Of a stretch of 64,000 nucleotides of DNA, positions 1 through 64,000 are shown piece by piece (within the stretch, counting starts at the first letter, position 1; each line of letters begins with the position of its first letter). This DNA comes from Chloroflexota bacterium (GTDB lineage: Bacteria > Chloroflexota > UBA11872), in the NCBI GenBank assembly GCA_026706485.1, contig JAPOYR010000011.1, positions 372,001 to 436,000 on the forward strand. The letters are read 5' to 3'. The notes beneath the pieces were generated by a model. The model saw nothing but the letters and a program-made list of their open reading frames with translations. It searched no databases and was not told where the DNA came from. Made by a program: the position numbers and the translations under genes.

Positions 1-2373
1 GTACCGAACATCCGGTGTCAGGTGCAGGTTCCCGGCTGCGGTCCAAACCCGGGCATGGTCGCGGCCGGGCTTGGGCGAAAGTCGCGCATTGGGGTCGGTA
101 CCCAGCGAACGATGCACCGCCTCGCGCTGTTTCCAGATAGCTGGGTACTGCGCTAGTCCATCGTAGCCGTGGAAAGCGTCGAACACGCCGATCGAGTCCT
201 TACGAATTTGCCCATGGTGAGGACTCACGGTGGCGATGGACTCAACTTGCGCGATGGGGATCGCACTCACAGCGCGGGTTCCGTCTGCGGACCAAATGAG
301 ACCGTTCGCAAGTGCCAGGGCACGTTGCCCAATCTCGGCAGAGCGCCACCGCACTCCGGGCACCGGAGCGCGGTCGATTGGCGAGTCCACCAGCTCTCCC
401 CAGATTTCCCCGCCGACCACCAGCGGGTTGCCTCCAACTGGTGGCCCGTCCACGCGCTGAACAGCGGGCACTGAGCGCACCGCATTCAACACGGCGAGCG
501 CGTCGGTAACCTGCATCGGCGACTTCCACAAGTTCACGCAGGTCACTCGACGCGGCGGCAGCTCGTCAGTCCGTAGGCGGCGTGCAACCAACAGCACTTC
601 GGCGATGTCCGTGTCCTCGGACAGCGATTGGTTCTTGGGGTCATGCACCGCGAGGATGTAACTCACCGCATACCGCGATGTCAGGAGTTCCCGCATCCCG
701 GACCAGGCGCTCCCTGCAACCGCCGCCATCGGCAACACCACGGCGATATGTCCGTTTGATTGCACCAGACGGTCTGCCAGCGCAAGGAAGGCCGACGCCA
801 GGCCCACCCGCTGGTTTGCCGGCGTCCCCTGACAGGCCCGCACAAGGGCGCGTGACATCTGCCGCTCGACAGACGGCTCTCGGAACGACCCGAATACCGT
901 CGTGTACGTGTCGGACCCGTCGCCAGGGCCTTCGTGCCGGGTATACGGCGGATTCATGATGACTAGATCAGCTCTGGGCCGCTGCGCACTGGATGCTTCT
1001 TCGCCTGCGAGCCCGCTTACCTGTTCTCCCGCGCCTGAAAATAGAGAGTCGAGACGGTCGCGTGTGAGCCAGTCCAACGACCCCAACCGCGCCCCGTTCA
1101 CATCGTCGAAGCCTAGCGGCAGCGTATGCAGGTTCATCCGCCGAAATGCGACCGACGGCGACATCGCGGCCAACGTCGCTGCCGTGAGGTGAATGGCGGC
1201 TTGAACAACGTCTGCGCCGTGAATCACGTCTTCGATTAGCAGTTGATGCAGTTGGGTATCCGGCAGGTTTCTGGCCAGTCCCGCACGGCGTGCGTTGTCC
1301 GCCAGTTGGTGGTATGCGGCCATTAGCAGCGTTCCGGTGCCGCAGGCGGGATCGATGACAGTGAGATCCCGTATGGATTCCGGGTTGCGCCAATCCACGT
1401 CGGGCCATTGCGACGAATCGAGCGCAAGCCCAGCAAGGAGTGTCGCCGTCGGGATTTTCGTGTAGAAGGCGGCCAGGAATTTTCGGTCGGCGATGAGCCG
1501 GTTGAATATTCGTCCCGCAAGGTCGTGGCGGCGTGTGGCGGCCAGCCCCAACAGACGCTCGGCCGTCAGCGCGCAGCGATCCAGGAAATCCGAGGCGAGT
1601 TGCGTCGGGAGTTCTTCCACCACATCCCGTGCCATACGGAAGATTGGGAAGTAGTCGATGGCGAGAATCGCGTCCCAGGCGCTTGTCAAGCGGTTCTTGG
1701 AAGTGTGACCGTCCCAGCGGAGCGTGCTGACTGGACGTATGCCCGGTTCGAATTCGGCCAAGCGCTCGTGAAACATCATGGCGTTGATGACGACGAGCGC
1801 TCCCATGTTCGCGACCTCGTCGCCGGGTGCCGTCAAAAACACCTCGGCTACCCGCGGCAGCGTCGCCGGTGACGCGAATAGCCGAGCGCCCGCTGCCCGG
1901 GCGCCCTCGTCTAACTGTTCAACTGCTTCATCCAGGTCGTCGACTGGCGCTTCGGCGCTACGTACGGCCTGCGCTAGTTCATCAACGCTCCCGCGAATCT
2001 GCGGACCCGAGGTTCCGTCTCCGCGCCACTCCTGCCAGTCCAGGGTTGCAACGGCTAGCCTGCTACCTAGTTGGGCCTGGGGAACTCTCCGAAGGTCTTC
2101 AGGCACCGACACGGCAAAGGCTACGGCAACGGTCTGGCCCTGAATCTCCATTCCTAGCCGAGAGAGCGCGTCAGCGTGCACGCTGCGCGCCGGTGCATAC
2201 TCCGTCTCGACGGCTATCGGCCCGCTGTCGACCAGGACGAGCACATCGGGCCGTCCACTGTCTGAGTGGGTCGATTCAGGCTCAGCTTGGAGCCCCGCTC
2301 GCTTGTGGAACAAATCCGCCAACGCCGCGTTGACCACGCTTTCATGCTTGCGGCCGGACGAGATTGCGGACAT
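1..2373 (-). CDS. N6-adenine DNA methyltransferase with PD-(D/E)xK-like N-terminus (C-terminus beyond window)
   Basis: One reading frame is open from an ATG at 2371-2373 down to base 1, at least 791 codons with no stop, so the C-terminus is missing. Residues 341-347 read DPACGTG (SAM-binding motif I) and residues 474-477 read NPPY (catalytic motif IV), the amino-methyltransferase alpha/gamma signature. Near the N-terminus RPDVLV (41-46) followed by AVETEY (54-59) resembles a degenerate PD-(D/E)xK nuclease core. Nuclease plus N6-methylase in one chain is typical of type IIG/IIL restriction-modification proteins; a BREX PglX-like or solitary methylase is possible. An in-frame TAG lies just upstream (2386-2388), which supports the start. 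The family call is firm; the nuclease part is inference. Confidence 0.85.
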   Translation of the reverse strand, partial: MSAISSGRKHESVVNAALADLFHKRAGLQAEPESTHSDSGRPDVLVLVDSGPIAVETEYAPARSVHADALSRLGMEIQGQTVAVAFAVSVPEDLRRVPQAQLGSRLAVATLDWQEWRGDGTSGPQIRGSVDELAQAVRSAEAPVDDLDEAVEQLDEGARAAGARLFASPATLPRVAEVFLTAPGDEVANMGALVVINAMMFHERLAEFEPGIRPVSTLRWDGHTSKNRLTSAWDAILAIDYFPIFRMARDVVEELPTQLASDFLDRCALTAERLLGLAATRRHDLAGRIFNRLIADRKFLAAFYTKIPTATLLAGLALDSSQWPDVDWRNPESIRDLTVIDPACGTGTLLMAAYHQLADNARRAGLARNLPDTQLHQLLIEDVIHGADVVQAAIHLTAATLAAMSPSVAFRRMNLHTLPLGFDDVNGARLGSLDWLTRDRLDSLFSGAGEQVSGLAGEEASSAQRPRADLVIMNPPYTRHEGPGDGSDTYTTVFGSFREPSVERQMSRALVRACQGTPANQRVGLASAFLALADRLVQSNGHIAVVLPMAAVAGSAWSGMRELLTSRYAVSYILAVHDPKNQSLSEDTDIAEVLLVARRLRTDELPPRRVTCVNLWKSPMQVTDALAVLNAVRSVPAVQRVDGPPVGGNPLVVGGEIWGELVDSPIDRAPVPGVRWRSAEIGQRALALANGLIWSADGTRAVSAIPIAQVESIATVSPHHGQIRKDSIGVFDAFHGYDGLAQYPAIWKQREAVHRSLGTDPNARLSPKPGRDHARVWTAAGNLHLTPDVRY

Positions 2374-2500
2374 TTGAGTGGGTTGCTATCACCTGATGCG
2401 CGACGGTCTTCGGGCCAGTGTGCCAGCAAGTGAGGCGTGTCCCGCATAGTATTGTCGCGCGCGACTGCGTACGTGGATGCTCCTGGCCGCTTCGTCAGTT

Positions 2501-2944
2501 TCAGGCGGCCGTCAGAAGTTCCCGCAGACCCTCGGGATACAACGGACCGTCGAGCGGCTCGGAAAGGTCAAGCCAAACGGCTTCGATGCGTTTTCCGCTT
2601 GACTCCATCCCATGGATGAGCTCGGCGCCGTAGAGCGACCGGTCCACGAATTGCGCCTCGAAGAGAAACTCGATCTGGTGCGCGTGCTCACCGTCCCGCT
2701 CGAAGATGTTTTCGACGGTGGTCAGATGCCGCACCTGCTCGATTTCCGCCTCGATCTCCTCCAGGATCTCTCGCTTGACGGCCTGCGCCGCCCGCTCGCC
2801 GAACTCGATCGCGCCGCCCAACGGTCGGTAGTAGTGTTCGCCGTCGGGCGCGGTGTACCGCCGCACCAGCAGACGCGAGCCGTCGCGAATCACCGCCAGC
2901 GCGACCGGGCGAATGCGGGACCGGGACTTTCGCTTCTCAGACAT
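2501..2944 (-). CDS. Nudix hydrolase
   Basis: A 147-residue protein with a Nudix box in the first half: GGAIEFGERAAQAVKRE followed by ILEEIEAEI. The Glu residues that bind metal are present, but the usual Gly near the end of the box is Glu. The family hydrolyses nucleoside diphosphates linked to another moiety; the substrate cannot be read from sequence. The ATG at 2944 is preferred because the domain starts shortly after it. A GTG at 2995 would add 17 Arg/Pro-rich residues. It lies 81 bases downstream of trpS on the same strand and may share its transcript. Confidence 0.85.
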   Translation of the reverse strand: MSEKRKSRSRIRPVALAVIRDGSRLLVRRYTAPDGEHYYRPLGGAIEFGERAAQAVKREILEEIEAEIEQVRHLTTVENIFERDGEHAHQIEFLFEAQFVDRSLYGAELIHGMESSGKRIEAVWLDLSEPLDGPLYPEGLRELLTAA

Positions 2945-3025
2945 CGGCACACCGCCTGGTAGGTCCGGCCGGCGCCGCGGCCACTTCGCGCCCACGCCGG
3001 GCGCGCCGTGGTGACCGGACCGGTC

Positions 3026-4087
3026 CTATGGCGCGCCGTCCGGTGGAGGCGGCGGACCGTCGGCCAAGTAGTCGAGGCTGAGCGCCGTGCGGACCTGCTC
3101 GACCAGCGCCTCGCCGCGGCGCTTGGTCGCGGCCGTGCCCGCAGCCAGCACGTCGCGCACGTCGTCGGGACGCGCGGCCCAGTGCTCCCGCCGGTCGCGA
3201 ATCGGCGCCAGGAACGCATTCATGGCGTCGAACAGCCGGTCCTTGACCTCGACGTCCCCCACCCGGCCGGTTCGATAGCGGGCCTTCAGGTCGTCCACCT
3301 CGTCCGTATTCGGATTGAAGGCGTCGTGATACATGAACACCGGATTTCCCTCCACGGTGCCCGGATCGGTGGCTCGCAGCCGCTTGGGGTCGGTGAACAT
3401 GCTGCGCACCTTGGCCCGCAGCGTTTCCTCCGAGTCCTTGAGGAAGATCGCATTGCCGGCCGAGGTGCCCATCTTGCCCTTGCCGTCGATGCCGACCAGA
3501 CGCGGCACCGCACCGATCCGCGCCTCGGGTACCACGAAGGTGTCCCCGAACCGCCGGTTGAATCGAATGGCGATGTCGCGCGTCATCTCGATGTGCGGCA
3601 GCTGGTCGTCGCCAACCGGCACCAGGTGCGCCAGCGGCAGGAGGATATTGGCGATCTGCATGACGGGATAGTTGAAGAAGGCCACGGGCACCGACTTGGT
3701 CGTCGCTTCCAGGTCCGCCAGCTCGGCCTTCAGCGTCGGATTGCGCTGCAAGTGGCCCAGCCCCAGAAACCAGCTCAGGTGCAGCGTGAGCTCGGCAAAC
3801 TCCGGCACGCCGCTCTCGATGACGAAGTGCGACTTGTCTGGATTCAACCCCACGCCCAGCCAGTCCAGCGTCACTTCCCACAGCCCCCAGCGAATCCACG
3901 GCAGATTGTCGGCATAGTCCGAGACCTGGTAGTCCGCCAGCAGGAAGAACGACTCGTACTCGTCCTGCAGCTCCAACCACTGCGAAAACGCCCCGGCGTA
4001 GTGGCCCACGTGGGACGGCCCCGAGGGGCGCAGCCCGGTCAGGATGCGGCGGCGTTCAGCGGCGGGGGTGTTGGCAGGCTCCGACAT
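3026..4087 (-). CDS. trpS: Tryptophan--tRNA ligase
   Basis: A 353-residue class I aminoacyl-tRNA synthetase that charges tRNA-Trp in the cytoplasm. It opens with the TGLRPSG motif of TrpRS. PSHVGHY is the HIGH-type signature, QIANILLPLAHLVPVGDDQ belongs to the TrpRS active site, and KMGTS around residue 225 stands for KMSKS. Length fits bacterial TrpRS (about 330-360). The ATG at 4087 has AAGG about ten bases upstream and is chosen over an ATG at 4123, which would add twelve basic residues without a ribosome site. Neighbours are a Nudix gene downstream and the transhydrogenase gene upstream. Confidence 0.95.
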   Translation of the reverse strand: MSEPANTPAAERRRILTGLRPSGPSHVGHYAGAFSQWLELQDEYESFFLLADYQVSDYADNLPWIRWGLWEVTLDWLGVGLNPDKSHFVIESGVPEFAELTLHLSWFLGLGHLQRNPTLKAELADLEATTKSVPVAFFNYPVMQIANILLPLAHLVPVGDDQLPHIEMTRDIAIRFNRRFGDTFVVPEARIGAVPRLVGIDGKGKMGTSAGNAIFLKDSEETLRAKVRSMFTDPKRLRATDPGTVEGNPVFMYHDAFNPNTDEVDDLKARYRTGRVGDVEVKDRLFDAMNAFLAPIRDRREHWAARPDDVRDVLAAGTAATKRRGEALVEQVRTALSLDYLADGPPPPPDGAP

Positions 4088-4159
4088 GCGGCGTGACCTT
4101 GAGGGCGAATGGGAACAGCCCATAGTGCCACTGGCAACTGCCCCAACGCGCCGCGTGGT

Positions 4160-5596
4160 CTACCGGACCAGCTTGTTGACCCCGTTCAGTCCGGCGACCT
4201 TGTAGGCCTCGGCGAACGTCGGATAGTTGAAGATCGTTTCCACGAAGTAGTCGATGGTGCCCTCGAGCTGCATGACCGCCTGGCCGATGTGCAGCAGCTC
4301 GCTGGCCTGGTTGCCGAAGATGTGGACGCCCAAGACCTTGCGCGTGCCCGGGTCGAACAGGAGCTTCAGAATGCCGAAGTCGTCGCCGATGATTGCCCCA
4401 CGCGCAATCTCCTTGTACCGCGCCACGCCGCTTTCGTAGGCCGCCCCTTCCAGCGTGAGCTGCTCTTCGGTCTTACCGACCAGGGCAATCTCGGGAATGG
4501 TGTAAATGCCGATGGGCAACTCGTCGTCGATGCTGGGGCAGTCCAAACCCAGGGCGTGGCGTGCGGCCAGGCGGCCCTGCTCGGCCGACGTGGACGCCAG
4601 CGCGGGCTGTCCGATTACGTCGCCCACGGCATAGATGTGCTCCTGCTCCGTCTGAAAGAACTTGTTGACTTTCACCCGTCCGCGGTCGTCGGCGGCCAGC
4701 CCGGCGGCGTCGAGATTCAGCAGTCCCGTGGCGCCGCGGCGTCCGATGGAGTACATCACCACGTCACTGACCGTGCGGGCGCCGGTTTCGAGCACCGTGA
4801 CCGGACGGCCCCTGGGATCGAACTCCACGTTTTCCACCCGATGCCCGAGGCGCATCGTGATGCCGTCCTCGCGCATGCGGAACTTCAGCGCTTCGCCAAT
4901 CTCCTCGTCGACGATGTCGAGCAGTTCCTTGCGCCCGTCGATCAGTGTCACCGCGACGCCCAGCGTGGCAAAGATGCTGGCGTACTCCGTGCCAATGATT
5001 CCGCCGCCCACCACGGTCAGCGACTTTGGAATCCTTGGCAGGTCCAGGATGCCGTCGCTGTCGACGACCCGCTCCTGGTCGAAGGGGATGTGCGCCGGCC
5101 GCGACGGGTTCGACCCGGTGGCCAGAATGACCTTGTCGGCGCGAACCTCGATGATGGAGTTCTCGGTATGAATCGCGAGCATGTGGGGATCAACGAAGTG
5201 CGCGACGCCGTTGAGCAGCTCCACGTCGTTGCGCAAAAAGCCGTCGCGGACCACGTCCACCTCGGCCTGAACGACCTGGGCCGTGCGCAGCAGCAGATCG
5301 TGCATGGTCACGTCGGCCATCACGCGGTAGGACTCGCCGTAGAACGAGCGCTGGCCGATGCCGGTCACATGGATCACGGCCTCGCGCAGGGTCTTGGAAG
5401 GAATCGTGCCGCGATGGACCGCCTGCCCGCCGACGTAACGTTGGCGATCGATGGCGGCCACGCGCTTGCCGCCCTTGGCGGCCTGAATCGCGGCGCGCCG
5501 TCCCGCCGGTCCCGTGCCGATGACCACAATGTCGTAGTGCGGCTTGTCGTTCGACGGGCCGCCGGAGCCAAGGCCTTGAGAGTTCTGCACGCGCAC
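4160..5596 (-). CDS. sthA: Soluble pyridine nucleotide transhydrogenase (Sth-like, FAD-dependent)
   Basis: About 478 residues of the class I pyridine nucleotide-disulfide oxidoreductase family. An N-terminal FAD motif GTGPAG, a central NAD(P) motif GGGIIG, the FAD-contacting YAVGDV and a C-terminal dimerisation domain ending in EAYKVAGLNG are all visible. The region that carries the redox disulfide in lipoamide dehydrogenase reads VGGQAVHRGTIPSK: no cysteine is left, while HRGTIPSK is the Sth hallmark. Sth enzymes exchange hydride between NADPH and NAD+ without a disulfide. The start is uncertain: GTG at 5596 (or 5590) fits the domain; a start at 5701 would overlap divergent modA. Confidence 0.85.
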   Translation of the reverse strand: MRVQNSQGLGSGGPSNDKPHYDIVVIGTGPAGRRAAIQAAKGGKRVAAIDRQRYVGGQAVHRGTIPSKTLREAVIHVTGIGQRSFYGESYRVMADVTMHDLLLRTAQVVQAEVDVVRDGFLRNDVELLNGVAHFVDPHMLAIHTENSIIEVRADKVILATGSNPSRPAHIPFDQERVVDSDGILDLPRIPKSLTVVGGGIIGTEYASIFATLGVAVTLIDGRKELLDIVDEEIGEALKFRMREDGITMRLGHRVENVEFDPRGRPVTVLETGARTVSDVVMYSIGRRGATGLLNLDAAGLAADDRGRVKVNKFFQTEQEHIYAVGDVIGQPALASTSAEQGRLAARHALGLDCPSIDDELPIGIYTIPEIALVGKTEEQLTLEGAAYESGVARYKEIARGAIIGDDFGILKLLFDPGTRKVLGVHIFGNQASELLHIGQAVMQLEGTIDYFVETIFNYPTFAEAYKVAGLNGVNKLVR

Positions 5597-5677
5597 AAAC
5601 CGTATGCCCCAACAGTTCCGCAGGCATCGTAGCGTGACAATCGTTGAGGTAGGTATGGCCTCGACTGCGCGGAGTGG

Positions 5678-6508
5678 GTGGACGAGCTTGTGACGACGCA
5701 TTGGCGCCGTGTGCCGGTTTCTCTGAGTGCACGGCGTGCCGCGGCTATGGTCGGGCTCGCGGTAGCGCTGCTGACAGGTGCCTGCGGCCCGGTTAATGAC
5801 GACGAGATCACCGTCTATGCCGCGGCCTCCCTCCGGGATGCGTTTTCCGAAATTGCCCGGAAGTTCGAGGAAACTCGATCAGACGCGCGAGTGGTGCTCA
5901 ACTTCGCGGGCTCGCAGGTGCTGCGGGCGCAGATCGAACGCGGGGCTCCGGCCGATGTCTTCGCCTCGGCGGACGACGTCCACGCACGGCAATTGGAGGC
6001 GGCCGGACTGCTGGCGGCCCTGCCGCGCACCTTCGCCGAGAACGCGCTGGTGCTCGCCGTGCCGGCAGGCAATTCACGTGGGATTGCGCAGCTGACCGAC
6101 GTGGCCGCGCCGGACGTGCGCCTCGTCATGGGCATTGCGGACGTACCGGTCGGACGGTATGCCCGCGCGGCGTTGGAACGCTATGCCGGGGCGATTGGAC
6201 GCGACGATTTCGTGGGAGCCGTCCTCGACAATGTGGTCTCATTCGAGACAAACGTTCGCCACGTGGCGGCGAAGCTGGAGTTGGGCGTGGTGGATGCCGG
6301 GTTCGTCTATCGCACCGATGTCCTCGCGTCCGACGGCGCGCTGGTCGAGATTCCGCTCCCTCCGGATGCGGTGATCGCGGCGCCCTATCCGATTGCGCTG
6401 ACGAAGCGCGGAGCCGGCCGAGAGGCCGCGACGGCCTTTGCCGACTTCGTGCATTCACCCGCCGGCCAGCGCATGCTTACGTCGCACGGCTTTCGGCCCG
6501 CCGGCTGA
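5678..6508 (+). CDS. modA: Molybdate ABC transporter, substrate-binding lipoprotein ModA
   Basis: A 276-residue exported binding protein for molybdate or tungstate. The N-terminus has a basic stretch, a hydrophobic segment and a lipobox LLTGAC with the lipid-accepting Cys near residue 36. The mature part starts with ITVYAAASLRDAF, the ModA signature that holds the oxyanion, and ends with the FADFVHSPAGQ motif usual in ModA. GTG at 5678 or 5690 could initiate. modB and modC follow directly on the same strand, which fixes the function. It is divergent from the transhydrogenase gene, with a short shared upstream region. Confidence 0.93.
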   Translation: MDELVTTHWRRVPVSLSARRAAAMVGLAVALLTGACGPVNDDEITVYAAASLRDAFSEIARKFEETRSDARVVLNFAGSQVLRAQIERGAPADVFASADDVHARQLEAAGLLAALPRTFAENALVLAVPAGNSRGIAQLTDVAAPDVRLVMGIADVPVGRYARAALERYAGAIGRDDFVGAVLDNVVSFETNVRHVAAKLELGVVDAGFVYRTDVLASDGALVEIPLPPDAVIAAPYPIALTKRGAGREAATAFADFVHSPAGQRMLTSHGFRPAG

Positions 6509-6530
6509 AACTCGCCGAGGAATCTCCGAA

Positions 6531-7337
6531 ATGCGGCGCGCCCAGTCCCTCACGTGGAGCAGGCTTGCCCTTGCCGCGTCCGCCGCGATCCTCGTTGCCT
6601 TTATCGGCATCCCCGTGGGGGCATTGATCGCCCGCGGGTTCATCCAGGGCGACGTGCTCGCGGCGCTGCGCAGCCCGGTGGCCACCACTGCCCTCTTGCT
6701 GTCGCTGGCCACCTCGGCCATTGCCGTCGCCGTGGCCGTGGTGCTGGGGACGCCGGCCGCCTATCTGCTCGCGCGTCATCCCTTCCCCGGGCGAAGCATC
6801 GTCGACACTCTGATCGATCTGCCGGTGGTGCTGCCGCCGGTCGTCGGCGGGCTGGCGCTGCTCGTGGCGCTTGGTCGCCATGGAGTCATCGGCGGCCCGC
6901 TGGACGCCGCCGGCGTGGACGTGGCGTTCACCACCGGGGCGGTGGTCCTGGCGCAACTTTTCGTCGCCGTTCCGTTCTACATTCGCGCCGCGCGTGCCGG
7001 ATTCGAGAGTGTCGACCGCCGGCTCGAATCCGTCTCGGCAACGCTTGGCGCAGGCGGATGGCGCACGTTCAGGCGAGTAACGGTGCCCTTGGCGCTGCCG
7101 TCGCTGATCGGCGGCGCGGTGATGTGCTGGGCGCGCGCCCTGGGCGAGTTCGGCGCCACGATCATGTTTGCCGGCAATGTCTTTGGCCGCACCCAGACAA
7201 TGCCGCTGGCCATTCTCGAAGCGATTGAGACTGACGTGGACGCGGCGCTGGCCATCGCCATTGTCCTCATCGCCCTGGCCTTCGCCGGGCTGCTGGTCTT
7301 CAAGGGACTGGCGCGGCTCGGAGGACGGGTCCTGTGA
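6531..7337 (+). CDS. modB: Molybdate ABC transporter permease ModB
   Basis: A 268-residue inner-membrane permease with five to six hydrophobic segments. It carries the binding-protein-dependent transport signature SATLGAGGWRTFRRVTVPLA, the cytoplasmic loop that docks the ATPase, and the ModB motif GEFGATIMFAGN. The ATG at 6531 is preceded by GAGGAA about ten bases upstream, so the longer frame from 6438 that runs into modA is rejected. Its stop codon overlaps the modC GTG by four bases (GTGA), implying translational coupling. Confidence 0.94.
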   Translation: MRRAQSLTWSRLALAASAAILVAFIGIPVGALIARGFIQGDVLAALRSPVATTALLLSLATSAIAVAVAVVLGTPAAYLLARHPFPGRSIVDTLIDLPVVLPPVVGGLALLVALGRHGVIGGPLDAAGVDVAFTTGAVVLAQLFVAVPFYIRAARAGFESVDRRLESVSATLGAGGWRTFRRVTVPLALPSLIGGAVMCWARALGEFGATIMFAGNVFGRTQTMPLAILEAIETDVDAALAIAIVLIALAFAGLLVFKGLARLGGRVL

Positions 7338-8419
7338 TTCGGGCCGACATCCGCACTACCGTCGGCAGCTTCGACCTCGCGGTCGAGCTCGCGGTGGATC
7401 GCGAGATCACGGTGCTCTATGGGCACTCGGGCGCGGGCAAGACGCTGACCCTGGAGGCCATCGCAGGTCTGCTGACTCCCCGACAGGGTCGAATCACGCT
7501 GCACGACCGGGTCATGTTCGACAGCGCGAACGGCGTCAACGTGCCGCCGCAACGGCGCGACCTCGGCTACCTGGTGCAGAGCTACGCGCTCTTTCCGCAT
7601 CTGACCGTGGCGCAGAACATCGCCTACGGCCTCGGACATGTCCGCCGTTCCGAGCGGCGCGAGCGAGTGGAGAGCTTCGCGCGCATGTTCGGCGTGGACG
7701 ACCTGCTCCGGCGTCGTCCCGCGCGCATCTCGGGCGGCCAGGCCCAGCGCGTGGCCTTGGCGCGCGCGCTGGTGCGCGAGCCGCGGGTGCTGCTCTTGGA
7801 CGAGCCGTTCGCCGCCGTTGACTCGAGCAACCGCCGCACCATGCGGCGGGAACTCCGGCAGCTCGCCCAGCGCCTAGACCTGAGCGTGGTCATGGTCACC
7901 CACGACCTCACCGAGGCCTACAACGTGGGAGACCGGCTGGCGGTCATCGATCGCGGACGCGTGCTGCAAGCGGGACCCCGCGACGAGGTCTTCCACCGCC
8001 CCGCCACGGCGCGCGCCGCGGAGCTGCTCGGCGTGCAGAACGTCCTGCCGGGCCGGGTCGTGGGCACTAACGGCGACCGCGTCCACGTCGCGACCGGGCT
8101 CGGCATGGTCGCGGCAATGGTCGAATCCCGCCCCGCAACCGATCATGTCCAGCTCGCCGTCCGCGCCGAGCAGATCATCCTGGAGCGGCCCGACCGGCCC
8201 TCGACCGAGCGCGAGAACCGCTTCCAAGTCACCATCATCGACGAGGCCGCGTTTGGCTTCTCGCACACGCTGGTCGTGCGAGTCGACGACGCCGCGTCAG
8301 GTGCGCCAACCCTGGAGATCGACGTCCCGGCGCATCCCTACCAGGTGCTCAACGTCCCCGCCCACCGCGACTGGCGCATCCACATCCCGCCGGAGGCAGT
8401 GCACGTCATCGTGGAGTAG
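7334..8419 (+). CDS. modC: Molybdate ABC transporter ATP-binding protein ModC
   Basis: A 361-residue ATPase that powers molybdate import. Walker A is GHSGAGKT, the signature is ISGGQAQR, Walker B is VLLLDEPF, and the switch His lies in VMVTHD. After the ATPase domain (about residues 1-235) comes a TOBE/Mop-like region that in ModC proteins binds oxyanion and regulates transport. The GTG start overlaps the modB stop by four bases. The tcmP gene begins only 18 bases after the stop and could be read from the same transcript. Confidence 0.94.
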   Translation: MIRADIRTTVGSFDLAVELAVDREITVLYGHSGAGKTLTLEAIAGLLTPRQGRITLHDRVMFDSANGVNVPPQRRDLGYLVQSYALFPHLTVAQNIAYGLGHVRRSERRERVESFARMFGVDDLLRRRPARISGGQAQRVALARALVREPRVLLLDEPFAAVDSSNRRTMRRELRQLAQRLDLSVVMVTHDLTEAYNVGDRLAVIDRGRVLQAGPRDEVFHRPATARAAELLGVQNVLPGRVVGTNGDRVHVATGLGMVAAMVESRPATDHVQLAVRAEQIILERPDRPSTERENRFQVTIIDEAAFGFSHTLVVRVDDAASGAPTLEIDVPAHPYQVLNVPAHRDWRIHIPPEAVHVIVE

Positions 8420-8437
8420 CAGGGCGCAGATTCCTCG

Positions 8438-9397
8438 ATGGATTCGGAAGCGCCACGGTGGTACCGTACAAAATACGAACAAGCGATAGGAGCCAGCGTG
8501 GGCGAGTTCTCGCATCTAGTTGAGACCAGCGGTGACGGCCTGCCGGTCTCGGACTACCGACAGCACACTCTGCAGAAGCTTGCGACCGTGCGCTACTACC
8601 TCGAAGCGTTCAATATCGCGTGCACACGCACGAAATGGTTTGGCGGATGGACGTTTGTGGATACGTTCGCTGGTTCTGGCCTCGTGCAGGTTCGCGACAC
8701 CCAAAGGTTCTTCGAAGGATCTGCGCTGATTGGACTTCGAAGTGGGGCGTCTGTTGTCCACGCCATTGAGTTTGAGCAGGCCAATGTCGATGCGCTCAGA
8801 CAGCGTGCGACGGATCGCGGCATCGGTGGCCGACTCCAAACACATCCGGGAGACGCCAACACTGTCGCTCCACGTATCCTCGCCAACATTCGACCACGGA
8901 CTCCTGTGTTCGTGCTTCAGGATCCGGAGAGTATGGAACTCAAGTGGTCGACCGTCGAAGCCGTCGCAAGGGCCAATCAGGGAAGGCGCAAACGCAAGCC
9001 CGAACAGCTCATCAACTTCACCGACGGAGTTCTGAGACTCTTCTGGACTAAGCAGCGAATTGCGCCAGCGAACCAAGATCGCCTTGACAGCTACTTTGGT
9101 ACCGGTGCTTGGCGCGATATCGTCGAGAGCCGCAGGGCGGGTCGCTTGGAATCATGGGGGACGATCCAAGCTGCTGTGGACCTCTACAAGAAGCGACTTC
9201 GCGATGACGTCGGATACTCGCACGTGCTTGATCAAGAAGTGCGCCGCGACATGGTGACGCGCGGTCAGCGCGCCTATCACCTTATCTTTGCAAGTGACCA
9301 CCCTGCTGCTCGCGGGATCATGACGGACGCATTTGGGAAAGTGCACGTGGGGCAGGGCCAGTTCCCTGGGATGCCACCGGCGAGTACTGATGAGTAG
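8438..9397 (+). CDS. tcmP: Three-Cys-motif partner protein TcmP
   Basis: A 319-residue protein of the TcmP family, whose members occur in a two-gene cassette with a three-Cys-motif protein; function unknown. The N-terminal half looks like a class I SAM-methyltransferase fold: FVDTFAGSG resembles motif I and VLQDPESMELKW resembles the family's FxDPDxxxxxW segment. The cassette partner follows with an eight-base overlap. The two genes look less GC-rich than modABC upstream, hinting at transfer. The methyltransferase activity is inference from the fold-like motif. Confidence 0.82.
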   Translation: MDSEAPRWYRTKYEQAIGASVGEFSHLVETSGDGLPVSDYRQHTLQKLATVRYYLEAFNIACTRTKWFGGWTFVDTFAGSGLVQVRDTQRFFEGSALIGLRSGASVVHAIEFEQANVDALRQRATDRGIGGRLQTHPGDANTVAPRILANIRPRTPVFVLQDPESMELKWSTVEAVARANQGRRKRKPEQLINFTDGVLRLFWTKQRIAPANQDRLDSYFGTGAWRDIVESRRAGRLESWGTIQAAVDLYKKRLRDDVGYSHVLDQEVRRDMVTRGQRAYHLIFASDHPAARGIMTDAFGKVHVGQGQFPGMPPASTDE

Positions 9398-10112
9398 CGC
9401 GAGCCGCATCGAGTGGACCGACGCCACCTGGAATCCCGTGACGGGCTGCACCCGCATGAGTCCCGGCTGTGACCACTGTTACGCCGAGCGGATGGCGAAG
9501 CGGCTGAAGGCGATGGGGAATCCTCGCTACACGAATGGGTTCGACGTGACGCTGCATTGGGACAAGGTGTCCGAGCCGCTGAAGTGGCGGCAGCCGCGTC
9601 GCATCTTTGTAAACAGCATGAGCGATCTGTTTCACGACGCGGTTCCGCCGGAATTTGTGCGGGCGGTTTTCGACACCATGGCGGCCGCACACTGGCACGA
9701 GTTCCAGGTTCTCACCAAGCGCGCTCGGCGGCTCCCCAAGGTCGCGGGGGACCTCAGATGGCCGCCCAATGTGTGGCTAGGCGTCTCGGTTGAATCGCAG
9801 GAATATGCGTGGCGCGCGGACCACTTGCGTCGGGTGCCTGCCGCGGTGCGCTTCTTGTCGGTCGAGCCGCTTGTCGGTCCCGTTCAGACGCTGGACTTGG
9901 ACGGCATCGACTGGGTCATCGTGGGCGGCGAAAGCGGACCGGGCGCCCGACCGATGGACCCGCAGTGGGCGCGCGCGATTCGCAATCAGTGCGTGGCCGA
10001 ATCCGTCCCATTCTTCTTCAAGCAGTGGGGAGGTGTGAACAAGCACCGCACGGGACGCGTGCTCGACGGCCGCACATGGGACGAATTCCCGGTGGCGACC
10101 GCCAAAGCCTAG
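9390..10112 (+). CDS. Three-Cys-motif protein, DUF5131 / phage Gp37-Gp68 family
   Basis: A 240-residue protein beginning SRIEWTDATWNPVTGC and continuing TRMSPGCDHCYAE, which gives the Cys-x6-Cys-x2-Cys pattern that names the family. A radical-SAM-like iron-sulfur site is plausible but unproven. Other family segments are FVNSMSDLFH, LTKRA, WLGVSVE and VGGESGPGARPM. Homologues occur in phages and bacteria next to TcmP. The ATG at 9390 overlaps tcmP by eight bases; an upstream start inside tcmP is unlikely. No biochemical role is established. Confidence 0.85.
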   Translation: MSSASRIEWTDATWNPVTGCTRMSPGCDHCYAERMAKRLKAMGNPRYTNGFDVTLHWDKVSEPLKWRQPRRIFVNSMSDLFHDAVPPEFVRAVFDTMAAAHWHEFQVLTKRARRLPKVAGDLRWPPNVWLGVSVESQEYAWRADHLRRVPAAVRFLSVEPLVGPVQTLDLDGIDWVIVGGESGPGARPMDPQWARAIRNQCVAESVPFFFKQWGGVNKHRTGRVLDGRTWDEFPVATAKA

Positions 10113-10133
10113 CCGGCGAGCAGTCGGTCCCCG

Positions 10134-11216
10134 CTAGCTCGCCCCGTTCAACCTCGGCATCACCTCGTCCACCAGCAGCGTCATCGACTGCACCCACTGG
10201 TCGCGCGGCTGCCACTCGTGCGCCATGGCCAGCAGCACGCCGAACCCACCCACGTCGTCGTAGAGCTTCTGCAGCTTGGCGGTGACGTCGTCCGGGCTGC
10301 CCACGATGAAGACGTTGTCCACCAGGTACTCGACCGTCACGTCGGAGTCCGGCATGTCCGTGTCGATCTTCATCGCGTCGAGCATGCGCACCTTCGGCAT
10401 GATGTGCAGGAAGTAGTGACGGAAGTCGCGGGCCAGCGTGCCTTCCAGGGCTTCTTTCCGCGCCTTCTCGGTGGTTTCGGCGATATAGACCTCGCGCGCG
10501 ATGCGCCATTGCGAGCGGTCGGGCGTTCGGCCGGCCTCCCGCGCGCCCTCCTCCACCGATTCCCAGTGCGTCTTGACCACGCGCGTCGGCACCAGGTTGA
10601 TGCTCATCGGAATCCACCCACGCGCGCCCGCCAGCGTCAGCGTGCCGGAGTTCTCCGACACTCCGGCTACCCCGATCGGCGGATGCGGCTTCTGGTAGGG
10701 CTCCATGTGCACCCGCAGGCCGATCAGATCGTCCGGCTCGGGAATGTTGAAGTCCCAGAAGGCCGTTCGGTAGCGTCCCGGCTTCGGGTCGTTCCAGAGC
10801 ATGAGCACCGTTTCGATGGCTTCGCGCGTCATGGCCCGGTGCTCGCCTGTCTTCGGGTCGAAGCCGAACACCTCGAAGTCGCCGGGAAATCCGCCGGAGC
10901 CCACGCCCCACATGAAACGGCCCTTGGCCATGTGGTCGAGCTGGGCGATCCGGTGGGCGATCATGAATGGGTTGTGGTTGGGCATGCAGGTCACGCCCGT
11001 CCCGAACTTCATGCGCTCGGTTTTTGCCAGCGCGTGCGCAATGAAAATGTCGGGCGCGGGGATGTTCTCCCACTGCGTCGTGAAGTGCTCCCCGATCCAC
11101 GCCTCGCTATAGCCCAACTTTTCGAGCGTGATGAGCATGTCGAGGTCGTTTTCGAGCGTCTCGGTGACGTTCGACCCCGGAGGGTGCAGGGGCATGGCGA
11201 ACAGTCCGACGTCCAT
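10134..11216 (-). CDS. LLM class flavin-dependent oxidoreductase (luciferase-like monooxygenase)
   Basis: A 360-residue TIM-barrel protein of the bacterial luciferase/F420 oxidoreductase family. Typical segments are YSEAWIGEHF near residue 35, GTGVTCMPNHNPF, the GRFMWGVGSGGFPGDFEVFG flavin-phosphate region and PPIGVAGVSENSGTLTLAG. Members use FMN or F420 to oxidise aldehydes, alkanes or other small molecules; neither cofactor nor substrate can be assigned here. Two stand-alone neighbours on the other strand (DUF5131 and DedA) give no pathway context. Confidence 0.88.
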   Translation of the reverse strand: MDVGLFAMPLHPPGSNVTETLENDLDMLITLEKLGYSEAWIGEHFTTQWENIPAPDIFIAHALAKTERMKFGTGVTCMPNHNPFMIAHRIAQLDHMAKGRFMWGVGSGGFPGDFEVFGFDPKTGEHRAMTREAIETVLMLWNDPKPGRYRTAFWDFNIPEPDDLIGLRVHMEPYQKPHPPIGVAGVSENSGTLTLAGARGWIPMSINLVPTRVVKTHWESVEEGAREAGRTPDRSQWRIAREVYIAETTEKARKEALEGTLARDFRHYFLHIMPKVRMLDAMKIDTDMPDSDVTVEYLVDNVFIVGSPDDVTAKLQKLYDDVGGFGVLLAMAHEWQPRDQWVQSMTLLVDEVMPRLNGAS

Positions 11217-11376
11217 CGCAACCTCCGTCCCGTATCCGGACAGTGCGGGCGCGCGTTGAGCCGCGATTGTCGGCCAGCGGCGGACATAGCGTCAACGCGG
11301 CGGCAATTGACCGGGAGCGTCGACCACCGCCTGCGCGCTCGTTGCTACCGTGGACGGCGGGACCGCGCACGGTGCG

Positions 11377-12066
11377 ATGTCGATGGCCGAGTGGGTAGCC
11401 GAGCAGGGACAGCTGCTGCTGGCCTTGCTCGAAGATCACCAATACCTTGCGCTCGCCCTCGCCGTCGGTCTCGAGGGCGCCGGCGTGCCGCTGCCGATCT
11501 CGGCCGAGGTGGTCGTGGTCACGATGGGGTTTCAGGTCTACCGCGGCGAGGCGAACCCGTGGGCGGTGATGGGCACCGTGGTGGCGTCCGCCACGGCCGG
11601 CGTGAGCGTGCAGTATTGGATTGCGCGCGGCATCGGCCGCCCCCTGCTCGATCGCTACGGACGCATCCTGCGGATTCGCCCCACGCACCTGGAGCGCCTC
11701 GAACGCTGGTTCGCGCGACGCGCCTTCCCGGTGGTCGTGATCGGCCGCGTCGTGCCGGCCGTGCGCATCATCATTCCCGTCGTGGCCGGGGTTGCGCGCG
11801 GCGACTTCCGCCGCTTCGTGCCCGCCGCGGCCGCCGGAATCTCGCTCTGGGCCCTGCTCTACATGGGCATCGGCTGGGCCTTCGGCGACACGGTCGAGCA
11901 CCTCGTGACGACCCTGCTGGAGGACCCGACGCTGGCGGTCATCGTGGGCGCCGCGGTCGGCGGCCTTCTCGCGGTGCTCGTCGTGCTCCGCTTCCGCCGT
12001 CGTCTGGCGCCGCTCGTCGCCGGTCCGGCGGCGCGCCTAACCGAGCGATTCGGGCGGCGCGGCTAG
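11377..12066 (+). CDS. DedA family (SNARE-associated) membrane protein
   Basis: A 229-residue polytopic protein with hydrophobic stretches at the N-terminus (GVPLPISAEVVVVTMGF), in the middle and at the C-terminus. GRVVPAVRIIIPVVAG is the DedA Arg/Pro motif. DedA proteins act in the cytoplasmic membrane as lipid scramblases or proton-linked transporters involved in envelope maintenance. The start could be GTG 11350 or ATG 11377/11383; ATG 11377 is used. It is convergent with the RidA gene, ten bases downstream. Confidence 0.87.
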   Translation: MSMAEWVAEQGQLLLALLEDHQYLALALAVGLEGAGVPLPISAEVVVVTMGFQVYRGEANPWAVMGTVVASATAGVSVQYWIARGIGRPLLDRYGRILRIRPTHLERLERWFARRAFPVVVIGRVVPAVRIIIPVVAGVARGDFRRFVPAAAAGISLWALLYMGIGWAFGDTVEHLVTTLLEDPTLAVIVGAAVGGLLAVLVVLRFRRRLAPLVAGPAARLTERFGRRG

Positions 12067-12076
12067 GTCTCGTCCG

Positions 12077-12457
12077 CTAGTCGAGCACCGCCGTCGCCTC
12101 GATCTCCACCAGGCCGCCCGGGAGCGCCAGCTCCACGCCCACGGTCGAGCGCGCGGGCTTGAGGTCGCCGAAGTACTCGATGTAGACCTCGTTCATGCCG
12201 GAGAAGTTGGCGATGTCGGTGATGAACACCGTCACCTTCACCACGTCTTCGAGCGTCGCCCCGGCGGCTTCCAGCGCGGTCTTGACGTTCTCGAGCGTCT
12301 GCCGCGTCTGCGAGGTGATGTCGTCGCCCACCAGCTTGCCGTCGGCGTCGAGGCCCAACATGCCGGCGGTCGTCACGATGTTGTTCTTGCGAACCACGAG
12401 CGTGTAAGGAGCAATCGGCGCGGACATGCTGTCCGGGTTGATGCGCTGGATTCCCAT
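12077..12457 (-). CDS. RidA family enamine/imine deaminase
   Basis: A 126-residue protein of the YjgF/YER057c/UK114 family. The C-terminal signature PARSTVGVELALPGGLVEIE contains the Arg that binds the carboxylate of imine substrates, and DVVKVTVFITDI is the usual trimer-interface strand. RidA hydrolyses reactive enamines released by PLP enzymes such as threonine dehydratase. Length matches the family. It stands alone between DedA and a repeat block. Confidence 0.92.
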   Translation of the reverse strand: MGIQRINPDSMSAPIAPYTLVVRKNNIVTTAGMLGLDADGKLVGDDITSQTRQTLENVKTALEAAGATLEDVVKVTVFITDIANFSGMNEVYIEYFGDLKPARSTVGVELALPGGLVEIEATAVLD

Positions 12458-12606
12458 GAGCGTTTCTCTCTGTCAGTGACTCGGTTCCCGAGGGTACACG
12501 GCGGAATGGCGATTGGCCGTCCAACAAGCCCATTTCGTACTCCCTTGTCGGACGCTGGAACAGAGTCCGTACCCCCTCTCCGACTGTCCCTAAGTGCTCT
12601 CAGTTG

Positions 12607-12838
12607 CGAGACCCTTGCGCAACCCCTCCGTCATTCCCGCGAAGGCGGGAATCCACCCTTCATTGATCCCGGGGGCGGACAGGATGCGCCCGGTCATCGC
12701 CAAGTCCGGCTGGATTCTGCAAGAGTCTCCGGAGGCGGGAATCCACCCTTCATTGATCCCGGGGGCGGACAGGATGCGCCCGGTCATCGCCAAGTCCGGC
12801 TGGATTCTGCAAGAGTCTCCGGAGGCGGGAATCCAGCG
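12607..12838. repeat. Inverted-end repeat element with an internal 90-bp tandem duplication
   Basis: A complete copy (about 12607-12730) starts with GAGACCCTTGCG and ends TGCAAGAGTCTCC, near-perfect inverted ends, around the hairpin ATTCCCGCGAAGGCGGGAAT (12633-12652). A second, near-identical 90-base unit follows (to about 12820), then the first bases of a third. The element matches the copies at 34881-35003 and 31057-31178 in opposite orientation. Open frames across the unit come from its 90-base period and are not genes. Confidence 0.8.
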
Positions 12839-12860
12839 GCGGCTGAACGGCGGTCCAGTC

Positions 12861-12881
12861 CCCTCTCCCTGAGGGAGAGGG
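12861..12881. repeat. CCCTCTCC/GGAGAGGG palindrome
   Basis: A perfect inverted repeat, CCCTCTCCCT paired with a GAGGGAGAGG arm, followed by TTAGGGTGAGGGGG. A similar palindrome lies at 63209-63229. These sequences are dispersed in many bacterial genomes and could also end transcription, but no T-tract follows. Confidence 0.6.
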
Positions 12882-12989
12882 TTAGGGTGAGGGGGTCCGG
12901 GCTTGGGCGCGCGGGCTGTAGACCAATTGCCGAACGCCACCCATCCGCGACGGCTACCATTGCGTCTCTCGTCAGCGGAGGGCCTGGCC

Positions 12990-14153
12990 GTGTACGACCT
13001 CCTGATCTCCGGCGGCACCGTCGTCGACCCGGCGCAGGGCCTCAACCACCCGCGCGACGTGGCGATCGCGGGCGGCCGCGTGCGCGCGGTCGCCGAGCGC
13101 ATCGATCCCGCGCAGGCCGAGCACGTCCTCGACGCCTCCGGCCTCCTGGTCACGCCCGGCCTCGTCGACGTCCACGTCCACGTCTACGACGGCGTGAGCC
13201 ACTACGGCATCGACGCTGACACCTACGTCCTTCCGAGCGGCGTCACCACGGCCATCGACGCCGGATCGGCCGGCGCCGACACCTTCGAGGGCCTGCGGCG
13301 CTACGTGATCGAGGTTTCGGAAACGCGCCTCAAGGCCTGCCTCAACATCTCGGCGACGGGCATGGTCTCGCCGGTGGTGGGCGAGCTGGAGGACATCCGT
13401 CTCATAGACCCGAAGAAGGCCATCGAGGTCTGCGAGCGCCACCGCGACGTGATCGTCGGCGTCAAGGCCCGGCTCAGCGAGAACCTGGCGGGAAACAACG
13501 CCCTGCCCGCCCTGCACCGGGCCCGCGAGGCGGCGGACGCGGTGGGGCTGCCCATCATGATTCATCCCAACGCGCCCGTCTGCACGCTGGACGACATCCT
13601 CCGCGAGATGAAGGCCGGCGACCTGTTGACCCACTGCTATCACGGGTTGGACGAGGGCATCCTGGACGATGACGGCCGCGTGCGCGCCCCGGTCCGCGAC
13701 GCCGTAAACCGCGGCGTCCACCTCGACGTGGGGCACGGCCAGGGCAGCTTCTCCTGGAGCGTGGCCGAGTCGGCGATGGCGCAGGATCTCGTCCCAAGCA
13801 CCATCAGCAGCGATCTGCACGCCTACAATTTCGACGGTCCGGTCTTCGATCTGGCCACCACCCTCAGCAAATTCCTGCACCTGGGCCTGGATCTGCCCGA
13901 CGCCCTGCGCCGCTGCACCGTCACCCCGGCCGAGATCCTGGGCATGCAAGGCCAGATCGGCACCCTGGCCGTCGGCGCCCACGCGGACGCCGCGCTGTTC
14001 CGCGAGGAGATCGGCGCCCACAGCTTCGAGGACGCCCACGGCCAAACTCGCATCGGCGAGCGCCGCCTGGTGCCCGTCAAGGTCGTCAAAGGCGGCAAGG
14101 TCATCGACGCCATCGCCCGCGGCTGGCACGGCGACCATCATCACCATCACTAG
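12990..14153 (+). CDS. Amidohydrolase/deacetylase family metallohydrolase (dihydroorotase-like)
   Basis: A 387-residue TIM-barrel amidohydrolase. LLVTPGLVDVHVHVY carries the HxH metal pair, GVKAR near residue 150 the Lys likely carbamylated to bridge two metals, then LTHCYHG, LDVGHGQG and the catalytic Asp in TISSDLHAY. The closest described groups are dihydroorotase-like deacetylases and D-glutamate/amino-acid deacetylases; the substrate is unknown. The GTG at 12990 has GGAGG upstream and begins YDLLISGGTVVDP, the family's normal start. The protein ends in five consecutive His residues encoded naturally by the genome. Confidence 0.88.
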   Translation: MYDLLISGGTVVDPAQGLNHPRDVAIAGGRVRAVAERIDPAQAEHVLDASGLLVTPGLVDVHVHVYDGVSHYGIDADTYVLPSGVTTAIDAGSAGADTFEGLRRYVIEVSETRLKACLNISATGMVSPVVGELEDIRLIDPKKAIEVCERHRDVIVGVKARLSENLAGNNALPALHRAREAADAVGLPIMIHPNAPVCTLDDILREMKAGDLLTHCYHGLDEGILDDDGRVRAPVRDAVNRGVHLDVGHGQGSFSWSVAESAMAQDLVPSTISSDLHAYNFDGPVFDLATTLSKFLHLGLDLPDALRRCTVTPAEILGMQGQIGTLAVGAHADAALFREEIGAHSFEDAHGQTRIGERRLVPVKVVKGGKVIDAIARGWHGDHHHHH

Positions 14154-14195
14154 GCGGGTCGGGTTGGGGCTGTCGCCGACCGCGCCTCCGCTATA

Positions 14196-14285
14196 GGAGA
14201 CTTTTGCGTAGACCCTTCGTCATTCCCGCGAAGGCGGGAATCCACCCGTCGCTGAATCTGGTGGCGGGTGGGATTTGCACGGCCA
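14196..14285. repeat. Truncated copy of the inverted-end repeat element
   Basis: It starts GGAGACTTTTGCGTAGACCC and contains the hairpin ATTCCCGCGAAGGCGGGAAT at 14222-14241 followed by a diverged internal part. The opposite end is missing. Location is just after the amidohydrolase stop. Confidence 0.7.
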
Positions 14286-14744
14286 TCCTTAGTCTGACCG
14301 GATGTTGCATGGGTCTTCGATAGCCCGTAGCTGCCTGACCGACCGGATCGACACCCGTCGCCCGGTGCTCCCATTGATTGGCGAGTCCAGCTGACGTCTC
14401 ACGACAGATCGCGGAAGGGCGGCGCGCCCAGACTGTGCGGTGCAATCCGGCTGGCGCTTGAATCGACCATGGAACGATTCGGCTGCCTCGCGCGTATTGT
14501 TTGGTAGGAGTGCCGAGAAACAGATGCCGCGATGGCGCCTGAGACTTACCTGCGAGCATCCAACGCCTTGCCTGGCGGGCGGCATAGACGAACGGTCGCG
14601 AACAGTTCCGGGAATCCGGAACCGGTGACTCGACGGCGATATCGTGGCCGCTCGGACGGGATGCGATGCCGCCGACGCCACCACATTGGGCATCTGTTGA
14701 CTAGGACGACAGTGTCGTGAACCTCAATCCTTGAGAGCCTGACG
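14286..14744. other. Non-coding stretch, no supported feature
   Basis: About 460 bases between the repeat and the next lipoprotein gene. Only short open frames without family motifs or ribosome sites occur. No tRNA-like fold or clear promoter was recognised; it presumably contains the promoter of the downstream lipoprotein gene. Confidence 0.4.
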
Positions 14745-14810
14745 GTGCACCTCATTCATTGGAAATCTTGGCCTTGTACTCACCGAATGAGGCGCGGTGA
14801 CGGTGGCGTG

Positions 14811-16958
14811 GTGAGTCACGGGATTAGCAGGCGTGGCTCCGGGGCGCTGGCGCGGGTCGCCTTACCGGCGGTGCTTGTGGCAGCGCTAGCGATTGGATGT
14901 GGTCCCGACGGAACCGAAGAGCCCCAGTTCATAGAAATAGTGAAAACAGACGTCCCTGTGCATGTACACAGAGCAACCACGGCTTTGACCACTCACGGCC
15001 AGCTCACCTTTCAGGAGTGTGACGGGCGATTCGGTTGGGGCCCGCGATATGACTATGACGTGGTGGCCTGGAGTCCCGACGGGTCGACGGTGTATTTCAC
15101 GTATGGCTGGGACCTCTACGGCGTCACGGCGGATGGGTCGCGCCTCTGGCTGATCGCCACCGGCGCGCCGCCAGAATCGGACCCTCTCAGGGCAACGGCA
15201 CCGGCGACGGCGTTCTCGGTGGCGCCGGACGGGAGCCACCTGGTGTACGCGAGCTGCCGCTACCCACCAGCGGAGTTCACCATGCCGGATGGTCGAGTGT
15301 TGCTGGATGCCGGCGGGGGAACGTTCGAGCTGGTGCGGATCACGGTCGATGGCGGGAATGTGGAGCGGCTCACGGCGAACCGGGGCGTGGATCACTATTC
15401 CGCTTGGTCGCCGGATGGGCGGCGCATTGCCTACGTATCCGATGCCGAGCTGGTCGCTAGTGAACTTGATGCCGCGTTGGCAGACCAGCACCCGGCGCCG
15501 CCTAGCCGGCGCATTCGGAGCAATTCCGACGCCTCGTGGGTGGGCCTGTACACGATGGCGGCCGATGGCACCGACATTCGACCGGTGCTGGACGAGGACT
15601 TCGCGGTGCTGCACCAGCCGCCCGCCTGGTCGCCCGATGGCCGGCATTTGGCCGTCGTGCGATATGGCAAAGAAGAGTCGGCATTTGGCCCCACGACGAG
15701 GAGTACCAGACGGCAGTTGTATGTGGTCGGGGCCGACGGCGCCGAGCCGCTGCGACTGGCGGCCAACGTGGTGAGCGGGCCCTCGTGGTCGCCGGACGGC
15801 CGGCGGCTGGCGATCGCGAAGGCGGAAGAAGGCGGGGTGGGGCTATACGTCATTGGTCTAGACGGTACGGGGGCGCGGCGGTTGATTGGCATCGAAGAGT
15901 GGCGTGGGGGCAACTGGCAAGCGCTGGAGGGTGAGAATCCGGCAGAGGCCTGGATCGACACGGTGGCCTGGTCGCCTGACGGCACGCAGATTCTCGTCCG
16001 GTCCAACGCTCGGTACACGGCGATTGTCGTCAACGTGGAGTCTGGCCGGAGCACCGAGGTAGGGATCGAACCTGGAATTCGGCCCAAGAGAGCATTCCAG
16101 GGCGTGCGGGCTGCGGCGTGGTCGCCCGATGGCTCGCGCATCGCGATGACCGGCGGCGGGGAGATCAAGCTACGAGAGGCACCCCAGATCGTGGGGACGG
16201 TGGCTCCTGACGGCACGGGTCTGAAGGTGCTGGCCTTGGTAGGCGCGGGAGGCGACCTGGTTGCGGAGGGCGCGCAGGAACCAGACGTGGTGGCCAGCCA
16301 GACTAAGTGCGCCGACGGGACGCTGGTGCCGGATCCCGCCGGGAGCGCCGGCTTGGTGCGCGATTGCCAGGTCCTGCTGGGTCTGCGCGACGCGTTGTTC
16401 GGCGAGAGCGGCCAAAAGCCGAATTGGAGTCCGGGAGCGCCGATGGCCCAATGGCTGGGAGTGACGATCACGGGCACGCCGCCGCGGGTCACGAGCCTTA
16501 GCCTGCGGTCCCAGGATTTGCGCGGGACGTTGTCGCCGGCGCTGGGCGACCTGACGTCCTTGCGCACCTTGGACCTCGCCTTCAATTCCTTCTCCGGCTC
16601 AATCCCGGCGAAGCTGGGCAACCTGTCGCAACTGCGTCGATTGGGACTCGCGTCGAACGAACTGCGAGGGCCGATTCCGCCGGCGCTCGGGCGGCTGACC
16701 AAATTGGAAGTTCTCAGTCTCAGCGATAACTACCTCGAAGGCGCGATCCCGCCGCAGCTGGGCCAGTTGGTCAACCTCCGCCTGCTCGGCCTCGAGGCCA
16801 ACAAGCTCGTCGGTGACATCCCACCGGAGTTGGGTCGCTTGCCCAAGCTGGAGTACGTCTGGCTGGGGGGCAATGACCTCACCGGCTGCGCGCCGGCGGA
16901 GTTACCGGTCGAGGATTCGGCGAGCCTCGGGCTTCCCACATGCGAGCCGGCAGCGTGA
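14811..16958 (+). CDS. Lipoprotein with PD40 (TolB-like) beta-propeller and plant-type LRR tail
   Basis: About 715 residues. A signal sequence ends in the lipobox LAIGC (Cys at residue 30). The middle has at least seven PD40 repeats of the form AWSPDGxxIA, a TolB-type propeller. From about residue 500 a Cys-containing cap leads into about five repeats LxxLxLxxNxLxGxIPxxLG, the plant-specific LRR consensus. It is probably anchored outside the membrane for binding polysaccharide or protein. GTG at 14811 gives the best signal peptide; ATG 14787 and GTG 14745 are alternatives. The next gene repeats the same LRR module. Confidence 0.85.
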   Translation: MSHGISRRGSGALARVALPAVLVAALAIGCGPDGTEEPQFIEIVKTDVPVHVHRATTALTTHGQLTFQECDGRFGWGPRYDYDVVAWSPDGSTVYFTYGWDLYGVTADGSRLWLIATGAPPESDPLRATAPATAFSVAPDGSHLVYASCRYPPAEFTMPDGRVLLDAGGGTFELVRITVDGGNVERLTANRGVDHYSAWSPDGRRIAYVSDAELVASELDAALADQHPAPPSRRIRSNSDASWVGLYTMAADGTDIRPVLDEDFAVLHQPPAWSPDGRHLAVVRYGKEESAFGPTTRSTRRQLYVVGADGAEPLRLAANVVSGPSWSPDGRRLAIAKAEEGGVGLYVIGLDGTGARRLIGIEEWRGGNWQALEGENPAEAWIDTVAWSPDGTQILVRSNARYTAIVVNVESGRSTEVGIEPGIRPKRAFQGVRAAAWSPDGSRIAMTGGGEIKLREAPQIVGTVAPDGTGLKVLALVGAGGDLVAEGAQEPDVVASQTKCADGTLVPDPAGSAGLVRDCQVLLGLRDALFGESGQKPNWSPGAPMAQWLGVTITGTPPRVTSLSLRSQDLRGTLSPALGDLTSLRTLDLAFNSFSGSIPAKLGNLSQLRRLGLASNELRGPIPPALGRLTKLEVLSLSDNYLEGAIPPQLGQLVNLRLLGLEANKLVGDIPPELGRLPKLEYVWLGGNDLTGCAPAELPVEDSASLGLPTCEPAA

Positions 16959-16984
16959 GGAGCCTCCACGAGCGAGTCTGGGGC

Positions 16985-18601
16985 ATGCGCGCCGGCGGCG
17001 CACGCAGCGGACGAACGCCCGTGGCCACCCTCGTCGCCGTCCTGATAGCGCTGAGCGTGGCTTGCAGCGGTGCCGATGGGATCGATGAGGTAAAGCCGTC
17101 GTTCCCGACGTCGGCGCCGGTCGCTGCTGAGTCGGCATCCGCGGTTGAAACGGACGGTTCGCTCGCGGTGGCGTCGGCGGTCCAAACGGTCGCGCCCGGC
17201 CCCACATCGCACGCCGGCAACGCGACGCCCCGGGCCGTCACCGCCACGGCGCCGGACTTGTCGACTACGGGCCAGCCCGCGGGAGTGCGAGATGACCACG
17301 GGCACGGCGAAGCGGCCGCCACCAGCGGACCGGAGTCGACCGTGGAGGAATTCTTGGCGGAGGGTCTGCACTTGGCGGGGGCGTCGCCGGTGCACCTGGC
17401 GGTGCGGGGGATGGCCGCGGCAGACACGGTGCGCTGCGCGTGGCGGGGCATCGCGCGAACCGCGGCGCAGCGGGAGGGCGCGATCCGGTTCTGGCTGCGG
17501 CTGGACGCGAGCGAAACGATCCCGGCTGCGGACTATCTGGGGATCCTGTTCGCGGTCACTTGGGACACGATCGACCCGAAGTACCGGGAGACGGCGAAGT
17601 CGAACTTCCTGGCGATCGCGCGGGGCGGGCTGTCGGAGGAGTATCTGTTCCTGACCTGCTTCGCGGACTACACGGTGAGCAGTTATCTGCTGGGCGCGGG
17701 GCCGACGACGGTGACGGTGGCGTACGACAACTGGGGCGAGGCGCGCTCCTATGAGTTGTACGTGCGGGAGCACGAGGCAGGGACGTACGGCACGGACCCG
17801 TTGCAGGCACGCGGGGACTACGAGGCGTCGCTGCAAGCCAAGGTGGTGGCGGCGGAGGAAGCCTTGGCGGCTGAGATCGGGGGCCGGGAGCGGATCGTGT
17901 TCCTGGCGCCGATGGGTGCGCATAACGCGATTGCGTTCGAGGCCTGGCAGGCGGTGGCGCACTGGGACGTGGCGACGGCGGCCGACGGCACGGTCACCGC
18001 GGTGCGGGTGGGGACACCGGAAGGCGACCCAGAGCACACGCAGACGCTGGCCAACTTGACCAGCCGGATCACCACGGCGGCGGCGAGCGACGCGCATGCA
18101 ACCACGCGGATAGCCAATGTCACGGGGCTGCAGCAGGCATACCGGGACATGGGGGCCTACGACGACATCACGCCGGACGATGGCGATACAACCACCTTCA
18201 CGCCGGCGCAGCCGCCGCCGGTGTCGGGGTGCGCCAACGGCACGGCGGTGGGCACGCCCAACGCCAACCGCGGCTTGGTCCAGGACTGCGAGACGCTGCT
18301 GGCGGCCAAGGACGGACTGCGGGGCGCGGCCACGGTGAACTGGAGCACAAGCACGGTCATCTCTAACTGGGAGGGCGTCACCACCGGCGGCACGCCGAGC
18401 CGGGTGACGGGGCTGAACCTCTCCCGCAAGAGCCTGACAGGGACGATCCCGGCGGGGCTGGGCCGCCTGTTCGCGTTGACCACGCTCAACCTGAGCGGTA
18501 ACCAGCTGACCGGGACGATCCCGCCGGAGCTGGGCTGGCTGACGAACCTGACCGAGCTGCGGCTGTCGGGCAATGCGCTGACGGGAACGGGGCAGCCATA
18601 G
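16985..18601 (+). CDS. Lipoprotein with unknown middle domain and plant-type LRR tail
   Basis: About 538 residues. Signal peptide LIALSVACSG (lipid Cys near 27), then a Ser/Thr/Ala-rich linker of roughly 80 residues, an unrecognised domain of about 270 residues with aromatic-rich helices (EEYLFLTCFADYTVSSYLLG), a PPP linker and the same cap-plus-LRR module as the gene upstream, here with only two to three repeats ending abruptly in GNALTGTGQP. The LRR may therefore be truncated. Alternative starts are ATG 16940 and a GTG at 16955 that overlaps the upstream stop; either way the two genes are probably co-transcribed. Confidence 0.78.
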   Translation: MRAGGARSGRTPVATLVAVLIALSVACSGADGIDEVKPSFPTSAPVAAESASAVETDGSLAVASAVQTVAPGPTSHAGNATPRAVTATAPDLSTTGQPAGVRDDHGHGEAAATSGPESTVEEFLAEGLHLAGASPVHLAVRGMAAADTVRCAWRGIARTAAQREGAIRFWLRLDASETIPAADYLGILFAVTWDTIDPKYRETAKSNFLAIARGGLSEEYLFLTCFADYTVSSYLLGAGPTTVTVAYDNWGEARSYELYVREHEAGTYGTDPLQARGDYEASLQAKVVAAEEALAAEIGGRERIVFLAPMGAHNAIAFEAWQAVAHWDVATAADGTVTAVRVGTPEGDPEHTQTLANLTSRITTAAASDAHATTRIANVTGLQQAYRDMGAYDDITPDDGDTTTFTPAQPPPVSGCANGTAVGTPNANRGLVQDCETLLAAKDGLRGAATVNWSTSTVISNWEGVTTGGTPSRVTGLNLSRKSLTGTIPAGLGRLFALTTLNLSGNQLTGTIPPELGWLTNLTELRLSGNALTGTGQP

Positions 18602-18772
18602 CCACAGCGCGACGACCGTGGTGGCCATCACCGTCACTAAGGTCGCCGCGCCGGCGGTGGCACGACGGAACTTGCAGCCCGGCGCGGCCTTCGCGCCGCC
18701 GGCCGTCCGCGGACGCCCGGCCTAGCCCATTCGCCCAGGTCGCCGCCCTGTCTTCCCCTCGTGGCAGAATGC

Positions 18773-19441
18773 ATGACTATGGCGCTGACAAGTACGGCTG
18801 AAGACTATCTACTCGCGATCTATGGGTTGCGCGCCGAGGGTGGGCCCGTCATCGCCGCTCGACTCGCGGAACGCCTGGGGGTATCGGCGCCAACGGTGTC
18901 GGCATCGCTCGAACGGCTGGTGCGCGACGGTCACGTGTGGATCGCTCCGCAACGCGAGGTGTTCCTGACGCTTGGCGGCGAGCGCACCGCCGAGAAGCTG
19001 GCCCGGCGCCACCGGCTGATCGAGCACTGGCTGATCCGGACGCTGGGGCTCGGCTGGGCCGAGGTGCACCACGAGGCCGACCGCTTGGAGCACGCCATCT
19101 CGCCCGAGCTCACGGATCGAATCTCGGAGTCGCTGGGCCATCCGCCCACGTGCCCGCACGGATTGCCCATCCCGGGCAACTATCCGGAAACCGACGTGGG
19201 CAACCTGTTCAAGCTGTCGACGGCCGAGGTCGGGTCCAAAGTACGGGTGGTGCGGCTCTCCGAGCCCGCGGAGGATGACAGCGAGCTCCTGCGCTATTTC
19301 GAGGAGAAGCAACTGGTCCCCGGACGGGTGATCGAGGTCGTTGAGCAGACGCCGGCCGGGCATATCGTGGTGCAGGTGGACGACCAGTCCGCCGTGGTTG
19401 ACGACACGGTTGCCACCAATCTGTGGGTAATCGCGGCGTAG
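18773..19441 (+). CDS. DtxR/MntR family metal-dependent transcriptional regulator
   Basis: A 222-residue repressor. Residues 5-70 form the winged helix (TSTAEDYLLAIYGL, RLGVSAPTVSASLERLVRDG), followed by the dimerisation/metal domain with the ligands of ARRHRLIEHWL, AEVHHEADRLEHAIS and HPPTCPHGLPIP. The last 75 residues look like a FeoA/SH3-type domain. The family senses Fe2+ or Mn2+ and represses uptake genes; no metal transporter lies beside it, so it may act elsewhere. Start is ATG 18773 or 18779. Confidence 0.9.
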   Translation: MTMALTSTAEDYLLAIYGLRAEGGPVIAARLAERLGVSAPTVSASLERLVRDGHVWIAPQREVFLTLGGERTAEKLARRHRLIEHWLIRTLGLGWAEVHHEADRLEHAISPELTDRISESLGHPPTCPHGLPIPGNYPETDVGNLFKLSTAEVGSKVRVVRLSEPAEDDSELLRYFEEKQLVPGRVIEVVEQTPAGHIVVQVDDQSAVVDDTVATNLWVIAA

Positions 19442-19538
19442 CCGCCCGCCGCAAACGCCCCCGCGCCATGATCACTCGTCGTTCGCCGCACGCTGCGCCA
19501 ATGCGCCGACGTTGTCCCCCGCACGAACCGGCCGGCGC

Positions 19539-22121
19539 ATGACGGCTGAGGTTCGCCCGAGCCGTATCTTTACCGTTCGGCCGGCGCTTCCGCGGCGTCT
19601 CGAGCGCTTGCGCGATCTGGCGTTCAACGTGTGGTGGGCGTGGACGCCGGCGGCGCAGGACCTGTTTCGGCGCATCGACGCCGAAGCCTGGCACGCCTCG
19701 CAGGGGAATCCGGTGGCCGTGCTCACCCGGGCAGCTCCGGGCCAGCTCCAAGTGCTGGCCGAGGACCCGATCTTCATCGCCGACCTTGACCGCGTGTCCG
19801 AAGCCTATGACCAGTATTTGAGCCGCCCCACGTGGTTCGAGCAAGTGCACGGGCATCTCGAGGGACTGCGGGTGGCCTACGTCTCCATGGAGTTCGGCGT
19901 GGCGGAATCGGTGCCGCTGTATTCCGGCGGCCTGGGCGTGCTGGCGGGTGATCAGCTCAAGGCCGCCAGCGATCTCGGGGTGCCGCTGGTCGGCGTCGGC
20001 ATGCTCTACCGCCAGGGGTACTTCCGGCAGTCGATCGATCCCTCCGGCGCGCAGCGCGAGCAGTTTCCGGAAAACGACGTGGAGGTCCTGCCCGTGGTCG
20101 CGGTGCGGGCGGGCGACGGGCAGCCGCTGACGGTTCGGGTGCCGATTGACGGGCATGAGATTGCGGTTCGGCTGTGGCGAATGGACGTGGGTCGCGTGCC
20201 GCTGATCCTGCTCGATGCCAACACGCCGGAGAACAGCCCGGCGGACCGCGAGCTGACGTCCCGGCTGTACATCGGTGACAGCGACATTCGCATTCGGCAG
20301 GAGCTGCTGCTGGGCGTCGCCGGCATGCGCGCCTTGGACGCGCTCGATCTCACGCCGACCGTGGCCCATTTGAACGAGGGGCATAGCGCGTTTCTCATTC
20401 TGGAGCGCTTCCAGGCGCTGCGCGCGCAGACCGGTCTCAGCGAGGCCGCGGCGATGCAGATCGTGCGCGCGACCAATGTCTTCACCACGCACACGCCGGT
20501 CGCGGCCGGCCACGACGAGTTTTCGGCGGAACAGGTGAAGCGTCATGCCGGCGCCTATTTGCAGGCGTCGAACATCGATGTCGAGCATGCGCTGGCGCTG
20601 GGCCGGGTTGACGGCGCCAACGACGGCGAGCCGTTTGGCATCACCACCCTGGCCATGCGCGGTTCCGCCTGGCGCAATGGCGTGAGCGCGCTTCACGGCA
20701 CCGTGAGCCGTCGGATGTGGGAACGGCTGTGGCCGGGCGTCCCGGTCGGCGAGGTTCCGATCGGACACGTGACCAATGGAGTGCATCTGCGCACCTGGGT
20801 ATCTCGCGAGCTTAACGGCCTGCTCCAGCGCTACATGGGGCGCCATTGGGCCGAGCGCACCGATCCGCAGGGCATCGAGGAAGGCTTGGCCGCCATTCCC
20901 GACGACGAGCTTTGGCGGGTGCATACGCAACGTCGCGAGCGTCTGGTGGCCAACGTCCGGCGACGCCTGCGAGCGCAGGCGGAGCATCGAGGAGCCGCGG
21001 CGCACGAGTTGGCGCAGGCGTCCGCCGCCCTGCACAGCGATGTGCTCACGGTTGGGTTCGCGCGCCGCTTCGCGCTCTACAAGCGCCCAACCCTGCTGCT
21101 GCACGACGTGGAACGGCTCAAGGCAATCGTCGGGAACTCCCACCGCCCGGTGCAGATCATCTTTGCGGGCAAGGCCCATCCCAACGACGATCTGGCCAAG
21201 GACTTGCTGCGCGAAATCACGGCCATCAGCCGCGACCCGGCATTCGAAGGGCGGCTGGTCTTCGTGGAGGACTACGACATGGGACTGGCGCGCGACCTGG
21301 TGCAGGGTTGCGACGTGTGGCTGAACTTGCCGATTCCACCGCAGGAGGCCAGCGGCACGAGCGGGATGAAGGCGGCAGCCAACGGCGTGCTCAATGCCAG
21401 CGTCCTGGACGGTTGGTGGGACGAGGCCTACACGCCCGAGGCGGGTTGGGCGATTGGCCGGGCGGATGTCGACGACGAACGGCAGCGGGACGCGAGCGAC
21501 GCTGGGGCGATCTACGACCTGCTCGAGCACACGGTGGCCCCGCTGTTCTACGACGTCGGGGCGGGAGAGACGCCGACGGCCTGGGTCCGAATGGCGCGGC
21601 GCTCGATGGCCCTGGCGCTGACGAGCTACAGCGCGAACCGAATGGTCCAAGATTATGTCGAGTCATTCTACGGTCCCGCGCACCTGCTCGGCCGGAGCCT
21701 GCGCGAGCACCAGGGCGGTGCGGCCACCGAGCTCGCCCACTGGCTCGACCATCTGGTGGCGCAGTGGCCTCACGTGCATATCGCGGAAGTGCACGCCGAC
21801 GGCCCCAGCCAGGTCGACGCGGGGATGATCGTGCCCGTGCGAGCGCGCGTGGCCCTGGCGGGGCTGAGTCCCGACGACGTGACGGTCGAGGTATTCGTGG
21901 GGCACGTGGACTTCGACGGCGCGCTAATCGGCGGTCGGGCCGAGGTGACCGAGCATGCAAGCGCGGACGCAGACGGCGCCCACTGGTTCACGGGACGCGC
22001 CGTGCTGTCCCAAAGCGGACGCCTGGGCATTGCCGTCCGCGTGATTCCACGCCATTCCCTGCTGGCCGGGCCGTACGATACCGGGCTGATTCGCTGGAGC
22101 GAGGCGGCCGGCGCGACCTGA
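19539..22121 (+). CDS. glgP: Alpha-glucan (glycogen/maltodextrin) phosphorylase
   Basis: An 860-residue GT35 phosphorylase that releases glucose 1-phosphate from alpha-1,4-glucan using PLP. It has the N-terminal DUF3417 region (NVWWAWTPAAQDLF) of the archaeal/bacterial short type, YFSMEFG-like AYVSMEFG, the HLNEGHSAF and HTPVAAGHDEF motifs, GFARRFALYKRP, and the PLP-lysine segment EASGTSGMKAAANG. ATG 19539 is used. It is monocistronic between the DtxR regulator and a ferredoxin gene. Confidence 0.93.
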   Translation: MTAEVRPSRIFTVRPALPRRLERLRDLAFNVWWAWTPAAQDLFRRIDAEAWHASQGNPVAVLTRAAPGQLQVLAEDPIFIADLDRVSEAYDQYLSRPTWFEQVHGHLEGLRVAYVSMEFGVAESVPLYSGGLGVLAGDQLKAASDLGVPLVGVGMLYRQGYFRQSIDPSGAQREQFPENDVEVLPVVAVRAGDGQPLTVRVPIDGHEIAVRLWRMDVGRVPLILLDANTPENSPADRELTSRLYIGDSDIRIRQELLLGVAGMRALDALDLTPTVAHLNEGHSAFLILERFQALRAQTGLSEAAAMQIVRATNVFTTHTPVAAGHDEFSAEQVKRHAGAYLQASNIDVEHALALGRVDGANDGEPFGITTLAMRGSAWRNGVSALHGTVSRRMWERLWPGVPVGEVPIGHVTNGVHLRTWVSRELNGLLQRYMGRHWAERTDPQGIEEGLAAIPDDELWRVHTQRRERLVANVRRRLRAQAEHRGAAAHELAQASAALHSDVLTVGFARRFALYKRPTLLLHDVERLKAIVGNSHRPVQIIFAGKAHPNDDLAKDLLREITAISRDPAFEGRLVFVEDYDMGLARDLVQGCDVWLNLPIPPQEASGTSGMKAAANGVLNASVLDGWWDEAYTPEAGWAIGRADVDDERQRDASDAGAIYDLLEHTVAPLFYDVGAGETPTAWVRMARRSMALALTSYSANRMVQDYVESFYGPAHLLGRSLREHQGGAATELAHWLDHLVAQWPHVHIAEVHADGPSQVDAGMIVPVRARVALAGLSPDDVTVEVFVGHVDFDGALIGGRAEVTEHASADADGAHWFTGRAVLSQSGRLGIAVRVIPRHSLLAGPYDTGLIRWSEAAGAT

Positions 22122-22248
22122 TGCTTAGGCGTCGGGCATCGGCCGCGTCTTTTGTGAGTGACCCCTCAAGCGTTTACCCTGAGGTACCGTTTCGGCCGGC
22201 AGACCGGTCGGACAGCGCTTGCGCCGACACAGGAGGAATCCCCCGTCG

Positions 22249-22506
22249 ATGACGTACGTAATTGCCGAGCCATGCATCGGTACGAAGGACGCCTCGTGCG
22301 TGGACGTTTGCCCTGTCGACTGCATTCATCCGGGTCCAGACGCGCCCGAGCATGAGGCGGCCGACATGCTCTACATCGACCCCGTGGAGTGCATCGACTG
22401 CGGCGCCTGTGAGCCGGTATGTCCCGTGACGGCCATCTTCCCGGACTTTGACGTGCCCGAGGAGTGGGCGCACTACACGGAGATCAACGCGGACTACTTC
22501 GCGTAG
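22249..22506 (+). CDS. Ferredoxin, 3Fe-4S/4Fe-4S type
   Basis: An 85-residue seven-iron-type ferredoxin. The first cluster region has Cys in [19 protein letters not shown] and the second in [16 protein letters not shown], the typical CxxCxxCxxxCP pattern. It transfers electrons in the cytoplasm; the partner is unknown. AGGAGG lies upstream of the ATG at 22249 and rejects the longer frame from 22219. Confidence 0.94.
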
Positions 22507-22521
22507 CCGGGCGCTCTGCGG

Positions 22522-23862
22522 CTAGCCGGCACCCTTGTGCATGACAGCCAGCGCCTCATACGAGGGTCGGGGCGAGCCGTCGGGGCGCAGGACGCCGAAG
22601 GGGAATTTCTCGTCTTCCGGTCCCACGACGGATTGGAAGTTGAGATTCCACACGAAGGCGTGGGTGATGTAGTCGTATTGCTCGCGCACGAGCCGGATGG
22701 CATCGACGAGAAACTCCGCCTGATCGGCCTCGGAATTGTCGACGCCGTAGCCGTAGGCCGGGTCCTGATTGGCGGTTGACCAGCCAAACTCGGTGATCCA
22801 GATGGGCTTTGCCCCGTCGCCGAACTCCTCCATGACCGCCCGGTGCTGCGTGAAGCGCTGGAAGTAGAAGCTCGCATGACCGTTCCAGCCGTCGCCGCGC
22901 GGAGATCCGATCTCCTGGCGCGGAGCATTGTTGAATCCCCCCGGGTGGATGCCCCAGGCGTCGAATCCGTCGCGGACGATGCCGTCGTTGTACTCATACA
23001 TGCGGCGGAGGAACGACACATCGTCCACGGCCTGCACCTGCTGGTCGGGAATGTCGACATCGCCGGCGGGTGTGAGGGCGCCTCCAATGGTCACGGCGTT
23101 GGGATCGCCGGCGCGCACTCCGCGGTGGCCAGCCAGGAGCAGCTCCACAAACTCCCCGGCGTTGATGCGTCCGTAGCCCCACTCGCGTGAGAGATTGGCC
23201 TCGTTCCACAGCTCATAGGCCTGCACGGCGCCCCGATACCGGGACGAAATGACCTGCATGAAGTCCTCGAAGTCCTTGGGATCGGCTGGAGGGCCGTGCG
23301 CCCCCTCGCCGAGCGCCCAGCCGGGCGCGCGCACGACGCTCAGCATCAGGTTCAATCCGGCGGCCGAAGTGGCGGTCACAATCTTGTCCAGCTCCCGCCA
23401 GTCGTAGCCGCCCTTTTCGATCGGCTCGGTCTGGCTCCATTCCACCTGCTGCTTGAGCCAGTTGAATCCGGCGTCGAGCGTCCGGCTGACAATGAGGTCG
23501 CGGTCCTGGTTATAGATATGAGCCTGAAAGCCATAGCCATCGAGGCGGCGAAGCGCCGCGTCGGGGTCATTCGGATCGGGAGTCGGCACCGCCGGACTTG
23601 GCGCGACCGGGGCCGGGGTGTCGGGACTTGGCGTAGCCGGGTCCGGCGTGGCTGGGACTGGCGTAGATGGGCTCGGCGTGAGGACCTTAGGCGTGAGCAC
23701 GCCCGCGGTGACCGCGGAGCCCGCCTGCGTCGGCGTCGGCTCGGCGGGTGCGGAAACGGTAGCGGCGTCGGTCACCCCGTTTCCGGATTCGCCACAGGCC
23801 AGAGTGGCCGCTCCGGCCGCGAGGACGGTCAGCAAGCGTCGCCTCGACCACCGGCGCGGCAT
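22522..23862 (-). CDS. Glycosidase-like lipoprotein (GH5/GH39-type TIM barrel)
   Basis: A 446-residue exported protein: twin-Arg-like start RRWSRRRLL, lipobox-like TLACG, then a Pro/Thr/Ser/Ala-rich linker of about 60 residues, then a TIM-barrel glycosidase domain. ELWNEANL holds the likely acid/base Glu and WITEFGWST the likely nucleophile Glu, the clan GH-A arrangement. The substrate is unknown; a cell-surface polysaccharide-degrading role is inferred. ATG 23862 is chosen over an upstream TTG. Confidence 0.82.
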   Translation of the reverse strand: MPRRWSRRRLLTVLAAGAATLACGESGNGVTDAATVSAPAEPTPTQAGSAVTAGVLTPKVLTPSPSTPVPATPDPATPSPDTPAPVAPSPAVPTPDPNDPDAALRRLDGYGFQAHIYNQDRDLIVSRTLDAGFNWLKQQVEWSQTEPIEKGGYDWRELDKIVTATSAAGLNLMLSVVRAPGWALGEGAHGPPADPKDFEDFMQVISSRYRGAVQAYELWNEANLSREWGYGRINAGEFVELLLAGHRGVRAGDPNAVTIGGALTPAGDVDIPDQQVQAVDDVSFLRRMYEYNDGIVRDGFDAWGIHPGGFNNAPRQEIGSPRGDGWNGHASFYFQRFTQHRAVMEEFGDGAKPIWITEFGWSTANQDPAYGYGVDNSEADQAEFLVDAIRLVREQYDYITHAFVWNLNFQSVVGPEDEKFPFGVLRPDGSPRPSYEALAVMHKGAG

Positions 23863-23986
23863 GGAAATCGGCAACGTGCGACGTATCCTTGAGTACAAAC
23901 CGCGTGGATGGTATCAAGGCGGGGATGGCGCGCCGGCGACCGCCAACCCGCGTCTCCCAACCAACCGTCGCTAGAGGAAGGTCCGC

Positions 23987-24850
23987 ATGGCCCAGCGCAG
24001 ATACGGGAATTCAGTCCTTGGCATAGGCGTAATCTTGGTGATCGCAGTGATCATCATCGGGCTGTTCAGCGTCCGCTTCGTGGGCGTTGGCGAGGTCGGC
24101 GTGATTCACACGTTCGGCGTCGTGGACCCGGTACCAAAGCCGCAGGGCCTGCTGCTGAAGCTGCCGTGGGCGACGCTGGACACCTACAGCGTGCGGACGC
24201 AGTCGATCACGATGAGCTCGCGCGCCGAGGAAGTCGGAGTCTCCGATCAGACCGTGCGGACGCTGACCTCCGAAGGGTTGTCGGTCGGCCTCGACATCAC
24301 GACGCTCTTCGTGCTCACTTTCGCCAATGCGCCGGAGGTGCGCAATAACGTCGGTCCAGAAGGCGTCTACCAGGAAATCATTGTTCGGCCGGCCATTCGG
24401 GACGCGATTCGCGACGTGGTGGCGCAATACACGGCCGAGGCGCTGTACACGACGGCTCGCGAGGAAATCAGCAGCCGCATCCAGGCCCAGTTGGACGAGT
24501 TGCTCAATCCGCGCGGCGTCTCCATCCAGAATGTGCTGTTGCGCGACGTGACCCTGCCGGCGGTGATCACCCAGGCCATCGAGAACAAGCTGGCCGCCGA
24601 GCAAGCGATTCAGGAACGCCGCTTCCGGGTCGACGAGGCCAAGGAAGAGGCCCAGCGCCGGATCGAGGAGGCGAACGGTATCGCCGAGGCCAACCGGCGG
24701 ATCAACGAGTCGCTCACCGCGGCAGTGCTGCAGGACAAGTACATCCAGGCGCTGCGCGAGATGGGCTCGGGCAGCGTGGTGTACGTGCCCACGAATCCGG
24801 AAACCGGGCTGCCGGTGATCCTGGGCACCCCGGAGCTCGGATCGAACTGA
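23987..24850 (+). CDS. SPFH/prohibitin-like membrane protein
   Basis: A 287-residue protein with one N-terminal membrane segment (about 11-32, LGIGVILVIAVIIIGLF), an SPFH/band-7 domain (VGVGEVGVIHTFGVV to about residue 190) and a charged coiled coil rich in Glu/Ala/Arg (IQERRFRVDEAKEEAQRRIE). Prohibitin-like proteins form ring scaffolds in membranes and modulate FtsH-type proteases. ATG 23987 follows GAGGAAGG. tRNA-Val lies 61 bases downstream. Confidence 0.92.
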   Translation: MAQRRYGNSVLGIGVILVIAVIIIGLFSVRFVGVGEVGVIHTFGVVDPVPKPQGLLLKLPWATLDTYSVRTQSITMSSRAEEVGVSDQTVRTLTSEGLSVGLDITTLFVLTFANAPEVRNNVGPEGVYQEIIVRPAIRDAIRDVVAQYTAEALYTTAREEISSRIQAQLDELLNPRGVSIQNVLLRDVTLPAVITQAIENKLAAEQAIQERRFRVDEAKEEAQRRIEEANGIAEANRRINESLTAAVLQDKYIQALREMGSGSVVYVPTNPETGLPVILGTPELGSN

Positions 24851-24911
24851 CGGCTGACGGAAACGTCCAAGTCGTAGGGCGGGATGCCGCCGGGCTCGAC
24901 CCGGCGGCGAT

Positions 24912-24984
24912 GGGCGATTAGCTCAGCTGGGAGAGCGCTACGTTTACACCGTAGAAGTCGCAGGTTCGAGTCCTGCATCGCCCA
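24912..24984 (+). tRNA. tRNA-Val (TAC)
   Basis: A 73-base cloverleaf: acceptor GGGCGAT pairs with ATCGCCC, D arm TAGCTCAGCTGGGAGAGC, anticodon stem CTACG/CGTAG with loop TTTACAC (anticodon TAC, U33 present), T arm with GGTTCGAGTCC. CCA is not encoded (ACCG follows). The nurA-herA-methyltransferase cassette begins 225 bases downstream. Confidence 0.96.
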
Positions 24985-25209
24985 CCGTATGCAGCCCGAA
25001 TATTCTCTACGTGCAACGCACGCCCCGTCAGCAGTCGTGCATTCACTCGCGAGAGATGCCGCACGAGCTGACTCCGAAAAGGACTTGCGGTGCGTGGGCC
25101 CTTTAGATTTGGCCGTTGCGCTCTGCCACCACGGACGTGCCAGGTGCGAACGTGATCGACGGCGTGCGACCCTAATGGGCACCGATTTCGTTATGCAAGG
25201 TCGCGAGCG

Positions 25210-26289
25210 ATGACGACCGAGCACCTGGGCGGACGCTACTTCGCCGATGCACTCGACGGTCGCGTGGACATCACCGACAGCTACGAGGTGTTGGGCGACC
25301 TTCCGAATCTTGTGGGCGTCTCATCGGGAGAGGAAGACGAGATCGTCGATCAGATTCGCCGACTGATTCAGGATGAGGGGGGTGGAGTCGCAACAATCGG
25401 CGGCACGGCCGCGCCGGCCACCGCAGACGCAAACAATCTATATCACGCCGATCTCATCGCCGCGGTCGACGGAACAGACGCCGTCGCCCCTCTGAGATTC
25501 GTCGCGGATACGCTCTACGCCGTCGGAATGGTGCGGGTGACGCCGCGGACGCACCATCAGCCCAAGGCGTTTGTGACGCGAACAAGGGCGTCACATTCAG
25601 CCTCCCAGAGTCTCCCGAGTGGCAACTTGAGTGACGCCGTCCAGCGCTGGAGTGAGCACCTTCGCGGTGCTCGAGAGCATGAGAGATCGTGGACGAGCAC
25701 ATTTAGAGAGTACGGGGAACGCGAAGTCGCGCTCGACTGGCTGAGGGGTGATGACGCCAGATTCGTTCTGGTTGATGGCCCAATAATCACCCAGAACATG
25801 CTTACGCAAGATCGGGCCCGCGGCCTGCTCCAGAACTTGGTCGCAACTCGGCGCGCAATCGGGTTTATCAAGGAGCTAACTGCTAACCCCTTGCTTACTG
25901 CGATCGGGTATGCGCTTCGACCGGACGAGGTCTTTGTGCTGAGCGACTGGAGGAATATTCTGTCCGACCGCTTCGGTGCAAGGCAGAGACATATCGGGAC
26001 ATGGGTCGAGCAACATGGAGAGGCAATTGTTAGGGCCGTCTACAAAGTCCGCAACCGGGCGTTCGCCGTCGAGTGTCACATCGAGCGACTGCCACTCGCA
26101 TTCGCAATCCTCGAACACGACAACGGGGGAGCGCTGGACCATGACATCCCAATGCTGCTGCAAATCGCCGACAACCATGTGCGGTCACGATTTAACGGCA
26201 ACCGCGCGCGTGAGGAAGTGATTGCACGCTTCGCTTCATCCGAGCCGAGTCGATTCCTTGCCCTTACAAGCGAGAGGGGATTGCGTTGA
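25210..26289 (+). CDS. NurA-like nuclease domain protein
   Basis: A 359-residue protein with NurA features: LIAAVDGTD near residue 84 and FVLVDGPII near 184 supply the acidic metal ligands of the RNase H-like NurA fold, then AIGFIKELTANP and the C-terminal HIERLPLAFAILEHDNGG with IPMLLQIADNH. NurA is a 5'-end-resecting nuclease that works with the HerA hexamer in archaea; some bacteria use such pairs against phage. Its stop overlaps the herA TTG start by four bases. The block is less GC-rich than the flanks. Confidence 0.8.
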   Translation: MTTEHLGGRYFADALDGRVDITDSYEVLGDLPNLVGVSSGEEDEIVDQIRRLIQDEGGGVATIGGTAAPATADANNLYHADLIAAVDGTDAVAPLRFVADTLYAVGMVRVTPRTHHQPKAFVTRTRASHSASQSLPSGNLSDAVQRWSEHLRGAREHERSWTSTFREYGEREVALDWLRGDDARFVLVDGPIITQNMLTQDRARGLLQNLVATRRAIGFIKELTANPLLTAIGYALRPDEVFVLSDWRNILSDRFGARQRHIGTWVEQHGEAIVRAVYKVRNRAFAVECHIERLPLAFAILEHDNGGALDHDIPMLLQIADNHVRSRFNGNRAREEVIARFASSEPSRFLALTSERGLR

Positions 26290-27878
26290 CCCAATTGATC
26301 CAGGTAGCCGACGACCAAAACACTCCCACCGACATCGTCAGGTTGGTGACGGGTGGGGAAGAAGAACTCCTTCCGCTCTTCACCTATGTGATTTCGGAAT
26401 CACAATCAGATCGCTTCTTCCTCCAGATCGCAACTCCGAATCGCAATCTCAGCCGCTTTTCCCCCCATCCGTTCGACGCCATCTCGTTGGCACAGATACT
26501 GTCGCTTCTCGGTGAACGCGGATACGCCACCGATGCGATAGTCGCGAACGTGACGTACTACGACGCAAAAGTCGAGGCGATCATGCGGGACGAACAGGCC
26601 GTGACAGCGTTTACTCGCCCGACGACTGGCGCCGTTTGCCGACCAGCCACGACCGGCGAGATAACGGCCTGCCTCGAATTGCCAGCCGGGAACGGGCCGG
26701 CGACCCGAATCGGTCACTTAGCACAGTCGGGGGACGCAGATGTTCCAGTGCACGTCGACGATCGAGTCCTCAATCACCACGCATTGGTGGCGGGAGCAAC
26801 AGGATCTGGCAAATCACACCTCCTTTCGAATATTGCGCACGCCGCCGCCCACATGGACCGGTGCGTAATCCTGTTCGACCACAAGCCAGATCACCAAGAC
26901 CATCACGAAGAAAACAACGAAGCAGCGTATTCCAAGGCATTCAATCTCAATGGTACCGGGAGTGATTCAGTACGGTATTGGACGCTGGATGAGGACGACC
27001 AAAACTCATCTGCTAGGCTGATCAGCGCCCAGGCATCAGAACTTGATAGGGCCATACTTGCCGGAACTATCTTTTATCGTGGCGGTGAGGAGAATCAGGC
27101 CGAAACATTTGAGCTTATAACCTCTGATTTCGCGGACAATCAGCAATCAACATGGACTATCCACGACCTCACCGACTACATCCGCAACAATAACAACGCC
27201 ACGCTGAGTAATCGAGTATTGGGTGCTGGTGGCGGTAGCCTAAACCCACAAACTATGAATGCGATCCGGTGGAAAATCCGGGCTCCAGGGCGTATCCCTC
27301 AGTTCCTCGATCCCAGGCCGACGCCAGATTGGCAAGGGAGACGCCGCGAGACTGGTGACATCTCCGACATATTTGCGCCCGGGTTGAATGTTATCCGCAT
27401 CAACGAGGAGAACGCGCGTGGCTATGCACTCTTTTTGGACCAGCTCCTGAGGCGAGCTGCATCCATTCGCAGTATCACTATGCAAGGAAATACGCAAGAG
27501 ACGCCAGCATTAGAAGTGATCATCGACGAAGCTTCGGATATTTTTGCAGCCGAATCCCGCCATTTGCGTGAGGCAGCAAGCAGTGCCCTAGCGGAACAGA
27601 TTCGAAAAGGGCGCTCACTTCACATCGGCTACCTAATCTCCGTGCAGAGTGCCGGAGACGTACCTGATCGAATTCGGAATAATCTCAACACTACGATCAT
27701 TGGAAGACACCGAAACTTGAGCGTATTGCGCGACGCTTTGCCTACAGCCAGAACTGAAATGCTCGATCAGGCAGACAAATTGAACCCCGGTGAGATGTTT
27801 GTTGACATGTTCTCTGTGCGCTCACTGCTTTCGTGCAAGATGGATTTGTCGCCGTCAAAGCTGACCGTTGCCGAGTGA
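26286..27878 (+). CDS. HerA/FtsK-type ATPase
   Basis: A 530-residue P-loop motor. Walker A GATGSGKSH lies near residue 169, a Walker-B-like CVILFDHKPDH near 193, a second acidic segment VIIDEASDIF near 411, and the sensor/Arg-finger region EQIRKGRSLHIGYLISVQS near 440. The first 140 residues may be the HAS-barrel. HerA translocates double-stranded DNA as a hexamer and drives NurA. The TTG start overlaps nurA (TTGA) and the stop overlaps the methylase GTG (GTGA), so the three genes are translationally coupled. Confidence 0.85.
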   Translation: MTQLIQVADDQNTPTDIVRLVTGGEEELLPLFTYVISESQSDRFFLQIATPNRNLSRFSPHPFDAISLAQILSLLGERGYATDAIVANVTYYDAKVEAIMRDEQAVTAFTRPTTGAVCRPATTGEITACLELPAGNGPATRIGHLAQSGDADVPVHVDDRVLNHHALVAGATGSGKSHLLSNIAHAAAHMDRCVILFDHKPDHQDHHEENNEAAYSKAFNLNGTGSDSVRYWTLDEDDQNSSARLISAQASELDRAILAGTIFYRGGEENQAETFELITSDFADNQQSTWTIHDLTDYIRNNNNATLSNRVLGAGGGSLNPQTMNAIRWKIRAPGRIPQFLDPRPTPDWQGRRRETGDISDIFAPGLNVIRINEENARGYALFLDQLLRRAASIRSITMQGNTQETPALEVIIDEASDIFAAESRHLREAASSALAEQIRKGRSLHIGYLISVQSAGDVPDRIRNNLNTTIIGRHRNLSVLRDALPTARTEMLDQADKLNPGEMFVDMFSVRSLLSCKMDLSPSKLTVAE

Positions 27879-28963
27879 GCGGTGTGAGCCAGCGATGGAT
27901 TAGGTACCTCCGGCGTAGGACGGGAGACCCCGGCCTAGTACTCGTTGAGCAGGGTCGGCGGATAGGCAAAGCACGGAGGGAACTGTCCTCGGACCGCTAT
28001 CGCGAGGTGCTCGCGCACGCTGGGCTGAGCGAGCGCGACGCCGAGGCTCTGGCGGGCTACGCCGCTGTGCTGGGGCCGCTAGTCGAAGCGCAGCCTGACG
28101 TCCGACTGCCCTTTCGTGCCAGGACGCTGGCAGCGCTAGCGGATCAACCGCTGGACGTGCTCGTACAAGCTGCACAGGCTGGATCGATCCAACCGTCAAT
28201 GACCGAGGCGGATGCAAAGTCCCTCACGCCGACGGCCAGCGCCTCCGTAGCATCGGTGATTCGGCCAAGCGATAGCTGGAACTTCGGGCGCCTTCAATGG
28301 CCCAGGATCGACGGCGAGAATGGATATGGCTACATACCCGGAGATCTCTACGCCAACTGCCTGTGGTACTACGCACGTAATGGCGATGTCGTAGTCGACC
28401 CGATGGCCGGTTCTGGCATGTTGCAGCGGGTGTGGGATGATCGCGACCTCTGGCTCGGCACCAATGCGGTCGAGTTGGAAATCGTAATGTCCGACCTCGC
28501 ACCGCGCGGCCCGTACCGGGAATTGATTCAGAAGTGTGACCTACTACAGAGGTTTCCGGTACCAAGAGCCGACTACGTCATACTCGACCCACCCTACTGC
28601 GAGATCGTTTCTGGCCAGTACTCTGACCTTGAGTCTGACTTGGCAAACATGTCGCCTGATCGGTGGCGCGAGGCCATGGAGGTGGTCGCGCGCCGTCTGC
28701 GGGAGGCTCAGATTGAAGGCGGACGCTGCACGGTAATCGTGCCCAACTGGCGCGGGCTCGCTAGCGGCCAACGACTACTGTTTCCCGAAATGGTTCGTCG
28801 GACTTGGTTGCGGATGGGCTACGAGTTGTACGACGTGGTCTATTCGTCACGCCGCATTCAGCGCCGGCAGGGTCGCCGAATCGCGATTCTCAACAATCAG
28901 GCCCGCCGATCACGCGTTCCCCTCACAGACATTTCGGAAGTGCTTACCTTCGTAGCCAAGTAG
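27875..28963 (+). CDS. DNA methyltransferase (DPPY type) with N-terminal ParB/HTH-like region
   Basis: A 362-residue protein. The N-terminal 120 residues are helical, Arg-rich and end in a helix-turn-helix-like stretch (AGSIQPSMTEADAKSL). The C-terminal part is an amino-methyltransferase: VVDPMAGSGML near 172 is motif I and YVILDPPY near 236 the catalytic motif, typical of N4-cytosine or beta-class N6-adenine methylases. GTG 27875 overlaps herA by four bases. As third gene of the cassette it could mark self DNA or take part in repair. Confidence 0.82.
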   Translation: MSGVSQRWIRYLRRRTGDPGLVLVEQGRRIGKARRELSSDRYREVLAHAGLSERDAEALAGYAAVLGPLVEAQPDVRLPFRARTLAALADQPLDVLVQAAQAGSIQPSMTEADAKSLTPTASASVASVIRPSDSWNFGRLQWPRIDGENGYGYIPGDLYANCLWYYARNGDVVVDPMAGSGMLQRVWDDRDLWLGTNAVELEIVMSDLAPRGPYRELIQKCDLLQRFPVPRADYVILDPPYCEIVSGQYSDLESDLANMSPDRWREAMEVVARRLREAQIEGGRCTVIVPNWRGLASGQRLLFPEMVRRTWLRMGYELYDVVYSSRRIQRRQGRRIAILNNQARRSRVPLTDISEVLTFVAK

Positions 28964-29308
28964 CCGTGCGGCCGTCCGGTGTTTGCATTTCGCTGGCTTC
29001 ACGACATACGAGCTGGAGTGTAGTGGGCAACTGCGCCAACGGCGGTCCAATAGTCTGACAAGAGATTCTGCTCGCATTGGCGGTCGTTGCCACGGGGACC
29101 AGGACGCATCCGTGCGGCAAAGGAGCGGCGCAAGTGGTGCAGCAACCCCCCAGGCCAGTTGGCTTGGGTCGGCGGGCAACCGATCTGTGCAGCCGAAGGG
29201 ACGAGCTTTCGCCCTTGTGGGCGGCTAGAAAGTATGCCCAATCGCCAAGCGCTTGCAGGTGCTATCCGAGTAGCAATTCCCAAGAACGCAAACAACGCAG
29301 GAGTTCGC
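28964..29308. other. Non-coding stretch after the nurA-herA cassette
   Basis: About 345 bases without a credible gene: open frames here lack family motifs and start sites. No integrase remnant or direct repeat was recognised by eye. Confidence 0.4.
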
Positions 29309-29317
29309 AGTACAGTG
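29309..29317 (+). promoter_or_regulatory. Conserved upstream box of the degenerate tRNA-Phe copy
   Basis: AGTACAGTG, containing a -10-like TACAGT, lies exactly 49 bases before the degenerate tRNA. The same nine bases stand at the same distance before the intact tRNA-Phe (30744-30752), so the promoter was probably duplicated with the gene. No good -35 box was found. Confidence 0.4.
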
Positions 29318-29366
29318 GGTACAGACCCAGCGGTGCCGCGCCATTACCCCTCGGGACCGCGCGCCT

Positions 29367-29442
29367 GGCGAGATAGCTCAGTCGGTAGAGCAGTGGACCA
29401 AAAGTCCATGTGTCGCCAGTTCGATTCTAGCTCTCGGCACCA
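29367..29442 (+). tRNA. Degenerate tRNA-Phe-like gene (AAA), possible pseudogene
   Basis: It is 76 bases long including an encoded CCA and differs from the intact tRNA-Phe at 30802-30877 at five positions. Three are in the anticodon loop (CCAAAAG instead of CTGAAAA): U33 is lost, the anticodon reads AAA, and C32 can pair with G38, which closes the loop to five bases. One mismatch falls in the T stem (CCAG/CTAG) and one in the acceptor (position 2-71). It may be a dead copy or a tRNA-like RNA that does not decode. Confidence 0.75.
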
Positions 29443-29811
29443 CCGACGCTTAACCCGCGCGGCCGCGCCGGAAGGTCTGGTCTCTCTCGGCGCCCGGAAT
29501 GACAGATCGGTAGTGCGCAAGGTGATGGCGCGGCACGAGCGACCAATCGCCCAATAGACCGGCGACTCCCAAGCACCCGGGCACGCAACACGATCAGCTG
29601 GGGGCCGTCGTCATCGCTCAACTTCGGTGATCCGTGACAGGTCGATGGGACACTTGACCCGAGGTCGCTCGTTCCGCCAAGCGTCCCGAAGGCGGCGGCC
29701 GCAGCCGCGAAGGAATCGGCACCAGCGAATTCGGCATGCCTTACGCGAGGCCTAGCCCCTCATCGCCAACGCAAACGGCGGAGATTGGGCTGCCGGCTAG
29801 GCCGCAGCTGT
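29443..29811. other. Non-coding stretch, no supported feature
   Basis: About 370 bases between the degenerate tRNA and the 3' end of the exported Nudix gene. A short CGGAATGACAG piece recalls the end of the dispersed hairpin repeats; nothing else was recognised. Confidence 0.35.
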
Positions 29812-30468
29812 CTAGCTCCGAACCTCAAGCAGCGCCAGAATTGGCTCGACATGTGCGTGTGTGGGCAGAGGCTCCCGCCGATCCCACCAACGAAAGTCTC
29901 TGATTTCGGCTGCAATCCGCACCTCGCCGTCCGCCTCGACAAGGAAGACGTGGTGCCTGTTCACAGAGCTCGCCCACTGGAACAGGTATTCCACTCGTGT
30001 CGCCGTGAGGCCCGTTTCCTCGAGCAGCTCTCGAACCGCCGCTTCCGCAGGCCGCTCCCCCGGCTCGATGCCTCCGCCTGGTATCGAGAAGTCGCCGGAC
30101 CCGCCCCGGACGAGCAGCACGTGGCCATTTCGAATGACGACCACGGTGGCCCGCTGGCGGAGTCCATCAGTCGGGGGCGCCGGGTGCACGCACTCGTATT
30201 CCCAGCGCCAGCGGCGTAGGTGTCGCCCCGCCTCCAAATCTCCATCACCCCAGACGCGATAGAACAGATCACCGACTTCGTACGGCTGTTGGTGTAATGT
30301 GCGCCCGTCCCAGGTGACGATGCGGGGGTCGCCTGGATCCCACGCGGGCGTGCACGCATCGAGACCCGATTGCTGGTCAGGAGTCGTGCCGTCGGCGGCG
30401 GATACCGCGGATACCGAAAGAGTCGCGGCGACCAGAATGGCCGTCACCATGCAGGCAACCCGCCTCAT
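29812..30468 (-). CDS. Exported Nudix hydrolase domain protein
   Basis: A 218-residue protein with a Sec signal peptide (MRRVACMVTAILVAATLS, cleavage likely after AVSA) and a C-terminal Nudix domain with a full box: GGGIEPGERPAEAAVREL followed by LEETGL. Nudix enzymes are normally cytoplasmic because their nucleotide-linked substrates are inside the cell, so an exported one is unusual. Residues 30-80, with WDGRTLHQQPYEVGDLFYRV, are unrecognised. ATG 30468 is used; a TTG or GTG further upstream (to 30504) would spoil the signal peptide. Confidence 0.82.
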   Translation of the reverse strand: MRRVACMVTAILVAATLSVSAVSAADGTTPDQQSGLDACTPAWDPGDPRIVTWDGRTLHQQPYEVGDLFYRVWGDGDLEAGRHLRRWRWEYECVHPAPPTDGLRQRATVVVIRNGHVLLVRGGSGDFSIPGGGIEPGERPAEAAVRELLEETGLTATRVEYLFQWASSVNRHHVFLVEADGEVRIAAEIRDFRWWDRREPLPTHAHVEPILALLEVRS

Positions 30469-30743
30469 GCTCACCGCCTCGTCATCTCTCCGACGTGCTT
30501 GCACATCTGACCAGAATGATGTGATTAACGATCATTCGTCACAATGGCACAAGAACCGCAGCCTGGTTGCAACCCGCACCCGGCCCGAAGACCGGGCGCA
30601 ACTATGGAATCGGTGCGACGAACCCTTGTCAACGACTTCGCGCGCTGTCACTGGCCCTCGGATGACGGACTTCCCTCGGATTGAAGACTCGAGCATACGG
30701 TGGCGGAGTGAGCTGCACCGACGATTCTCAGCGGTAGACCCGT

Positions 30744-30752
30744 AGTACAGTG
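30744..30752 (+). promoter_or_regulatory. Upstream box of tRNA-Phe
   Basis: AGTACAGTG, a -10-like element 49 bases before the tRNA; the same box at the same spacing precedes the degenerate copy at 29367. About 31 of the 49 bases between box and tRNA also match between the two loci. Confidence 0.4.
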
Positions 30753-30801
30753 CAGGCTCGCCCACCGGCATCGCGCGATGACCCGTTGGGGCCGTGCGCA
30801 T

Positions 30802-30877
30802 GGCGAGATAGCTCAGTCGGTAGAGCAGTGGACTGAAAATCCATGTGTCGCCAGTTCGATTCTGGCTCTCGCCACCA
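30802..30877 (+). tRNA. tRNA-Phe (GAA)
   Basis: A 76-base cloverleaf with encoded CCA: acceptor GGCGAGA/TCTCGCC, D arm TAGCTCAGTCGGTAGAGC, anticodon stem GTGGA/TCCAT with loop CTGAAAA (anticodon GAA), T arm GCCAG-TTCGATT-CTGGC. All stems pair, in contrast to the copy at 29367. Confidence 0.97.
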
Positions 30878-30941
30878 GGAAGTTTTCCTATCCGATTGGC
30901 GCAGGGCGCAGGTGGTGCGCTCCACGGACTCAACCAGGCGC

Positions 30942-31178
30942 TAGATTCCTGCCTTCGGAGTCCCCTGCCGAGTCCGGTACGGGCGGGGATGCGACCCACC
31001 CGACCGCAAGCATCCGGCGCGCGCCCCAGGTTCAGTGAAGGTGCATTCCCGCCTTCGGAGACCTTTGCAAAACCCGGCCAAGCTTGAGGAAGACCGGGCG
31101 AACCCCATCCGCGGCCAGGTTCAATGATGGGTGGATTCCCGCATTCGCGGGAATGACGAGGGGCTACGAACAGGTCGG
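30942..31178. repeat. Two adjacent dispersed repeats (GGGCGGG-type and inverted-end type)
   Basis: The first part (about 30942-31056) shares CGGG..GACCCACCCG and AAGCATCCGGCGCG with the block at 53208-53330. The second (31057-31178) starts GGAGACCTTTGCAAAA, contains the hairpin ATTCCCGCATTCGCGGGAAT at 31135-31154, and ends in a decayed CAGGTCGG end. The whole gap between tRNA-Phe and the cyclophilin gene is thus mostly repeat DNA. Confidence 0.7.
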
Positions 31179-31235
31179 CCCAATCGCGGGCGTGCCGCGT
31201 CGGGTCGCCGACTCGTCGAGTCCGAACCGGCGGTG

Positions 31236-31895
31236 CTAGCAGCCGCTGTAGATGGTCATGCTGGGCAGGCAGCCGAAGTTGATCTTGGTGGTCTGAATCG
31301 TGACGTCCTGCACCGGCGCCGACATCTCACCGTCCGGTCCCGGACCCAGCGCCACGCCGCCAATCTTGTCCAGCGTGGTTAGCGAGGGGGCGTGGTTCTC
31401 CTTGACGCGTCCGAAGATGGTGTAGTCGGGCGGCAGCTCGGCGTCCGTGAGGTCGTTGAGAATGATGTAGAAGCGCGACCCGTTCGAGTTCGGCGCGCCG
31501 GTATTGGCCATGACCAAATCCCCGCGCCGGTAGGGCTGCTGCGGCGGCTCAATCTCGAACGTATAGCCGGCGTCGCCCGTTCCCGTGCCGGTGGCGTCGC
31601 CAGTTTCAATGAGCACGCCCGGCACCACGCGATGCACGGTCATGCCGTCGTAGTAGCCCTCCTGGGCCAGGAACAGGAAACTGTTGACCGCTCGCGGCGC
31701 CTCTTGCGGCACCAGGTTGAACGTCATCCGTCCAAGGCTCGTGGTGATGACGACGCTGTAGGGCCGGAGCTCCTCAACCGTCATCTCCGGCTCGGCGGCG
31801 AATGTCAGCGGACCCTCCGGCTCCGGCTCGCCACAGGCAGCGACCGCAACGGCCGCCATTGCCACGACCAACGCAATCACGATTGCTCGCCACAT
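31236..31895 (-). CDS. Cyclophilin-type peptidyl-prolyl isomerase lipoprotein
   Basis: A 219-residue exported isomerase. The signal sequence ends in the lipobox AVAACG, then a 30-residue linker precedes a compact cyclophilin domain: ITTSLGRMTFNLVPQEAPRAVNSF, YDGMTVHRVVPGVLIETGD, FEIEPPQ, NGSRFYIIL and YTIFGRV. The catalytic Arg is present (VHRVV) and Gln of the FxxQ pair appears replaced (LIETGD). It helps fold proteins outside the membrane. Two paralogues lie at 49479 and 50347. ATG 31895 faces the PhyH gene on the other strand. Confidence 0.9.
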   Translation of the reverse strand: MWRAIVIALVVAMAAVAVAACGEPEPEGPLTFAAEPEMTVEELRPYSVVITTSLGRMTFNLVPQEAPRAVNSFLFLAQEGYYDGMTVHRVVPGVLIETGDATGTGTGDAGYTFEIEPPQQPYRRGDLVMANTGAPNSNGSRFYIILNDLTDAELPPDYTIFGRVKENHAPSLTTLDKIGGVALGPGPDGEMSAPVQDVTIQTTKINFGCLPSMTIYSGC

Positions 31896-32049
31896 GGCTC
31901 TTCGCTCCGCATTCAACCGCCGGCTCTCCCGCCATTCTGCCGCGTCGGCCGCCCAATCGCCATGCAAGTCCCGCCGAGTCAGACGGCGAGCCGCGTGCGC
32001 TACGGTTTTGGGGCCTTGCCCGGAACGCCGGCAAGCGAGGGGTGAGTTC

Positions 32050-32814
32050 GTGAGCGTCGACATCGACCAATGTGTCGCCGACATCCTGGACGTCGGCCAT
32101 TGCGTCTTGCCCAATCACTTTCCGAAGCCGGCGATCGACGCGTTCCACGAGGGATTCCTGCCGCTACTGCAAAGAGTCGCGGCCCGCATTCCCGAAGGCA
32201 ATCGCCGGGCGCACCGCTGGGCCATCGGCCTGCCCTTCGCACCGCCGTTCTATCAGTCCGAGTTCTTCAGCGACGACACGGTTAACGAGATCGTGGGGCG
32301 CATCCTGGGCGAATACATGTTCATCGCCTACTACGGCACCGATACGCCGGTCGCGGGATCCGAGGACCAGCAGGTGCACTCGGACATCCGCCCGCTGTTC
32401 CCGGAGCAGCCGGACCTGCGCTATCCGCCGCCGACGCTCTCGGTGCGCTTCACCAGCGTGGACATGACCCTCGACAACGGGCCTTACAGCACGTCCGAAC
32501 GCACGCAGCACCTCACGAGGGACGAGGCGCAGACAAAGATTGCGGCGGGCGAGATCGAGCTCGCGCCGCTGCTGCTTCGCGCGGGGGACGTGCTTATCAG
32601 CGACGCCCGCACGCTGCACCGAGGAACGGCGAATCGCACCGACGAGCCGCGTCCCTTCGCGGTGATCGTCTACAACCGCGACTGGTATCACCTGGAAGGC
32701 GAGTTTCGGCTGGAGGCCAACGAGGAAACACCGATGCTGCTGGAGTCGTTCTATCGGACACTGCCGCCGGCCGAGCAAAACCTCCTCCGGCGCGTGCCGA
32801 GGACGGATGGCTAG
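32050..32814 (+). CDS. Phytanoyl-CoA dioxygenase (PhyH) family protein
   Basis: A 254-residue Fe(II)/2-oxoglutarate oxygenase-like protein. QQVHSD near residue 112 gives the HxD pair; the distal His is in ARTLHRGTANRT, with the Arg that binds 2-oxoglutarate just after it. The family hydroxylates varied small molecules; the substrate here is unknown. GTG 32050 is preferred because upstream codons overlap the cyclophilin 5' region. It ends eight bases inside the first grpB-like gene, so the two are coupled. Confidence 0.85.
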   Translation: MSVDIDQCVADILDVGHCVLPNHFPKPAIDAFHEGFLPLLQRVAARIPEGNRRAHRWAIGLPFAPPFYQSEFFSDDTVNEIVGRILGEYMFIAYYGTDTPVAGSEDQQVHSDIRPLFPEQPDLRYPPPTLSVRFTSVDMTLDNGPYSTSERTQHLTRDEAQTKIAAGEIELAPLLLRAGDVLISDARTLHRGTANRTDEPRPFAVIVYNRDWYHLEGEFRLEANEETPMLLESFYRTLPPAEQNLLRRVPRTDG

Positions 32815-33370
32815 CGCCGGACAACCAATCGACGGCGGACCTGCCGACACTCGTTTGGTTGTCGTTCCCTACGATCCAGCGTGGCCGGCCATGTATGAGC
32901 GGGCACGCGCGGAGATTGTCGCGTGTATCGGCCAGCACATCCTGCGAATCGAACATGTCGGCAGTACGTCCATACCTGGACTGTCTGCCAAGCCAACGAT
33001 TGACATTCTTGTGGGCGTGCGCGATTGGGACGAAGCCAACATCACCATTGCGCCGCTTGCCGACATTGGATGGGGATACGTCGGCGAGCACGGCATCCCA
33101 CGCCGGCACTATTTTCGCCGGGGCGCCGTGAGCGGGCGCCGCACGCACCACCTGCACATGCTCGAGGTGACGCAGCCGGAGTGGGAGACCATGCTGTCGT
33201 TTCGCAACTTCCTCCGCGGCCATCCGAAAGCCGCGGCCGATTACGAACGCCTCAAACTTGACCTCGCGCGCGGAAATCTTGACGGGCCCGGCTACCAGGC
33301 GGCGAAAGCGCCGTTCATCCAGGGAATTCTCGAGCGGGCGCGCGGCACTTGCCCCACAACGGATGGCTGA
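32807..33370 (+). CDS. GrpB family protein (nucleotidyltransferase-like), copy 1
   Basis: A 187-residue GrpB/YqkA-type protein. Family motifs: VVVPYDPAWPAMYERARAEI, RIEHVGSTSIPGLSAKPTID with the GSTSxxGL and KPxID segments of the nucleotidyltransferase fold, and RRHYFRRG with HHLHMLE. GrpB proteins are linked to CoaE or antibiotic-resistance-type transferases, but their reaction is not established. It overlaps both neighbours by eight bases. Confidence 0.9.
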   Translation: MASAGQPIDGGPADTRLVVVPYDPAWPAMYERARAEIVACIGQHILRIEHVGSTSIPGLSAKPTIDILVGVRDWDEANITIAPLADIGWGYVGEHGIPRRHYFRRGAVSGRRTHHLHMLEVTQPEWETMLSFRNFLRGHPKAAADYERLKLDLARGNLDGPGYQAAKAPFIQGILERARGTCPTTDG

Positions 33371-33932
33371 GGCGAAACGCCCAATCGTTCGCGTGCCGGC
33401 GGAGACGCGCCTCGCTGTCGTTCCCTACGACCCGGGATGGCCAGCCATGTATGAGCGCGAACGCGCCGAGATTGCCGCGTGCATCGGCCAGCACATTCTG
33501 TGCATCGAGCACGCGGGCAGCACCGCCATTCCGGGCATGGCCGGAAAGCCGACCATCGACATCCTGGTGGGCGTCCACGAATGGGACGAAGCCAGGGTCA
33601 CCTTCGGGCCGTTGGCCAAGATTGGGTGGGAGTTTCGCGGCGAGCGCGGTATGCCGCGGCGGCACTTCTTTCGTCGGCTCGATGCGCAGGGCCGCCGCAC
33701 GCACCAGCTGCACATGCTTGAAGTGACCCACCCCCAATGGGAGGCGATGCTGCTCTTCCGCGACTACGTCCGCAGCCATCCAGATGCGGCAGCGGAGTAC
33801 CAGCGGCTGAAGCTCGATCTGGCGCGGCGGTTTCCCGACAGCCGGGGCCAGTACACGGTGGGTAAAGAGGCGTTCGTGATGGACGTGCTGGCGCAGGCGC
33901 GGCGAGCGCGTGAGGACAGGCGAGACGCGTGA
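33363..33932 (+). CDS. GrpB family protein, copy 2
   Basis: A 189-residue paralogue of the previous gene with the same segments: VVPYDPGWPAMYERERAEI, CIEHAGSTAIPGMAGKPTID, RRHFFRRLD, HQLHMLEVTHPQWE. It begins in ATGGCTGA overlapping the stop of copy 1; copy 1 itself begins in ATGGCTAG overlapping PhyH, so the tandem duplication appears to have kept the junction. ATG 33363 is used rather than a frame opening at 33258. Confidence 0.9.
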   Translation: MAEAKRPIVRVPAETRLAVVPYDPGWPAMYERERAEIAACIGQHILCIEHAGSTAIPGMAGKPTIDILVGVHEWDEARVTFGPLAKIGWEFRGERGMPRRHFFRRLDAQGRRTHQLHMLEVTHPQWEAMLLFRDYVRSHPDAAAEYQRLKLDLARRFPDSRGQYTVGKEAFVMDVLAQARRAREDRRDA

Positions 33933-34004
33933 CGTCGAGGTCGATCCGACGTGCTCGCCGCTAGAATTGACGCCACGCGGTCGCCTGAATGAAGGGCCGG
34001 CGCC

Positions 34005-34853
34005 ATGTCGCTCTCCGACCAACAACTTTCGTTCTTCGAGACCTTTGGCTACCTGACCTTTCCGGGAGCGTTCGCTGACGAGGCCAAAAGGATCACCGAG
34101 GAGTTCGAACGGGTGTGGGCGGATCATGGCGGCGGCCACAACCAGCAAGCGCACGATCATGAGCGTCGGTCGGCCCTGGTTCCGTTCATCGACCAGAGCG
34201 AGTATCTGAGCGCACTGCTGGACGACCCACGGATCGACGGGGTCGTCAGTGCGTTGCTGGGCGACGATTACAACTACACCGGGAGCGACGGCAACTTCTA
34301 CGTGGGCAACACGCGCTGGCACTCCGACGGGTTCGCCCGCATGAAATACCGCTCCATCAAGATCGCGTTCTACTTGGACCCCGTCACGCGCGACTCGGGT
34401 TGCCTGCGGGTGATTCCCGGTAGTCACATTCCCGGTGACGGCTATGCTGAGTCCCTGCAACAGATCATGCCGAGCAGCCGGTCGGCGTCGCTCGGGGAAC
34501 GCCTGGGCATCGAGGGCCGCGATGTGCCCGCGGTGGCGCTGGAATCGGAGCCGGGCGACATGGTGCTGTTCATTCACGACCTGAAGCACGCGTCATTCGG
34601 CGGCGGAACCCGCCGGCGCATGTTCACCATCAACATGTCTGAGCGCTTCCGTGACGAGGACCTGGACGATCTGCGAGAGGACGTTGCGACGATGGTTAGG
34701 TTCTGGGCCGAGCGGGCCTACGGCGACGCGATGATCCGAACGGCAGGTCCGGGCCGCATGCGGCATTTGGAGCAACGGCTGGCCAACGACGACCACTTGC
34801 CAGAGCTGGTGCGTCAGGCGCGCCAGGAGATGAGCGAGCCGTCGCGCAGCTAG
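34005..34853 (+). CDS. Phytanoyl-CoA dioxygenase (PhyH) family protein
   Basis: A 282-residue Fe(II)/2-oxoglutarate dioxygenase. FFETFGYLTFPGAF is the classic PhyH N-terminus, TRWHSDGF near residue 107 gives HxD, and DLKHASFGGGTRRRMF supplies the distal His and the Arg for 2-oxoglutarate. GCLRVIPGSH is the usual loop. The substrate is unknown. Only distantly similar to the PhyH at 32050, so not a recent duplicate. Confidence 0.93.
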   Translation: MSLSDQQLSFFETFGYLTFPGAFADEAKRITEEFERVWADHGGGHNQQAHDHERRSALVPFIDQSEYLSALLDDPRIDGVVSALLGDDYNYTGSDGNFYVGNTRWHSDGFARMKYRSIKIAFYLDPVTRDSGCLRVIPGSHIPGDGYAESLQQIMPSSRSASLGERLGIEGRDVPAVALESEPGDMVLFIHDLKHASFGGGTRRRMFTINMSERFRDEDLDDLREDVATMVRFWAERAYGDAMIRTAGPGRMRHLEQRLANDDHLPELVRQARQEMSEPSRS

Positions 34854-34880
34854 TCCTGGGCCGCTCCGTCGACCACAAAG

Positions 34881-35003
34881 GGAGACCTTTGCAAAATCCA
34901 GCCGGGCTTGGGGATGACCAGGCCTATCCTGTCCGCCCCCAGATTCAGTGAAGGGTGGATTCCCGCCTTCGCGGGAATGACGAAGGGTTACGCAGAGGTC
35001 TCC
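34881..35003. repeat. Inverted-end repeat element, best-preserved single copy
   Basis: 123 bases bounded by GGAGACCTTTGC and GCAGAGGTCTCC, which are inverted repeats with one mismatch. Inside is the hairpin ATTCCCGCCTTCGCGGGAAT (34960-34979). It matches 12607-12730 along its whole length in reverse orientation. A further partial end (CGCAAGAGTCTCC) lies near 35065. Confidence 0.8.
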
Positions 35004-35137
35004 TTCAGGGAGGGGGAACCGGAACTGCCCTCCAAACTCCACCGGAGGAACTACGCAAGAGTCTCCAGGGGCGGTTCCCATTGGATACCGCTAGGCTGTG
35101 CGCACTGCGGCGGCGACGAGCCGGAATTGGTGAACTC

Positions 35138-36433
35138 ATGACAAAGACGATTCCAGGCGACCACGAGTGCTTCAGCGAGGACTGGCGCCGCACCGATCCC
35201 GACCTGGTGCTCTATTTGCCCGAGGAGCCCTCGTACTGGATCGAGGCCGTGGACCACGTCCTGGTGGACGTCACGCCGGGCGGAGACTTGCTGGCGATCT
35301 TCGCGCTGGCCAGCCAGCCGCATGGGGCCGACTACCGGGTCGCGTACTCACGCAGCGCCGACGGCGGACGGACGTGGTCGCCGGTGGGCGTCATTGACGG
35401 TCCGGGGGCGAAGCCCGGCCAGGTGAGCGCCTTTGGATTCCCAATCATCAGCCGGCGCGGGCGCATCTACTGCTTCTACAACCACGGCCGCGCGATCGGC
35501 GACAGCTATCAGACGAGCTTTCTGCGCTGCAAGTACTCCGACGACGATGGCCGCACGTGGATCGATGGGGAAGTGGTGATTCCCTACCGCTCCAGCGCCA
35601 ACGACCACCCGGACCGCTCCATCGGGGCCAACTGCGTGGTGTGGCAAAAGCCCATCCGCGACGCGCACGACCGCCCGATCATCGGATTCACCCGCTGGAC
35701 GAACTCCTACGTCAAGACAGCGCGCCGCGAGGACGACTTCACCATGTCCCGCCGCGATAGCCAGGCGGAGTTCATGCGGTTCGAGAACATCGACGAGTCG
35801 CCGCATCCGCGCGACGTGCAGATCACCTGGCTGCAAGACGACGACACGGCCATCCGCGTGCCGGTGCCCTACGAGCCCGAGGCTTCGCGCAACTATTCCT
35901 ATTGCGAGGAGCCGAGCGCGGTGCTGCTGCCGGATGGTCGGCTGTTCGTGGTGGCGCGCACGGCGACCGGACAGATCTGGTACACGGTTTCGACCGACGA
36001 CGGCGTCACCTGGCGGCCGACGGAACCGCTGCTGAACCGCGACGATGGCGCGCCCATGCTCAATCCCGTCTCGCCGTGCCCCATCTTCGCGTTGGACGAC
36101 GGCCGGTTCCTGCTCATGCTGCAAAACCACGACGGGCACGGATTCGGCGGTCGCGGGCCCCGCGACTTTCATGCGCGGCGACCGCAGTTCATCGCCGTGG
36201 GCGAGTTCCGGCCCGACGCCCACCAGCCCATCTGGTTCAGCCAGCCCCAGTTGCTCTTCGACACGCAGAACATCGGGGTGTTTCCCTTCTACATGAAGTG
36301 GCTGTCGATGTACGCCAGCGTCACGGAGCATCGCGGCGAGCGCATCCTGTGGTACGCCGACCGCAAGATCTTCGGCCTCGGTCGCTACATCACCGACGAC
36401 CTGCTGGCGCCGCTGACGGTCCCCTCGGCGTAG
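35138..36433 (+). CDS. Sialidase-fold (BNR/Asp-box) glycosidase-like protein
   Basis: A 431-residue cytoplasmic-looking protein (no signal peptide) with three Asp boxes: SADGGRTW, SDDDGRTW and STDDGVTW, plus YSYCEEPSAVLLPDGRLFVVAR, a typical sialidase-type propeller blade. The family includes exo-sialidases and other glycosidases; the Arg triad cannot be confirmed by eye. ATG 35138 starts the domain; upstream in-frame codons run into the repeat. TauD follows, suggesting a shared catabolic role. Confidence 0.83.
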   Translation: MTKTIPGDHECFSEDWRRTDPDLVLYLPEEPSYWIEAVDHVLVDVTPGGDLLAIFALASQPHGADYRVAYSRSADGGRTWSPVGVIDGPGAKPGQVSAFGFPIISRRGRIYCFYNHGRAIGDSYQTSFLRCKYSDDDGRTWIDGEVVIPYRSSANDHPDRSIGANCVVWQKPIRDAHDRPIIGFTRWTNSYVKTARREDDFTMSRRDSQAEFMRFENIDESPHPRDVQITWLQDDDTAIRVPVPYEPEASRNYSYCEEPSAVLLPDGRLFVVARTATGQIWYTVSTDDGVTWRPTEPLLNRDDGAPMLNPVSPCPIFALDDGRFLLMLQNHDGHGFGGRGPRDFHARRPQFIAVGEFRPDAHQPIWFSQPQLLFDTQNIGVFPFYMKWLSMYASVTEHRGERILWYADRKIFGLGRYITDDLLAPLTVPSA

Positions 36434-36451
36434 CCCCGATTTTGGCGGGGC
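36433..36451 (+). terminator. Hairpin after the sialidase-fold gene
   Basis: GCCCCG and CGGGGC arms around a seven-base loop begin at the stop codon. No T-tract follows, so termination is uncertain. Confidence 0.35.
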
Positions 36452-36518
36452 GCTGCTACGATTGGCGCCCCATATCCCGCGCGGCGCGCGGGCGCCCCCC
36501 GAGATCGAGCACGGCTCC

Positions 36519-37373
36519 ATGGCACTAGAGGTCAGGCCGGTTTCGGCCGCCCTGGGCGCCGAGATCATCGGCGCCGATTTGACGCAGCCGGACGACGACG
36601 AGCAGTTCGAGACGATCCGCCAGGCGCTGCTCGACTACAACGTGGTCGTGATCCGCGACCAGCAGATTTCGCCGGCGGACCACGCCGCGTTCAGCGGCCG
36701 CTTCGGCGTGCTCGAGCTCCACGTGTTGAACCAGTTCCTGCTGCCCGAGCAGCCTGAGGTGCTGGTGCTTTCGAACAAGCGCATCAATGGAGTGCCCGTC
36801 GGGCTGCAAGACGCGGGACGCGAATGGCACAGCGATCTCTCTTACATGCGACTCCCCTCGCTTGGCTCGTTGCTGTACGCGTTGGAAATTCCGCCGACCG
36901 GCGGCGACACGCTGTTCGCCAATCTCTACTCGGCCTACGAGACGCTGTCGCCTGAGATGAAGGAACGCGTCGAAGGGCTTCGCCTGCGGCACTCCTATGC
37001 CGACTTCATCAATCGCCGGTTCCAGGAATCCGCGATGGAGCGACCCACCCTCACCGCGGAGCAGGCGGCCAAGGTGCCCACGGCTGTCCATCCGCTGGTG
37101 CGCACGCATCCGGAGACTGGGCGTAAGGCGCTGTACGTGAGCCCGTCACTCGTGGCCGGGATCGAGGGCATGGACGACGCCGAGGGCAAGGCGCTGCTGC
37201 AAGAGCTCAACGACCACGCCACGCAGCCCGAGTTCGTCTACCGGCACGTGTGGCGGCTGCACGACATCGTGTTCTGGGACAACCGCTGCACGCTGCACCT
37301 GGCCACGGCATTCGACCCGAAATACACGCGCCACATGCACCGCACCACGATTCAGGGCGACCTGCCGGTCTGA
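36519..37373 (+). CDS. TauD/TfdA family Fe(II)/2-oxoglutarate dioxygenase
   Basis: A 284-residue dioxygenase. LGAEIIGADL is the TauD opening, REWHSDLSYM gives HxD near residue 107, PPTGGDTLFANLYSAYETL is the conserved loop, WDNRCTLHLATAFD carries the distal His and MHRTTIQGD the 2-oxoglutarate Arg. Members oxidise taurine, 2,4-D or other sulfonates and carboxylates; substrate unknown. ATG 36519 is used. Confidence 0.93.
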   Translation: MALEVRPVSAALGAEIIGADLTQPDDDEQFETIRQALLDYNVVVIRDQQISPADHAAFSGRFGVLELHVLNQFLLPEQPEVLVLSNKRINGVPVGLQDAGREWHSDLSYMRLPSLGSLLYALEIPPTGGDTLFANLYSAYETLSPEMKERVEGLRLRHSYADFINRRFQESAMERPTLTAEQAAKVPTAVHPLVRTHPETGRKALYVSPSLVAGIEGMDDAEGKALLQELNDHATQPEFVYRHVWRLHDIVFWDNRCTLHLATAFDPKYTRHMHRTTIQGDLPV

Positions 37374-37398
37374 CCACCGGTTGCCGGGTGCATCTCGA

Positions 37399-38226
37399 GT
37401 GAGCGCCGGGTCCAGCAAGTCCGTCGATCCCGACGATTCCTATACGGCCGCGAATCGCGCCGCTTGGGACGCAATTGCGGATAGGCGCCAGAAGATCTTT
37501 CCGCCGGCAGGCCATTTCGCCGAGGGCGGGTCGGTGCTCGACAAGCGCGATCACGAGGCCGCCGGCGACGTGCGGGGACTGCGGCTGTGCCATTTGCAGT
37601 GCGGGAGCGGGGAAGAGGCGCTCTCGTGGGCGAACTTGGGCGCCGAGGTGACCGGCGTCGACATCAGCCCCAGGCAGATCGAGCTGGCAACCGCCAAGGC
37701 CAAGGCAGCCGGCATAGCGGCTGACTTCGTGGCCGCGGACGTGTGCTCGCTCCCCCACGATCTGCTCCGCCCCGCGTCATTTGACATTGTCTACACAGGC
37801 GGCGGCGCCCTGGTATGGCTGCCGAGTCTCGACCGCTGGGCGGCGACGATCAACGACCTGCTCAAACCCTCGGGACGGCTCATCGTGCGCGAGGAGCATC
37901 CAGTGATCGCCCGCGTCGAGGTGCGCGAAGGGGCGATCGCCATCGTGAATGACTACTTCGACCGGCAGCCCGAAGCGTCTACCGGGTGGTGCCATTTCCC
38001 CGGCGCCGCGGACGCCCCTGAGACGAAGTGGGATTGGACCTGGCCCTTGGGCGACATCATCACCAGCGTGGCGCAGGCCGGTCTCCGCGTTGAACGCTTA
38101 ACCGAGTTTCCAAGCACGGCTGCCTGGCGCTTCGGCGACGACTTGGAGCGTCTGCAGAAGCTGCCGGGCTCGTATCTGTTCGTTGCCAGCAAGCCTCCCG
38201 ACACCGATCAACAAGCGTCCGCTTAG
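37399..38226 (+). CDS. Class I SAM-dependent methyltransferase
   Basis: A 275-residue methyltransferase. RLCHLQCGSGEEALSWANLG is motif I, GVDISPRQIELA the ribose-binding acidic strand, and LLKPSGRLIVREEHPV motif III. The family covers small-molecule O-, N- and C-methylation. GTG 37399 is used, 25 bases after tauD, so it may be co-transcribed with it. Confidence 0.88.
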   Translation: MSAGSSKSVDPDDSYTAANRAAWDAIADRRQKIFPPAGHFAEGGSVLDKRDHEAAGDVRGLRLCHLQCGSGEEALSWANLGAEVTGVDISPRQIELATAKAKAAGIAADFVAADVCSLPHDLLRPASFDIVYTGGGALVWLPSLDRWAATINDLLKPSGRLIVREEHPVIARVEVREGAIAIVNDYFDRQPEASTGWCHFPGAADAPETKWDWTWPLGDIITSVAQAGLRVERLTEFPSTAAWRFGDDLERLQKLPGSYLFVASKPPDTDQQASA

Positions 38227-38322
38227 GGAGACCGCGCACGAGCCGCCGCCGTGGGCGACAGGTGGCGTCCGTGGCTCAAGCGGCTCGAAAACGCGGGCGC
38301 CTAAAGTTGAGTCTTGTCCGAA

Positions 38323-40131
38323 CTACCCCGGCCGATCTGCTCCCGCGTCACTGGTTTGGGCCCAACGCAGCCCGGCGAACCGTCCGCCGGCCTGGAGCAG
38401 ATTCTCTGGCGTTCCTTGCTCGAGCACCCGGCCGCGGTCCATCACGACGATTCGATCCGCGCCCATCACCGATTCGATTCGGTGGGTGACGACGATCAGG
38501 GTGCGGCCGCGCCGTGACGCGGCAAGCGCGCGCCGCAGGTCTTGCTCGGTCGCCGCGTCCAACGAGGCCGTGGCCTCATCCAGAATCAGCAGGCGCGGGT
38601 CGCGCAGCAGCGCGCGGGCGATGGCGATCCGCTGCCGCTCGCCGGCGGAGATGCTGTGACCTTGCTCACCGACGGTGGTCTCGATCCCTTGCGGCAATCT
38701 GGCGAGGAAGTCGTCGAGCTGAGCGTCCCGCAGCGCCCGCGCCAACTCGTCGGCACCGGCCAACCCTGCCGGATAGCGGATGTTGTCGGCGATGGTTGCG
38801 TCCCACAGTCGCGGTTCCTGGGGCACCAAGCCAATCTGCCGGCGCAGCCACGAGAGATCGATCTCGCGGGTGTCGATCCCGTCGACGCGCACCGAGCCCG
38901 AGTGCGGCGCATAGAGCCCGACCAGCAAGTCCAGCAGCGTCGACTTGCCGCTGCCGGTTTCCCCCACGATGCCGAGGAATTGGCCCGGCTGGACCGAGAA
39001 CGAGACGCCGAAGACCCCCGCGTCTTCCCGCGCGTAGCGGAAGTTTGCGTCCTGAAACGCCACCCGAGCCCCTGAATCGTCAGCCGGGAGTTGCGGCGTC
39101 CTGCCTCCAGCCCGCTCCGGCGCGAGACCAAATACATCGTCCATTCGCTCGTATTCGGCCTCGACCCGCGCCCGGTTTGCCTGGAGCGTCAGCAGGCGCT
39201 GCAGGGATACATAGGCCCGAGGCACAAGCGCCACCGCCGCGATCAGCCCGCCGAGCGTCAGGTGGTCACCGGCAATGAGGACGGCGCCAATTCCGAATGC
39301 CGCCGCAGTAACCAGCGCCTGGGCTGCCGCACCGCTGTGGGCGATCACCACGTCGTGCAGGACGAAGGTCTTGGCCTTTACACGCCAATGCTCGTCGAGC
39401 CATCGAAGCCATCGCCCTCGCTCCCGTTCCGCCGCATCAAACACGCGGACCACCCGAATGCCCGCAAGCACCTCCTGAAGGAAGATTTGCCCGCGCTCCA
39501 GATGGCGCCCGAACCGCCGTTCAAGTCGCGTGGAAAGGGGTCCGAGCCGGGCAACGCCAAGGGTCATCGCCGGTATGGCGACGAGGGCCAGGAGTCCGAG
39601 CGGCCAGGCCAGCACCAGCATGGCCGAAAGTGAGGCGACCAGCACCAGGGTCTGGGAAACGGCGGGAAGCAACGACTCGCCAACGAACCACTCACCGATT
39701 CGTCCGCACGATCTGGTGAGTCGAAACACGAGCTGCTCGGACGGGACCTGCTCAAGCTCCGCGAGTTGGGCGGCTGCGATGCCGTCGAAGGCTTGCTGGC
39801 GCAGGCGACGCGACACAGCCTCGCCGATCGAGGCCCGCATGTAGCTCTCGCTCGACGCCAGAATGAGCAGCACGAGCGCCGCACCGGCCATCCCACCGGC
39901 GAGCACCGCCGTCAACCCGAGGTTTCCGCCGGGAAGAGCACGATCGATCAGCGCGGCGACAAGCAGGGCCGGAACGATGCTGACGGCCGCGCCGCCCAGC
40001 ATGAGCCCCGCCGTGAGCGCAACGGCGCGCCAACGCCGACGCAGCTCCTGCCGCACGATGGCGGCCGACGTGGACGATTCGGCAGTCGTCGGATCGGTAG
40101 CGTTCGCGGGTTCAGAAATCCACGGCCTCAT
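38323..40131 (-). CDS. ABC exporter, fused membrane and ATPase domains
   Basis: A 602-residue half-transporter of the MsbA/LmrA type. About 320 residues with six hydrophobic segments (MLGGAAVSIVPALLVAALI, SAMLVLAWPLGLLALVAIP and others) precede the ATPase with Walker A GETGSGKST, signature ISAGERQR, Walker B LLILDEAT and VVTHR. It probably exports lipid, drug or peptide as a homodimer. ATG 40131 is the start; the open frame continuing upstream to 41070 only mirrors the isomerase gene on the other strand. Confidence 0.92.
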   Translation of the reverse strand: MRPWISEPANATDPTTAESSTSAAIVRQELRRRWRAVALTAGLMLGGAAVSIVPALLVAALIDRALPGGNLGLTAVLAGGMAGAALVLLILASSESYMRASIGEAVSRRLRQQAFDGIAAAQLAELEQVPSEQLVFRLTRSCGRIGEWFVGESLLPAVSQTLVLVASLSAMLVLAWPLGLLALVAIPAMTLGVARLGPLSTRLERRFGRHLERGQIFLQEVLAGIRVVRVFDAAERERGRWLRWLDEHWRVKAKTFVLHDVVIAHSGAAAQALVTAAAFGIGAVLIAGDHLTLGGLIAAVALVPRAYVSLQRLLTLQANRARVEAEYERMDDVFGLAPERAGGRTPQLPADDSGARVAFQDANFRYAREDAGVFGVSFSVQPGQFLGIVGETGSGKSTLLDLLVGLYAPHSGSVRVDGIDTREIDLSWLRRQIGLVPQEPRLWDATIADNIRYPAGLAGADELARALRDAQLDDFLARLPQGIETTVGEQGHSISAGERQRIAIARALLRDPRLLILDEATASLDAATEQDLRRALAASRRGRTLIVVTHRIESVMGADRIVVMDRGRVLEQGTPENLLQAGGRFAGLRWAQTSDAGADRPG

Positions 40132-40204
40132 TACCCAAATATTTTGACGGGAGTGGCCGCCGCCGTCAGTGCCGATTCCCGCCGAGGATTCGAAAAACCG
40201 GGGA

Positions 40205-40210
40205 TATAAT
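40205..40210 (+). promoter_or_regulatory. Possible -10 box of the isomerase-like gene
   Basis: A consensus TATAAT in the gap between divergent genes, 108 bases before the GTG at 40318. No matching -35 box at 16-18 bases upstream, so the call is weak. Confidence 0.35.
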
Positions 40211-40317
40211 GAGGTGGGCGAAGAGAGCGGTCGCCTTCCGCGCAGCAACCACATTCTCGATCCGTGCGCGGCCGCCATGGCGATGACGCCGATCGCAATA
40301 CTCCCATCGAGGGCGCG

Positions 40318-41166
40318 GTGAAGCTCGGCTACTTTCACAACGGGCACTTTCCGCCGATCGAGTTCGAGGACTTCGTGCGCTGGGGCGCGGCCAACGGCTA
40401 TCAGGCCATCGACGTGCCGCTGTTCCAGCCCGACGCCCGCGCCATCTGCGAGCGTCACAGCCTGGAGCCGACCTCCACCACGGGCATGATCTGCCAGCCC
40501 ATTGCCACCGATGCGGCGACGCGGGCCGAGCAAGCGGCCGAGGCCTGCCGGGCGTTGGACTACGCCGCCGCCGAGCACATCCCGCTGGCGTGGCTGGGAC
40601 ACCAGATGGCGCCGGACCTTGGATTCGACGCCAACGTGCGCCTTTTCGCCGAGGGCGTGGCGCCGGTGCTGGACCACGCGCAGCGGGTCGGCGTGCGCCT
40701 GGTGATGGAAAACTGGGCCGACGGCGGGCGCAACCTGGCCTATGCCCCGGCGCACTGGGAGGCCATTTTCGACGCCGTCCCGCACAAGGCGCTGGGGCTG
40801 TGCTTCGATCCATCGCACCTGGTCTGGCTGGGCATCGACTATCTGCGCGCCACGCGCGAGTACGGTCCGCGCATCTACCAGGCACACGCCAAGGACACCG
40901 AGTTCCTGCCCGAGGCGCGTTACCAGTACGGCGTCATCGGCGCGGAGCGCGGCCGGATTGGCCAAGGGACCTATCGCTTTCGGATTCCGGGATTCGGCGT
41001 GATCGACTGGCCGGCCTTCATCACCGCACTGCTCGACGTCGGCTACGCCGGCCCGCTGGTCGTGGAGCACGAGGACCCGTTCTGGAGTGCCAGAACCGAC
41101 CCTGAGAACGACGCGCTCAAGGGACTAGTGCTGGCCCAACGATTTCTGGCGCCGCTGCTGGTCTAG
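40318..41166 (+). CDS. Sugar phosphate isomerase/epimerase family protein (xylose isomerase-like TIM barrel)
   Basis: A 282-residue AP-endonuclease-2-type TIM barrel. VRLVMENWADGG contains the first metal-binding Glu, GLCFDPSHLVWLG the His/Asp pair, RIYQAHAKDTE the next His, and PLVVEHEDPFW the last Glu. Such proteins isomerise or epimerise sugars or inositol derivatives. GTG 40318 has GAGG six bases upstream. It is divergent from the ABC exporter. Confidence 0.88.
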   Translation: MKLGYFHNGHFPPIEFEDFVRWGAANGYQAIDVPLFQPDARAICERHSLEPTSTTGMICQPIATDAATRAEQAAEACRALDYAAAEHIPLAWLGHQMAPDLGFDANVRLFAEGVAPVLDHAQRVGVRLVMENWADGGRNLAYAPAHWEAIFDAVPHKALGLCFDPSHLVWLGIDYLRATREYGPRIYQAHAKDTEFLPEARYQYGVIGAERGRIGQGTYRFRIPGFGVIDWPAFITALLDVGYAGPLVVEHEDPFWSARTDPENDALKGLVLAQRFLAPLLV

Positions 41167-41192
41167 ACGGCCAGCGGAAGACGACGAATTCG

Positions 41193-42218
41193 CTATACGC
41201 TTGGCCAGCCGTCGGGAATCTCGTTGGCGTCGAGTGCGGCCTTGATGGCTTCGGCGGCCCCGGGCGTCACCCAGCCTGACCATACGCTCACGTTGCTCTT
41301 GAGCCACCAGAGTGCAGTTTCGTTGATGCTGGCATCCCGGTTTTCGAGCCGCCACTTGCCGACAGCTTTGTAGAGCTCAAGATTCAGATTCCAGGCCCGC
41401 AGCATCTCGACGACTTCCGGCGCCCGACCAGGGATGTCTCGATGCACGGCAATGGAGATCGTCGCGTCTCGGTAGGCGCAAGCCTTGGTCGTCGCCCAGC
41501 ACTCATCGGTGTACTCGGGCTCCTTCAGGCGGACCAAGTCGAGCTCGGCCGCAGGATCGTTGGTTCCCCATTGGTAGCCGAGCCACGGTTCCCGTCGCTC
41601 GTAGGCGCCGTAGAGGTCGGCATTCGCCGCGGCGCTGTCACCTGGATTGATGATGTGGACGTGGTCCGACAGTCCGTATGCGTCGATCTGCTGGGCGTTG
41701 ATTTCCTCGCAGACCCAACCGATGACGCAGGACACCAGCCGCGCTTTACCGCGTGTTTCGACCGTGGCGAACAACGCCTTGAATTTCTCTTCTTTAAGAT
41801 CCTCGACGCTGTCCAACTCCGGGTACTGCTCCTGAAGATATGCCGGGATTACGAATGCGGACTGCCAGTCGCGGCCGAGGCTTTCGCCGACCAATTCGAC
41901 ATCGCCCGCTGCCAGCGCATCCACCCAGGCATCCTCCTGGTTCGGCAGCCAGATCTCCATGGTGACCTGGGTGTCGCCTCGGCGCAGTCCCTGCAACAAC
42001 GGAAGGGTGGCGCCGAATACCAGATCGGTGGGATAGCCGTAGCCCTTTTCGACGATGTATTGGGCGACGCGATTCTGAAACTGCGCACTGGTCCAGTTCA
42101 GATCGCTGAAGACGATGGGCTCCTTCTCCGCAACGACTTCGGTCTCGGAGCAGGCGGTTCCAAATATGACGGCAATCAGCGCAATTGCCATGACCGACCG
42201 TCTGGACATGGCCAACAT
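41193..42218 (-). CDS. Glycine betaine/proline-type ABC substrate-binding lipoprotein (ProX/OpuAC family)
   Basis: A 341-residue binding protein: signal peptide and lipobox-like IFGTACS (Cys near 23), then IVFSDLNWTSAQFQNRVAQYI, the OpuAC opening, GEPW-like EPWLGYQWG and WLKSNVSVWSGWV. Such proteins bind quaternary ammonium compounds through aromatic cages; several Trp residues are visible. GGGAGA precedes ATG 42218. No permease or ATPase gene is adjacent, so it must work with a transporter encoded elsewhere. Confidence 0.88.
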   Translation of the reverse strand: MLAMSRRSVMAIALIAVIFGTACSETEVVAEKEPIVFSDLNWTSAQFQNRVAQYIVEKGYGYPTDLVFGATLPLLQGLRRGDTQVTMEIWLPNQEDAWVDALAAGDVELVGESLGRDWQSAFVIPAYLQEQYPELDSVEDLKEEKFKALFATVETRGKARLVSCVIGWVCEEINAQQIDAYGLSDHVHIINPGDSAAANADLYGAYERREPWLGYQWGTNDPAAELDLVRLKEPEYTDECWATTKACAYRDATISIAVHRDIPGRAPEVVEMLRAWNLNLELYKAVGKWRLENRDASINETALWWLKSNVSVWSGWVTPGAAEAIKAALDANEIPDGWPSV

Positions 42219-42401
42219 GCGGCAGGTCTCCCTTCTCGTTTCCCTCAAGCTGCTTGCAGCGTGACTCTTGGAGATACCGTCATCGTGCAATCGGGAATCA
42301 CCGGCCCCGATTCGAGGATGCTACTGCCTGCTTTCCGGTCCGGCCAATCGTCATGGCAGGGCCTGCAAGCCACTTCGCATGGGTGATCCGACCCGGTCCC
42401 G

Positions 42402-42827
42402 CTACAACACGCCCTTGGTCAGGATCACGTTGCCGTAGAGCCGCCGTTCGCCGGTGGCGACGATGGCGAAGGCCTGCCGCGCCCGCTCGTAGAACGCAAA
42501 GCGCTCCACTCGCTCGAAGCTCACGGGCGCCCCGCGGGCTGTCGCGGCAATGCGGCGAAAGTCGGCGAAGACAGGCGGCTCGGCGTCCGGGTCGCCGACC
42601 ACCGCCATCACCGCCGCCGGCCGCTCGACGTACTCGTCGAGCGGCAGCACCGAGAGAATGGCTTCGGCGGCGCGGGTGGCGTCGACGCCATCGAGGCGCA
42701 CCAGCCGCCGGGCGTTGGCCTCGGCCGGAAAGTTCGCATCGACGATCACGATTTCGTCGCCATGCCCCATGGCCGCAAGCACACGCAGCAAGTCCGGCCC
42801 CAGGAGCGGGTCGATGCCTTTCAGCAT
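42402..42827 (-). CDS. fucU: RbsD/FucU family sugar mutarotase
   Basis: A 141-residue protein close in motif content to L-fucose mutarotase: MLKGIDPLLGPDLLRVLAAM, GHGDEIVIVDANFPA with the catalytic His, RFAFYERARQAFAIVATGE and the C-terminal YGNVILTKG. It interconverts alpha and beta pyranose anomers before catabolism. ATG 42827 is well supported by homology; a longer frame to 43052 overlaps the divergent acetyltransferase gene and is rejected. Confidence 0.92.
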   Translation of the reverse strand: MLKGIDPLLGPDLLRVLAAMGHGDEIVIVDANFPAEANARRLVRLDGVDATRAAEAILSVLPLDEYVERPAAVMAVVGDPDAEPPVFADFRRIAATARGAPVSFERVERFAFYERARQAFAIVATGERRLYGNVILTKGVL

Positions 42828-42927
42828 GGGGGCGTTCCTCAGCGTCGGCGCGGTGGCATCGTGGCACATGCGGACGGCTATGCTCCGAAGCATGGGCGAA
42901 TGCGGCGCGACGGAACGAGGAGGCGAA

Positions 42928-44118
42928 ATGTCGCCACGCGCCAGCTCAAACCACCTTGGCGCGGAGGGCGCTGGCCCGTCGCTCAAGGAGTTCGTCGAGC
43001 ACGTGCCGGTGACGCTCAACGATGCCGGCGACACCGCCGGCTGGGTGTCCAAGGAAGTCGTTGATCGCCTGTGGCTCGAGGTAGACGGGGAGCTGGTCAG
43101 CCAACTCTGGGTGGTCGACGTCGCGGTGCGAGCCTGGGACGCCGAGCTGCGCAGCGCCGGCGTGGCCGGCGTGGGGACGCCCGAGCCGCATCGTTTGAAG
43201 GGATATGCGCGGCGGCTGATGGAGGCTTGCGAGCGGTTTGCGGCCGACCGGGGCTACCCGATCAGCATGCTGTTCGGGATTCCGGACTTCTATCACCGCT
43301 TCGGCTACGCCACGGTCTGCCCGGAGTACGAAATCCGGATCGAACTCGACGCCCTCGAGACGAATGGGCCAGCCGCTTCGCTCGAAGATCTCCAGCCCTC
43401 GGACTGGGTTCCGATCGCTCGCATTTGCAACGCGGCGTACGGATCACTCGACGGCTCGGTCGTCCGGCGCGAAGGCGCGTGGCGAGGTCCCAGGCAGGGC
43501 TCGGACTGGTTCCGAAAGCCGCAAGCGTTCGTGAGTCGCGACGCGCGTGGGCGCCCGGCGGCTTACGCGGTGGTCGACACCGAGCTGACGGACGGTTGCC
43601 TGTCGGTGTCGGAAGCGGTGGCCGGCCATGACGCCGCCGGATTAGCCCTAGCCGGCGGATTGGCCGGGATGGCCAGATCGCGCGGCGCGACGGGCCTGCT
43701 GGCCAGTCTGCATCCGGGCACGGGGTTGGGTCCGCTGCTGACTCGACTTGGTGGCGCGGTCGAGGTGACACGACCGGAAGACGTCGGCTACATGGCGTGC
43801 ATCGTCGACCTGGACGCCGTGTTGCAGAAGTACACGCCGGCGCTTGCTTACCGCGCAGCCGCCTGCGAGCTGCCATTGCCCGGAACGCTGCATGTGAAGA
43901 CCGACATCGGCGAGGGCTGCGTCACGCTTGGCGGGCAGTCGCCGCCCGCCGAGCTGTCAATTGATCGGCTTGGGCTCGTGCAGCTTCTGTTCGGTTACCG
44001 GACGTTTGGAGAACTTCAGGAGATCGGCCAGGCCCGCGCGACCGGTGTCTCCGACGCCGTGCTGGCGAAACTCTTTCCGCGCAATGACGGCTACTGCTTC
44101 TGGCCGGACCGGTATTGA
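42928..44118 (+). CDS. Eis-like GNAT family N-acetyltransferase with SCP2-type C-terminal domain
   Basis: A 396-residue protein of the Eis architecture: first GNAT domain with GVGTPEPHRLKGYARRLMEA (acetyl-CoA loop, about residues 85-105) and SMLFGIPDFYHRFGY, a second degenerate GNAT domain, and a C-terminal sterol-carrier-like part ending RNDGYCFWPDRY with the terminal carboxylate that acts in catalysis in Eis. Such enzymes acetylate amines, including aminoglycosides. AGGAGG four to five bases before ATG 42928 fixes the start; ATG 42892 is an alternative. Confidence 0.87.
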   Translation: MSPRASSNHLGAEGAGPSLKEFVEHVPVTLNDAGDTAGWVSKEVVDRLWLEVDGELVSQLWVVDVAVRAWDAELRSAGVAGVGTPEPHRLKGYARRLMEACERFAADRGYPISMLFGIPDFYHRFGYATVCPEYEIRIELDALETNGPAASLEDLQPSDWVPIARICNAAYGSLDGSVVRREGAWRGPRQGSDWFRKPQAFVSRDARGRPAAYAVVDTELTDGCLSVSEAVAGHDAAGLALAGGLAGMARSRGATGLLASLHPGTGLGPLLTRLGGAVEVTRPEDVGYMACIVDLDAVLQKYTPALAYRAAACELPLPGTLHVKTDIGEGCVTLGGQSPPAELSIDRLGLVQLLFGYRTFGELQEIGQARATGVSDAVLAKLFPRNDGYCFWPDRY

Positions 44119-44196
44119 TGCCGGCGCCTCGAGGTTGCCATCTCGACCGTTGATAGGCGTCGAGCTGATTAGAACCTTGCCGGATAGCCGCCGCAG

Positions 44197-45075
44197 CTAG
44201 GACTTCCCATCGCCGTGCAAAGAGCGCGCCACAACTACGAGATCCTCAGAGCAGCGAGCGTCGAATGCCTGGCGATCGAACCCGCCATCGATGTGCTCGA
44301 TTTCGAGCCCGACCTCTCCGAGGAGCTGCTCGATCTGCGCAGGGGACGTGTATCGCAGCGGCATGCGTTCGATCACGCGATTCGAGCGACCGTCGCGACC
44401 CACCACCTCGAACGCGACTTCGAAGTCGAATATATGCCGCCCTTCGTCCCGGGCAACGGATCGGGTGAATCGCGCGATTCGCCGACCGTCCCCGAGAGAG
44501 ACCTGACCGTCGTCCAGTCTCCAGTCCGTTGGGCCGAGCTTGTCGAAGCATGCCGGCCGGCGACTTGGCAGGTCCAGGGCCAGCCGTGCACCAGCCGTGA
44601 GGTGACGGAGAACCGTGCGGAGGCATTTCACCTGATCGTCGTGCGTGAGGAGATGCATGAATCCGCCGAATGGGATGATCGCGAGGGCGAACGACCGATC
44701 AAGGTCGAACCGCCGCATGTCGGCTTGGACGAGCTCAACATGCCGCCGAACGCGTTGGGGTTCGCGGACCAGCTTGGCGCGGCAGCTGTCGAGCATGGGC
44801 GACGCAATGTCGATCCCGACGACATCGAGGCCAGCTCGGGCAATCGGGAAAAGGACCTCGCCGGTGCCACATCCCAGTTCAAATACAGGCCCACGGGACC
44901 GGCGGGCGAGGTCAACGTAGAAGTCGACGTCGGGACGCTTGCGAACGATCTCGAGGTGGTCGTAGGTCACGACCGTCAGCGAGTCGTGCCGCTCGTACGG
45001 TGAAGGATCAGGGAGTGCGGTCACGGCGCCGCCGGGTTCGGAGCCATTAGCACCACGCAGGCTTGGCATTGCCAT
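44197..45075 (-). CDS. Class I SAM-dependent methyltransferase
   Basis: A 292-residue methyltransferase. GPVFELGCGTGEVLFPIARA is motif I, VVGIDIASPMLDSCR the acidic strand and LVQADMRRFDLDRSFALAII the next conserved strand. YDHLEIVRKRPDVDFYVDLA precedes the fold as in related small-molecule methyltransferases. The target is unknown. It is convergent with the acetyltransferase gene. Confidence 0.88.
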   Translation of the reverse strand: MAMPSLRGANGSEPGGAVTALPDPSPYERHDSLTVVTYDHLEIVRKRPDVDFYVDLARRSRGPVFELGCGTGEVLFPIARAGLDVVGIDIASPMLDSCRAKLVREPQRVRRHVELVQADMRRFDLDRSFALAIIPFGGFMHLLTHDDQVKCLRTVLRHLTAGARLALDLPSRRPACFDKLGPTDWRLDDGQVSLGDGRRIARFTRSVARDEGRHIFDFEVAFEVVGRDGRSNRVIERMPLRYTSPAQIEQLLGEVGLEIEHIDGGFDRQAFDARCSEDLVVVARSLHGDGKS

Positions 45076-45137
45076 CGACCGGGGTGCCTGAGTGCAACGC
45101 CGACGCGTGGTCGCGACGGTTCAACGGACGGTAAACA

Positions 45138-46526
45138 CTAGCTGAACCGCTTGATGAAGCCCGGGAACGTGCCCATCGTCGGCATCTCGAGGTCAAACGC
45201 GTCGTAGCCTGCGCGGCGGATCCGGTCCAGGATTTCCGAATCGCTCGGTCGGCACGGCGCCAGCATGAGGGCGGTCCCGCTGGGTCTCACCACACGATCG
45301 ATCTCGCGCAGCTCCTCATCCGGCTTCCAACCGAACGACCCGTTGGTCAAGATCGCCGCGTCCACGGCATTGTCTGCCAGCGGTACCCGTTCCAGAAGTC
45401 CGTCCAATGTGGTGACGTTGTAAAATCCGTGTGCGGACAATTTCCGCTCGATGTATTCACGCAGCGCGGCGACAGGCTCCAGCGCGAACACCCGCGCGGC
45501 ATACGGCGCACACCGCAAGGTGGCCTGGCCCGTGCCGGCACCAATATCCAGGACCACGCGATCGCGGACGTCCACGCGGTCATGAATTTCGCTCGGACTC
45601 CACGAGCCCCACGTCAGGGCGTCCCAGGTGGCCGGCGATTTGGCCATGCCGACGTTCCAGGCGCAGCGTCGCAGGATCGACTCTTGCGTGGATCGCAACT
45701 CCTCGGGCGAGAGTTTCAGCGGATGCGCTTCGGCCTCGCGCAGTCCGGCACGGAACCCGGGCGAGGCGTCGGAGAAGTGCGCGGCCACCTCGGGCAGCGG
45801 CATGAGCGCCGCGTACAGGCGGGACCCGAACTCCCGCAAGAGCCCAGGGTTACCGCGTTCGTCCTCCAGAAACGCATTTACGAAGTACGTGTTCAGGTGC
45901 ACGAGATCCGGAAGCCGCAGATCGAATAGTCGGATCGGATCGATCACCGTGCGTGGCCAGCCGCGCGCGGAGCCCCGCGGATACTCCGGAGAGCCTTCGG
46001 ATTCGCGGCGCAGCAGCCCGTATTGCACCTCATCCGCAGGCGTGCCGGACTTCGCCGAATGCTCGCGCAACGTGCCTTCGTACCGCATCCCCAGCTTCCG
46101 CAGGACGCGGGTTGACGGCTGGTTGCGCGCGTCGGCCCTGGCGAAGACACGATTCAGATCCGGCTCCGCGGCGAAGGCGGACTCGATCACGGCCGCGGCG
46201 GCCTCGGTGGCGATCCCGCAGCTTCGGTGCGCACGCGCCACTTCATAGCCAATCTCGGCCCGCCGGTTGGAGATTTCGATCCGGAGATCGACGCCACCGA
46301 CCAGATCTCGGTCGAGCCATATCCCCCAATGAGGTTCGGTGCGCCAGTCGAGCTGCTGCGCGCGCGCCAGCCACTCACGCGCGTCCGCCGCCGGGTCGAT
46401 CCGGGGCGCTGCCGGGTCGTCATCGGTGAATTTCGGATCGGCCATGTAGCGCGACATGGCCTCGATGTCATCCGGCCGGTGCGGTCGAAGGGTGAGCCGC
46501 TTGGTTCGAATTGTGCGCGGCAACAT
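45138..46526 (-). CDS. Fusion of GNAT acetyltransferase and SAM-dependent methyltransferase
   Basis: A 462-residue two-domain protein. Residues 1-175 are a RimJ/RimL-type GNAT domain (IRTKRLTLRPHRPDDIEAM, AHRSCGIATEAAAAVIE as the acetyl-CoA loop, NQPSTRVLRKLGMRYEG). After a 25-residue linker, residues about 200-462 form a class I methyltransferase with DRVVLDIGAGTGQATLRC as motif I near 325 and a late FGWKPDEELREIDRVVRPSG strand. No stop separates them and reading frame bias is continuous. It may doubly modify one substrate or be a two-step tailoring enzyme. Confidence 0.85.
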   Translation of the reverse strand: MLPRTIRTKRLTLRPHRPDDIEAMSRYMADPKFTDDDPAAPRIDPAADAREWLARAQQLDWRTEPHWGIWLDRDLVGGVDLRIEISNRRAEIGYEVARAHRSCGIATEAAAAVIESAFAAEPDLNRVFARADARNQPSTRVLRKLGMRYEGTLREHSAKSGTPADEVQYGLLRRESEGSPEYPRGSARGWPRTVIDPIRLFDLRLPDLVHLNTYFVNAFLEDERGNPGLLREFGSRLYAALMPLPEVAAHFSDASPGFRAGLREAEAHPLKLSPEELRSTQESILRRCAWNVGMAKSPATWDALTWGSWSPSEIHDRVDVRDRVVLDIGAGTGQATLRCAPYAARVFALEPVAALREYIERKLSAHGFYNVTTLDGLLERVPLADNAVDAAILTNGSFGWKPDEELREIDRVVRPSGTALMLAPCRPSDSEILDRIRRAGYDAFDLEMPTMGTFPGFIKRFS

Positions 46527-46539
46527 GGGGCGACGGGCG

Positions 46540-47244
46540 CTAGGGCTCCAATACCAGCGCCGGAATTTCGGTCAAGCTGGTGATCCGTGTGACGCCCGCC
46601 GGTCCAGAACCCTCATCGTGCCGGTCAAGCCAAACGCCCTTGAGCCCCGCATCGCGGGCTCCAATCGCGTCCGCGTCCAAGCGATCGCCGACGTGCACGC
46701 ACGCCGACGGCGGCGCACCTAGGGCTTGGCAGGCCACCTCGAAGATCCTCGGATAGGGTTTCGCAACTCCAACCTCCTCGGAGACCACCACCGTCGTGAA
46801 GCTGTCCAAGACGCCGACGGCCGCGAGCTTCCGTCGTTGGTGCACCGACCCACCGTTCGTGATGACACCGAGGCAGAGACCACGCAGTGCCTCCAGGGTG
46901 TCGCTGACATCTGAAAACAGCGTCAGGTTCTGGTCGTAGTGGTCGCTGTAAACGGCGTAGGCCCGATCGGCTTCGGCGTCGGGCAATTCGCGTGATATGA
47001 GACTGAATAGGCCACGGATCCGACCACGGCGCTGGTCTTCCAACGTGGTTTCACCCCGCAGGTAGCGATCGAAGTGAAATTCCGTCAGGTCTTCCCAGCG
47101 CTTGAGGAGATGCTCGTCGGAACCGATCAGCCGGTCTCGGTACCTGCTGAACATGCCGAGCGCCCCGGCTCGGGTGGCCGCGTCGTGGTCCAGCAACGTG
47201 CCGTCGAGGTCGAAGAACACGGCTTGGATGGGTGAATCTGGCAT
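46540..47244 (-). CDS. HAD family hydrolase (YjjG/phosphoglycolate phosphatase-like)
   Basis: A 234-residue haloacid-dehalogenase-type phosphatase. Motif I is FFDLDGTLLDHD, motif II ITNGG, motif III the Lys in VGVAKPYPRIFEVA and motif IV HVGDRLDADAIGARDAG. A helical cap lies between motifs I and II (type C1). Related YjjG enzymes dephosphorylate pyrimidine nucleotides. It ends 13 bases before the GNAT-methyltransferase fusion, which may be cotranscribed. Confidence 0.92.
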   Translation of the reverse strand: MPDSPIQAVFFDLDGTLLDHDAATRAGALGMFSRYRDRLIGSDEHLLKRWEDLTEFHFDRYLRGETTLEDQRRGRIRGLFSLISRELPDAEADRAYAVYSDHYDQNLTLFSDVSDTLEALRGLCLGVITNGGSVHQRRKLAAVGVLDSFTTVVVSEEVGVAKPYPRIFEVACQALGAPPSACVHVGDRLDADAIGARDAGLKGVWLDRHDEGSGPAGVTRITSLTEIPALVLEP

Positions 47245-47399
47245 GTGACGGAGTTGGGGAGGGCGAACTCAATTCGGTCGCTTCCCGCAGCATATCCCGA
47301 CGCAGTTGTCGCCAAACGGGTGGCCGGCGATGGTCCGGAATTCCCTGATTCGGCCGATTGAGATCCTTGGGGGACTCGGGGCGGCGGAGGACTTGCGGA

Positions 47400-47480
47400 G
47401 GAGACCTGGAGGGTTCGAGGTGGGGGATGGGTGGATTCCCTAAATTCACAGACGAAGTGCAACACCTCGCGAAGGTCTCC
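47400..47480. repeat. Short copy of the inverted-end repeat element
   Basis: About 81 bases: starts GGAGACCTGGAGGG, contains GGGTGGATTCCC, and ends CGCGAAGGTCTCC. The central hairpin has lost one arm. It lies in the 340-base gap between the HAD gene and the membrane-protein gene; the rest of the gap shows nothing recognisable. Confidence 0.6.
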
Positions 47481-47585
47481 CGCGCGGCTATGACAAAATC
47501 TCCAGTTGCATGAGGCCCACTGGCGTAGCCCGTGATGACAATCGGCGGGGATCCGGGTCCTAAGCCCAGCGTGATCGGCTGACGC

Positions 47586-48509
47586 ATGCCCACCCTCAGC
47601 GCGGCATGGACCGGATCCCTCGGCTACACGCGCCGGGGACTGCGCGTGCTGGGGGCGACTCCCTGGTTGTACGTCCAGATCCTGAGCGCCTTCGCGGCGC
47701 CGGCGGCGGTCGCCGCGTATGTGACGGCTTCGGACATTCCGGAGGGATTTGGCCGATCGGCGCTGCTCTACGTGCTCAATGCCGTCTCCGCGTCGGCCGC
47801 GCCGGTGGTGGTGATGGTTGCCGTCGCCGCCGGGTTCCATGGCGTGCGCCTCAGCTTCATCAGCGCGATGCGCCAGGGGCTCTGGTGGCTGCCGCGCTAC
47901 CTCTGGACCAACGTGCACACCACGGTCATCTTCTGGGCGCCGATTCTGGTGCTGTTGAATCTGTTCGAGTGGCAGCGGAATGAGGCGCCGGTCGAAGGCG
48001 CGGCGGGCTTGGCGTTGACGGCCGCCTGGGTGGTGCTGATTGGTGTCGCAGCACTCTACATTCACTCCCGGACGCTCCTGGCGCCGTTCTTCGCGGTGCA
48101 CGGCAACCTGCCCGCCACGCTGGCGACGATCGAGTCCTGGCGCATGAGCGGCCGCCGCTTCCCCATCGTGTTCGGCACCTTCGTCGTGTCGTCGGCGCCC
48201 ACAGCGGTGCCGCTGGCGGTTGTGCTGACGACGTTGGCGTTCACGCTTGACGAACCAAGCGGGGCCAGGGCGACGTACGGGGCCATGCTGCCGGCACTCG
48301 TGTGGGCGACCATCAAGCTGGTGCGGCCATTCCTCATCACGGCAACCTACGGCATGTATTCGGAGCTCTGGACCGAGGAACAGGAGCGGCGGACGGAGCA
48401 CGGGTCGCCGGCGGTGCCGCTGTTGGCGCGGCCGCTGCTGGCGATTTCGCGTTGGATCCCACGTCTGGCCGGTCGCGCGATTGGGCGGCGCATCGAGTGG
48501 ACCGCGTGA
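47586..48509 (+). CDS. Polytopic membrane protein of unknown function
   Basis: A 307-residue protein with about six hydrophobic segments, for example LYVQILSAFAAPAAVAAYV, SAAPVVVMVAVAAG and AALTAAWVVLIGVAALY-like stretches. No family was recognised. It ends in a basic tail (RLAGRAIGRRIEW) on the predicted cytoplasmic side. Its stop codon overlaps the GTG of the next gene by four bases, so both are made together. Function unknown. Confidence 0.8.
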   Translation: MPTLSAAWTGSLGYTRRGLRVLGATPWLYVQILSAFAAPAAVAAYVTASDIPEGFGRSALLYVLNAVSASAAPVVVMVAVAAGFHGVRLSFISAMRQGLWWLPRYLWTNVHTTVIFWAPILVLLNLFEWQRNEAPVEGAAGLALTAAWVVLIGVAALYIHSRTLLAPFFAVHGNLPATLATIESWRMSGRRFPIVFGTFVVSSAPTAVPLAVVLTTLAFTLDEPSGARATYGAMLPALVWATIKLVRPFLITATYGMYSELWTEEQERRTEHGSPAVPLLARPLLAISRWIPRLAGRAIGRRIEWTA

Positions 48510-49435
48510 CCTCAGATTCGCCGGCCACCAGTTCGCCGGGACGCCTGGTCCGGGCGCTGTCGCTCGACGCCGAGCGGCGGGTGCGCGAGGGTGGATTCGA
48601 GGCGCTGGCCAACGCGATCCGGCGGGGCGCCGACCTGCACATCGGCACGGAGTTTCGCCACAACGAGCACGTGGATACGACGTCGGACAGCCCGGAGGTC
48701 GTGCGCGAGCTGGCGGAGTTCCGGACGACATATCTGGTCGAGGACCGCTGGGCGGCGGGCATCATGACGCTCAGGCAGCCGGTAAGCCTGCCGGACGCCT
48801 TTGGCCCGCGGCCGTCGATGTCGTTCTTCCTCTACAACCAGGACGGCACGCAGGCCATCGCGCGACCGCACCTCGACGGGGTGGCGAGCGCCGGCGCGAC
48901 CGGCGCGGCGCCGATCGACAGTCATCCCGACATGCCCAAGTACCACGTGCTGGACAGCTGGGACGCCGAGACCAACGCCCCGAGCAGCACCTTCATCTAC
49001 GACTTCGAGCACTTCGACTTCCTGGTGCGGGACGACTGGACCGAGGTGTTGGCGCACGACGCCGAGGGGGCGGTGGTCCACGGATCGGAAGATGCCCTGG
49101 GCGAGGTTTGCGGTTCCGGGGGCGAGGTCAAGGCCTCGATTCGGGGGCTGTGTGCGGACCTGGCCGGACCTGAATCGGACGCAGTTGACCACGAGGTCTT
49201 CATCCAGGTCGGATCAAGCTACTACTACACGGAGCAACGGCTCTTCATCGGCGGGACGCACCCGCTGCCGAGAGTCCGGGCGTCAATTCCACTGCGGTAT
49301 GCGACCCGGGCCTGGGACTTCGGCTGGTTGATCGTGCGCACCGACGGCCGCGTGATCCGCCGCCTGTGCGATCCCTACACGCTGCGCTTTCACGACAGCG
49401 AGTCCCGCCACGCGATCCGCTGGTTCGCGCGGTGA
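48506..49435 (+). CDS. Conserved-looking protein of unknown function, coupled to the membrane protein
   Basis: A 309-residue protein without signal peptide or membrane segments. It is acidic, with segments such as RPSMSFFLYNQDGTQAIARP, TFIYDFEHFDFLVRDDW and HEVFIQVGSSYYYTEQRLF; many Asp/Glu/Tyr residues suggest a beta-rich fold. No motif known to me is present. GTG 48506 overlaps the membrane-protein stop; an earlier GTG (48497) is possible. A strong hairpin follows its stop. Confidence 0.75.
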   Translation: MTSDSPATSSPGRLVRALSLDAERRVREGGFEALANAIRRGADLHIGTEFRHNEHVDTTSDSPEVVRELAEFRTTYLVEDRWAAGIMTLRQPVSLPDAFGPRPSMSFFLYNQDGTQAIARPHLDGVASAGATGAAPIDSHPDMPKYHVLDSWDAETNAPSSTFIYDFEHFDFLVRDDWTEVLAHDAEGAVVHGSEDALGEVCGSGGEVKASIRGLCADLAGPESDAVDHEVFIQVGSSYYYTEQRLFIGGTHPLPRVRASIPLRYATRAWDFGWLIVRTDGRVIRRLCDPYTLRFHDSESRHAIRWFAR

Positions 49436-49443
49436 GCGTGCTC

Positions 49444-49464
49444 GGGCGGGTTTGAAACCCGCCC
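49444..49464. terminator. Bidirectional hairpin terminator
   Basis: A near-perfect palindrome, GGGCGGGTT and AACCCGCCC around a three-base loop, lies between convergent genes ending at 49435 and 49479. Related GGGCGGG/ACCC sequences occur at 53230 and 30980, so it may also be a dispersed repeat. Confidence 0.55.
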
Positions 49465-49478
49465 CTACCCCAAAACGC

Positions 49479-50147
49479 TCAGGGCCGGCAGTTGAATCCG
49501 GCCGCGGTTGAACCGTCGCCGGAGCAGTTGAGCGTCACGCCGGTCTTCATCGCCGAAATCGTGATCGCCTGCTGCGGCACCGACGACTCGCCGTCCGCGG
49601 CCGTGCCCACGGGCACCGCCTCGATCTTGGCCAGTGTGTCGAACGATGCCTGGTGTCCTTCCTTGATCTGCCCAAAGAGCGTGAAGTCCGGCGACAGCCG
49701 CTCCTGCGCCGTGAGGTCGTCCAGGATGATAAAGAACTGCGACCCGTTGGACGTGCCCGGGCCCTTGTTCGCCATCGCCAGCCCGCCCCGGACGTAGGGC
49801 CGCTGCGGCGGCTCGATCTCGAAGGAGTAGCCCGGGCCTCCCGTCCCCGTGCCAGTGGGATCACCGCCCTGCACCATGAAGCCCGGGATCAGCCGGTGGA
49901 AGGTCACGCCGTCGAAATAGCCCTCGTTTGCCAGGAACAGGAAGCTGTTGACGGCCAACGGCGCCTCTTCGGCGAACAGGGTGAAGGTCATGCGCCCCAG
50001 GCTGGTCGTGACGATCACCCAGGGCTCACCGGCGGGAATGTCCATGGCCGGATAGGCAGCGTAGGTCTTGGGGCCTTCGGGCTCGGCTTCACCGCACCCC
50101 ACCACCACTACAACCAGCAGCACCGCCACCAGTGCGAGTCGCCACAT
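49479..50147 (-). CDS. Cyclophilin-type peptidyl-prolyl isomerase lipoprotein
   Basis: A 222-residue exported isomerase. Signal sequence and lipobox VVVVGCGE, linker, then ITTSLGRMTF-like VTTSLGRMTFTLFAEEAPLA, FDGVTFHRLIPGFMVQGGDP with the catalytic Arg and FMVQGGD Gln, GTSNGSQFFIILDD and FTLFGQIKEG. It speeds Pro isomerisation in extracytoplasmic proteins. It is strongly similar to the gene 200 bases upstream, including the signal peptide, pointing to a tandem duplication. Confidence 0.94.
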   Translation of the reverse strand: MWRLALVAVLLVVVVVGCGEAEPEGPKTYAAYPAMDIPAGEPWVIVTTSLGRMTFTLFAEEAPLAVNSFLFLANEGYFDGVTFHRLIPGFMVQGGDPTGTGTGGPGYSFEIEPPQRPYVRGGLAMANKGPGTSNGSQFFIILDDLTAQERLSPDFTLFGQIKEGHQASFDTLAKIEAVPVGTAADGESSVPQQAITISAMKTGVTLNCSGDGSTAAGFNCRP

Positions 50148-50346
50148 GTCCCACGCTCCTTCGTCCGCCTCCGCGACATCCGCATTGTCGCAGCGGGTTC
50201 AAGGCTTTGTCGCACGCCGGCCATGTGATGGACGGTCAATGCCACGTGCGGTTCGCGTACCGCCCGTCACGTGACACCCGGCTCAGTTCACGTCAGTGCG
50301 GGACTCCTGCGCGAGCGGCTGAGGGCGCCACGTCAGCACCTAGCCC

Positions 50347-51009
50347 TTACGGCTTGCAGGTGAACCCGATCGCACCCTCGCCGGAGCAGTTGAGCGTCAC
50401 GCCGGTCTTCATCGCCGAAATCGTGATTGCCTGCTGCGGCGCCGACGACTCGCCGTCCGCCGTCGCGCCGACCGGCACCGCCTCGATCTTGGCCAACGTG
50501 TCGAACGATGCCTGGTGTCCTTCCTTGATCTGGCCGAAGAGCGTGAAGTCCGGCGACAGCCGGCCCTGCTCCGTGAGGTCGTCGAGGATAATGAAGAACT
50601 GCGAGCCGTTGGCGGTGCCTGCACCCTTATTGGCCATCGCCAGGCCGCCGCGCACGTAGGGCCGCTGCGGCGGCTCGATCTCGAAGGTGTAGCCCGGGCC
50701 ACCGGTGCCCGTGCCGGTGGGATCGCCACCTTGCACCATGAAGCCCGGGATCAGGCGGTGGAACGTCACCCCGTCGAAGAAGCCCTCATTGGCCAGGAAG
50801 AGGAAGCTGTTCACGGCTAGCGGCGCCTCTTCGGCGAACAGCGTAAAGGTCATGCGCCCCAGGCTGGTGGTCACGATGACCCACGGCTCACCGGCGGGAA
50901 TGTCCATGGCCGGATAGGCGGCGTAGGTCTTGGGGCCCTCGGGTTCCGCTTCGCCGCACCCCACGGCCACAACCACCAGCAGCACTGCCACCAGCGCGAG
51001 TCGCCACAT
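50347..51009 (-). CDS. Cyclophilin-type peptidyl-prolyl isomerase lipoprotein
   Basis: A 220-residue paralogue of the neighbouring cyclophilin, near-identical from MWRLALVAVLL through the lipobox VAVGCGE to the catalytic FHRLIPGFMVQGGDP and the final GVTLNCSGEG. The ATG at 51009 gives the signal peptide directly; a longer frame to 51144 runs into the pspC promoter area. Both copies keep every catalytic segment, so both are probably active. Confidence 0.93.
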   Translation of the reverse strand: MWRLALVAVLLVVVAVGCGEAEPEGPKTYAAYPAMDIPAGEPWVIVTTSLGRMTFTLFAEEAPLAVNSFLFLANEGFFDGVTFHRLIPGFMVQGGDPTGTGTGGPGYTFEIEPPQRPYVRGGLAMANKGAGTANGSQFFIILDDLTEQGRLSPDFTLFGQIKEGHQASFDTLAKIEAVPVGATADGESSAPQQAITISAMKTGVTLNCSGEGAIGFTCKP

Positions 51010-51142
51010 GTCCCACGTTCCCTTACCCGCCTCGGCACCGTCCGCATTGTCGCAGCGCCCTCTACCTTCTGTCGCGCAGTCGTGCGGTCGCAGTTCTAAA
51101 CTGTCCCCTGCGAACCGGGTTGCCACTGACTGAGGACGCGCC

Positions 51143-51556
51143 ATGACCCAACGCCTCTACCGGAGCCAGGTCGACCGCATGCTCACCGGCGTCGCCGGCG
51201 GGATGGCGGAGTATCTGCGCGTGGATCCGGTGATCGTCCGCATGCTCTGGGTGATCGCCGTGTTTCTCTCCAGCGGCGTGGGGCTGCTGGTGTACGTCAC
51301 CCTTGCAATCGTCATGCCGACCGCGCCACCGCTCGACGATGATGCCGAAGCGCAGCGGGCAGAGGGCAGCCAACCGGCCACTCCGGCCCGATACGCTCAC
51401 GCGACCAACGGCGCCGCGCTGGTGGTGGGATCGGTTTTGGTCATCATCGGCGCCGCTGCGCTCATGAGCCAGTTTGGCTGGTTCGACGCCTGGCGGCTCT
51501 GGCCGCTCATCCTCATCGCGATCGGCGGCGTGTTGATTTTCAACCAGCGACGGTAG
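51143..51556 (+). CDS. PspC domain membrane protein
   Basis: A 137-residue protein. RSQVDRMLTGVAGGMAEYL followed by VDPVIVRMLWVIAVFLSSGV is the PspC domain: an amphipathic start plus a membrane segment. Two more hydrophobic stretches near the C-terminus (ALVVGSVLVIIGAAALM, LWPLILIAIGGVLIF) resemble the LiaF/DUF5668 N-terminal domain. PspC proteins sense envelope stress. The next gene follows after six bases and carries the matching LiaF-type part. Confidence 0.9.
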   Translation: MTQRLYRSQVDRMLTGVAGGMAEYLRVDPVIVRMLWVIAVFLSSGVGLLVYVTLAIVMPTAPPLDDDAEAQRAEGSQPATPARYAHATNGAALVVGSVLVIIGAAALMSQFGWFDAWRLWPLILIAIGGVLIFNQRR

Positions 51557-51562
51557 GCAGCC

Positions 51563-52465
51563 TTGGACCAGCGCGGCTTCGGATTCGGCGGGGCGCTGAT
51601 CCTCGTCGGGATCGTCGCCCTGCTTTGGAACTTCGACGTCCTGCCCGACCGCTTCTGGCCCGTGGCCTGGTCGTTGTGGCCGGTGGCGCTGGTGGCGGTG
51701 GGCGCCGGCCTGGCGCTCTCACGCGTGCGTGCCTGGCTTGGCTCGACAGCCTTTCTGGTCGTGCTGATCGCCGGATTCGGCACGGCGTGGGGTCTGGCGG
51801 CGGCAGGCAAGGGGCCGGTCCTTCACCACCGAACGATCGCCGTGGAACGGGGGCAAGCCACCGCGGTACGCCTTGAAGTAAACGTGGGGGCAGGCTCGCT
51901 TAGTCTGGGCGCGCAGGCGCCTTCTGGTCTGCTGATCGCCGGCAATCTGGAATCGCGCGCGGTCGACATCGACTACGCAATCAGCGAATCGCATCAGCCC
52001 GGCGGCCGAAGCGTTATCGAACTCGGGAGCGGGCCCGGCCGGGAGTTTTCGATTTGGCCCGGCCAGGGCTCGTCGGAGGACTGGCACCTGCATCTCACGC
52101 CGGACATTCCCACCGAAGTGCGCGTGGAGGCCGGCGCCGCCGACATCGACCTGAATCTTCGCGGCCTCCGTCTCCAACTCCTCGAGATCGAGGGCGGCGC
52201 CGCCGACATCGACGTGGTGATGCCCGCCGCCGCTGGAAGAACCGAAGCCAGCATCGAGGTCGGCGCGGCCAGCCTGCGGATCACCGTTCCGGAAGGCGTG
52301 ACAGCACGGATCGAGGTCGATGCCGGGCTTTCGAGCATTCAGATTGACGAGGATCGATTTCCGCAAGCGTCCGACGACGTTTACATTTCGCCAGACTTCG
52401 ATCGCGCCGCCAACCGCGTGGACATCACGATCGATGCCGGCGCCAGCCACGTTGAGATTCGCTGA
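51563..52465 (+). CDS. LiaF-like membrane protein with C-terminal beta domain
   Basis: A 300-residue protein. Three N-terminal membrane segments (FGGALILVGIVALLWNF, FWPVAWSLWPVALVAVGAGL, STAFLVVLIAGFGTAWGL) are followed from residue 95 by a repetitive beta-domain with alternating motifs such as RVEAGAADIDLNL, EGGAADIDVVM, EVGAASLRITV, typical of LiaF/DUF2154 'toast-rack' domains. LiaF restrains the LiaRS stress system in firmicutes; no kinase is adjacent here. TTG 51563 is the apparent start, six bases after pspC. Confidence 0.83.
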   Translation: MDQRGFGFGGALILVGIVALLWNFDVLPDRFWPVAWSLWPVALVAVGAGLALSRVRAWLGSTAFLVVLIAGFGTAWGLAAAGKGPVLHHRTIAVERGQATAVRLEVNVGAGSLSLGAQAPSGLLIAGNLESRAVDIDYAISESHQPGGRSVIELGSGPGREFSIWPGQGSSEDWHLHLTPDIPTEVRVEAGAADIDLNLRGLRLQLLEIEGGAADIDVVMPAAAGRTEASIEVGAASLRITVPEGVTARIEVDAGLSSIQIDEDRFPQASDDVYISPDFDRAANRVDITIDAGASHVEIR

Positions 52466-52478
52466 AGGAGTATCCGCC

Positions 52479-53189
52479 ATGACGAACTTGCCCGACTCGG
52501 AAGTCAAGAGTCTTCTGGCCGCCACGTCGACGGCCACGCTCACCCACCTTCTGCAGCAGCGCGGCTATCGCAACGTCTACTTCAGCGGGCTGCGTCCGGT
52601 CGGTCCGGCTGCACGGGCGGTGGGCCGAGCGCGCACGCTGCGCTACACGCCCCACCGGCCCGATCTCTATCCCGACGACCTGTCTCAAAATCCGCAGCGC
52701 CTGGCGATCGAGTCGATCGAGCCCGGCGAGGTGCTGGTGGCGGAGGCGGGCGGTGAGTTGGGCGCCGGGGTGCTGGGTGACATCCTGCTCACGCGCGTGG
52801 CCAAGCGCGGCGGCGCGGCGTTCGTCGTGGATGGGGCAGTGCGAGACCCCGAGGCTATCGGGCAACTGGAGATGCCGGTGTTCGTGCGCGGCATTCATGG
52901 CGCGGCGCACATGCGCGACCTGGTACCGATCGGGCACGACGTGCCGGTTCGATGCGCCGGGTGCACCGTGGTGCCCGGCGACTGGATCGTGTGCGATGCG
53001 AACGGCGCGGCCGTGGTGCCACCGGAGGTCGCCGCCGAAGTCGCCGCCGAGGGCGTGGAAATGGACCTCAAGGAGGAGTATGTCCTCGAATTGATCGAAG
53101 GGGGCGCGTCCACCGTCGACGTCTACCCGCCAACTGACGACAACATGCAGGGCTTCCCCGCGTGGAAAGCGGCCCGCGGACACAAATAG
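52479..53189 (+). CDS. RraA family / demethylmenaquinone methyltransferase-like aldolase-type protein
   Basis: A 236-residue protein of the RraA fold used by HMG/CHA aldolases and RNase E regulators. Segments: STATLTHLLQQRGY, GELGAGVLGDILLTRVAKRG, FVVDGAVRDPEAI (Arg/Asp pair of the active site), and GDWIVCDANGAAVVPPE. AAGGAG stands eight bases before ATG 52479. In a catabolic setting with the M24, TPP and nitrilase genes downstream, an aldolase or decarboxylase role is more likely than RNase control. Confidence 0.88.
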   Translation: MTNLPDSEVKSLLAATSTATLTHLLQQRGYRNVYFSGLRPVGPAARAVGRARTLRYTPHRPDLYPDDLSQNPQRLAIESIEPGEVLVAEAGGELGAGVLGDILLTRVAKRGGAAFVVDGAVRDPEAIGQLEMPVFVRGIHGAAHMRDLVPIGHDVPVRCAGCTVVPGDWIVCDANGAAVVPPEVAAEVAAEGVEMDLKEEYVLELIEGGASTVDVYPPTDDNMQGFPAWKAARGHK

Positions 53190-53207
53190 TCGCGCCCGCA
53201 GCCTGGA

Positions 53208-53330
53208 GACCCTTGACTAGAGGAGGAGGGGCGGGTCTCAGACCCACCCGACGTCAAGTATCCGGCGCGTCTCCGGACTTGGCCGGACTGGATTCCGGCC
53301 TTCGCCGGAATGACGGAGGGGTGACGCAAT
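53208..53330. repeat. Composite dispersed repeat
   Basis: A GGAGACCCTTGACT start, a GGGCGGG..ACCCACCCG palindrome shared with 30942-31056, CAAGTATCCGGCGCG, and a hairpin ATTCCGGCCTTCGCCGGAAT at 53292-53311. It fills the gap between the RraA-like and lipocalin-like genes. Confidence 0.65.
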
Positions 53331-53399
53331 GGTTTCCTACCTGGGAATACTGAAGCACATGACGTCGGTCGGCGGCACAAGGCCAGTGGACATCAACGC

Positions 53400-53837
53400 A
53401 TGACGCAGCACTCGATCGTGGGGGTGTGGCGGCTCGTGTCGTACGAGTCGCGACCGGAGTCCGGAGCGACTCGACTGCCGTATGGCGTGCAGGTCAGCGG
53501 CTACCTGATCTATACGCCACAGGGCTACATGTCGGTGACGATCATGGGCGCCGATCGGGCAAATCTCGCCTCCGAGGACCGCCTCGCAGGCACGCCCGAC
53601 GAGTACGCGCGGGCCATGAAATCCTATGTCTCCTACTGCGGGCGCTACACCGTGCTCCCCGACCGCGTCATTCACCACATTGAGCTCAGCCACTTTCCGA
53701 ATTGGTGCGGCGTGGACCAAGAGCGCTTCTACGAGCTCGAGGGGGATCGCCTGCGGCTGCGAACGCCGCCGTTCGTGCTCGGCGGCGTCGAGCAAACCGC
53801 GCATCTGGTCCTGGAGCGCGTTCGGGACGGCGAGTAG
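53400..53837 (+). CDS. Lipocalin-like domain protein
   Basis: A 145-residue protein with the lipocalin-like 5 family pattern: SIVGVWRLVSYESR at the start, GYLIYTPQGYMSVTIM, YVSYCGRYTVLPDRVIHHIE and a closing LEGDRLRLRTPP strand. It is probably a cytoplasmic beta-barrel that binds a small hydrophobic ligand. Its place before a hydrolase and a TPP-enzyme gene suggests a role in the same pathway, but this is inference. Confidence 0.87.
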   Translation: MTQHSIVGVWRLVSYESRPESGATRLPYGVQVSGYLIYTPQGYMSVTIMGADRANLASEDRLAGTPDEYARAMKSYVSYCGRYTVLPDRVIHHIELSHFPNWCGVDQERFYELEGDRLRLRTPPFVLGGVEQTAHLVLERVRDGE

Positions 53838-53919
53838 CGCCGCCGGAGCGACGCTCGTGACAGCGGGCGACTGGCGCCGGCGCGTAGGATGCGCTTGGGC
53901 GTGAAACAAGGAGTCCACG

Positions 53920-55074
53920 GTGAGCTATCCGCGTGCCTTTGCCCGGACCGAGTTCGAGCGCCGCGCCGCCGCGGTTACCGCGCGCATGCGCGACACGGGC
54001 TTGGACGCGCTGATCGCGTACTCGGTTCGCAACAGCCAGGGCCCGGTGGCCTATCTCGGCGGCTACGAACCCGATCTGGGCCTGCATGACGTGTCCTATT
54101 TCCTATTGATCCCCGGCGAGCGGCCGGATGCCGTCCTGGTGACGAATGGGTTCTGGGACGATCCGGCCTCGCGGACGTGGGTCGACGACGTAGTGATCTC
54201 CTACAAGTTCGAGTCGAGCCTGCCGGAGCTGCTGCCGAGCACAGCGAAGCGGATCGGCGTCGCGGGATTCGACTACCTGCCCGCTCCGGTCTATCTGGGC
54301 CTGAAGGCGGCTCACCGGCAGTGCGAGATCGTGGACGCCACGCGCCTGGTGAAGGAAGTAGCGCAAATCAAGAGTCCGGCCGAGATCGAGGTGATTCGCA
54401 CCTGCATGTCAATCAACGATCACGGCGGGCGGGCCTTTCTGGAGGGCGTCCATGAGGGTGCGAACGAGCGCTCGCTGCAAGTCGCGGTCGACCAAGCTCT
54501 GTTGCAGGCGGGGGCGGACGGCCTCTACTACAACCCGCAGATCTACAGCGGAGCAAGCGTGGCGCACGGCATGGGCATGCGCACAGACCGCATCCTCCAG
54601 GCGGGCGACCAGGTGCAGGTGGACTGCGGGGCCATGTATCGCGGCTACCGCGGCGATCTCTCGCGGGTCACCACCGTCGGCCTTGTGGCGCCGGAGGTCA
54701 GGCACATCATGGAAGCCACGGCCCTTGTGTACGAAGCCATGGTGGACTCGCTGCGCCCCGGAATGGCCGCGGCCGACGTGGCCCGCGTGGGGATTCGAAT
54801 GGCGGAAGCCAATGGGCTCGGCGACTGCCTGTATCGCCCGACGCCGGACCATCCGCCGGGCATGCTCGGCCACGGCATCGGCTGCTGGGTGCACGAGCTG
54901 CCGGACATTCAACTCGATTCGACCGACGTGATCCAGACCGGCATGGTGGTGGTATTCGAGACCATCCTGGGGCGGCCGGGGACCGGCGGAGCGAAGATCG
55001 AGGACGCGGTGCTGGTGACCGACGGCGCGCCCGAACGGCTTTCCAGCATCCCGGTGCGCACGTGGCCGCTGTGA
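53920..55074 (+). CDS. M24 family metallopeptidase (Xaa-Pro dipeptidase/creatinase-like)
   Basis: A 384-residue pita-bread protein with a creatinase N-terminal domain (1-130) and catalytic domain. The two metal-binding Asp residues are in VDCGAMYRGYRGDLSR, His in GHGIGCWVHELP, and the two Glu in VVFETILG and AKIEDAVLV. GVHGEL-free start: AAGGAGT lies before GTG 53920. Full ligands suggest peptidase rather than creatinase activity, though the substrate is not known. Confidence 0.9.
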   Translation: MSYPRAFARTEFERRAAAVTARMRDTGLDALIAYSVRNSQGPVAYLGGYEPDLGLHDVSYFLLIPGERPDAVLVTNGFWDDPASRTWVDDVVISYKFESSLPELLPSTAKRIGVAGFDYLPAPVYLGLKAAHRQCEIVDATRLVKEVAQIKSPAEIEVIRTCMSINDHGGRAFLEGVHEGANERSLQVAVDQALLQAGADGLYYNPQIYSGASVAHGMGMRTDRILQAGDQVQVDCGAMYRGYRGDLSRVTTVGLVAPEVRHIMEATALVYEAMVDSLRPGMAAADVARVGIRMAEANGLGDCLYRPTPDHPPGMLGHGIGCWVHELPDIQLDSTDVIQTGMVVVFETILGRPGTGGAKIEDAVLVTDGAPERLSSIPVRTWPL

Positions 55075-55126
55075 AATCGGTGGTAGCGTACGCGTCGGCT
55101 GCCTCGTGCCGAACTAAGGTCCCCGC

Positions 55127-56779
55127 ATGAAAACCACGGTCGCGATTGCCCACATCCTGCAGGCCGAGGGCATCGAGTTCCTCAGCGCCTACCCAACCAC
55201 GCCCGTGATCGAGGCCGTGGCCGAAGTCGGCATCCGCCCGGTCATCTGCCGGCAGGAGCGCGTGGGCGTGGACATCGCCGACGGATTCTCGCGGGTCACC
55301 AACGGCAATCCGCCCGGCGTGTTCGCGATGCAGTACGGACCGGGCGCGGAGAACGCGTTTTCCGGCATCGCCACGGCGTTCACCGACGCGTCGCCGCTGC
55401 TGGTGCTGCCGCTGGGACAGCCGGGAGATCGCGAAGGGGTGGCGCCCTTGTTCAGCTCCGTACGCGCCTATGCCCCGATCACGACGTCCATCCAGCGCTT
55501 GAATGCACCCGAGGATGTCGCCGATCGGATGCGGCGGGCGTTCGCCGCGCTGCGCATGGGTCCCGGCGGACCCGTCATGCTCGAGATTCCCGCCGACGTG
55601 GCCGAGGCCGAGGTGGACGACGCCATTCCGGCCGGCTATCGACCGGTGCGACCCGTGGTGGCGGCCCCGAATCCGGACGACGTCCGACGTGCGGCGCGCG
55701 CCCTGCTCGACGCCCGTCACCCGGTGCTACTCGCCGGGCAAGGCGCGCTCTACGCGGGCGCGAGCGGCGAGCTGATAGAGCTCGCGGAGCTGCTTGGCGC
55801 ACCGGTCGCGACGACCATGGCCGGCAAGAGCGCGTTTCCCGAGAAGCACCCGCTGGCCCTCGGGAGCGTGTCGGGCGTGATGAACGAGGCCGCGCGGCAC
55901 TTCGTGCAGCAGGCGGACCTGGTGTGCGGGATCGGTAGCAGCTTCACCAAACACATCATGTCGATGCCCATTCCGGCCGGGACGACCATCATTCAGCTGA
56001 CCAACAACCGGCGCGACATTGCCAAGGACTACGACGTCGACGTGGCGGCAGTCGGCGACGCGAAGCTGGCGCTGCGCAGCCTCGTGGATGCGTGTACCGA
56101 TCTCATGGGTGGGAGCTCGAATGCCCGCGATGGAGCGCCGGCCGACCAGATCGAGCAGCTGCGGCGCGGCTGGCTGAGCGATTGGATGCCGAAGCTGGCC
56201 TCGGACGCCAAGCCCATCAATCCCTACCGGGTCATTTGGGAGTTCATGCAGCGGGTCGACCCGGACGAGGCCATCGTGACGCACGACTCGGGGAGCCCGC
56301 GTGATCAGATCATGCCGTTCTACCAGGCCGGCGGACCGCGGACATACCTCGGCTGGGGCAAGTCCCACGGGCTGGGCACAGGACTGGGCCTGAGTCTCGG
56401 CGCGAAGCTGGCGGCCCCCGACAAGTTCGTCGTCAACTACATGGGCGACGCCGCCTTCGGGATGACCGGACTCGACATCGAAACCGCCGTGCGCTGCAAG
56501 ATTCCGATTCTGACCATCGTGCTCAACAACTCGTCAATGGCCATCGAGGCCCGCCATTTGCCGCTCTCGCACGCGAAGTACCGCACGCGAGACATCGGCG
56601 GCGACTACGCGGACATGGCGGCGGCCATGGGGGCGTGGAGCGAGCGCGTGGACGAGCCGGACGACGTCGGCCCGGCCCTGGAGCGAGCCCGACGTGCGAC
56701 GGAAGACGGCCGCACGGCGTTGCTGGAATTCATCACCAGCGAGGAGATCACGTTCTCGAACAAGAATGTGATTGGCTAG
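55127..56779 (+). CDS. Thiamine pyrophosphate-dependent enzyme (acetolactate synthase-like)
   Basis: A 550-residue three-domain TPP enzyme. The N-terminal PYR domain has the catalytic Glu in CRQERVGVDIADGFSR, the middle FAD/DUF-type domain follows (about 190-330), and the C-terminal PP domain carries GDAAFGMTGLDIETAVRC and LNNSSMAI, the GDG...NN-type cofactor motif. The family includes acetolactate synthase, sulfoacetaldehyde acetyltransferase and benzoylformate decarboxylase. Its stop overlaps the convergent hydrolase gene by four bases. Confidence 0.9.
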   Translation: MKTTVAIAHILQAEGIEFLSAYPTTPVIEAVAEVGIRPVICRQERVGVDIADGFSRVTNGNPPGVFAMQYGPGAENAFSGIATAFTDASPLLVLPLGQPGDREGVAPLFSSVRAYAPITTSIQRLNAPEDVADRMRRAFAALRMGPGGPVMLEIPADVAEAEVDDAIPAGYRPVRPVVAAPNPDDVRRAARALLDARHPVLLAGQGALYAGASGELIELAELLGAPVATTMAGKSAFPEKHPLALGSVSGVMNEAARHFVQQADLVCGIGSSFTKHIMSMPIPAGTTIIQLTNNRRDIAKDYDVDVAAVGDAKLALRSLVDACTDLMGGSSNARDGAPADQIEQLRRGWLSDWMPKLASDAKPINPYRVIWEFMQRVDPDEAIVTHDSGSPRDQIMPFYQAGGPRTYLGWGKSHGLGTGLGLSLGAKLAAPDKFVVNYMGDAAFGMTGLDIETAVRCKIPILTIVLNNSSMAIEARHLPLSHAKYRTRDIGGDYADMAAAMGAWSERVDEPDDVGPALERARRATEDGRTALLEFITSEEITFSNKNVIG

Positions 56780-57585
56780 GCGGGCTCGATATCGACGACC
56801 AGCAACGATTCCTCGTTGCCGGCGTTCGCCGCCAGCAGCGCGCCGCCCGGGCCGAAGACCGCCGACCGGCCGGTGACCCGGTGCGGCCAATTTGGGCGCT
56901 CGTTGAAGTCGCCGCGCGGGTCCTTGGCATCGAAATAGAGCGCAAACACGCCCAGCCGTTCGGCCAGGTTCTCGGCACGGCGCTTGAGCGTGTCGCGCTG
57001 GTTGAAGTCCAAGATTTTGTCCCATGAATCCCCGGCATTCTGGAAATCCTTGATGCAGTCGAAGTGCGGCTCGACGATGACGCGAGCGCCGAGCCCCACG
57101 AGCGTGTCGTGGATGGCGGGGGACTCGTTGTCGGCGCAGATGGTCACGCCGATTGTGTGTGGGCCAAGCCGGAATGGCGCCATGTCGTCGCCACCGCCGC
57201 GGTAGAAGTCCATTTCGCTGGTGGTCGGTTGCAGCTTGCGCTGGACGTGCCGCACGCCGTCGCCGTCCACGATGACGTACGCATTGAACGGCTTCGGCGC
57301 GAGCCCGCGTTCGGCAATGCCGGCGCCGATCGCCAGACCAAGTCGCGCGGCAAGGCGCGCCAGCCGCTCGGTCGAGGGGCCGGGAATCGCTTCGGATTGC
57401 GTCTCGAGGTCGGCGAGGTCGGCATCCGCGTCGTAGGTCACCCAGGGACCGTGCACGGAGAATTCGGGGAAGAGCACCAGGTCGCACCCGGCGGCGGCCG
57501 CCTGCTCGGCGAAGGCCTCGATCTTCTCCAGATTCGCGGCCTGCTGTCCGCGCAGGGAACACAGGGTGACCATGCCGATTCGCAT
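56776..57585 (-). CDS. Carbon-nitrogen hydrolase (nitrilase superfamily)
   Basis: A 269-residue nitrilase-type amidase. Catalytic triad: Glu in LVLFPEFSVHG, Lys in HVQRKLQPTTSEMDFY, Cys in IGVTICADNESP. Members cleave amides, carbamoyls or nitriles. ATG 57585 begins MRIGMVTLCSLRGQ, the normal start; GTG-based extensions are not needed. It converges on the TPP-enzyme gene and the stop codons share bases. Confidence 0.9.
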   Translation of the reverse strand: MRIGMVTLCSLRGQQAANLEKIEAFAEQAAAAGCDLVLFPEFSVHGPWVTYDADADLADLETQSEAIPGPSTERLARLAARLGLAIGAGIAERGLAPKPFNAYVIVDGDGVRHVQRKLQPTTSEMDFYRGGGDDMAPFRLGPHTIGVTICADNESPAIHDTLVGLGARVIVEPHFDCIKDFQNAGDSWDKILDFNQRDTLKRRAENLAERLGVFALYFDAKDPRGDFNERPNWPHRVTGRSAVFGPGGALLAANAGNEESLLVVDIEPA

Positions 57586-58041
57586 CAAGGCCTCGATCGC
57601 AACTGTTCCGACGCCCACTAAGCCTCACACAGGCGGAGACTGCACGCGTACCGGGGACTCTGCCGCACGCTTGGTAAGACGCCGCTCCTTTTCGGGGGAT
57701 GGCGCGGGTAGTGAGCCATCGCGGCAGATGCCTCACGAATCGAGGCACGTCGTCCAAGGTTTTCCGCGCGACAGTGGCTATGCTTACAGTCATACGGGTT
57801 GAAGTGCGGCGACTCTGAGTCCGGGCGTGTACGGCCGAATGCCATTCCACCCGCCGCGAGCAGTGCTGGGATGGACGCCGGAGCAGATCGTCAGATCGCT
57901 CCGGCGGCTCTGAGACGACGACTGGAACGCGCGACGAGGCGCGAACCCGCGTCCAGCAGGGTGAGAATCCCGCCGCACGTCGCGTGGTTGTCGAACGGCT
58001 AGGGCTTTAGGCCCAGCCCTTTCATGGACGGAGCATGTCCC
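57586..58041. other. Non-coding stretch, no supported feature
   Basis: About 455 bases between divergent genes (hydrolase and NYN). Open frames here are short and lack motifs. No known riboswitch or tRNA fold was recognised by eye; promoters for both genes should lie here. Confidence 0.35.
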
Positions 58042-58635
58042 ATGGCCCGCTTGGCGATTTTCATTGATGGCGCGTACCTGGAGTCGGTGCTCAAGTACGA
58101 GTTTGGCGGCGTTCGGATCGATCTGACGAAGCTCGTCGATGAGATTCAGAACCACGTCGAGGACAACAGCCCGGATCCCGTCGAAGTCCTGCGGACGTAC
58201 TACTACAACTGCCGTCCGTATCAGAGCGATCCCCCAACGCCGGAGGAAATTGACCGATATTCGAACTCGCGACGCTTCGAGGACGCGCTGCGGTATCTGC
58301 CCCGCTTCGAGGTGCGACTGGGTTATCTCCGCAAGAGCGGCATCGACGAGTGGGGGAACCCGGTATTCGAGCAGAAGCAAGTCGATCTGCTGCTGGGTCT
58401 TGACATGGCGCTGCTCGCCAGCCGGAGGCAGGTGCAGCACGTGGCGCTCGTGGCCGGCGACGGGGATCTCTATCCCGCCGTGCAAGTCCTCAAGAGCGAG
58501 GGGGCCATTGCGTGGCTGATCCACGGGCCGCGGCAAGGCAGCGACGGACGCCCGATGTACTCGTCCAATCTCTTCAAGGCCGCGGACGAGCGCTTCGAGC
58601 TGGATGAAGAGCTGATCGACCGCCTGCGGATGTAG
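58042..58635 (+). CDS. NYN domain ribonuclease-like protein (LabA/DUF88)
   Basis: A 197-residue PIN-like protein. LAIFIDGAYLE provides the first Asp, KQVDLLLGLDMALL the central acidic pair, and VALVAGDGDLYPAVQ the last Asp residues of the NYN active site. Such proteins are usually Mg2+-dependent RNases or regulate RNA. GGAG ten bases before ATG 58042 supports that start; ATG 58024 is an alternative. Confidence 0.9.
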   Translation: MARLAIFIDGAYLESVLKYEFGGVRIDLTKLVDEIQNHVEDNSPDPVEVLRTYYYNCRPYQSDPPTPEEIDRYSNSRRFEDALRYLPRFEVRLGYLRKSGIDEWGNPVFEQKQVDLLLGLDMALLASRRQVQHVALVAGDGDLYPAVQVLKSEGAIAWLIHGPRQGSDGRPMYSSNLFKAADERFELDEELIDRLRM

Positions 58636-58876
58636 GGGCCCCGCTCGCCGTCAGTTTCCTTCGTCCTCGCAGGCGCGACAGACCCGGCGACTACCCGCGC
58701 TCCGCGCGCCGATCGCTTGCCCCTCCGCGCACGCTGGCGCGAGAACGACGACGGCCAAGCCTCCCCACCGCGGCCGCGGTTGGCGACATAGGTTAGGGTC
58801 CGGGCGACACTCGACTTCTCGGAGCCCGCGCGGGGTCCGCTCACCAGACTCACGTCGTCGACAGGGGAGCCACCTG

Positions 58877-60295
58877 ATGAAACGCCGCCTTCAACTTGTC
58901 GGATTCGTGGCCGTGCCGCTTGGCGCCATCGCCTTGGCCGCGGTTGCCTTCGTGCTCGTCATCAACCTGCAGCAGCAGCTGGCGGACGCTACCGCGCGGG
59001 TCGACCGGCTCGAAGCCGCAGGCGCGGCTTTGGAGCCGCGCGTGCTTGCCCTGGAAGACGCGTCCACGTCACTCGACACGGTTCACCCCATGCTCAGCGC
59101 CCAACGCTTCCGCCTCGTGGACGACAGCGGCCAGGAACGCGCCGTCCTGCAGATGGAAGAAGCCGGGCCGTCATTGCGAGTCTTGGGCGGCGGCGGCGAG
59201 TCTCAGCTGTTCATCGGCGTGACGGACACCGGGCCGGAGCTCACCGTCAACGGCCCGGGCCTACCCGCGAGTTCCGCCCGCGCCACGATGAAGCTCAACG
59301 CAAATGGACTTCCCCACCTGGAAATGGTCGACCTGGAGGGGCGTCCGCGGACGGCGCTGGCGCTCAGCTCCGCCTCCGGAAACGGCGATGGCTTCCTCCG
59401 CTTCTGGGATCAGGACGGCGACCGGCGCCTGCTCGTGGGCGTCCGCGATGACGCACCCGAGGTCGTGCTGGCCGACAGGGAAGACATCGCGCGCGCGAAG
59501 CTGAGCGCCGGTCCGACCGGACCGATCCTGAGGCTCCACGATGCCGCCGGCAACGCGCGGGGGGACTTTGGCCTCACCAACCTCGACCAGGTTGGGGTCA
59601 TCCTGAGGGGCGATGACGAGGAGCAACGCGCCGCGTTCTTGGTCAATCCCTTTGAGAGCTCCCTGACCTTCTATGGACCTCGAGGCCAGGTTCGTTCCGT
59701 CCTCGAAAGCGATGACGAAGGCTCATCACTCTTCCTCTTCGACGCGCGCGACAGCTTCGGCGTGTCCCTCGGAGTCTCGGACGATGGGTCGGTCATGGGA
59801 TTCTCCGATGAGACGGGCGCCATCCGCGCCGCCTTGGGCTTCGTCGGTCTTGGGTCTTCGCTTGAATTCGCCGACGCCGAGGGCACCGTGCGCGCGCACT
59901 TGAGCGATACGGCCGACGCCACCAGGCTCGTGCTTCAGGACGAGCAGGGGGTTCCGAGAGCGGCGCTCGGTATCAGCGCCGAGGGTGAAGTGCTGGGGCT
60001 GTTCGACGAATCCGGCACCGTGCGGACCAGCGTGGCGCATACGCCGCAAGGTTCCGCGTTTGAGATCTACGATGCCCAGGGCACGGTGCGCGCCAATCTG
60101 GGCTTTTCGCAAGGCAGCCCTGGGCTTTCACTGAACGACTCGTCCCAGAATCCTCGCGTCGCCGCCGGTTTCATCCGCAGCACGCAAGAGCCCTTCATCG
60201 CCACGTTGGACGAGGACCTCGGCATCATCTGGCGGTCCGACCGGCCGCCGGATTCGGAGTCTGACTCCGAAACCACCGCGAGCACAGGTGACTAG
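58877..60295 (+). CDS. Membrane-anchored repeat protein of unknown function
   Basis: A 472-residue protein: one N-terminal membrane segment (9-30), a coiled coil (LQQQLADATARVDRLEAAGA), then about ten imperfect repeats of roughly 30-40 residues with the pattern SxxFxDxxGxxRAxLGxxxxG, for example FEIYDAQGTVRANLGFSQG and LEFADAEGTVRAHLSD. It ends in an acidic Ser/Thr tail. The repeats may form a beta-solenoid on the outer face of the membrane. No known family recognised. Confidence 0.8.
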   Translation: MKRRLQLVGFVAVPLGAIALAAVAFVLVINLQQQLADATARVDRLEAAGAALEPRVLALEDASTSLDTVHPMLSAQRFRLVDDSGQERAVLQMEEAGPSLRVLGGGGESQLFIGVTDTGPELTVNGPGLPASSARATMKLNANGLPHLEMVDLEGRPRTALALSSASGNGDGFLRFWDQDGDRRLLVGVRDDAPEVVLADREDIARAKLSAGPTGPILRLHDAAGNARGDFGLTNLDQVGVILRGDDEEQRAAFLVNPFESSLTFYGPRGQVRSVLESDDEGSSLFLFDARDSFGVSLGVSDDGSVMGFSDETGAIRAALGFVGLGSSLEFADAEGTVRAHLSDTADATRLVLQDEQGVPRAALGISAEGEVLGLFDESGTVRTSVAHTPQGSAFEIYDAQGTVRANLGFSQGSPGLSLNDSSQNPRVAAGFIRSTQEPFIATLDEDLGIIWRSDRPPDSESDSETTASTGD

Positions 60296-60377
60296 GTCTC
60301 GCACGGGTTGGCGTGGTCCCACGGCTGGATAGGCGGTCGCCCGCAAGGCGGCGCAGTGCCCAGGCTATTCTGACCTC

Positions 60378-60995
60378 ATGGCGTACGGGTGGCACGACAG
60401 CCTTGGCCCGGGCGGGCCGTCGCTGAGTGATCCGAATTTTGAAGAGCCCAGAAGGCGGCGCGGCCCGCCGCGTTCTCGCTGGCTGGGCGCCGCCTCCGCG
60501 TGCTTCCTGGTAGCGCTCGGCACGGCTGTGCTTGTCACGCAGTCGATGGCGGTCGGCATGTGGTTCATCTTGGCCGGAATCGGTGTGTCGATGTTGATTC
60601 GCGGTCTGCTCTCCGTGCGGCGGATAACCCAGGGCCGCCGGCACATCGACTTGGCCGGCGCAGGCGAACACTCCGCCAGCAGCAGTTTGCCGCGCCCGGT
60701 CCCAGCCGTTGAACCCTCGTGGTGGCTGCAGCCAATGAGCCACCGGCAGGCTGCAGCCGTCATCAGCTTGCCGTTTGGCGCTACGGGTATCGCCTTCTTG
60801 GTCGCTGAACCGGATTTCGTGCCCAGCGCGTGGACGGCGATCGCCAGCGGCAGCCTGGCCGTCATTTATCTCGTCGTGGCCTACCGGCGGTCCAATCGCC
60901 CGCGACGCCAGCGGCGTTTCCGCGTGGAGGAAGACGACTCGAGCAAGAAGTGGCGTCGCTATCGGTGGCCGCGCGGCGCCCGCACGCTGCGCTAG
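60378..60995 (+). CDS. Small membrane protein of unknown function
   Basis: A 205-residue protein with four hydrophobic segments in two pairs (ASACFLVALGTAVLV, MWFILAGIGVSMLI; AAVISLPFGATGIAFLV, AIASGSLAVIYLVVA) and Arg-rich cytoplasmic loops and tail. No motif was recognised. ATG 60378 is the only good start. It follows the repeat protein by 83 bases and may be expressed with it. Confidence 0.7.
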   Translation: MAYGWHDSLGPGGPSLSDPNFEEPRRRRGPPRSRWLGAASACFLVALGTAVLVTQSMAVGMWFILAGIGVSMLIRGLLSVRRITQGRRHIDLAGAGEHSASSSLPRPVPAVEPSWWLQPMSHRQAAAVISLPFGATGIAFLVAEPDFVPSAWTAIASGSLAVIYLVVAYRRSNRPRRQRRFRVEEDDSSKKWRRYRWPRGARTLR

Positions 60996-61045
60996 ACGCG
61001 AAGCGTGAGTTCCGTGGAAAGCTCGTGCGTCGAGCGGAGGCGGAC

Positions 61046-62194
61046 CTAGGCCCCAACCGCTCGCTGCCGCGCGAGGCCGCGCCGGGCGAGGACGGTGACC
61101 AGCACCAATGAGCCCGCGAGCGCGGCGACGCCGACCCAGTTCATACCGCCCGCGCTGAATACCGGACCCGTCGCCAGGCTGCCGGTGGCCGCGGCCACGG
61201 CCGCAAGCGCGTCGCCGGCACCCTGGGTGCGGCCTCGCTCGCGGGGCGAGAGGCCGACAATCAGCAAGGCCGAGCCGGCGACGAAGCACATGTTCCAGCC
61301 GTAGCCAACCAGGAACATCGCCAGGAGCATCACGCCAAGGTCGGCCGAAAACGGCGTCAGGAGGCTGGCGGCGATCAGCTGCGCCGCGCCCAGCGCGATC
61401 ACCGGCAACTGACCGTAGCGGTCAACCAGGCGTCCGGTGAGCGCCGCCAGCCCGAACATGCCCACGGTGTGGACCGCGATGGCGATCGAGATGGTGGTGG
61501 GCACGTGGCCGTGATCGTGCAGGTGCACGGGCGCGATGGTCATCACCATCACCATCACGAGCTGGCCGATCAGCATGGCGAGCACGGCCACCCGGACGTT
61601 GACGGCGCGAAAGATCTCGCGCAACGGACGCGCATCGGCATCCAGGCCGCCGCCGGCCGCAATGGGGGCCAGCGGCGACGCGATGGTCATGTCGCGTGGA
61701 TCGGGTCGTACGAACGCGAGGACCAGGGCCACAGCCGCACCGACCAGCACGGCGGCGGCCAGCCACGGCCCGGCGAATTCATCGATCCCAGCGCCCTCGG
61801 CCAGGCTCGTGGACGCCTTGACAATCAGCGGCCCAGTGATCGACCCGACGGTGCCGGCGAAGACGATGCGGCCGATGATGCGCCCGCGGCGTTGCGGCGA
61901 ATGCACCTCGGCGGCGACGTAACGCGACTGATCGCTCGCGGTCCGCGACATGCCAAAGATCGCGGCTCCGGCCACCAGCCCCGGGTATGACTCGGCCATG
62001 ATGGCAAGGGCTCCCACGACCGCGCCGGCCACGCCCGTGAGATAGCCGAGCGCGAGCGCGGGCCGACGCCCGGCGGCATCCATGAGCCAACCAATCGGGT
62101 AGGCCGCCAGCGCCCGACCAAACAGCATGGCGGCGCCGGGGATTCCCGCATAGGCGGGGTCTCCCGCCAGAATCGCCGCGCTGATGGACAGCAC
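61046..62194 (-). CDS. MFS transporter (N-terminus uncertain)
   Basis: At least 382 residues with eleven to twelve hydrophobic helices; GWLMDAAGRRPAL near residue 37 is the MFS loop 2-3 motif and a second copy is GRLVDRYGQLPV. GTG 62194 is the most upstream usual start, but in the same frame codons up to about 62275 encode a good first helix (ITATLFAAQSAFSAAG). No ATG, GTG or TTG precedes that helix before a TAG near 62329, so an unusual start or a frameshift is suspected. Substrate unknown. Confidence 0.85.
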   Translation of the reverse strand: MLSISAAILAGDPAYAGIPGAAMLFGRALAAYPIGWLMDAAGRRPALALGYLTGVAGAVVGALAIMAESYPGLVAGAAIFGMSRTASDQSRYVAAEVHSPQRRGRIIGRIVFAGTVGSITGPLIVKASTSLAEGAGIDEFAGPWLAAAVLVGAAVALVLAFVRPDPRDMTIASPLAPIAAGGGLDADARPLREIFRAVNVRVAVLAMLIGQLVMVMVMTIAPVHLHDHGHVPTTISIAIAVHTVGMFGLAALTGRLVDRYGQLPVIALGAAQLIAASLLTPFSADLGVMLLAMFLVGYGWNMCFVAGSALLIVGLSPRERGRTQGAGDALAAVAAATGSLATGPVFSAGGMNWVGVAALAGSLVLVTVLARRGLARQRAVGA

Positions 62195-62389
62195 CGAGAA
62201 GCTGGCGATACCGGCGGCCGAAAAGGCGGATTGGGCGGCAAACAGCGTCGCCGTGATGCGCTGAGGGGCGGTCAGCGACGGAATGAAGGACGTGGGCCTG
62301 TCTCCCCGCGAGGGCGTGCGGGCATTCTAGGCGGGAGTGAGACGGGCTATCGTGGCCCCACACGCGGGGGCCACAAGGAGCGGGCACAG

Positions 62390-63190
62390 GTGGGCACATT
62401 CGACGGAAAGTCAGTCGTGGTGACGGGCGGCGCTCAAGGCATCGGCGGCGGCGTCAGTAAGGGCTTCGCGCGGGCCGGCGCGTCGGTCACGGTGGTGGAC
62501 ATCGACGAAGCGGCGGCCGCGGCGCTGACCGGCAGCCTGGGGAACGAAGGGGGCACGGCGCAGTACGCGATTGCCGACGTGAGCAGCCACGCGGACGCCA
62601 AGCGGGCCATCGAGCAGGCCGTGTCGGCCTTCGGCGGCGTGGACGTGCTGGTGAACAACGCCGGCATTCAGCCGATGGGTTCTTATGTCAAGCTCGATGC
62701 CGAGACCGAGGAGGGCTGGGACCGGATCATCGGGGTCAACCTGAAAGCCTGCTTCCTGATGTCCAAATACGCCATTCCCTCGATGCGCGAGCGCGGCGGA
62801 GGCGTCGTCATCAACGTCGCCAGCGTGCAGGGCCTGCAATCGCAACCCATGGTGCCGGCCTACGCGGCGTCGAAAGGCGGGCTGCTGTCCCTGACGCGCA
62901 ACATGGCGCTGGACTATGCCCGAGAGAACATCCGGGTGGTGGCCATCAACCCGGGATCGATCGATACGCCCATGCTTCGGACACAGGCTCGCGCGGCGGG
63001 TGACGAGGACGAGATGGTCGAGACCTGGGGGCGCACACACCCGATTCCACGCATCGGTCAGCCCGCCGACATCGCCAACGCGGCATTGTTTCTCGCCAGC
63101 GATGCGGCCAGCTTCATCACCGGCGAATACCTGTGCGTCGACGGCGGCTACATGGCCCAGGGCGCGTGGGCGGGGAACTACGACGAGTAG
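62390..63190 (+). CDS. SDR family NAD(P)-dependent oxidoreductase
   Basis: A 266-residue classical short-chain dehydrogenase: cofactor motif TGGAQGIGG, VDID selecting NAD(H), NNAG, the catalytic Ser in NVASVQG, YAASK with Tyr-x3-Lys, and PGSIDTPM. AAGGAG nine bases before GTG 62390 sets the start. Substrate unknown; it likely oxidises a secondary alcohol or sugar. Confidence 0.94.
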   Translation: MGTFDGKSVVVTGGAQGIGGGVSKGFARAGASVTVVDIDEAAAAALTGSLGNEGGTAQYAIADVSSHADAKRAIEQAVSAFGGVDVLVNNAGIQPMGSYVKLDAETEEGWDRIIGVNLKACFLMSKYAIPSMRERGGGVVINVASVQGLQSQPMVPAYAASKGGLLSLTRNMALDYARENIRVVAINPGSIDTPMLRTQARAAGDEDEMVETWGRTHPIPRIGQPADIANAALFLASDAASFITGEYLCVDGGYMAQGAWAGNYDE

Positions 63191-63208
63191 GCCGTCCCCT
63201 CACCCCGG

Positions 63209-63229
63209 CCCTCTCCCCTGGGGAGAGGG
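63209..63229. terminator. Palindrome between convergent genes
   Basis: CCCTCTCCCC and GGGGAGAGGG arms form a long hairpin between the SDR gene and the cytochrome gene, which end towards each other. It belongs to the same dispersed family as 12861-12881; it could terminate both genes although no T-tract is visible. Confidence 0.5.
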
Positions 63230-63245
63230 AGCCTGATCGAGCAGG

Positions 63246-64000
63246 CTATGGCGGCAGTGTCTGGAGGTAGTTGACCAAGTTCCAGATGTCGAACACGGTC
63301 AGCGTCTCGCCAAACGCCGGCATGGCCGTGTCGGCGATACCGCTTTCGATGAAGCCGTAAAGCTCGCCGTCGGGATGCAGCGGCACGTGAATGGTCAGGT
63401 CCAGCGGCGGCGGATCGAGTCCAGCCGCCAGCGGTCCGTCGCCCTGTCCGCCCGGACCGTGGCAACTGACGCAGTGGGCCTCGAAGTGCACGCGTCCGGC
63501 ATCGATGGATGTCTGGTCGGGCGGTACGGGGTTCACGGCGCTCAACGAACTCGGAGCGAACTCGGGGGTAGTGACGAGCAGCGCCAGCCCTACCGCGCCA
63601 GCGCCGAAGCCGGCGACCGTCACGCCCCGCCGTGCCCAGTCCGCCCAGGCCATGGGCTGCAGCATGGCGAAGGCCAGAAGGAGTCCCAGGCCGGCGAGCG
63701 CGATGGCCCATACGCGGCGCACGTCGTCGGCGGCCGGCGGCGGCGCGCCGCCCGCCGCTGAGCCGCCCGGCGTCACGTCGAACCGGAAGGGCGCGCGCGC
63801 GTCGAATTCGCCGGGGCGCCGGACGATGGCCAGCGCCTGCCAGCGCCCGACGAGACCGATGAAGTCGCCCGCCACGATGTAGCGTCCGTCAGCGTCCGGA
63901 GTCGGACGCAGATCGCGCTGCCCGATATCCGAGTCGAGGAACTTGACGTGCAGCTCGACGTCGGCGTCGACCACGGGCTGCCCCCGATCCTGCAGCGTCA
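63246..64000 (-). CDS. Cytochrome c domain membrane protein with YtkA/FixH-like N-terminus (5' end beyond window)
   Basis: The frame is still open at base 64000 (TLQDRGQPVVDADVELHVKF), so the N-terminus is missing. The visible part has a YtkA/FixH-type beta domain (DGRYIVAGDFIGLVGRWQ, FDARAPFRFDV), two membrane segments, and a C-terminal cytochrome c domain with one haem site CVSCHG and a distal Met candidate in TAMPAFGETL. Such fusions occur beside CopC/CopD copper genes and in electron transport chains. The likely role is electron transfer at the outer face of the cytoplasmic membrane. Confidence 0.82.
   Translation of the reverse strand, partial: TLQDRGQPVVDADVELHVKFLDSDIGQRDLRPTPDADGRYIVAGDFIGLVGRWQALAIVRRPGEFDARAPFRFDVTPGGSAAGGAPPPAADDVRRVWAIALAGLGLLLAFAMLQPMAWADWARRGVTVAGFGAGAVGLALLVTTPEFAPSSLSAVNPVPPDQTSIDAGRVHFEAHCVSCHGPGGQGDGPLAAGLDPPPLDLTIHVPLHPDGELYGFIESGIADTAMPAFGETLTVFDIWNLVNYLQTLPP

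Follow-up and report, generated by a model that had tools for sequence, protein, structure and literature searches.

Gene Arrangement and Insertion Site

In the window, by which we mean the whole 64,000-nucleotide stretch of Chloroflexota DNA analysed here, three genes follow each other on the forward strand. The first codes for a NurA-like nuclease (25210..26289, ATG start, 359 aa), the second for a putative hexameric DNA translocase of the HerA/FtsK family (26286..27878, TTG start, 530 aa) and the third for an amino-methyltransferase (MTase; 27875..28963, GTG start, 362 aa), which may be longer if translation starts from an alternative GTG at 27833. Start and stop codons overlap by 4 bases at both junctions, with TTGA between the NurA and HerA genes and GTGA between the HerA and MTase genes. 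The GC contents of the three genes in this order are 0.60, 0.54 and 0.62, compared to 0.67 in the upstream and 0.65 in the downstream flank, and a tRNA-Val(TAC) gene is located on the same strand at 24912..24986. The ORF coordinates and GC values agree with a preliminary description of the locus, which had reported three genes coupled by 4-base overlaps with TTG and GTG starts, located beside tRNA-Val in DNA less GC-rich than its flanks.

The tRNA-Val gene, which lies in the same neighbourhood in five sibling genomes, is the target of a 5.8-kb insertion (24988..30767) that bears the trio and that sibling species lack at this position. The tRNA-Val/tRNA-Phe site is empty in sibling genomes G002 (L044) and G005 (L045) and is occupied by different cargo in G001, G003 and G004. 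The 10-bp direct repeat TCGCCCACCG is present in two forward-strand copies, the left one at the 3' end of tRNA-Val (24978..24987) and the right one at 30758..30767, after which the ancestral spacer between tRNA-Val and tRNA-Phe continues, as seen from the alignment with L044. Neither an integrase nor a type IIG restriction enzyme was found among the ORFs between 24987 and 30767, and scanning the island for promoters and terminators yielded nothing above shuffled sequences. The trio is horizontally mobile and is carried by this insertion at a tRNA 3' end.

HerA and NurA are known as a repair pair for DNA end resection in archaea and Deinococcus, which would be in line with a housekeeping role of the trio as a resection pair for double-strand breaks, accompanied by a bystander methyltransferase. 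However, the same genome already contains a separate Mre11-Rad50-NurA-HerA operon on contig C3, and the trio is located inside an insertion, without linkage to Mre11 or Rad50. Moreover, its HerA is lacking in the other 23 genomes of the order and present in only 3 of 400 genomes of the phylum, so the trio is not conserved in the lineage. We consider a housekeeping role highly improbable in general, and for the source genome it is refuted by the separate resident operon, the insertion and the sparse distribution.

Features of the Predicted Proteins

The assignment of the second protein as a HerA-like ATPase is well founded: it scored 39.2 bits with PF01935 (cut-off 23.2), and a profile of the trio HerA group matched HerA of S. 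solfataricus (4d2i) with 2e-17. All features of the central ATPase domain are present, namely Walker A (GSGK), the Walker B Asp-Glu (D414-E415), the sensor Gln (Q454) and the Arg finger (R474), and these residues are unchanged across 8 relatives. The protein also matched a PADLOC HerA model with 51.8 bits.

The NurA-like identity of the first protein is less firm than that of HerA, since its PF09376 score (19.4 bits) is just below the cut-off of 21; the same profile region was matched by four of nine relatives. This part of the preliminary description is nevertheless backed by motif residues and by an hhalign comparison (98.9%, 3.8e-17) to a three-sequence NurA alignment, which consists of two HerA-adjacent NurA-like proteins and the genome's own NurA and is dominated by the former two, themselves missed by the Pfam model. 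No match was obtained when the profile was compared by hhalign with the genome's single housekeeping NurA alone. Both the RNase H-like acidic residues and the C-terminal P-x-L-L-x-x-x-D motif are present, and D87, E170, D189, H311, P314, L316-L317 and D321 are unchanged across nine relatives; we take these residues to have the catalytic roles established for NurA. The AlphaFold2 model calculated from 6 sequences was poor (mean pLDDT 56) and gave no Foldseek match below 0.001, and no match was found in a PDB sequence search with the profile.

For the MTase, no family scored above its cut-off, with PF01555 remaining sub-threshold. The protein combines motif I (DPMAGSG) and motif IV (DPPY) on a predicted Rossmann MTase fold, as expected for amino-methyltransferases (DPxxGSG and (D/N/S)PP(Y/F), respectively), and D-x-P-Y is kept in all relatives. 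Residues 1–115 form a confidently predicted helical, HTH-like N-terminal domain, so the earlier assignment as a DPPY-type MTase with an HTH-like N-terminus holds; in the relatives from L016 and L007, ParB_N is found at this position. A PDB sequence search with the MTase profile gave no match, and the structural comparison (VIA-align list) was topped by tRNA m2G enzymes, with no well-known DNA MTase being prominent. Judging from the predicted structure, the enzyme may act on a nucleic acid other than DNA. The absence of a prominent DNA MTase is no evidence against a DNA target, and the MTase probably marks DNA.

Distribution, Neighbourhoods and Co-Evolution

The co-occurrence of the three families anticipated in the preliminary description was found across distant bacteria and phages. 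Eight further loci contain the complete trio (L006, L010, L012, L013, L014, L016, L007 and L056; L012 is counted as complete although the contig edge truncates its NurA gene), and their hosts are Dehalococcoidia and other Chloroflexota, one Binatia genome, Thiomargarita and two tailed-phage contigs. Among PLSDB plasmids and INPHARED phages, we found no trio, just partial matches to the MTase or its ParB domain without HerA-NurA. Since unrelated genomes and phages share this conserved arrangement, it is not due to chance, and the NurA-HerA-MTase trio is a genuine conserved operon. Pairwise distances are correlated among the three proteins (0.90–0.98; Mantel p 0.0002–0.005), and dN is about 0.15 and dS near 2 in each gene, which indicates that all three, including the MTase gene, are kept functional. 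The trio proteins evolve jointly, purifying selection acts on all of them, and their catalytic residues are intact. Inside the main clade, the MTase tree differs from those of NurA and HerA, as if the MTase had been exchanged separately.

The gene neighbourhoods only partly bear out an enrichment near defence genes. In the defence island of Thiomargarita (L016), the trio directly follows AriA-AriB (PARIS) and PtuA-PtuB (Septu), and in L007 it lies behind mad2-like and mad5-like restriction-modification genes and an AbiJ-like gene, with a tyrosine recombinase also present. These are the two deepest chromosomal copies, and both neighbourhoods are defence-rich. In contrast, the window, L006, L013 and L014 showed no defence gene next to the trio, and the surroundings in the latter three are metabolic genes. 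A tRNA gene with its 3' end facing the trio is located within 0.9 kb in half of the eight chromosomal loci (the window, L007, L012 and L015). The island at tRNA-Val in L007 showed no exact att repeat of at least 13 bases, and the element may continue past the end of its contig. An accessory role outside repair, which the preliminary description had made dependent on such surroundings, is supported by the trio not being restricted to one lineage, by the separate resident repair operon and by the copies in defence-rich neighbourhoods.

On the phage contigs, the trio adjoins Csf2 (type IV CRISPR) in L010, with an SspD-like gene nearby, and lies between tail/lysis genes and genes for an O-like initiator, DnaB and Erf in L056. 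A terminase scored above cut-off in the L056 record and more weakly in that of L010. Another phage contig, L055, shows the order Sak4, exonuclease, HerA, NurA, Dam MTase and primase; its MTase is of the D12/Dam type and unrelated to that of the trio, suggesting that a methylating enzyme was acquired anew from a different family. In podovirus ctLwi270, a lone ParB-type MTase relative lies beside a DNA polymerase gene. The neighbours in L010 speak for a defence role. The settings in L056, L055 and ctLwi270, together with the terminases, would suit end processing in phages or mobile elements, in which HerA-NurA would generate single-stranded DNA ends to be used in annealing (Erf, Sak4) or in replication, the HTH/ParB-MTase would mark, position or segregate the element DNA, and the chromosomal copies would be stranded pieces. 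However, the chromosomal copies occur on their own, intact and selected for, with no other replication genes around them, and PARIS and Septu are immediate neighbours in L016. We regard end processing as an unlikely explanation of the trio.

Proposed Function

We give about even chances to the trio being a mobile operon that acts as a modification-guarded DNA destruction machine. Archaeal HerA-NurA provides the model of a ring feeding DNA to a docked nuclease. By analogy, HerA would assemble as a hexameric ring on double-stranded DNA, which it would feed, driven by ATP, into docked NurA. The N-terminal HTH/ParB-type domain would direct the MTase to DNA, where methylation of an exocyclic amine may either spare the carrier DNA or signal the loading site of the complex. 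Chromosomal trios would most likely serve as accessory anti-phage or anti-plasmid systems, and phage-borne ones would be directed at host or rival DNA. More tentatively, the trio may represent an uncharacterised ATP-driven class of restriction-modification in which a HerA ring processively feeds unmarked DNA to NurA and an exchangeable HTH/ParB domain of the MTase sets the target, used by phages and bacteria against each other and rival elements.

The self/non-self marking suggested in the preliminary description remains our inference for the MTase. It is helped by the phage in which an unrelated MTase has replaced that of the trio. The finding, reported for ICETh1 from Thermus thermophilus, that transfer can almost dispense with the methylase (PMC7767461) weakens it.

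Some observations do not fit a defence role. The presence of the trio group in phage replication and recombination modules is not predicted by pure host defence, and these modules, which encode annealing proteins of the Erf or Sak4 type as well as helicases, suit DNA processing equally. The lack of flanking defence genes at four loci also speaks against it, as does the MTase N-terminal domain being just moderately more variable than the rest of the protein (identity 0.50 vs. 0.65 in the main clade).

Comparison with Known Systems

The HerA/FtsK capture systems DndFGH and BRC (PMC10853773, PMC12839542) resemble the trio in a proposed HerA/FtsK pump and nuclease intercepting invader DNA, sometimes together with modification genes, but their domain sets differ, and NurA is unmentioned in both papers. 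Similarity to MADS and type I restriction-modification is seen in weak matches of the trio to mad8 (HerA-type, 49 bits) and mad2 and in the position of the L007 trio behind its mad2-like MTase and mad5-like HsdS genes. In contrast to these systems, the trio MTase is a separate small HTH/ParB type, and the window contains no HsdR, HsdS or further mad genes, leaving the eight-gene mad1–mad8 set incomplete. SIR2-HerA and DUF4297-HerA, covered by the PADLOC HerA models, likewise combine a HerA-family translocase with an effector in one operon, but the effector of the trio is NurA-like and the unit includes a methyltransferase. With the Mre11-Rad50-HerA-NurA systems of archaea and Deinococcus (the repair pair is discussed in PMC5365140), the trio shares the HerA fold class, the catalytic residues and a NurA-like nuclease gene directly upstream; it differs by lacking Mre11/Rad50, by its third gene and its mobility, and by a NurA that is remote from the core of the Pfam family.

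The suggestion that this exact trio may be undescribed proved only partly right, because the order NurA-HerA/FtsK-methylase was published in 2017 (PMC5365140) for the DNA-secretion operon TTC1877-NurA-TdtA-TTC1880 of ICETh1 from T. thermophilus HB27 (also PMC7767461). The likeness, drawn from gene order and setting, comprises an N4/N6-type methylase in third position, near-zero gene spacing with a 4-base HerA/MTase overlap, and a lower-GC, strain-specific island in a tRNA gene 3' end. As ICETh1 is the experimentally studied operon of this kind and DNA donation depends on both its NurA and its TdtA, this argues against defence and for a transfer module, in which a TdtA-like HerA would export chromosomal or element DNA, NurA would trim it, the MTase would be minor and the island would be an integrative-element remnant. 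The facing tRNA genes and the recombinase and restriction-modification genes at L007 fit such a module. However, ICETh1 contains a type IIG restriction enzyme, a XerC-type integrase and 47-bp att repeats, whereas the window island lacks both enzymes and has the 10-bp repeat; moreover, two chromosomal copies lie among defence genes, and phages with their own packaging need no donation pump. Transfer is rather unlikely in our view, and a defence role is likelier. If the trio is indeed a modification-guarded destruction machine, methylation is predicted to decide which DNA the HerA-NurA pump destroys, which would provide a function for the "minor" methylase of ICETh1. As a conserved mobile unit of tRNA islands, a defence island and phages, the trio links the literature on HerA-NurA repair with that on Thermus donors, and it represents a three-gene candidate for defence catalogues, which the 2023 PADLOC models do not recognise as a system.

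A Mobile Operon Inserted beside tRNA-Val

The genes for a NurA-like nuclease (25210-26289, plus strand, start ATG), a HerA-family ATPase (26286-27878, plus strand, start TTG) and a DPPY-type methyltransferase (MTase; 27875-28963, plus strand, start GTG), hereafter the trio, are joined by 4-base overlaps at both junctions (TTGA and GTGA). The 3' end of tRNA-Val(TAC) lies 223 bases upstream, and the GC content of the genes is 0.54–0.62 versus 0.65–0.67 in the flanks. The coupled layout, tRNA-Val neighbour and lower GC content claimed in the preliminary description were thus all borne out.

In the sibling species genomes G002 and G005, tRNA-Phe follows about 35 bases after tRNA-Val, whereas 5.8 kb separate tRNA-Val from the corresponding tRNA-Phe in the window. 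This insertion is bounded by the 10-bp direct repeat TCGCCCACCG at 24978 (the 3' end of tRNA-Val) and 30758, and the ancestral tRNA-Val/tRNA-Phe spacer directly follows the right copy. Because the siblings G001, G003 and G004 carry different, unrelated cargo at or next to the same site, it is an integration hotspot. Its cargo in sibling species loci L041, L042 and L043 encodes long cytochrome c/sugar-dehydrogenase-like, LRR plus cadherin-like (1305 aa) and membrane proteins and contains no recognisable integrase.

The island contains a further tRNA-Phe copy (29367-29442, anticodon AAA), which is altered in its anticodon arm and acceptor end and resembles, together with its spacer, the ancestral tRNA-Phe at 30802-30877. 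Apart from the trio, the insertion has a single gene of appreciable size: it lies between the two copies and codes for a NUDIX-type hydrolase with an apparent signal peptide (29812-30504, minus strand). The duplication is recurrent at the hotspot, since G001 also has tandem tRNA-Phe genes, which flank a 2-kb insert.

A tRNA with its 3' end toward the trio was found within 0.9 kb at four of the eight chromosomal loci (window, L007, L012, L015). Assuming a typical complement of about 48 tRNA genes for a 3.4-Mb genome, this is unlikely by chance (order of 1e-6, calculated post hoc). The GC content of the trio is below that of its surroundings in seven of the eight relatives of the dN/dS comparison.

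Identity of the Three Proteins

The second protein is securely assigned to HerA by its sequence: it matches PF01935 above the cut-off, its group profile matches S. solfataricus HerA (4d2i) at 2e-17, and Walker A GSGK, D414-E415, Q454 and R474 are invariant in eight relatives. The first protein is probably a NurA nuclease. Its PF09376 match of 19.4 bits falls under the cut-off of 21, and four of nine relatives match the same profile stretch weakly. The nine-sequence profile matched a three-sequence NurA alignment (98.9%, 3.8e-17, 246 columns), consisting of the genome's own NurA and two HerA-adjacent NurA-like proteins, both missed by the Pfam model. D87, E170, D189, H311 and D321 are invariant among relatives; a fold model was of too poor quality to inform identity. 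NurA-HerA-like pairs also occur in two Chloroflexota genomes (L052 and L053), whose NurA-like proteins, missed by PF09376 and found by the trio NurA profile, are a bridging NurA branch.

The third protein contains DPMAGSG and DPPY motifs and reached none of the curated families. Its predicted structure combines a confident Rossmann domain with a helical N-terminal domain, and DPPY-type amino-methyltransferases, e.g., TrmN/Trm14, are the nearest folds of the model. The relatives at L016 and L007 carry a ParB_N domain at the N-terminus (35 and 19.5 bits, the latter below the ParB_N cut-off). Because phage relatives have yet another HTH-like head, the head is variable while the core is kept.

Distribution and Conservation

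Trio-type NurA and HerA were found in the same 3 of 400 phylum genomes, all three with the MTase adjacent, and none of the 23 remaining genomes in the order had trio HerA. Five loci emerged when the MTase alignment was used to scan 84,980 species genomes, and four of them carry the trio: L012 (Chloroflexi, NurA cut by the contig edge), L013 (Binatia), L014 (Dehalococcoidia) and L016 (Thiomargarita); the record of L015 (Dehalococcoidia) begins at the MTase. The virus contigs L010 and L056 also carry the trio, and virus contig L055 contains HerA-NurA followed by a D12/Dam-type MTase. The three families thus co-occur well beyond one lineage. Judged by its genes (tail fibre, endolysin, Erf, terminase), L056 is a tailed phage; in L010, matches were obtained to a head-morphogenesis protein and, weakly, to terminase.

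Pairwise distances of the trio proteins are correlated (0.98, 0.90, 0.91; Mantel p 0.0002–0.005). In the main clade, the MTase tree places G045 with L014 (support 0.997), whereas the NurA and HerA trees place L013 with L014 (0.92–0.93), and this difference suggests that the MTase was exchanged separately from NurA-HerA. Between the window and L012, dN of about 0.15 at dS of about 2 (near saturation) indicates strong purifying selection on all three genes. The trio is a real, conserved and mobile operon.

Genomic Neighbourhoods and Proposed Function

The proposed association with defence genes applies to some loci, but none were found beside the trio in the window, L006, L013 and L014. At L016, AriA-AriB (PARIS) and PtuA-PtuB (Septu) lie directly upstream and PDC-S31 downstream. 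At L007, HerA-MTase-NurA is preceded by a mad2-like MTase, a mad5-like HsdS and an AbiJ-like gene; a tyrosine recombinase and a transposase-like gene are found at a greater distance upstream. In the phage-like L010 (IMGVR_UViG_3300043571_000443), type IV CRISPR (Csf2 match, 136 bits) and PAPS-reductase/SspD-like genes (9076-12063 and 12426-13169) adjoin the trio. A housekeeping repair set was rejected: Mre11, Rad50, NurA (101 bits) and HerA (130 bits) reside together on the separate contig C3 of the same genome; this NurA and this HerA are distantly related paralogues of the trio proteins.

Phage replication and recombination genes surround HerA-NurA in L056 and L055. From its gene order (Sak4, exonuclease, HerA, NurA and D12/Dam MTase at 3174-9592), the L055 pair is part of a phage recombination cassette. 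These loci fit a phage DNA processing module, a reading we consider unlikely for the trio. A tblastn search of the GenBank phage collection with L056 HerA retrieved no relative. In podovirus ctLwi270 (L065, MW202554.1), a stand-alone, ParB-annotated relative of the trio MTase (573-1853) lies next to a DNA polymerase, without HerA-NurA.

In the best-supported reading, the HerA ring would drive DNA into NurA, and the methylating partner would separate self from other. The strongest hints of the self-marking step are that an MTase is always present and that an unrelated MTase takes its place in L055. The defence-rich loci and stand-alone copies fit a use in defence and inter-element conflict, to which we give an even chance.

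Comparison with ICETh1

The ICETh1 element of Thermus thermophilus contains a four-gene operon for a type IIG enzyme, NurA, the hexameric FtsK/HerA ATPase TdtA and a methylase, the gene of which has a 4 bp overlap (Blesa et al. 2017, PMC5365140; 2020 paper, PMC7767461). This 14.9-kb low-GC element resides in the 3' end of tRNA-Ile, and its DNA donation requires NurA and TdtA, with minor effects of the methylase (PMC5365140, PMC7767461). ICETh1 and the tRNA sites would fit a DNA donation machine, which appears a rather improbable role for the trio; a single machine may serve defence, donation and phage DNA processing. The literature searched, which leaves out most subscription papers, contains no description of the trio as a defence system. 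By gene layout, with the ICETh1 features taken from published descriptions, both systems share the same architecture. The trio is therefore not undescribed as an arrangement, but its occurrence in phages and in a defence island is new here, as is the likely self-marking role of its MTase.
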